From positions 1 through 24,335 of the forward strand of contig URYE01000034.1 in the NCBI GenBank assembly GCA_900551945.1: DNA of 24,335 nucleotides. Reading direction: 5' to 3'. The position numbers and the translations under genes were made by a program. The stretch's first letter is position 1. Each line of letters starts with the position of its first letter. This DNA is from an uncultured Eubacterium sp. (GTDB lineage Bacteria > Bacillota > Clostridia > Lachnospirales > Lachnospiraceae). The notes beneath the pieces were generated by a model, which saw only the letters and a list, made by a program, of their open reading frames with translations, was not told the DNA's origin and did no database searches. This document shows positions 1-24,335 of the stretch, piece by piece.

Positions 1-160
1 TTCCATTTGTTCCCAACATAAATGCTGCTGCATCAAGGTCAAAATCTGCACCTGTATCAAACGCATTTACGTCCCAACCAAGACCTACCATAATCTTTTT
101 AAGTCCTGGATTTCCTTTTGTTAAATCTACTTTCTGTCCTTTTGATAAATTAATTGGCAT
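1..160 (-). CDS. terD: TerD-family stress protein, N-terminal part (cut by window edge)
   Basis: The 53 visible codons begin [20 protein letters not shown] and continue through VGLGWDVN and then [11 protein letters not shown]. This is the opening of the TerD/TerZ/CABP1 domain, in which the Asp-rich DFDLDA stretch belongs to the calcium-binding site. TerD proteins are cytoplasmic and are tied to tellurite, phage and envelope-stress resistance; the family has no enzymatic activity that I know of. The ATG (158-160) follows a GGGAGG ribosome binding site. The gene lies 51 bases downstream of the TelA-like gene on the same strand and is probably cotranscribed with it. The C-terminal two thirds lie outside the window, so full length and integrity cannot be judged. 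terD, terE and terZ cannot be told apart from this part alone. Confidence 0.9.
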
Positions 161-211
161 AACACTACCTCCCTAAATTCTTTATATTATATATGATATT
201 TTAATATCTTA

Positions 212-1369
212 TCATTTCTTATTCTGCGCAGGCATATGATACTGCTTATTAAAATCTTGCTTAATAGCTTCTAACCTTGCTTGGTCTTCTATGCGCTTCT
301 TTCTTGCATCTTCTTGTATTCTTTGAGTTTCTTCAATTCCACTTGTAATTGTTCTCCATGTTGTTTCAAGAGTTTCAATCTGAATTGAACTTCCAGACGC
401 TAACCTTGCTGTTGCTTTAGATACATCAACTGTATTTTGTGCATTTTTAATTAACATTTCATTAGTCTTTTTATCAAGCTCTGACATAGCTTCTGCTTGA
501 AGCTTTTGTCTTTTAAGAAGAATAGCTTGTGCTAAAGCCTGCTTAAAGACTGGCAAAGTTACGATAAACGCAGAATTAATCTTCCTTACAAGATTATAAT
601 TGCTAAATTCCATAGTTTTAATCATAGGAATTGACTGCATAGCAACATTTTCTGCTGTCCTTAAATCTTGAGTTCTTTGCTCCATCATCATCAATGCCTG
701 ATTAAGACTTGTAAGCTCAAATTGAATTGACTGGTCACCTGTAGTTTCCATATCATTTTTTCTTTGTGCAATATAAGCTTCCAATTCCTTACACGCCTGC
801 TCACCAGCTAAAATATATTTTACAAGTTCGTGGTAAAAATTAACATTTGCCTCAAACATTGTATTTAACTTTCTATTTGATTGTTTAATCTCAGACTCAT
901 ATCCTTTAAGTTGAACATAAATCTTATCAATTTCATCTCCCATAGTATGATATTTTTCAAGAATTTTATCCAATTGCTTTTTAGCATTTCCAAATAACTT
1001 TTTTAGTAATCCTGGATTTTCTTTAATTTCTTCAATATCAAACTTGTCCATAATCTTTGCAAGGCTCTTTAACATCTCGCTTGTATCATCAAGCTGTGAC
1101 ATACTCATACTATTTAAAACTACATCTGATGCCTTTGAAATCTCCTCTGCAACTTCTGAACCAAAGGAAACTATTGTTTCCAAATTATTAACTTCAATTG
1201 TACTAACAATATCATCAACTTCTTGTGAACCAACAAGCTGTGTATTCATTTGCTGTCTGTCAGAAACAATATCATATTGTTCAACTACTTCAATCTCATC
1301 TTTTTTTTGAACCTGCTGTGTATTCTCAGGTGTTGCCATAGATGATGATTTGCTAAAATCCAATCCCAT
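212..1369 (-). CDS. TelA-like toxic anion resistance protein
   Basis: This is a 385-residue soluble protein, a normal length for the TelA/YceH (toxic anion resistance) family. It has no signal peptide or membrane segment. A charged, low-complexity N-terminus (about residues 1-60) is followed by an almost entirely helical body. Typical TelA features are the ENPGLLKKLFGNAKKQLDKI stretch near residues 117-136 and the repeated heptad-like helices up to a Lys/Arg/Glu-rich tail. In Bacillus the homologue YceH sits beside TerD paralogues and YceG, and the same company is seen here. The start is ATG with an AGAGG site nine bases upstream. The stop of the preceding YceG-like gene is one base away, so translation is probably coupled. 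The molecular role of TelA proteins is not settled; a membrane or stress-associated scaffold is the usual suggestion. Confidence 0.88.
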   Translation of the reverse strand: MGLDFSKSSSMATPENTQQVQKKDEIEVVEQYDIVSDRQQMNTQLVGSQEVDDIVSTIEVNNLETIVSFGSEVAEEISKASDVVLNSMSMSQLDDTSEMLKSLAKIMDKFDIEEIKENPGLLKKLFGNAKKQLDKILEKYHTMGDEIDKIYVQLKGYESEIKQSNRKLNTMFEANVNFYHELVKYILAGEQACKELEAYIAQRKNDMETTGDQSIQFELTSLNQALMMMEQRTQDLRTAENVAMQSIPMIKTMEFSNYNLVRKINSAFIVTLPVFKQALAQAILLKRQKLQAEAMSELDKKTNEMLIKNAQNTVDVSKATARLASGSSIQIETLETTWRTITSGIEETQRIQEDARKKRIEDQARLEAIKQDFNKQYHMPAQNKK

Positions 1370-1370
1370 A

Positions 1371-3647
1371 CTACATACCTCTCTTAAAAATTATATCTCG
1401 CCATGTATGACGTTTATTATTTAACGAAATACTACTCAAATTTGGTACTCGCATATCATACTTATATTCACCCATTTGATGTTCTTCCATTAGCCTTGTA
1501 TTAAAATACTTTTCAATGCTTTGATAACCCGTTGGCACAAAAAATATTACATCAAATCCTATTAAATTCAAAAAAGCTGTAAGTATTGTATCTTCTAATG
1601 ATATTAAACTTTCAGTTGTATTTATATATATAAATTTAGGATTTTTCTTTGTAAAATCAAACTTTTGTATCATACGAAATATTTCTATTGGCAAATTCAA
1701 AACTTGCGCTATTACTGTATATTCTGTTCCATTTTCTCCAATACCCTTAATAAGCTTTTGTTGTATCATAAATTCAAGTTTATCTAACATAAAATCCTGC
1801 ATATCTTCTCTTAAGATTGAATAAGGATATTTTGCATGATTTTTAATTTTATTTTTTTGAAGCTTTCCATTCTTGTAAAATTCAGAAACATACGGCTTCA
1901 TTGGGTTGTCAGCCATTGGCTGAATATATGGAGCTTTTGTAATTACAATAGTATCTTGTGTTATAAGCTGCTTAACATCTAGCCAATACTTATCAACTAA
2001 TCCATCTTTAACACCAGAAACTTTTGCAAATATGACAGGAATATTTACTACATCATCAATTGTATTAAAACCTGGTCTATACTTTAATTCTTCGTCCCAT
2101 AAGATTTTAATTTCTTCATAAGTCGTTTGAAGATTAATTATATTTGCTTTTGCATATTGATTATTCCTATAAAGACCACTGTCATTATACATAATCGTAT
2201 CCAAATCTCTCTCTGCATTGTATGCTACAGTTTTAAGTCTTACTTGAGAATTGTCCTGTGGATAATTATTTATTGAAAGACTTTCCGAATAATTTACTTC
2301 ATATAATAAATTATCACTAAGACAACACTTTATATTCAAATCAGGACATAAAATCAATACATCAACTGGTAATCTTGCTAAAAATTTAACAAATAAAGCT
2401 TCATTGTCATTCTTACAACCACCCATATATATAAAGCAACTTATCTCTGGCATTTTCCAATTAGAGAATAATTGTGACATATATCGCTTTAGCCAACAAA
2501 TAATATAAACGGCTTTATTGTTCAGCTTATGTAAATTAGCTTCACACCTTTTAGCTTCATCAAGAATTATATCTACAAATGCCTTGTGCATTATCCTTTC
2601 AAGTTCAATATTTGCTGCATATTTTATATTGTTTACAAGCCCTAATATCATATCTTCTTGTTTTAGATAATTGGCTCTCTTAATTTCTGCAATTTCTTGC
2701 GTAGTCGGTATTGGTATACTTTGATTTACAATACATAATTTTCTTTTTGAACTTTTAAGTTCATGCTGTAGTGTAAATAATTCATTTTCGTATGTAAGTT
2801 TATCTTCTACACCATTCATCCTGCAAAAACAATTGTAAAAAAATCTTTTATCTGTTCCTCGCAGTGTAATACTTTCTTTTATATCATCAAGACCTTTGCC
2901 CTTTATCCAAGCATTTGTGCAATTAGTTACTGATGGTTTTATACCATATAGTCTTTCATTATTGATATCATTTTGAATTGTATCTCTTATCATCTTGATA
3001 CAATACCCTTGCGGAAATGGTTTTGCATTGTCTACTATAAGGTTATCCGATAATACAGAGTTACAATCACTTTTTAGATATCCTTTGTCACCATTATATT
3101 GAAGAAGAACAACGTCACAACCTGCATTTGATAAAATTGATATAAGCATTAATTCATAATTACTAATATCTCCCTCGTATAATATTTTAGGAAGATTATT
3201 TTCTCCTAGCAGATTTACAATTCTTTCAAACTTATAATATAGCCAACACATAAACTTGATATAAGCATTTTTAAGCATATTCTCGGTCTTGCCTGCTTTA
3301 CTCATTGAAAGTAAAGAGTTGTATATTGAAGAAGCTACATTTTGCCTTTGATAATCATTCATTCGTGGAAGCCATTTCTTTAAACTATCCGAAATAAATT
3401 CTTCTCTCATATAAAAATTCATTCCCATGATTTCATCATAATATGAAAGATTATTCTCTGTAGGATTAGGTATCTTACCTTCAATAACAACACCCCTACG
3501 CCTTGCCACATCATAATATTTTTTTATAAATTCACCGACTTCATCAGAATACTGATTAATTCGATAGAAATACACCCCTTTATCTTGTCTGTTATTTAAT
3601 TCAACAAAATAATCATTAAGGTTACGAAGTTTTTTGTGTTCTAACAT
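1371..3647 (-). CDS. YceG-like protein of the Ter-linked 'biosynthetic module'
   Basis: This is a 758-residue protein with no membrane segments. Its N-terminal half, with stretches such as WLYYKFERIVNLL and LPKILYEGDISNYELMLISI (about residues 135-170), resembles Bacillus YceG, annotated in Pfam as a putative component of a biosynthetic module. Comparative genomics has linked this module to Ter proteins and to production of an unknown, possibly nucleoside-like metabolite. The region near residues 675-735 (IYINTTESLISLEDTILTAF, then GFDVIFFVPTG) looks like a second Rossmann-like repeat of the same pattern seen at 150-185. The protein is clearly longer than Bacillus YceG as I remember it (about 540 residues). 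It is the first gene of the visible Ter operon, one base from telA, with a clear promoter upstream. The ribosome binding site (AGGGG, 11 bases from ATG) is modest. Enzymatic activity is unknown. Confidence 0.75.
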   Translation of the reverse strand: MLEHKKLRNLNDYFVELNNRQDKGVYFYRINQYSDEVGEFIKKYYDVARRRGVVIEGKIPNPTENNLSYYDEIMGMNFYMREEFISDSLKKWLPRMNDYQRQNVASSIYNSLLSMSKAGKTENMLKNAYIKFMCWLYYKFERIVNLLGENNLPKILYEGDISNYELMLISILSNAGCDVVLLQYNGDKGYLKSDCNSVLSDNLIVDNAKPFPQGYCIKMIRDTIQNDINNERLYGIKPSVTNCTNAWIKGKGLDDIKESITLRGTDKRFFYNCFCRMNGVEDKLTYENELFTLQHELKSSKRKLCIVNQSIPIPTTQEIAEIKRANYLKQEDMILGLVNNIKYAANIELERIMHKAFVDIILDEAKRCEANLHKLNNKAVYIICWLKRYMSQLFSNWKMPEISCFIYMGGCKNDNEALFVKFLARLPVDVLILCPDLNIKCCLSDNLLYEVNYSESLSINNYPQDNSQVRLKTVAYNAERDLDTIMYNDSGLYRNNQYAKANIINLQTTYEEIKILWDEELKYRPGFNTIDDVVNIPVIFAKVSGVKDGLVDKYWLDVKQLITQDTIVITKAPYIQPMADNPMKPYVSEFYKNGKLQKNKIKNHAKYPYSILREDMQDFMLDKLEFMIQQKLIKGIGENGTEYTVIAQVLNLPIEIFRMIQKFDFTKKNPKFIYINTTESLISLEDTILTAFLNLIGFDVIFFVPTGYQSIEKYFNTRLMEEHQMGEYKYDMRVPNLSSISLNNKRHTWRDIIFKRGM

Positions 3648-3683
3648 ACTTCATTTTACCCCTAAATACGTTAATTTGATAAA

Positions 3684-3712
3684 ATAATAGCACATTAAAC
3701 TTATATTTTCAA
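3684..3712 (-). promoter_or_regulatory. Vegetative (sigma-A-type) promoter of the Ter-module operon
   Basis: On the minus strand, TTGAAA (3712 down to 3707) is separated by exactly 17 bases from TATTAT (3689 down to 3684). This is close to the housekeeping consensus. It lies about 37 bases upstream of the YceG-like start codon and points towards it. I see no operator repeat around it. Confidence 0.7.
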
Positions 3713-3817
3713 TACATAATGATATGTTTGCCAGATTTTGTCGTACAATTTTATAATTCAACATTATATATTACAAAAATAAAAAAGTAAGCACAATATT
3801 TAATTTATAAAAAATTA

Positions 3818-3918
3818 TTGGGGCTGTCGCATTAACAAAAATTTATATAATATATAGAATCATTTACTAATTAAATATCTATATTTTATATAAAATTTTC
3901 TTAGTGCTACAGCCCCAA
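3818..3918. repeat. Long imperfect inverted repeat, MITE-like, in the 3648-3969 gap
   Basis: The left arm, 3818-3858, starts TTGGGGCTGTCGCATTAA. It pairs with the right arm, 3878-3918, over 41 bases with only a handful of mismatches, leaving a 19-base loop. Ends of the form GGGGCTGT are common termini of insertion sequences, so this could be a non-autonomous miniature element. No transposase fits within it. I do not see a convincing target duplication: the flanks AAATTATT and AAATATTT are similar but not identical. Read on the minus strand, the hairpin is followed by a T-rich run, so it may also end transcription of the phosphatase operon before the Ter module. The rest of this 322-base gap holds the Ter promoter and AT-rich sequence with nothing else recognisable. 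Confidence 0.75.
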
Positions 3919-3969
3919 ATATTTCTATATCTTGTATAAGTTTTTGTTAATATGATATCACTTAGTTTA

Positions 3970-6015
3970 TCAATCAATATACTTCTTTATCAATAGCTTA
4001 TTTTGTCCTTGAGAGTATTCATACTCCATAGTATCCATATTTTTTTTAACCATATATATACCAAGTCCACCTATTTCTCTTTCTTCAGCAGATAGTGTAA
4101 TATCTGGGTCTTCTTTTTCTAATGGATTATAGGCAACTCCACTGTCAATAAAGGTAATTCCAATAGCTTTAGGATTGTCATACTCCTCAATTCTTACAGT
4201 TGCTTTTCCTACTTTATCACCGTAAGCATAGTGAGCAATATTTCCAAATATTTCATCAATAGCTATATCCATTTGCATTTTTACTTTTAATGGGCAATTC
4301 ACATTATCTAAAATATCATCTACAAAATCCGTTACTTTACTAATATTTTCAACAGTTGCTTCTACAGTAATCTCATTCATAGAATTATCCCCCATTTTTC
4401 TTTTGTACTCAAGACAAAGCATCGTTATATCATCAAATTGTTCATTGTCACCTACAAATAAGTCTATATCATTTTTAACAAGCTTTAGAGTTTCATTTGC
4501 ATCACTTTCAATGCACTTTTCATTTAATACAGCATTAAGTCTATCCATACCATACAATTGCTCTTGCTTATTCATAGCTTCCGTTACGCCATCTGTATAT
4601 TGAAATATTCTATCTCCTACATTAAGCATAATCTTTTGTTCTTTATACTTTATATTTTCCATTCCTGCAAGAACAAAGCCTGGTCGAGTTTTATATACTT
4701 CAAAACCTACACCTTTACGATATATAAATGGTGGCTCATGCCCTGCATTTACATATCTAAACTCACCCGTTACAAGGTCAAGCACACCTTCAAATGCCGT
4801 AATAAACATACCATTGTCATTAGCTTCACATAAAATATTATTGACCTTTGTAAATACTTCTCCTAAATCTCTATTAGGTTGTGTATGGTCTTTTATTAAT
4901 GTCTTGCCAATTACCATGAAAAGAGCTGCTGGAACTCCCTTTCCTGAAACATCTGCTACTACAATTGCAAGATGTCTTTCATCAACCATAAAAAAGTCGT
5001 AAAAATCACCACCAACTTCCTTTGCTGGTGTCATAGTTGCATAAATATCTATCTCATCTCTATCTGGAAATGCTGGGAAAATACAAGGTAACATAGACAA
5101 TTGAATGTGTGTTGCAACATTTAACTCGGTACTTATACGTTCTTTTTCTGATGTAACAGTAGTCAGATTTTCAATATAACTTTCCAATTCTTCAAGCATA
5201 ATATTAAAAGATGTTCCAAGCTCTTGAATTTCATCTTTTGTATTAATCTCTATCTTTTGTTTTGAAAACTCTCCTGAACTTGTAATACTTGTTGTAAAGA
5301 TAGCTAGTCTTTCAATTGGATTAATAACTACTTTTCTTACAAACAACATATATAACAAAAGCGCACCACAAATACTACTAAGAGAAATAATTAACATATT
5401 ATACAAGAAAGAATTAAGATGATTACGAACATCCTGCATATCAAGAATATATTGTATTTCTGCAATTGCATTTCCATTTTCATCTAAAATAGGAGAAACA
5501 GAAGTATAATTATATCCATAACTATTATCAGTAACTACTGGTTCATCCGTTCCTTTATTTTGCGCATACAAATTCCAAATCAAGATATATTTTTTCAAAT
5601 CCACTTCATCATAAGCTGCGTCTTTATAAAGCACATTTGTACCATAAGTTAATTGCGCATATGGGTCATCACCCATTTCCTCTACACAACAATCAATATA
5701 AAAAGTCACACTATTTTCGTCAGGAATTACTAATGACAAATATGTAATATCTCCATCTTTTTTTAATGTATTTAACATATTTTCCACTCGACTATATGCT
5801 TCACTACTTTGACCACCTTCACTTATAATGGTTCTTACATCTTCTAAATTTAACATTGTTGCAACACTTTTACTTCCACTAGTAATCCTTTGAGCATACA
5901 TACTTTCAAGATAAGTTTTTGAAGACTTATAACTAAAAAGTGAAATTGTAATTGTAAGAACTGCGCCCAATATTGCTAACGAAATAATAAATTTAGGCAA
6001 CAACTTTATTTTCAT
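3970..6015 (-). CDS. Membrane sensor SpoIIE-type Ser/Thr phosphatase fused to an RsbW-like ATPase domain
   Basis: This 681-residue protein has a first membrane helix at about 8-28, an extracytoplasmic sensor region at 29-200 and a second helix at about 206-226. A HAMP-like linker (228-285) leads to a PP2C/SpoIIE phosphatase (about 315-537) and a C-terminal HATPase domain (about 548-681). Metal-binding phosphatase motifs are present: GGDFYD (335-340), VADVSGKG (353-360), YTDGVTEA (474-481) and DDITML (528-533). The ATPase domain keeps the N-box (DEIFGNIAHYAYG), the D-x-G box (IDSGVAYNP) and the GGLGIYMVKK box, so it looks competent. The architecture fits a partner switch in which the phosphatase dephosphorylates a STAS antagonist and the ATPase phosphorylates it; the operon encodes such a STAS protein. 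It is the last gene of the operon and overlaps the GNAT gene by four bases (ATGA). The ligand is unknown. Confidence 0.92.
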   Translation of the reverse strand: MKIKLLPKFIISLAILGAVLTITISLFSYKSSKTYLESMYAQRITSGSKSVATMLNLEDVRTIISEGGQSSEAYSRVENMLNTLKKDGDITYLSLVIPDENSVTFYIDCCVEEMGDDPYAQLTYGTNVLYKDAAYDEVDLKKYILIWNLYAQNKGTDEPVVTDNSYGYNYTSVSPILDENGNAIAEIQYILDMQDVRNHLNSFLYNMLIISLSSICGALLLYMLFVRKVVINPIERLAIFTTSITSSGEFSKQKIEINTKDEIQELGTSFNIMLEELESYIENLTTVTSEKERISTELNVATHIQLSMLPCIFPAFPDRDEIDIYATMTPAKEVGGDFYDFFMVDERHLAIVVADVSGKGVPAALFMVIGKTLIKDHTQPNRDLGEVFTKVNNILCEANDNGMFITAFEGVLDLVTGEFRYVNAGHEPPFIYRKGVGFEVYKTRPGFVLAGMENIKYKEQKIMLNVGDRIFQYTDGVTEAMNKQEQLYGMDRLNAVLNEKCIESDANETLKLVKNDIDLFVGDNEQFDDITMLCLEYKRKMGDNSMNEITVEATVENISKVTDFVDDILDNVNCPLKVKMQMDIAIDEIFGNIAHYAYGDKVGKATVRIEEYDNPKAIGITFIDSGVAYNPLEKEDPDITLSAEEREIGGLGIYMVKKNMDTMEYEYSQGQNKLLIKKYID

Positions 6016-6602
6016 AATAATTCACCCCTTTCCAATATTTTATAATATATAGCTCCATCACATTTACAACGTCCATTGCAAATAGGACATATAAGTTCTT
6101 TTTTGTCATACCATACTCTTTTTGAATTAACCAAATAACAAAACCCAAATTTTTTTAAATTCTTTTCCATTGGAATTTCACCATTTTTCTTCCAAAATAC
6201 TCCAAATGCAATATCTGCTTGTGTATTTTTTAACAGATATTCCAAATACACTTTCATTAAATACTCTGACAACTTACATTTTCTATATTCTGCAAGAACT
6301 CCAATTGATTGTAAATTTCCAATAATAAGGTCATCTTTTTTAACTATTTGTTTTAATTTTGACAAGGATTTTTTTGACAATAACTCAGCTTCTCTTAAAT
6401 TTATTAATTTAAAATAAATATAAGCTACTGCTTTTTTCTGTGGCGTTATCAATAAGAAAAATTGTTGGTTTTGTTGCTTTATAGTCGCTTTAATTATAGA
6501 TTTTGTATATAAATTTTCTCCCACGCATTTCCCACACAATTGTGTTGCTTGATCAAGATATTCAAGTGTCAATGGAGTTAGTATCAATTCTTCTATGTTC
6601 AT
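6012..6602 (-). CDS. GNAT-like acyltransferase with a C-terminal cysteine cluster
   Basis: I place the start at the ATG at 6600-6602, giving 196 residues. A GGAGG lies eight bases upstream of it, whereas the longer GTG start at 6617 would bury that site inside the coding sequence. Central residues read LQSIGVLAEYRKCKLSEYLM (about 97-116). This fits acetyl-CoA-binding motif A of the GNAT fold in a degraded form, because the usual Q/RxxGxG/A is not clean. The C-terminus carries CPICNGRCKC (172-181), a C-x2-C-x3-C-x-C cluster that could bind zinc or a cluster; this is unusual for a plain GNAT. The gene overlaps the methyltransferase by 41 bases and the phosphatase by 4, so it is embedded in the operon. 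Its substrate is unknown. It may be a regulatory ligand-binding GNAT rather than an enzyme. Confidence 0.65.
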   Translation of the reverse strand: MNIEELILTPLTLEYLDQATQLCGKCVGENLYTKSIIKATIKQQNQQFFLLITPQKKAVAYIYFKLINLREAELLSKKSLSKLKQIVKKDDLIIGNLQSIGVLAEYRKCKLSEYLMKVYLEYLLKNTQADIAFGVFWKKNGEIPMEKNLKKFGFCYLVNSKRVWYDKKELICPICNGRCKCDGAIYYKILERGELL

Positions 6603-7455
6603 TAGCCATTCCTCCACAAGTATATATTTTTACTCCCATACAAACTTTTGCTTTTTCGCTTATCATATAATTATGAAGCTTATCAAAGTTTCTAGTCACC
6701 CATTCCCAACACTCTTGATAAATATTATTTTCAGGCTCTTGTTCTCTAAGTAACATTAAATCTTCTTTTAAGTAAGAACAAAACGTTGTAAAAATTGCTT
6801 CTTTTTTAGAAATTTCATCACCCTTAGCACATATAGTTGAACATCTAAGTCTATAATCTAAATATCCACTTTCATTAAAAAGTTGTGGCAATTCACTACC
6901 AAATGTTCGTTTCCCAGAGTATGGGTCATATTCAAGTACTTTAAGAAACTCTTTAAAAATTCCATCTGTATCTGGACTTAAGTAACTTTCTGTATCGTCA
7001 GGTTCTATAACAATAATACAACCATCTGGTGCTAAAAATCTTTTAAGTTCCTTTAATACCTTTACGGCATTTTTTAAATGTATTAATAAAAATGAACAAT
7101 TAATTATATTAAAATACTCTATTTTTTCTGCGCTCATAATATTTGTCAATTTATCAATAAAATCTGATTTTGTAACATCACATGAAAAAAACTTAAAGAC
7201 TTCATTTCCAAATTTTTTATTAGCTTTTTCGGTCAATTCATCTAAACAATCTAAACCAATAATCTTATCAAAGTTATTTTCAGAAAAACGAGTTTTAGTT
7301 TTACTGCCATCATTACAACCAATATCAAGAAGTGTAAGTCCTGTTCTTTTATTTATTATTTCATTGTAAATAGGTTGTTCATACTCTATAAGCAACTGTC
7401 TTTGAACTTCTAAACGTTTTAATTCTGTATTATCTAAGTAAACTGAATTTGCCAA
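6562..7455 (-). CDS. Class I SAM-dependent methyltransferase
   Basis: The protein has 297 residues with a Rossmann-fold methyltransferase core. Motif I is TLLDIGCNDGS (about 41-51), the acidic end of strand 2 is IIGLDCLDEL (about 65-74), CDVTKSDF (about 91-98) follows, and a later strand reads PDGCIIVIEPDD. The start is TTG (7453-7455) preceded by AGGAGG nine bases upstream; there is no suitable nearby ATG, so the TTG start is well supported. It follows the MATE gene by 13 bases and overlaps the GNAT gene. Small-molecule methylation is the usual role of this class. Its company with isopentenyl isomerase and radical SAM genes suggests a biosynthetic step, but the acceptor is not predictable. 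Modification of the divergently encoded peptides is only one possibility. Confidence 0.85.
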   Translation of the reverse strand: MANSVYLDNTELKRLEVQRQLLIEYEQPIYNEIINKRTGLTLLDIGCNDGSKTKTRFSENNFDKIIGLDCLDELTEKANKKFGNEVFKFFSCDVTKSDFIDKLTNIMSAEKIEYFNIINCSFLLIHLKNAVKVLKELKRFLAPDGCIIVIEPDDTESYLSPDTDGIFKEFLKVLEYDPYSGKRTFGSELPQLFNESGYLDYRLRCSTICAKGDEISKKEAIFTTFCSYLKEDLMLLREQEPENNIYQECWEWVTRNFDKLHNYMISEKAKVCMGVKIYTCGGMANEHRRIDTNSIDT

Positions 7456-7468
7456 CTTAATTTTCCTC

Positions 7469-9190
7469 CTAAATAATTACATATAAGTAATTAAACACTA
7501 ACTTTCTTTGATAATTATAATACTTAGCTTTTTGTGTAATAAGCTTCATAGCCGCTTTATCAATTTCATCACCATGTAAATCAAACGGATTATATGTATT
7601 AACATTATCTCTAATTCTTAAAATATATTCTCCGTTGTTATCAATAAGTTTTACTGACACATAATAATTCTTTTTTGTATTTTTTAATCCAAACTTCATA
7701 ATATTGATAATTAATTCTTCTACAATTAAATTAATAAAAAAAGAATGTTTATAATCAATATTCCATTCTTCACAAAGTGCTTCAAGATTATTTGCAACTT
7801 CTTCCATACTTCCTGCTTCTATTGGATAAAAATGTTCAAACATTTTATTTGTAAAATTATATTTTTCTGCTATATATTTTCTTGAACTTGAAAATATCTT
7901 TATTATTAAAATTAATAATAGACATATAATTTCACTAATTAAATATACAAAAGAAAGACCTATTATCCCATTATATAAAATCAAAAAAACTCCAAACAAT
8001 AACATTAAAATAAAGTTTCTAAGAATTGATAAACAAGAAGCAAGTTTAATTCTTCCAATTGTCTGCCAAAAAGAAATTGTAACAACATTAATTCCAGCTA
8101 ATATAAAACTTGATACATAAATACGAAAAGCCATAACAGCAATATCAAACGATGTAGTACTTGATAATCCAAAAAACATCAATATTTTTTCTGCAAAAAG
8201 CACAAATAACGCCGCAATAATTGTTCCTGCCATTACTACAATTCTAATTCCATCATTATAAACTGCCATCATTCCTTTTTGTTCTTTTTCTCCTGCCAAA
8301 ATAGAAACAACTGTAGAAGCCGCCGCTCCTGCCCCATCAAATACTGCTGATGAAACAGTGCTAATTGTATACATCACTCCAAATACTGCTACAAAAAAAA
8401 CACCATTTTCCAAATCATTCTTTAACAGCAAAGTGTTAAATACAAGCATTACTATAGCTTGAAAAATAAAAGCAGAACCCACTCCAAAACCATTACTAAT
8501 AAATTGCTTTGTTGCATTTATTGTAGGAATACATAAATGAAGTTTTAACAGTGCTTGTTTTCTTGTAAAGTGAATAAGTAAAATAAAACACCCTATTAAC
8601 TCAGCAATACAAAGAGAAGATGAAGCACCAATAAGTCCCCAATTCAATACCTTCATAAATAAAAGGTCTAAACTTAGATTAGTAATTATAACGCCTATAG
8701 AAGCAATAGCTGTCAATTTTGGTTCTCCATCTGTTCTAACGGTTGCTGAAAGAATATGATATAATACAAAAATTGGAGCTGAACAAAATACAACTATTAA
8801 ATATTTAAGCACCTGAGATAACAACTCTGGTGTAGCACCTAGAAAAATACAAAATGCCTTTCTAAAAATTAAAGATATTATTGATAAAACTATTCCAACT
8901 ATCAACCCTATACTTAATACATATTTAAAATTTGCATTTGCTTTTTCTATATCTGATGCACCTAAAAACTTTCCAATTAATACATTAGCACCACTTCCTA
9001 AAGTAATACCTAAAAGTGCATATATTAAAAACACAGGTGTCGCAATATTTGCAATTGCAAGTCCCTCACTTCCAATAAAATTTCCTACTAATGTTGCATC
9101 AATTAATGTAGATATCGTAATTCCCAATGAAGAACAAATTCCCCAAAACAAAAAAGTTCTATATGCGCTTTTAGCATATTTTGTTTCCAT
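7469..9190 (-). CDS. MATE-family transporter fused to a degenerate RsbW-like ATPase domain
   Basis: About the first 440 of 573 residues form a MATE-type multidrug/metabolite antiporter with roughly twelve hydrophobic helices (for example GICSSLGITISTLIDATLVG at 17-36). Residues from about 461 to the end match the histidine-kinase-like ATPase fold of anti-sigma factors: EELIINIMKFG (491-501) is the N-box and RDNVNTYNPFD (about 527-537) replaces the usual DxG box. The GxGL lid is absent, with AAMKLI standing where a glycine-rich GLGLxLI is expected. The domain may therefore bind a partner rather than phosphorylate it. The gene sits four bases after the STAS gene, so its ATPase-like domain and the STAS protein are natural partners. 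This would couple transport to partner switching, which is unusual. The transported compound is unknown. Confidence 0.85.
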   Translation of the reverse strand: METKYAKSAYRTFLFWGICSSLGITISTLIDATLVGNFIGSEGLAIANIATPVFLIYALLGITLGSGANVLIGKFLGASDIEKANANFKYVLSIGLIVGIVLSIISLIFRKAFCIFLGATPELLSQVLKYLIVVFCSAPIFVLYHILSATVRTDGEPKLTAIASIGVIITNLSLDLLFMKVLNWGLIGASSSLCIAELIGCFILLIHFTRKQALLKLHLCIPTINATKQFISNGFGVGSAFIFQAIVMLVFNTLLLKNDLENGVFFVAVFGVMYTISTVSSAVFDGAGAAASTVVSILAGEKEQKGMMAVYNDGIRIVVMAGTIIAALFVLFAEKILMFFGLSSTTSFDIAVMAFRIYVSSFILAGINVVTISFWQTIGRIKLASCLSILRNFILMLLFGVFLILYNGIIGLSFVYLISEIICLLLILIIKIFSSSRKYIAEKYNFTNKMFEHFYPIEAGSMEEVANNLEALCEEWNIDYKHSFFINLIVEELIINIMKFGLKNTKKNYYVSVKLIDNNGEYILRIRDNVNTYNPFDLHGDEIDKAAMKLITQKAKYYNYQRKLVFNYLYVII

Positions 9191-9194
9191 ATTC

Positions 9195-9494
9195 TTACTC
9201 CACTGTTAAAATATCAATAAATCCTGTCATTTCAAACACTTCCATTACCATATCAGCTACATTAAAAAGACTCATTTCAATACCATTCTTATTTGCATAT
9301 TTCTGACCATTTAAAAATGCTCTAAGGCCTGCACTAGATACATAAACTACATTTTCTAAATTAATTCTTAATGTTTTTACTGTTGAAAGCTCCTGCATTA
9401 ATGTTTCTTCAAACTTAGGTGCTGTTGTTGTATCAATTCTTCCTTCTACTTCAATAATCTTTGTTCCATTTTCTTCTTTTACATTAATATTCAT
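9195..9494 (-). CDS. STAS-domain anti-sigma factor antagonist (RsbV/SpoIIAA-like)
   Basis: I choose the ATG at 9492-9494, giving 99 residues beginning MNINVKEENG. A GGAGG lies eight bases upstream, while the ATG at 9509 would place that site inside the gene. The protein is a single STAS domain of standard length. The segment VVYVSSAGLRAFL holds the phosphorylatable serine of the SSAGLR motif. In the known mechanism an RsbW-type kinase phosphorylates this serine and a PP2C phosphatase removes the phosphate. Both partner types are encoded in the same operon: two ATPase-like domains and one SpoIIE phosphatase. No dedicated sigma-B-type sigma factor is nearby, so the output may be the MATE-fused domain or a factor encoded elsewhere. 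Confidence 0.93.
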   Translation of the reverse strand: MNINVKEENGTKIIEVEGRIDTTTAPKFEETLMQELSTVKTLRINLENVVYVSSAGLRAFLNGQKYANKNGIEMSLFNVADMVMEVFEMTGFIDILTVE

Positions 9495-9517
9495 TTTTAT
9501 TTCCTCCATTTGATTTT

Positions 9518-10384
9518 CTAATTTTTATAATCTAATTCATAAATATTTTGTAAGCAATTCTTTACCAAAACTTCTACAAGCTTTGCATATTGTGATGGCA
9601 AATAGCCTGAATTTGCTGAACGACATACTGTTATTAAGCTAGGCTTCCAACTTAATGAGCTTAACCACTTCTCAAATCTGTCTACCCTTTTATGTATTCT
9701 TTCTTCATCTGCTTGTTTTTCAAAAACAATTGGTTCTTCATACCTAAGATAAAATCTTCCATCTACAGCTTCTGCTCTTATTAACTTTCTAGGTAAAATT
9801 CTAAATGCGTGATAAGGATTATTTATATATTCCTTATATGCTTCTTCTGTAATTTCTAATCTTTTAGGCGGAACTGTTGAAAGTGTATCGTCCCAACAAA
9901 AATAATCTAAATCAATATCTAACACAACATTTTCAAGTTGCTCAGTACTTTCAAGACTTCCTTCAAAATATGTAAAAAAACTATACTCGTTATTATTGTC
10001 TTTTCGATACTGACTGTGTAAAAATGGAATATACTCTCCTACAGTAAGTGCATTATTTCCTATTCTTCTTATAAATCTATCTTGATGTACAAACTTTTTG
10101 GGTACTACTGATTTCATATTGTAGAATTGAGAAAATATCCCTTCATACATCGCTGGCACAATAAAATCGGCAATTCCAAGTTCTTCATAAGTAAACTTTT
10201 TTCTTTCTTCTAAACTTGAAAAAGGCTTTGTAAAATCTCTTTTATATCCACCACATTCAAAATCATCATGATGGTCTATATGAAACAGTGTATTTCCTTT
10301 TTCATTTATATACTTCTTCTCTATAGCAAGCCCCCAATAATAAAAGGCTTCGTGATGTTCCTGCATACAATATACTGGTATCAT
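9518..10384 (-). CDS. UPF0489-family protein with arginase-like metal-site motifs
   Basis: This 288-residue soluble protein begins MIPVYCMQEHHEAFYYWGLA, typical of the uncharacterised UPF0489 family, which also occurs in eukaryotes. Two acidic/histidine motifs stand out: HIDHHDDF (35-42) and LDIDLDYF (155-162). They match the order and spacing style of the DxHxD and DxDxxD metal ligands of arginases and deacetylases, so a metal-dependent amidohydrolase fold is a reasonable inference. No substrate is known. The gene is one base downstream of the isomerase gene, with AAGGA eight bases before the ATG, and is translationally packed in the operon. Its retention beside a radical SAM enzyme and isomerase suggests a role in the same pathway. 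Confidence 0.75.
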   Translation of the reverse strand: MIPVYCMQEHHEAFYYWGLAIEKKYINEKGNTLFHIDHHDDFECGGYKRDFTKPFSSLEERKKFTYEELGIADFIVPAMYEGIFSQFYNMKSVVPKKFVHQDRFIRRIGNNALTVGEYIPFLHSQYRKDNNNEYSFFTYFEGSLESTEQLENVVLDIDLDYFCWDDTLSTVPPKRLEITEEAYKEYINNPYHAFRILPRKLIRAEAVDGRFYLRYEEPIVFEKQADEERIHKRVDRFEKWLSSLSWKPSLITVCRSANSGYLPSQYAKLVEVLVKNCLQNIYELDYKN

Positions 10385-10385
10385 A

Positions 10386-10916
10386 TTAAAATTCCTTTTC
10401 TCTTTGTTTTATAAGATATTGATATACCATCGGAAATGCTGTAAGAAACCACGCCGCATATTTTTGTGGTGCTTCTACCATATCCTTTGCAAGCCAATCA
10501 ATATCAACATATTTCATTTCTTCTGCTTCTTCTTTGTTGCAAACAAAACCACCTTTATATTCTCCAACAAAAATATGGTCAAGTTCATATTCAGATAACT
10601 CATCAAAAACTTCTCTATATACAAAAGAATTAAGGTGCTTTACATCACAAGAAACTCCTACTTCTTCTAAAAGTCTTCGTTGCACAGCCATTTCTAATTT
10701 TTCTCCCACTCTCGGATGTGAGCAACAAGTATTAGCCCACAAGCCTGCTGAATGATATTTATTAGAAGCTCTTTTTTGAATTAAAAGCTTATTTCCATCA
10801 TATAAAAAGACTGAAAAGGCTCTATGTAATAACCCCTTTTTATGAACTTCCAGCTTATATCCTTGTCCTATTTGTTCATCACGATAATTAACTAATATCA
10901 AACAATCTTCTGCCAT
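10386..10916 (-). CDS. idi: Isopentenyl-diphosphate delta-isomerase, type I (NUDIX)
   Basis: This 176-residue enzyme has the usual length for bacterial type I IDI, which interconverts IPP and DMAPP in the cytosol. The diagnostic CCSHPR (64-69) holds the catalytic cysteine before S/G-HP. HRAF (31-34) supplies a metal-binding histidine, and YELDHIF (110-116) supplies the catalytic and metal acidic residues. The NUDIX box region GEKLEMAVQRRLLEEVGV runs from 71 to 88. It follows the radical SAM gene by 14 bases. An isomerase of this type is not needed by the MEP pathway for growth, so its place in a non-isoprenoid operon is notable. It either boosts DMAPP supply for a prenylated product or, less likely, is a relative acting on another diphosphate. 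Confidence 0.85.
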   Translation of the reverse strand: MAEDCLILVNYRDEQIGQGYKLEVHKKGLLHRAFSVFLYDGNKLLIQKRASNKYHSAGLWANTCCSHPRVGEKLEMAVQRRLLEEVGVSCDVKHLNSFVYREVFDELSEYELDHIFVGEYKGGFVCNKEEAEEMKYVDIDWLAKDMVEAPQKYAAWFLTAFPMVYQYLIKQREKEF

Positions 10917-10930
10917 AAACTAATTCCTTT

Positions 10931-12811
10931 CTATTTTCCAATAGCACAACCATCCTCGCCCATATAAATTTCTTTATTCATTTTCCAATTTACTGCTACA
11001 CATGGAAGACAGTAATTTTTATATGTACAACTATTGCAAGGTTCTTTTTTGTTATCCTCTATCTGTCTAATTTGTTTTAAAACATTTGAATTCTCCCAAT
11101 ACTGCCTTATTGTGTCAAAATCTTCTTTAATTTCTAAATGTCTACAAGGTGTTAGCTTACCATCTACACTTACACTAATACCGTCACGCCCTGCTCCACA
11201 CCCTTTTGATATACCTTGATTTAGATTTGTAAAAAAGCGTTTTCCTAATACTGCTTTTAACTGTGAAAAACACTCCTCAACTTCTATATTAACAATGCCT
11301 TTATATTCTTTAATACATTTTGCTATTTCATAAATTTGCACTACACTAGGTACACTTTTGCGTTGATTTTTAGCATCTGGTTTAAATACCATAACTACAA
11401 GCCCACACACATTATACTTTTCTGCTAACTTAATCATCTCTTTAAAGTCACTAGCATTGTTAGAGTGCATTACCCAATTAATATAAGTTTTTTTGTAATT
11501 CATGTTTTTAAGTATTTGCAATGTATTAATTGCTAATTCATAGCCATCTCTAGTTTTTTTATTAATTTCTTTTGTACTTCCATTTAAAGAAATGCAAATT
11601 TCCGAAACTCCACTTTCAATTAATCGCTCTAACTTTTCTTTATCTACTCCAAACCCAGAAAGTGCAATATTAGTTTCCATTCCAAAATCACTACTTACTT
11701 TTATTAACTTTTCTAAATCAGGATAAATAATAGTTTCTCCACCGCTTAAATTTATTGTCTTAACATTATTTTTTGAAGCTTCTTTAAGCCAATACAATGC
11801 TGTATCAAATTCCATATCTTTTCCACCCAATAATTCACAATAACACTGTGGACAGTGTAGTGGACACCTTGTCGTCAACTCCAAATTCATAAGCATTGGT
11901 GTATCATACGCCCTAAAGTCAGCACAATAACACACACTTCCTTGTCTCAAATACGCCTTTGCTTTTAAAGGCTTACTTTCCATAAAAGGTATTTTAAAAT
12001 GTGATATATCATTTTGTATAAATGGCGTATGACTTGGAAATCTATTTATAAACTTAAGTACATCTTCTTTTTTATCTCTAGTACATAAGCTAACATTTTC
12101 TAATGCTTCAAGAAATTCTTTTACAACTTTACTTTTTTTGCTTGTTGTTCCAAAATTAATTCCTATTTTTTTTGATATTCCATTTTCTAAAATATCAAAA
12201 TCTAAAATGAACTTCTTTTTATCACTATAATCTTCCCATTTGGCTAAAAACTCATCAAGCTTTTGTGTATCTCCCTGCCAACTAAGCTCTTTTAAGTAAA
12301 TTATGATATCTTCTCTTGTCATATCTTCTGTAAATAAACGTATTCTATCTAATTCCATTCTTCCATTCATACTTCCCAATTGAAAAAGTCGGTCACATTT
12401 TCCTTCTAGCTTTGCTACACAAATTTCAAGCATATCTCTTAATCTCTCAACTCTTTCACGCCCTGTTAGCTTAACAAGTACATTGTTATAAAATTCACTA
12501 TTATCCTTTCCTGTCAATACATTGGAAGCATCTATAAAATAACAAGCAGGAATATCTTCTTCTCCACAACCTTTTCCATCTAACTCATACCAATATTCTG
12601 TTACTTGTAAAGAGCTTACATCTTTTCGTATAGAATAATCACAACCTGTTACTTCTTCTGATAAACACACTTCTAAGATTGTTTCTTGTGTTTCAATATC
12701 CCCATATAATCTTTCTACATTTTTTAACTTGTCTATATCTTCTTTTGAAAAAAGTGCAGGATACTGACTCTTTCTAAAATAATTTAAATAATCTTTTACC
12801 ATTATACCCAT
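10931..12811 (-). CDS. Radical SAM/SPASM enzyme with a large unassigned N-terminal domain
   Basis: The protein has 626 residues. Residues 1-300 are an unrecognised domain containing ELDRIRLF (153-160) and LDFDILENGISKKIGINF (203-220). The radical SAM core starts near 306, with the 4Fe-4S motif CPLHCPQC (316-323) and the GGE SAM-binding motif (357-359). The C-terminal SPASM region has Cys 538 and 556, then CNSCTYKNYCLPC (592-604) and Cys 622, enough for auxiliary clusters. SPASM enzymes often modify ribosomal peptides, installing thioether or carbon crosslinks. The gene is first in the operon and divergent from the three peptide genes across 168 bases, which makes them candidate substrates. 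A recognisable peptide-binding RRE was not seen. The ATG at 12811 follows GGAG by ten bases. Iron-sulfur radical chemistry is secure; the substrate is inference. Confidence 0.9.
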   Translation of the reverse strand: MGIMVKDYLNYFRKSQYPALFSKEDIDKLKNVERLYGDIETQETILEVCLSEEVTGCDYSIRKDVSSLQVTEYWYELDGKGCGEEDIPACYFIDASNVLTGKDNSEFYNNVLVKLTGRERVERLRDMLEICVAKLEGKCDRLFQLGSMNGRMELDRIRLFTEDMTREDIIIYLKELSWQGDTQKLDEFLAKWEDYSDKKKFILDFDILENGISKKIGINFGTTSKKSKVVKEFLEALENVSLCTRDKKEDVLKFINRFPSHTPFIQNDISHFKIPFMESKPLKAKAYLRQGSVCYCADFRAYDTPMLMNLELTTRCPLHCPQCYCELLGGKDMEFDTALYWLKEASKNNVKTINLSGGETIIYPDLEKLIKVSSDFGMETNIALSGFGVDKEKLERLIESGVSEICISLNGSTKEINKKTRDGYELAINTLQILKNMNYKKTYINWVMHSNNASDFKEMIKLAEKYNVCGLVVMVFKPDAKNQRKSVPSVVQIYEIAKCIKEYKGIVNIEVEECFSQLKAVLGKRFFTNLNQGISKGCGAGRDGISVSVDGKLTPCRHLEIKEDFDTIRQYWENSNVLKQIRQIEDNKKEPCNSCTYKNYCLPCVAVNWKMNKEIYMGEDGCAIGK

Positions 12812-12846
12812 ATATGCAATTCTCCATAAAAAAACATTTATATATT

Positions 12847-12875
12847 AATACAACTAAAAAACGCACCGTGTTACA
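12847..12875 (-). promoter_or_regulatory. ECF-type promoter of the radical SAM operon
   Basis: On the minus strand TGTAAC (12875 down to 12870) is followed after 17 bases by TGTATT (12852 down to 12847). This resembles the SigX-type consensus of Bacillus as I recall it (TGTAAC, 17-base spacer, CGAC). It is nearly identical to the promoter facing the peptide genes, including the shared TGC and GTTGTAT blocks. Distance to the radical SAM ATG is about 35 bases. The sigma-factor assignment is inferred. Confidence 0.55.
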
Positions 12876-12909
12876 CTTTTTTATAATTTTTTGATATTTT
12901 TTGTAACAC
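12868..12909. repeat. Inverted repeat GTGTTACA...TGTAACAC between divergent promoters
   Basis: GTGTTACA (12868-12875) and TGTAACAC (12902-12909) are perfect 8-base inverted arms around an AT-rich centre. The symmetry continues outwards through both promoters. The arms coincide with the two proposed -35 elements, so the repeat is best read as two divergent promoters and not as a single operator. A dimeric regulator binding the arms cannot be excluded. Confidence 0.7.
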
Positions 12910-12930
12910 TTTGCCTATTTCGGTTGTATA
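12902..12930 (+). promoter_or_regulatory. ECF-type promoter of the peptide precursor genes
   Basis: TGTAAC (12902-12907) is followed by a 17-base spacer and TGTATA (12925-12930). The predicted transcript begins near 12937 and has a leader of about 43 bases before the first peptide ATG. The motif mirrors the leftward promoter base for base at most positions. An ECF-type sigma factor is encoded at 20753-21265 and is the obvious candidate to use it. Confidence 0.6.
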
Positions 12931-12979
12931 AATATTTGTATGAAAATCATGTACATAATTTTAGAAAGGAGTTACATAT

Positions 12980-13300
12980 ATGAACGAACAACAAATCAAA
13001 GAAATTTTTTCTGATGAATCTTTTGTCAATTCTATTTTAGAAATGGAAACACCGCAAGATGTCCAAAAAGCACTTTCCGAAAAAGGTCTTGATTTAAGTC
13101 TTGAAGAAATTAACACTATTCAAAACACTCTGATTAATAATGACAATGAAGGTGAATTGTCAGAAGATGACCTTGAAAATGTCGCTGGTGGAGTTGCTGT
13201 TACTACTGTTATTTGTGGTTTAATTATTGGTGCTGCTGCTGCCTCTGGTACTTTCCAATTAGGAAAAGCTATTCATAATTGGACTAGAAGACGTTGGTAA
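12980..13300 (+). CDS. Peptide precursor A: Nif11-like leader, double-glycine site, hydrophobic core
   Basis: This is a 106-residue precursor. Residues 1-71 are an acidic, helical Nif11-like leader (FSDESFVNSILEMETPQDVQ near 10-29) ending ELSEDDLENVAGG, the site cut by C39 peptidases. The predicted 35-residue core starts at 72. It is rich in Val, Ile, Gly and Ala (GLIIGAAAASG, which contains GxxxG), has one Cys, and ends NWTRRRW. This pattern suits a membrane-active, cationic-tailed secreted peptide, possibly modified by the divergent radical SAM enzyme. AAAGGAG sits eight bases before the ATG. It is the first of three tandem paralogues, 25 bases before the next. Bacteriocin and signalling roles are both possible. 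Confidence 0.9.
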   Translation: MNEQQIKEIFSDESFVNSILEMETPQDVQKALSEKGLDLSLEEINTIQNTLINNDNEGELSEDDLENVAGGVAVTTVICGLIIGAAAASGTFQLGKAIHNWTRRRW

Positions 13301-13325
13301 TTTATAGAAAGGAGAATTAATTATT

Positions 13326-13646
13326 ATGAATGAAGAATTATTAAAAGAAGTTCTTTCTGACGAAGCTTTTGCCAAATCATTAATAGAAATGGAAACACCC
13401 GAAGACGTTCAAACTGCCTTAAAAGAAAAAGGTGTTGACCTTAGTATTGAAGATATTAAAGCAATTCAAAATATTCTTGTTAATCAAGAAGATGGAGAAT
13501 TATCAGAAGACGACCTTGAAAATGTTGCTGGTGGTAGTTTAACTATCATGGCAGCACTTGGTATTGCAAGTATCATTGGTGCTGCTGTTGGCGGTACTAT
13601 CAAACTTGGAAACAGCGTCAACAATTGGACTAGAAGACGTTGGTAA
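13326..13646 (+). CDS. Peptide precursor B: Nif11-like leader, double-glycine site, GxxxG core
   Basis: The precursor has 106 residues. The leader (1-70) closely parallels that of precursor A (LSDEAFAKSLIEMETPEDVQ near 10-29) and ends in the same ELSEDDLENVAGG. The predicted 36-residue core is cysteine-free and hydrophobic (LTIMAALGIASIIGAAVGG), with GAAVG fitting the GxxxG helix-packing motif of two-peptide bacteriocins, and it ends NNWTRRRW. The lack of Cys argues against an obligatory thioether or disulfide in the family as a whole. The nucleotides encoding the last residues and the stop are identical to those in A and C. It is transcribed with A and C and preceded by AAAGGAG. Confidence 0.9.
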   Translation: MNEELLKEVLSDEAFAKSLIEMETPEDVQTALKEKGVDLSIEDIKAIQNILVNQEDGELSEDDLENVAGGSLTIMAALGIASIIGAAVGGTIKLGNSVNNWTRRRW

Positions 13647-13678
13647 TTTTATAATTAATTAGAATAGGAGGAGACACT

Positions 13679-13981
13679 ATGAATGAAAAATTAGACGAAT
13701 TATTAAAAGATGAAGCATTTATTGAAAAATTATTAAATCAAGAAAACGACACAGATGTACAAGCACTTCTTGCTGAAAATGGTATTGAACTTACACTTTC
13801 TGATATTTCAGCTATTAAGTCAGGTATCGAAGCACGTTTATCTGACAATGAAGAATTATCAGAAGACGACCTTGAAAACGTTGCTGGCGGTGTTGACGTT
13901 GATAAAATTATCACAGGTGTTGTTGATGGTATTTGTAAACTCGGTGACGCAGTTCACAAATGGACTAGAAGACGTTGGTAA
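13679..13981 (+). CDS. Peptide precursor C: Nif11-like leader, short amphipathic core
   Basis: The 100-residue precursor has a leader (1-71) that is more diverged at its start (LLKDEAFIEKLLNQENDTDV near 8-27) but ends in the same ELSEDDLENVAGG. The 29-residue predicted core differs in character from A and B: it is shorter, has acidic residues (VDVDKIITGVVDGICKLGDA), one Cys and a GVVDG motif, and ends HKWTRRRW. Its amphipathic nature makes it the most plausible of the three as an inducing pheromone or a complementary partner peptide; that is inference. An AGGAGG site precedes the ATG. A strong terminator follows 50 bases after the stop. Confidence 0.9.
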   Translation: MNEKLDELLKDEAFIEKLLNQENDTDVQALLAENGIELTLSDISAIKSGIEARLSDNEELSEDDLENVAGGVDVDKIITGVVDGICKLGDAVHKWTRRRW

Positions 13982-14031
13982 TCAACATATCTTTCAAAAT
14001 ATCATCAATATTCATTTTATCCACTAAAAAT

Positions 14032-14070
14032 AATAAATGAGTCAAGTTTTATTTTCTTGACTCATTTATT
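14032..14070. terminator. Bidirectional terminator between peptide genes and exporter operon
   Basis: AATAAATGAGTCAAG (14032-14046) and CTTGACTCATTTATT (14056-14070) form a perfect 15-base-pair stem around a 9-base T-rich loop. T-rich sequence flanks it on both strands. It sits between convergent genes, so it can end both the peptide transcript and the exporter transcript. Confidence 0.88.
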
Positions 14071-14109
14071 TTAATTTACGCAAACAACAAACTATTTATA
14101 AACAAAATA

Positions 14110-16656
14110 TTATAACTGCCTTACAGCTAAATCATAAAATCTGCCTTTTTTATCCATTAATTCTTTATAGCTTCCTTGTTCTACAACTGTTCCTTTTTCA
14201 AGTACAAATATCCTATCACAGTTCATAACTGTACTAAGTCTATGTGCAATGACAACTCTTGTTGCTTTAAGTCTTTCAAGACTTTCACATACCATAGCTT
14301 GTGTAACATTATCTAATGCTGATGTCGCTTCATCAAAATAAATAATCTTAGGATTACCAACTATAGCACGAGCAATTAAAATACGTTGTTGTTGTCCTCC
14401 TGATATCGTTCCACTATCTTCTGATAAAACAGTATGTAATCCCATCGGCATTTGATTAATATCATCTTCTAAACCAACGGCTTTTACAACCTTTTTAACC
14501 TGCTCTAGTTTTGTACCAGGTGCTGTAATTGTGATATTTTCAAATATACTTCCACTTATTAATTTGCCATCTTGAAGAACAACTCCAAACTTTTTACGAA
14601 GTTCTCTCTTATCCATACTATCAATGTCTTTTCCGTCATAGTAAATCTTACCGACATCTGGTTTTTCAAAACCTAACAATAACTTTAAAAGTGTTGACTT
14701 ACCACTTCCAGACGAGCCAACAATGCCAATATATTCTCCTGCTTTAATGTGCATAGAAACATCATTTAATATAACTCCTGAGGCTTCATTATAAGAAAAT
14801 GTTAAGTTATTAACTTCAATATCTCCTGTAAGAGTACCTGGCATTACCATATCTTCATCAAATTCTGAAAGTGTTTGTAATATTGGTTTACATCTGTCAT
14901 ATGCTGGCTTTATATCATTTACTTGCAATATAGAAGATACAATCTGAAGCATAGCTCCTGAAAAAGAACCAAATGCTGCACTAAAACCCATAAAAGCACC
15001 TACTGATAATTTCATACTATTTTTTATCATAAGATAATAAAGCACAATAGAAAATACAGTATTCATTGCCCCTACTAATGTATTAACAGCAACTGTCATT
15101 TTCTCTTTTCTTATATTGATTTTTCTTGACTTAGTATATGTCTTTAGATACTCATATAATGCCCTGTTTTCCACTCCTGCTATTCTTATTTTTGAAATTC
15201 CATTTAAAAACTGATACATTACAGAACTTGTTTTACTATCTAATTCCATTTTCTTTACTTCATATTTTGTTTGTAAAATTCCTATCCACATAATAACAAG
15301 CATACATATAAGCAACATAACTAATGATACACTCGTCAACTTTTTAGAATATTGAAACATTCTCCATAAATAAAGCAATGAGAAAACAGCACTTAAAATT
15401 GTCTTAATCGCTACATCTGCTATTGTATTATATATCTGAGAAATTCCCATTGCTCTTTGTGCTAACTCTGCTGAGTCATACTTGCGAAAGAAACTCTCTG
15501 GAAGATTAAACAATCTATCATAAGTAGCACTTTGAACAGCATATTCCATTGCGTTCATACTTCTAAAAGCCGCCAAATTTTTTACTATTGTAAATGTTAC
15601 ATTTCCTATAGTACATGCTAGAATTACACAACTTATCTGTACAAGTCCTGTCTTATTTCCCATAGGTATAAATTTATCATATAACTGTTCATTTATAAAC
15701 GGTATTAACAAACCAATAAGAGTTCCTAAAAGTGCTAGTAAAATAAACCTAACAATATCACTCTTGTAAACATTTTTCATACCAAAGAAAAATAAATCTT
15801 TAGCTTTTAATTCTTTATTTGGAAATGGACGATATAGCATATCTGCTTTTACTTCTAACTGCTGCGCATATTCTTCATCTATAATACAACTAGTTTGTCT
15901 TTGAGCATCATATGCCATATATTTTTTAGGGCTTATTGGAACACAAGCAATCGGCTGATGTCCGTCTTTTCTATATGCTAAAATAGGTCCACTATCTCGC
16001 TTATACCATTTTGGTTCTAACACTACCTCTCTAACAATAAAATGAGATATTCTAGCAATATCAGCTACTGTAAAACGTCTTCCACAACTATCTTGAATTT
16101 TATCTAAGCTTGCTATTTGTATATCGGATTTATTACATAAATAAGCAACCCCATCATAAATTCTATTTCCCGATTGTGATATAACACGATTTTCTTTTTT
16201 TCTTTGAAATAATCCATAAATTATATTAAGACTTTTTTCATAAGTGTTTTTTTGCTCTCTTGCCGTAGCATATATATAGCCTTCTTCTTTAATTATATTG
16301 ATATTATATTTTTCAATTAACTGTTCGTCATACTCTTGTATATCAAATAATTTTATTTGTACTTTTAAAGCAAATGTATTTTTAATTTCTTCATTTTGTT
16401 TTTCATCACATACCTTAATAACGGCTTTATCTAACGCAACAAGTCCTATTCTCCATACACCAAGTACTTCATCATCTTTTGTGAAAGCTGGTATTTTTTC
16501 TCCGGGTGTCATTTCTGCAATAAGCTGTCTTCTTCCGGGTATACCATTTGTATATGGAAATAAATATACCAACACATGACCTTCCATTACTTGATAAACC
16601 GTCATATTATCTTGTGTAATATGTATTTGCCCACCTTGTATTTTTATATAATCCAT
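14110..16656 (-). CDS. NHLM-type bacteriocin export ABC transporter, permease/ATPase subunit without peptidase
   Basis: The protein has 848 residues. A soluble N-terminal part of about 290 residues lacks a C39 catalytic site and begins with a beta-rich, cyclic-nucleotide-binding-like segment (QVMEGHVLVYLFPY), as in the second ABC subunit of NHLM systems. It is followed by about six membrane helices (roughly 300-600) and a nucleotide-binding domain: Walker A GSSGSGKST (647-655), signature SGGQQQR (about 752-758), Walker B IIYFDEATSALD (ends about 782) and the switch IAHR. In NHLM clusters it pairs with the peptidase-bearing ABC protein to export peptides whose leaders resemble Nif11 or nitrile hydratase. 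It is the last gene of the sigma/exporter operon, 12 bases after the peptidase subunit, with AGGAG upstream. Confidence 0.9.
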   Translation of the reverse strand: MDYIKIQGGQIHITQDNMTVYQVMEGHVLVYLFPYTNGIPGRRQLIAEMTPGEKIPAFTKDDEVLGVWRIGLVALDKAVIKVCDEKQNEEIKNTFALKVQIKLFDIQEYDEQLIEKYNINIIKEEGYIYATAREQKNTYEKSLNIIYGLFQRKKENRVISQSGNRIYDGVAYLCNKSDIQIASLDKIQDSCGRRFTVADIARISHFIVREVVLEPKWYKRDSGPILAYRKDGHQPIACVPISPKKYMAYDAQRQTSCIIDEEYAQQLEVKADMLYRPFPNKELKAKDLFFFGMKNVYKSDIVRFILLALLGTLIGLLIPFINEQLYDKFIPMGNKTGLVQISCVILACTIGNVTFTIVKNLAAFRSMNAMEYAVQSATYDRLFNLPESFFRKYDSAELAQRAMGISQIYNTIADVAIKTILSAVFSLLYLWRMFQYSKKLTSVSLVMLLICMLVIMWIGILQTKYEVKKMELDSKTSSVMYQFLNGISKIRIAGVENRALYEYLKTYTKSRKINIRKEKMTVAVNTLVGAMNTVFSIVLYYLMIKNSMKLSVGAFMGFSAAFGSFSGAMLQIVSSILQVNDIKPAYDRCKPILQTLSEFDEDMVMPGTLTGDIEVNNLTFSYNEASGVILNDVSMHIKAGEYIGIVGSSGSGKSTLLKLLLGFEKPDVGKIYYDGKDIDSMDKRELRKKFGVVLQDGKLISGSIFENITITAPGTKLEQVKKVVKAVGLEDDINQMPMGLHTVLSEDSGTISGGQQQRILIARAIVGNPKIIYFDEATSALDNVTQAMVCESLERLKATRVVIAHRLSTVMNCDRIFVLEKGTVVEQGSYKELMDKKGRFYDLAVRQL

Positions 16657-16668
16657 ACGACTTTTCTC

Positions 16669-18813
16669 CTAGATATTCTGTATAAGTCTTTGATAGTGAC
16701 CTTCCTTGCTTGCTAATTCTGTATGTGTTCCCCTTTGTACAATCTTACCTCTCTCCATTACAATAATCTCATCGCAATCACGAATAGCCGATAACCTATG
16801 AGCAACTATTAAACAAGTACAACCACGTCGCTTAATATTATCTATAATTTCTTTTTCTACAATAGGGTCTAATGCGCTAGTTGCTTCATCCATAATTAAT
16901 ATACTAGGATTAGTAACTAAGGCTCTTGCTATTTCAAGTCGTTGTCTTTGACCACCTGACAGATTAGTACCACCTTCTGACAATACAAAATCATAGGCTC
17001 CCGGTTTTGATGTAATTACCTCATGTATACAAGCATCTTTTGCAGCTTTTACAATATCCTCATCAAGTACATTTCTATTCCACATAGTCAAGTTATCTCT
17101 TATCGTGCCAGAAAATAATGTAATGCTTTGGCTTACTGTTGATACACTAGAAGACATTATCTCTTTTGGTATCTGTCTGCTATTTATATTATCCATTAAC
17201 ACTTCACCAGACCATGGCATATATAACCCACTTACAATCTTTGATACAGTAGATTTGCCACAACCAGAAGCTCCCACAAAGGCAATCGAACTTCCACATG
17301 GTAAATAAAAGTTAAAATCTTCAACTAATGGCTTTTCTAAAATACTATATCCAAATGATATATTTTTTAATTCGATTTCACCTGTTAATTTCGTTGTCAT
17401 CGTAACTACTTCCTGTTTTGAAAACTTCTCATCTTCTTCGTATTTCATTATATCTTCTACACGACTCATATCAGCCTTTAATGTCTGTATCTTTTGTATA
17501 AAACCAACTAATTGATTGACTGGCTCTGTAAATGAACTAAGAAGACTTGTATACGCAACTAACATACCAGCCGTCATGTTTCCATTTATAACTAATATAC
17601 CGCCCACCATCATTACTACTATATTACTAATTTCACCTGCCACTTCCGGAATTGCATTTAATATCTGTTGTCTTTTTCCTAGTTGTTGTTCTAATAAAAT
17701 GGTTTTTGCATAATATCCTTGTATTCTTCCTACATATTCATTTTCTGCACCAGATGCTTTTAATGTACTTGTAATATTTAAACCAGCAAATACAGAACCT
17801 ATCATCTTACCCTGGTCTTGCTGCATCTTCATAGTATCATTTGCAATAGATGTTGAACTAAATTTAACTATAAACAAGTTAAATACAACACTTGCAATAC
17901 CAATTAATGTAAGCAACGGACTATATGTTAATAATAAAATCAAATAAAACATAGCAACTATGATATTAAGAACTGTTTCTCCCAAATCTCCCGCAAGAAA
18001 TGTACTTACATTATTATTATTTTCAACACGTTCTGCCAAATCTCCTGAATATCTCTGGTCAAAAAAGCTCATTGGCAAACGAAACAGATGTGAAAGAAAC
18101 TCATGTGCTGAAATAAGTGCCATTTTATTTTGTAATTTTTCAAGCAAAATACCACGATAAAAAGTAAGTAATGCTTGAAACAATACTGTAAAACACATTA
18201 TAGTTAAAAAAGCTGTTATCCACTTTGTATTTCCACCTAACAAAATGTCATCAATAAAAACTTGTGAAAATACAGGTATAACTAATCCCGGAAATACAAG
18301 ACATAGACCTATTGCAACTAAAGCAAATATAGATGTATATTGTCCTTTAAGTCGTCTCTTTACAAAGCTAAGTAATGTTCTTTTCTGTCTGATTTTTTCA
18401 AACTTTTCAGTTATTTCAAATGTTAAAACAATACCTGTAAAACAATCATCAATTTCTTCTAATGTTAGTTTCCTTCTACCCATAGCTGGGTCATTAATAT
18501 ATGCAAACTTTCCTTTTACACCTTCCCATACAACAAAGTGATTAAAGTTCCAATGAATAATACAAGGTGGTTTGCATTTTAATAAATTATCAAGGCTTTT
18601 CCTATAGCCCTTTGCTTCTAGTCCAAATTTTCTAGCAGCTCTTAAAATATTTTTAGCATTACACCCATCTCTTGAAACACCGGTTTCTATACGCAACTGT
18701 TCCAATGCCATGTGTCTTCCATAGTATCCCATAATCATAGATAGTGACGCAGCACCACATTCTGTAGCTTCCATCTGATAGACAGTTGGTGTTTTTGCAT
18801 ATTTTTTCTCCAT
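16669..18813 (-). CDS. NHLM-type bacteriocin ABC transporter with N-terminal C39 peptidase
   Basis: The protein has 714 residues. Residues 1-133 form a C39 double-glycine peptidase with Gln13, catalytic Cys19 (EATECGAAS), His92 (NHFVVW) and Asp108 (NDPAMG), so the site is intact. About six membrane helices span roughly 155-450. The nucleotide-binding domain has Walker A GASGCGKST (514-522), signature LSGGQRQR (about 618-625), Walker B ILIMDEATSALD and IVAHR. It should cut after the GG of the three precursors and export the cores, consistent with their ENVAGG sites. It lies between the HlyD-like adaptor (18 bases upstream) and the second ABC protein (12 bases downstream). The order HlyD, peptidase-ABC, ABC is typical of NHLM loci. 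Confidence 0.95.
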   Translation of the reverse strand: MEKKYAKTPTVYQMEATECGAASLSMIMGYYGRHMALEQLRIETGVSRDGCNAKNILRAARKFGLEAKGYRKSLDNLLKCKPPCIIHWNFNHFVVWEGVKGKFAYINDPAMGRRKLTLEEIDDCFTGIVLTFEITEKFEKIRQKRTLLSFVKRRLKGQYTSIFALVAIGLCLVFPGLVIPVFSQVFIDDILLGGNTKWITAFLTIMCFTVLFQALLTFYRGILLEKLQNKMALISAHEFLSHLFRLPMSFFDQRYSGDLAERVENNNNVSTFLAGDLGETVLNIIVAMFYLILLLTYSPLLTLIGIASVVFNLFIVKFSSTSIANDTMKMQQDQGKMIGSVFAGLNITSTLKASGAENEYVGRIQGYYAKTILLEQQLGKRQQILNAIPEVAGEISNIVVMMVGGILVINGNMTAGMLVAYTSLLSSFTEPVNQLVGFIQKIQTLKADMSRVEDIMKYEEDEKFSKQEVVTMTTKLTGEIELKNISFGYSILEKPLVEDFNFYLPCGSSIAFVGASGCGKSTVSKIVSGLYMPWSGEVLMDNINSRQIPKEIMSSSVSTVSQSITLFSGTIRDNLTMWNRNVLDEDIVKAAKDACIHEVITSKPGAYDFVLSEGGTNLSGGQRQRLEIARALVTNPSILIMDEATSALDPIVEKEIIDNIKRRGCTCLIVAHRLSAIRDCDEIIVMERGKIVQRGTHTELASKEGHYQRLIQNI

Positions 18814-18831
18814 CTGTTCACCTTCTTTCTG

Positions 18832-20742
18832 CTACTGTGCATTGGTATCTGTCTTTATTGTAAGTTTTTCTTTTATGTAAGGTATTAACATAGTAATTGG
18901 AGCTTTTTCTTCTAATACAACACTTGCTTCTACTAATGTTCCCTCTAATAACATAACATCTTTACCTTTTGAACTTGACCAATAATAACCACTACTTGTA
19001 TTATCATCCTCTTTTAATTCACATGTAACTGCTATAACTGGACCATCATTTAAAAATGTTTCTACTAAAGTATCATTTCCCAACTGAGTACGAAGACTTT
19101 CTGTAGATGTAACGTAATTATCTACATTTACTACTGTTGCTGTCATGTGACCATACTCTTGTTTATTTACAGTTGTCGGATACACAAGTACTTCCATTCC
19201 CTTTGTAATCTTTTTTCCTGAATTTAATGATACATAACAAACTATAACATTATCTTCACTATTTCCTTGTTGTACTTTAATCAATTCACTTCCTTGATTT
19301 ACAGCACTTCCTTGAACTACACTAATATCTGATACTTTACCATCTACACTAGATACAATTGCACATTTTTCTAATTGCTCTTTATATTGTTCACATTCAA
19401 TATTAAGCTGGTCAATGATAGATGCTTTTGTTGCTTCAAATTGACTATAAATGGTCGTAGTCTGTCGTTCTATTGTTCTTGTATCACTGTCTACTTGCAC
19501 TTCCATTTGAGCTAATGAGTCAAGCAAACTATTAAGCTTTGTCTGCTCTGTTGTATAATTATTTAATGCTACATTATATTCATTAGATAATTGAGCTTGA
19601 TTACTTTGTGCTGTTCCTAATTCATTAATTTTATTCAGATAACTACTCTTTATATTTTCATAATCTTTGCTTATATTTTCTTTTTGACTGTTATAATTGT
19701 CTACATCTTTTTGATAATTATTTTTTGTGTCTTCTGCTGAAGATAATTCTAATTTATACTGTGATATAGATACCTGTAGCTCCGATTTAGCACTTTCATT
19801 CTCACTAATACAATTTTGATAATTTGTGACAGCTTGTATATATGCTTCTACTTGTACATTTAAGTTAAAAGGCTCATCTCTGTAAATATCTAAAGCTGTC
19901 ATATCTATAGGTTCTGTTCCACCTATATTTTTATATGCTTCTTCAAGCTCATTTAACTTTGTATCAACAATATCTTTTAAAGCATTTTCTTTTGCAACAA
20001 GCTTGTTATAATTATCTAAAGCCGTTTGATATTGATTTAAGGCTTGATTATATGCCACTTTTGCTTGGTCTAGATTACTATATGCTGTTTCTAAATATCC
20101 ACTTGCATTAGATAACTTGCTTTGTGCTTCTGTGTATTCTAATTGCTCATTAGTGCTATCTCCAATATTTAAACTGTTGTAATAATTTAATTCTGCATTT
20201 CTCATATTTTGTTCTGCTTGATTTGTTATCTGTCTTTGCTCAGATACTTTATTAGAATACAGCTCTAATAGTTCTTGATTTTGGTATAAGTTCTGGTCAA
20301 GTGTAAGCATTTGAGATTTAATTTCTACCAAACTTTTATTATCCGCAGTAATTACATCAGCTTCTGAGTCCATAGTGATACTTTCTACATTTTTAATTCT
20401 GTAGTCATAACTTGTTATTTTTTGCTCTAAATCATCTTTGTTTAAATAAGCTATAACTTCACCTTTCTTTATCTCATCACCCTCATTGACTTCTATATTT
20501 TCTATAATTCCAGCCATTTCAGAATATACAGAATATATTCCACCATTATTTACATAAATACCTTGTGTTTCTACGTTTACTGGAAGTCGACCTAATATAG
20601 ACCATATTAATGCTACAACAATAACTAATCCTGCACCTGACAATGCCATCCAAAAAGAAGGCGGTGTAATTACAATCATCTTATCTAATTGCTCTGGCGA
20701 TGACAATTTCTCTAAAGATGTTTTTCTAAATAAATCTGCCAT
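18832..20742 (-). CDS. HlyD-like secretion adaptor of the NHLM exporter, with very long coiled coil
   Basis: The protein has 636 residues. A cytoplasmic N-terminus of about 28 residues is followed by one membrane helix at about 31-50. A split biotinyl/lipoyl-like barrel has its first half near 68-102 (EMAGIIENIEVNEGDEIKKG). A long helical coiled-coil hairpin rich in Asn, Gln and Glu spans roughly 105-460. The second lipoyl half (SSVDGKVSDISVVQGSAVNQ, about 465-485) and a C-terminal beta domain follow. This matches membrane-fusion proteins of NHLM bacteriocin systems. The hairpin is long for a Gram-positive export adaptor and could span the wall. It follows the sigma gene by ten bases, with GGAGG six bases before the ATG, so sigma factor and exporter are cotranscribed. 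Confidence 0.88.
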   Translation of the reverse strand: MADLFRKTSLEKLSSPEQLDKMIVITPPSFWMALSGAGLVIVVALIWSILGRLPVNVETQGIYVNNGGIYSVYSEMAGIIENIEVNEGDEIKKGEVIAYLNKDDLEQKITSYDYRIKNVESITMDSEADVITADNKSLVEIKSQMLTLDQNLYQNQELLELYSNKVSEQRQITNQAEQNMRNAELNYYNSLNIGDSTNEQLEYTEAQSKLSNASGYLETAYSNLDQAKVAYNQALNQYQTALDNYNKLVAKENALKDIVDTKLNELEEAYKNIGGTEPIDMTALDIYRDEPFNLNVQVEAYIQAVTNYQNCISENESAKSELQVSISQYKLELSSAEDTKNNYQKDVDNYNSQKENISKDYENIKSSYLNKINELGTAQSNQAQLSNEYNVALNNYTTEQTKLNSLLDSLAQMEVQVDSDTRTIERQTTTIYSQFEATKASIIDQLNIECEQYKEQLEKCAIVSSVDGKVSDISVVQGSAVNQGSELIKVQQGNSEDNVIVCYVSLNSGKKITKGMEVLVYPTTVNKQEYGHMTATVVNVDNYVTSTESLRTQLGNDTLVETFLNDGPVIAVTCELKEDDNTSSGYYWSSSKGKDVMLLEGTLVEASVVLEEKAPITMLIPYIKEKLTIKTDTNAQ

Positions 20743-20752
20743 ACTTTCCCTC

Positions 20753-21265
20753 CTAATAAGTAAATTCTGTATTTAATTTGCTTTTTAATGTACTTAGTGT
20801 TCTTTTTAAAATTATTCTTACATTTCCTGATGAAATATCTAAGTTATTCCCTATTTCTTTTGATGTCATATCACCATAATATTTCATTAAAATCACGTTT
20901 CTATTGCGCTCAGGCAAATCCCATATAAGCTTTTGTAATACTATATACCATTCTTTTTGTTCTAATAAATCATCACTTATAAAGACAGGTTCTATATTCA
21001 TTTCAGACATACAATCAATGCTATACTCTAATTTTTTTCTGCTTTTGTAATAATTTTTCAAACGATTACATGATATTGCATATAGCCATGTTAAAATAAA
21101 ACTTTTACTTTCATCATATCTATGTAAATTTTTATACACAGCAACAAAAACATCACTTGTCAAATCTTCTGCCAATTCTATATTGCATACTTTATAATAA
21201 ATAAATTTATATATTTTCTCATAGTAATCACAATATATTTCTTCAAAATATTCATCTTTATTCAT
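20753..21265 (-). CDS. ECF-type RNA polymerase sigma factor heading the exporter operon
   Basis: The 170-residue protein is built of sigma region 2 (AEDLTSDVFVAVYKNL, then WLYAISCNRLKNYYKS, about 32-76) and region 4 (LPERNRNVILMKYYGDMTSK, then a helix-turn-helix through SSGNVRIILKRTL, about 117-158). Regions 1 and 3 are absent, which is the ECF layout. No anti-sigma factor lies next to it, so control may be transcriptional or through the partner-switch proteins. It is the first gene of an operon with the complete exporter. The proposed target is the pair of TGTAAC-N17-TGTAT promoters at 12847-12930; this is inference from shared locus and promoter style. AGAGGA lies eleven bases before the ATG, a rather long spacing. 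Confidence 0.92.
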   Translation of the reverse strand: MNKDEYFEEIYCDYYEKIYKFIYYKVCNIELAEDLTSDVFVAVYKNLHRYDESKSFILTWLYAISCNRLKNYYKSRKKLEYSIDCMSEMNIEPVFISDDLLEQKEWYIVLQKLIWDLPERNRNVILMKYYGDMTSKEIGNNLDISSGNVRIILKRTLSTLKSKLNTEFTY

Positions 21266-21510
21266 TATGTTACATATCCTCTCTTCCTGTCAGTCAAACA
21301 GATATAATCTGCTTTACAACCTGTTCATAATACTATTACTGATATGCAGTTTATCTATAAAACTTGCACCTACTTAATAGTGTTAAAAATAATTGTTTTT
21401 TCTGTCTTTTCGTAACGCAAATAGTAATTAATAAATATACTGTATTACTAATTTTTTATACAACTATACTTCTATCTTTATTTTACGTCTTGTAAATTTA
21501 TGGTACAAGT

Positions 21511-21540
21511 TACACTTCACACCCATTTACATACACTTTA
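21511..21540 (+). promoter_or_regulatory. Tandem 9-base LytTR binding site upstream of the response regulator gene
   Basis: TACACTTCA (21511-21519) and TACACTTTA (21532-21540) are 9-base direct repeats, identical at eight positions, separated by 12 bases. The 21-base period (two helical turns) is the classic arrangement for AgrA/PlnC/ComE-type LytTR dimers. They lie just upstream of the predicted promoter of the LytTR gene, which suggests autoinduction. Confidence 0.65.
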
Positions 21541-21572
21541 CGAATTGTGTCACATTTCATCACTTTTTCTGA

Positions 21573-21578
21573 TATAAT
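21573..21578 (+). promoter_or_regulatory. -10 element of the response regulator/kinase promoter
   Basis: A perfect TATAAT occurs 62 bases before the ATG. The expected -35 position (around 21550-21555, TCACAT) is a poor match to TTGACA. This fits a promoter that needs an activator bound at the tandem repeats immediately upstream. Confidence 0.6.
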
Positions 21579-21639
21579 ATCAAGTGAAAAATTAGCTTTA
21601 CAGTTTTAGACTTTTTATTTAAGGAGATTTTTAAATATT

Positions 21640-22362
21640 ATGAAAATTGCAATCTGTGAAGATAAACAACAAGATTATGACACTCTTTTATCTATGATTA
21701 TAAATTTTTTAGATGAGCATAATATGAAAGCTGATATTTCTTCTTTTACATGTGGAGAAGATTTTATCAATGCACACATACATAATCCCTATGATATTGT
21801 TTTTATGGATATTTATTTACCTGGAATTAATGGCATTGAAACAATTGCCAAGATAAGAAAAAAAGAACCTGTTCAGTTTGTCTTTACTACAACAAGCAAT
21901 GAATATGCTATAGAAGCCTTTAACTTAAATGCGGCACATTATATTTTAAAACCAATAACTCCAAATGCTATATCAGAAGCAATGGCTAGATGTCTTTCTA
22001 GAAAAGGGAATAAATATTCAGAACAACTTGATATAAAAACAAACTGTGGAGTTGTATCTATACCAATTGAAAATATTGTATATATTGAAGTTTTAAATAA
22101 GATATGTTGTATCTATACGGAAAAAAGTTGCTATCAAACATATTCTTCACTCAACGAAATGTTTGAAATGCTATCTGACAATATTTTTATGAAGGCGCAA
22201 CGCAGTTTTATTGTAAATATGAACTTTATTGAGTTATTCTATTTTGACCATATCGTTTTAGCAAATGGAAAAGATATTGTTCTTTCAAGAAGTAATCGTA
22301 CTGAGCTGAAAAATCAATACCAACAATTTTTATTTAGATTAGCAAGGAGGGGTGAAATTTGA
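21640..22362 (+). CDS. LytTR-family response regulator (AgrA-like)
   Basis: The protein has 240 residues. The receiver domain (1-120) has the acidic pair Glu7-Asp8, phosphoacceptor Asp57 in FMDIYLPG, Thr/Ser at FTTTS and Lys104 in LKPI. The LytTR DNA-binding domain (about 130-235) includes IENIVYIEV and KAQRSFIVNMNFI, the typical final strand-loop. It overlaps the kinase gene, so the two form one signalling unit. Regulators of this type control bacteriocin and quorum-sensing loci by binding 9-base direct repeats spaced by about 12 bases; such a pair occurs upstream of this gene. AAGGAG lies 13 bases before the ATG, longer than usual. Confidence 0.95.
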   Translation: MKIAICEDKQQDYDTLLSMIINFLDEHNMKADISSFTCGEDFINAHIHNPYDIVFMDIYLPGINGIETIAKIRKKEPVQFVFTTTSNEYAIEAFNLNAAHYILKPITPNAISEAMARCLSRKGNKYSEQLDIKTNCGVVSIPIENIVYIEVLNKICCIYTEKSCYQTYSSLNEMFEMLSDNIFMKAQRSFIVNMNFIELFYFDHIVLANGKDIVLSRSNRTELKNQYQQFLFRLARRGEI

Positions 22363-23732
22363 TATTTTTAAGACTTTTTATAGGCTGTCTTTCACAGCTT
22401 TTGCCATTCTGTTATCTTTGTTTTTATCCTTTTCACAATTGTTTTCGTTTTTCAAATAAGAAAGCAAAACCAATTGCATACATTATTGTTTTAATATCCT
22501 CTTTAGTATTTTCTATAACAGGTACTTATATTTCAACAATACTTAACAAAAATCATTTTTTATTTCAAATGGTAAATATAATTTTTATGTTTTGCCTATT
22601 GCCATGTATATTTTATTACTTCTACATTATTAAAGATTTTTGGCAAAAAAAATTATTTATTTTTACATTTACAATTACAAGTGCATTAACTATAATTTCT
22701 ATTTGTAATATGTTAAGTACTTTGGTTTATTTAGATAAGCAAAGCACATCAGATGGTCTTCCTTATAGGGGATATACTACCTTAATTATAATTACTGTAA
22801 CTGCTGTAATTTTACCATTTCTAATATTATTACTTAAAAAAGTGTATCTCCCAATAAAAGATGAGTTAAATAAATCAGAATGTGGACAGCTTTCTATTTT
22901 ATCTTGTTTTTTATTTATTGTACTTGCAAGTGGACTTTCCTTTATTAATTTCAATTATTTATTTGAAAATCCAATGACCTTATTTTTATTTTTTTCATTG
23001 ATATTATCTGTATTTATTATTTATTTTCTTTACTTTAAAATATATTTCTCTGTTCATGAAAAATACATTGCAGAAAACAAATATATTAAAATACAATATG
23101 ATATGCAGCTTCTCAATGAACAATATCAACAATTTAATCAAAAGATTGAAGCTAGTAGAAAGATAAAACACGATTTTAAACATCATATAATTACAATACA
23201 AAGTTACTTAGATAAAAATGAAATAGACAAAGCCCAAAATTATATACAACAATATCTTAAAGACATACAGCAGTACGATTTGCTTAAATTTTGTGACCAT
23301 CAGGTTATTAACATATTAGTAAGCTACTATTACACATTAGCAAAGGAACAACAAATAGATTTTGTAAGCCATATAAACATTCCAACCGAAATACCTATAG
23401 CAAATTCAGATATTTCTGTTCTATTAGGAAATCTTTTAGAAAATGCTATTACCGCTGCAAATCTATCTAACAATGCAACACGCCATATATATCTAAATAT
23501 TATGTGTCATCGCAAAATGCTTGCAATTACTGTTGATAATAGTTTCAATGGCAATATTCAACAAAATGAACAGGGCGAATATATCTCCACAAAACAAAAT
23601 CATACGGGAATTGGGTTAAAAAGTATTACAGATATTGCCCAAAAATACAATGGTGATGTTCAATTCACACATGACAATGATGAATTTCATGCTCAGGTTA
23701 TGATTGCGTTGATAAATAATGATGGTATGTAA
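22359..23732 (+). CDS. AgrC-like GHKL sensor histidine kinase
   Basis: This 457-residue membrane kinase starts at a TTG (22359-22361) that overlaps the regulator stop and follows an ideal AAGGAGG by eight bases. The N-terminal half (about 1-230) contains six to seven hydrophobic helices, as in peptide-pheromone receptors of the HPK10 group. The cytoplasmic part has KIKHDFKHHI with His271 as likely phosphoacceptor, N-box LLGNLLENAITAA (355-367), and G-box HTGIGLKSI (415-423). The D-x-G box is weak (VDNSFNG). The likely ligand is a secreted peptide, possibly one of the three products encoded nearby or an unlinked peptide. It is followed directly by a terminator. Confidence 0.94.
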   Translation: MIFLRLFIGCLSQLLPFCYLCFYPFHNCFRFSNKKAKPIAYIIVLISSLVFSITGTYISTILNKNHFLFQMVNIIFMFCLLPCIFYYFYIIKDFWQKKLFIFTFTITSALTIISICNMLSTLVYLDKQSTSDGLPYRGYTTLIIITVTAVILPFLILLLKKVYLPIKDELNKSECGQLSILSCFLFIVLASGLSFINFNYLFENPMTLFLFFSLILSVFIIYFLYFKIYFSVHEKYIAENKYIKIQYDMQLLNEQYQQFNQKIEASRKIKHDFKHHIITIQSYLDKNEIDKAQNYIQQYLKDIQQYDLLKFCDHQVINILVSYYYTLAKEQQIDFVSHINIPTEIPIANSDISVLLGNLLENAITAANLSNNATRHIYLNIMCHRKMLAITVDNSFNGNIQQNEQGEYISTKQNHTGIGLKSITDIAQKYNGDVQFTHDNDEFHAQVMIALINNDGM

Positions 23733-23735
23733 AAT

Positions 23736-23778
23736 AAAGAGAACAATTTCTAAAATATGATTAGACATTGTTCTCTTT
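23736..23778 (+). terminator. Terminator after the kinase gene
   Basis: AAAGAGAACAAT (23736-23747) and ATTGTTCTCTTT (23767-23778) form a 12-base-pair stem with a 19-base loop, followed by ACTTTTTCT. It begins just after the kinase stop codon. It may also serve the convergent gene on the minus strand. Confidence 0.75.
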
Positions 23779-23840
23779 ACTTTTTCTATGTATTACTAAA
23801 CTCCTTCAAGTTTTGTATAAATATAAAATCCACAAGTACA

Positions 23841-24263
23841 TCAATAAACTTTTCTTCCATATTCAATAAATAACTGTATAGCTTGACCAAGTGTTTGTTT
23901 ATCCGCCTTTGTATTTTTTTCTAACATGTGATTGAAATCATTTCGTTCATTTTTTAACAATTTATATAACAAAAGCATATCCATAATATCATCAAATTTA
24001 TTATCATCTACATTCACAAATAACTTATTTTCTTCAATATCATCAATATTAATATCAATCTCATTGTTAGGAAAACCATCTTTATATTTATCTTTTCTAG
24101 CGTGTTTAAATTTATATCTTTTTTTAATATTATTTATAATTTTATTACCTTCAACAACATACATTATAGACTTCCATTTAAAACACTCATACACAATCTG
24201 GCTTATTACAATATTATCATCTTTTTCATATTCTTTTCCTAATTTCTCTTTCATTTTTTCCAA
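23841..24263 (-). CDS. HEPN-domain fragment, possible remnant of a CARF-HEPN (Csx1/TM1812-type) protein
   Basis: The 140-residue frame ends with LLKNERNDFNHMLEKNTKAD followed by a helix AIQLFIEYGRKVY. R107-N108-x3-H112 is the Rx4H catalytic motif of HEPN RNases, and RND..NH followed by a final helix is reminiscent of the C-terminus of TM1812/Csx-type CRISPR accessory proteins. The TTG at 24263 is a weak start with no convincing ribosome binding site. The frame stays open upstream to a TAG at 24324-24326, and codons just upstream (HVNIDINT) still look protein-like. The N-terminal CARF part expected in that family is missing, so this is probably a 5'-truncated gene or pseudogene. No CRISPR array is visible in the window. 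Family assignment is by eye and moderate at best. Confidence 0.45.
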   Translation of the reverse strand: MEKMKEKLGKEYEKDDNIVISQIVYECFKWKSIMYVVEGNKIINNIKKRYKFKHARKDKYKDGFPNNEIDINIDDIEENKLFVNVDDNKFDDIMDMLLLYKLLKNERNDFNHMLEKNTKADKQTLGQAIQLFIEYGRKVY

Positions 24264-24335
24264 AGTATTAATATCTATATTAACGTGAGTTCGACAAAAA
24301 CACCTATGCAGAAATGGTAGTACCTAACTGTATAG

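Follow-up and report, generated by a model that had tools for sequence, protein, structure and literature searches.

A putative prenyltransferase-radical SAM fusion and a probable peptide arginase in a Nif11-leader peptide cluster of an uncultured Eubacterium sp.

What could be made by an operon that combines a radical SAM protein, an isopentenyl-diphosphate isomerase (IDI) and a UPF0489 protein with a transporter and the parts of a partner switch? We examined such an operon from an uncultured Eubacterium sp. (assembly GCA_900551945.1, contig URYE01000034.1) within positions 1-24,335 of the contig (24,335 nt in all, hereafter the window). A preliminary description of this DNA had reported eight close-packed genes, 1-14 bases apart or overlapping, and an ORF check indeed found eight minus-strand ORFs at 3970..12811, with gaps in transcription order of 14, 1, 8, 4, 13, -56 and -4 bases (Table 1). 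The -56 overlap depends on the GTG start assigned to the GNAT gene; 8 of 14 homologues of its product are 193-196 aa long, suggesting a start about five codons later and a smaller overlap. The gene identities then proposed (radical SAM, IDI, UPF0489, methyltransferase, GNAT) are backed by profile matches, the last through PF00583 in one homologue, and the secreted-peptide genes from which the operon was said to diverge are three Nif11-leader precursors. Rfam and tRNA scans of the whole window gave no matches.

Table 1. Features of the operon and its surroundings in the window.
Feature	Position	Strand	Basis or detail
HAMP-PP2C (SpoIIE)-HATPase_c_2 membrane phosphatase/kinase	3970..6015	-	PF07228, PF13581, PF00672
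GNAT-like acyltransferase, start codon uncertain	6012..6617	-	homologue P0142 carries PF00583
SAM-dependent methyltransferase	6562..7455	-	PF13489 37.3 bits
MATE transporter with C-terminal RsbW-like HATPase (~7574-7819)	7469..9190	-	MatE, weak HATPase_c_2
STAS anti-anti-sigma-like (RsbV-like)	9195..9509	-	PF01740, TIGR00377
Probable peptide arginase (PF12640, OspR-like), 288 aa	9518..10384	-	PDB 8brp (OspR), motifs
Type I isopentenyl-diphosphate isomerase (IDI), 176 aa	10386..10916	-	NCBIfam cut-offs, PDB IDI matches
Putative ABBA prenyltransferase-radical SAM/SPASM fusion, 626 aa	10931..12811	-	PF04055, CxxxCxxC, modelled N-terminal fold
ABBA (indole) prenyltransferase-fold domain (N-terminal 300 residues)	11912..12811	-	modelled fold
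Divergent promoter-like element TGTAACA-N14-GTTGTAT, conserved	12848..12929	one copy each way	12848-12875 minus, 12902-12929 plus
Precursor A1: Nif11 leader, GG, 35-aa core ending WTRRRW	12980..13300	+	TIGR03798 31.8 (cut-off 32.3, just missed), TIGR03949 23.1 (cut-off 21.5)
Precursor A2: Nif11 leader, GG, 36-aa core ending WTRRRW	13326..13646	+	TIGR03798 43.3 bits
Precursor A3: Nif11 leader, GG, 29-aa core ending WTRRRW	13679..13981	+	TIGR03798 34.4 bits
NHLM export: ABC2 14110-16656, ABC1 with C39 peptidase 16669-18813, HlyD 18832-20742	14110..20742	-
ECF-type sigma factor, heads export operon	20753..21265	-	TIGR02937 99.5 bits

RESULTS AND DISCUSSION

Nif11 precursors beside the radical SAM gene end in tryptophan

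All three precursors have a GG junction, and A2 and A3, with A1 just below, pass the TIGR03798 cut-off. To place them we surveyed 61 radical SAM loci, 30 with and 31 without the N-terminal prenyltransferase-type domain described below (PT); three archaeal loci (L062-L064, 21-33% identity) were set aside, the counts are not adjusted for common descent, and truncated contigs are frequent. Nif11 peptides marked by a C-terminal Trp come mostly from metagenome-assembled genomes of Clostridia-like bacteria and Selenomonadaceae, many from gut or rumen samples. Within 3 kb of the radical SAM gene, 94 of 107 Nif11 ORFs end in Trp and 13 end otherwise, and a Trp-ending ORF is present in each of the 37 loci (of 61) that have a Nif11 ORF at this distance. 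Trp accounts for 1.5% elsewhere in Nif11 cores, and internal Trp is not general. Among control Nif11 ORFs away from this type of radical SAM gene, only 5 of 31 end in Trp (7/35 before cut copies of radical SAM-locus peptides were removed; Fisher p=9e-14 against the nearby ORFs). The residue counts cover Nif11 ORFs below 180 aa, within 3 kb and with GG or GA, and the locus tally covers ORFs below 260 aa with a stop; as the search model started from matches to the window precursors, relatives of these are favoured among the ORFs. The terminal Trp is found in 66/70 ORFs of PT loci and in 28/37 of PT-less loci; since PT-less relatives also adjoin such precursors, Trp tracks the radical SAM domain first, and the PT could act elsewhere.

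The NHLM export proteins score above their cut-offs (TIGR03797 880.3, TIGR03796 1039, TIGR03794 264.7 bits), and relatives of the ECF sigma factor are present at 199-205 bits in L001, L003 and L020. The footprint of the promoter-like element also appears in these three loci, and in the window the element has two exact matches, compared with none in 100 shuffles. It was not found ahead of the ECF/export operon, so autoregulation by that sigma factor is unproven. A generic sigma-70 scan of 12600-14200 gave 6 sites against 8.7 in shuffles.

An ABBA barrel is predicted in front of the radical SAM domain

The radical SAM domain (PF04055, 74.9 bits) spans residues 311-463 of the fusion protein, with the CxxxCxxC motif present as CPLHCPQC at residue 316. 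An auxiliary set of cysteines (C514, C538, C556, C592, C595, C601, C604 and C622) is invariant in 26 sequences, and the Pfam profile search returned no SPASM match in the window protein itself. The N-terminal half is predicted to fold as an ABBA barrel, as is a separate-gene relative, the fold being seen on predicted models only; before the model was obtained, the N-terminus had been considered as a leader-binding (PqqD-like) domain, a candidate then abandoned. Foldseek comparison of the domain model gave TM-scores of ~0.43-0.58 at 7-13% identity. The closest structures among the matches listed were 6-DMATS, CymD, MpnD, PriB and AmbP1, and prenyltransferases that act on tryptophan or indole are numerous among the best neighbours. 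Sequence searches with the domain gave no match in Pfam at E<=10, two irrelevant weak matches in NCBIfam (E 0.024 and 0.032) and none among PDB sequences, and the domain is therefore classed by fold only. As modelled, it would be an ABBA prenyltransferase-type domain of an unrecognised branch; a shared ABBA fold by itself demonstrates no reaction.

In ABBA prenyltransferases, basic and Tyr residues that bind the diphosphate and a Glu that binds the indole lie inside the barrel. Residues E47, W74, E76, D78, R151, R158 and D206, among others, are identical in 30/30 PT domains, fused and separate, with K273 and K285 identical in 28/30 and Y287 in 29/30. Conserved residues that may serve these roles are R158, K215, K273, K285 and Y287 as candidates for the diphosphate site and E47/E76 for the indole Glu. 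Domain make-up was examined for the 120 fusion-protein homologues listed of 255, and 119 of these have the PT domain. A protein search with the N-terminal domain alone returned 10 matches, mostly fragments or radical SAM proteins and one separate protein (P0129); as a gene of its own, the domain mostly shares its locus with an arginase.

Two NCBIfam models recognise the operon's IDI above their cut-offs (NF002995, 136 vs 127; TIGR02150, 113.4 vs 105.8). Its TCCSHP motif aligns with human IDI1 among the PDB matches and E-Y-E lies at 109; we take both to be catalytic motifs of type I IDI. IDI is fused to PT-radical SAM in 16 of the same 120 homologues listed, and occurs in 9 of 30 PT loci, being absent from the other 21, vs 1 of 31 PT-less loci (p=0.006). 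In that single PT-less locus (L031) the arginase begins 107 bases into the locus, which could leave an upstream PT out of view. An N-terminal domain modelled as an ABBA prenyltransferase would account for the operon's IDI gene. A role of IDI in a housekeeping or small-molecule isoprenoid pathway was considered and set aside, given its fusion to PT-radical SAM or its sharing of loci with PT-radical SAM and Nif11 precursors.

The UPF0489 protein resembles peptide arginases

Peptide arginases of PF12640 are reported (PMC12703449) to carry the metal-binding motifs EEH(N/H)EAF, DXHXD and LDIDLDYF, and their substrates are said to include N11P (Nif11) precursors. The UPF0489 protein passes PF12640 (50 bits, cut-off 27), matches the OspR structure 8brp (E 2.9e-38) and has EHHEAF at 9 (preceded by Q rather than E), DHHDD at 37 and LDIDLDYF at 155. 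It thus shares all three motif regions with OspR, FlmR and OhkR, and falls below the FlmR/OhkR cut-off (NF052474, 212.5 vs 350 bits), so that we do not place it in that subfamily. The "possible amidohydrolase" of the preliminary description has to be replaced accordingly, a generic amidohydrolase being ruled out by the OspR match. Judged from these similarities, the protein is probably a RiPP maturase of known kind, a peptide arginase with putative Arg-to-Orn activity on the peptide ends. RRR occurs in the cores of all three window precursors, and across loci, Trp-ending cores (the only ORFs taken in) carry on average 2.47 Arg within their final 12 residues in 21 arginase loci vs 0.74 in 23 others (p=2e-5). 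Arginase is found in 27/61 radical SAM loci vs 10/291 whole genomes (class sample).

The operon consists of two modules

The operon comprises two modules: one of the PT-radical SAM, IDI and arginase genes, which recur with Nif11 precursors, and one of the MATE-HATPase, STAS, PP2C and GNAT-like genes, which recur with Nif11/radical SAM clusters and also stand apart in other genomes. The earlier view of the eight genes as an operon beside the peptide genes holds. On the co-occurrence test set by the preliminary description, the core genes are widely found together but the full set is not: among the 61 loci it is nearly complete only in L002, and the search gave no match for the GNAT and no convincing one for the methyltransferase. 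Two of the closest relatives (L001 and L003) are uninformative, their contigs ending right at the radical SAM gene. Weak, unrelated methyltransferase matches were seen in L032 only.

The partner-switch parts, as first described, are all present in one operon, one of them fused to the transporter: STAS (PF01740 65.4 bits; TIGR00377 75.3, cut-off 53.45), a PP2C protein (PF07228 157.9, PF13581 64, PF00672 30.6 bits) and a MATE protein (MatE 100.5 bits) whose C-terminal HATPase_c_2 match of 20.5 bits lies below the cut-off of 27.4. These parts resemble RsbU/RsbV/RsbW, but here one HATPase is fused to MATE and another to the phosphatase, and no SigB/SigF-type target was found in the window, its only sigma factor being the ECF type ~8 kb away in another operon. 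The MATE-HATPase architecture is the same in L002 and in stretches lacking the radical SAM gene. Even at E 10, Pfam returned nothing for the GNAT protein itself, PF00583 being carried by 1 of 14 homologues (P0142); L151 and L152 have GNAT-like genes within their MATE module, which makes it more likely that GNAT is tied to this module.

A proposed route and its alternatives

We consider it likely that the eight genes provide maturation and regulation for a RiPP cluster with Nif11 leaders and a three-peptide, bacteriocin-like product. The leader would bring each precursor to the modifying enzymes, IDI would convert IPP to DMAPP, and the ABBA domain would attach a C5 (or longer) prenyl group to the C-terminal Trp at its indole. 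A second change at this Trp would come from the fused radical SAM/SPASM domain, perhaps an oxidative decarboxylation by analogy with MftC. The arginase would turn Arg within the WTRRRW tail into Orn, cleavage after GG and secretion would fall to the C39 exporter, and MATE-HATPase/STAS/PP2C would form a partner switch tied to either production or self-protection. We infer the prenylation of the C-terminal Trp, the donor length and the step order; what the radical SAM domain catalyses and which signal is sensed are guesses. An extended version, which we regard as improbable, has PT-radical SAM(-IDI) working as one machine, in which dimethylallylation of the C-terminal Trp is followed by radical SAM decarboxylation or ring closure to give an ergot- or hapalindole-like indole-terpenoid cap beside Orn, and a cluster sigma factor under the transporter-linked switch controls production.

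The same RiPP cluster might instead use its ABBA domain on Arg/Orn, an internal Trp or another core residue, leaving the C-terminal Trp to radical SAM alone. The retention of this Trp in loci without PT fits such a division, as does the known enzymatic bis-prenylation of the Arg guanidine (from titles cited by PMC12715784); yet PT loci L015, L016, L018, L019 and L036 have Arg-free, Trp-ending cores, internal Trp is not general and the nearest folds include many indole enzymes, and we hold this arrangement to be unlikely. That the domain has lost catalysis and serves only for leader binding or as a scaffold, IDI having another job, seems highly unlikely: nothing favours it directly save that a similar fold is not a function, and against it stand the residues identical or nearly so across 30 PT domains, the linkage of IDI to the domain by fusion or locus, and the domain's existence as its own gene, mostly with arginase.

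If the precursors were scaffold peptides whose modified C-terminal Trp is set free to become a small-molecule product in place of the peptide, as with PQQ, mycofactocin or ammosamide, one would understand why the last residue alone is near-invariant while cores vary widely. In NCBIfam, too, the radical SAM protein scores best against PqqE (111 bits, below cut-off), and PMC9505594 discusses, for pearlins, scaffold peptides that end in Trp. We nevertheless find this improbable given the C39/NHLM exporters, the hydrophobic cores of bacteriocin type (of the three precursors, only A1 exceeds the TIGR03949 cut-off), the Arg that tracks arginase and the absence of a separate peptidase family from the Pfam matches of the operon. 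Finally, the operon might join two unrelated co-transcribed units, with the MATE/partner-switch set serving stress or efflux and no peptide role. Six stretches (L151-L156) have MATE-HATPase with PP2C, STAS or HATPase genes and neither this radical SAM gene nor the arginase; against two unrelated units, STAS occurs in 12/61 radical SAM loci vs ~0.6 expected from genome density (two different STAS models) and immediately precedes the precursors in L006 and L007, and we judge such an account rather unlikely.

Relation to known systems and significance

In the literature searched, we found no description of a PT-radical SAM-IDI set accompanying a peptide arginase, in line with the earlier remark that no named pathway has such a composition. 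MppC/MppE share a Nif11-type leader, a beta-barrel prenyltransferase and a Trp indole acceptor with the route proposed here, but MppC, compared by description only, geranylates the in-core Trp82 of a lanthipeptide, whereas the window Trp is C-terminal; in the text of PMC12715784 as available, "fused" and "isomerase" are absent and "radical SAM" appears in the reference list only. PalQ prenylates a Trp that forms the last residue of a peptide, but is a trans-IDS-like enzyme of a different class, with no radical SAM partner mentioned in the available part of PMC13290415. Cyanobactin F-family and DMATS-type ABBA prenyltransferases have the same alpha-beta-beta-alpha barrel; the window domain differs in having no Pfam or relevant NCBIfam match, ~6-13% identity in structural alignments, and fusion to radical SAM and, in some homologues, IDI. 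MftC and PqqE are also radical SAM-SPASM proteins of RiPP-type pathways, but the window protein scores well below both cut-offs (PqqE as above; mycofactocin radical SAM 69.5 bits) and the precursors differ.

Of the three roles first suggested for the operon (peptide modification, peptide resistance or a small molecule made in response), peptide modification fits best, although the arginase identity, the ABBA domain that would explain IDI and the division into two modules had been missed. If the proposed route is true, it would reveal an unrecognised ABBA prenyltransferase branch, found by fold only and joined to a radical SAM maturase and a DMAPP supplier, and explain an IDI gene inside a peptide cluster. 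The predicted mass shifts would be +68 Da per C5 unit and -42 Da per Arg converted to Orn. Peptide prenylases are wanted peptide-lipidation tools, for which a C-terminal Trp requirement would be a useful handle. The finding would also define a Nif11 RiPP family marked by C-terminal Trp, and link partner-switch parts to peptide production.

Operon organization and gene co-occurrence

The eight minus-strand genes of the preliminary description were all recovered where it had placed them, and the gaps between them (14, 1, 8, 4, 13, -56, and -4 bases in operon order) make their co-transcription very likely. We assessed whether these genes and the Nif11 peptides occur together in 61 of the 64 loci found to encode relatives of the radical SAM/SPASM protein (rSAM), three archaeal loci being dropped. 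Association with the peptides and the arginase family held up: Nif11 matches were found in 44 of 61 rSAM loci versus 11 of 291 genomes sampled from the class (a sample that includes the genome of locus L002), and PF12640 in 27 of 61 versus 10 of 291. However, the full eight-gene set was not conserved. Locus L002 combines arginase, STAS, MATE-HATPase, and PP2C-HATPase genes with a single chain comprising the prenyltransferase-fold domain (PT), rSAM, and the isopentenyl-diphosphate isomerase (IDI), and additionally encodes a DUF7005 protein and an LPG_synthase_C acyltransferase. The functionally uncharacterised DUF7005 family (PF22541) had no match in the window; it turns up repeatedly in loci encoding this rSAM, in L018 (Treponema) as a fusion with PT-rSAM, and is a candidate for an additional maturase or a protease in such clusters.

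Coordinates of features in the window and in loci of rSAM relatives
Location	Positions	Strand	Feature	Context
Window	212-3647		TelA and YceG_bac genes (toxic-anion resistance-like)	Beyond operon, after 322-base gap
Window	12848-12929		TGTAACA-N14-GTTGTAT	Between A1 and rSAM gene; one copy per direction
Window	12980-13981	+	Three genes	Opposite eight-gene operon
Window	14110-21265	-	Export operon including ECF sigma factor	Downstream of three precursor genes
Window	21640-23732		LytTR response regulator and GHKL histidine kinase pair	Adjoins ECF/export operon
L025	1579-3367		PT and radical SAM parts	Separate overlapping frames; frameshift or assembly error
L002	4089-4940		DUF7005
L005	8779-9651		DUF7005
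L014	12235-13128		DUF7005
L022	12668-13507		DUF7005
L025	6252-6680		DUF7005
L018	6167-9070		DUF7005

Precursor peptides and their C-terminal tryptophan

The three precursors (A1, A2, and A3) each comprise a Nif11 leader, a GG junction, and a core (35, 36, and 29 residues, respectively) ending in WTRRRW. TIGR03798 was passed by A2 and A3, with A1 short of the cut-off by 0.5 bit, and the class IIb bacteriocin model TIGR03949 by A1, with A2 slightly under (20.7 vs 21.5). Exporters in the window scored above all three NHLM cut-offs, and LytTR/GHKL pairs are known from peptide-pheromone bacteriocin systems. L001, L003, and L013 each hold relatives of A1, A2, and A3, suggesting that the cluster product is multi-peptide.

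Nif11 ORFs were present within 3 kb of the rSAM gene in 37 of 61 loci, all 37 with at least one ending in Trp and 28 with all doing so. Of these 107 ORFs, each with a stop codon, 94 had a terminal Trp (122 of 152 across whole loci), while Trp made up 1.5% of the remaining core residues; the leader model was seeded with matches to the window precursors, and the loci are not independent. Control Nif11 ORFs, from the same genomes or sampled class genomes and with no tail in common with rSAM loci, ended in Trp in 5 of 31 cases (Fisher p = 9e-14). Terminal Trp was retained where PT was absent (28 of 37 ORFs, versus 66 of 70 where present), so it is first of all a mark of the radical SAM substrate, and by inference a prenylation site.

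The element between A1 and the rSAM gene had no counterpart in 100 shuffles. A looser form occurred in 4 of 156 loci, at the corresponding position in L001, L003, and L020 and elsewhere in L019, and a four-way alignment had the invariant blocks TTATACAAC, GTGTTACA, TGTAACA, and TTGTAT. Because L001, L003, and L020 also hold the closest relatives of the ECF sigma factor (199-205 bits; next ~104), this footprint suggests a promoter-like element that may be read by the cluster ECF sigma.

Prenyltransferase-fold domain, IDI, and peptide arginase

Among the rSAM homologues listed (120 of 255), 119 carried PT and 16 had IDI on the same chain. IDI was present in 9 of 30 PT loci versus 1 of 31 loci without PT (p = 0.006); in that sole locus, L031, arginase lies 107 bases from the locus start, and thus a PT gene further upstream may lie outside the sequence covered. 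The most likely role of IDI is local supply of DMAPP, and cellular DMAPP would have to serve in the 21 PT loci lacking it. In L020, L021, L022, and L035, ~40-200 residues stand where the radical SAM protein otherwise has PT; in L021 a PT match of 23 bits is retained and may represent a domain in decay. Six loci (L034, L036, L046, L048, L056, and L060), with hosts including Syntrophomonadaceae and others, contain an additional radical SAM gene (507-530 aa) distinct from the first.

The UPF0489 protein matched OspR, a peptide arginase of solved structure (8brp; E 2.9e-38), and has all three metal motifs that PMC12703449 gives for peptide arginases. Arg content was compared over the final 12 residues of Trp-ending cores from 44 loci: it averaged 2.47 with arginase (21 loci) versus 0.74 without (23 loci; p = 2e-5), and Lys showed the opposite trend (0.55 versus 1.33, p = 0.02). 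Four loci with Arg-rich tails (L001, L003, L006, and L013) were scored as arginase-less, yet their contigs stop short of the arginase position of their relatives, so the measured link is, if anything, weakened.

Partner-switch and MATE module

STAS genes occurred in 12 of 61 rSAM loci versus ~0.6 expected from genome density (164 per 243.9 Mb, 99 genomes), with separate STAS models used per count and non-independence among loci. The precursors of L006 and L007 are immediately preceded by a STAS-HATPase pair. The combination of a MATE transporter and a C-terminal RsbW-like HATPase also forms a separate module in several genomes of the class: in the six stretches examined (L151-L156), it lay within a few kb of PP2C, STAS, or HATPase genes, with neither this rSAM nor the arginase present. 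The set is a movable module often recruited by these rSAM clusters. MATE matches of any kind (E 1e-30) were found in 41 of 196 genomes. L151 has two other Nif11-like ORFs near its module, and L151 and L152 each have two GNAT-like genes in it, one per pair above the Pfam cut-off. No description of the module was found among the best 10 of 18 literature matches (open-licence PubMed Central).

Proposed maturation and relation to described systems

Gene identities, modelled folds, fusions, and the Trp and Arg patterns are established here. In the proposed mechanism, the leader-guided PT enzyme would prenylate the C-terminal Trp using DMAPP from IDI, and the peptide arginase would make Orn. Our guess that the radical SAM domain might decarboxylate or cross-link this Trp stems from its sub-threshold NCBIfam matches, which include PqqE (111 bits) and mycofactocin rSAM (69.5 bits).

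Among the matches listed, no description of an ABBA-radical SAM fusion or IDI-containing Nif11 cluster was found in open-licence PubMed Central papers. The nearest described systems include MppC, a Nif11-leader-dependent Trp geranyltransferase (PMC12715784); PalQ, an enzyme of another class for C-terminal Trp (PMC13290415); peptide arginases (PMC12703449, PMC10028609); and pearlin scaffold peptides (PMC9505594). One of the parts has a predicted prenyltransferase fold and represents a branch that neither the Pfam nor the NCBIfam library searched recognises. The RiPP maturation system is real and recurrent and, as far as could be seen, undescribed, its novelty being a new combination of known parts.
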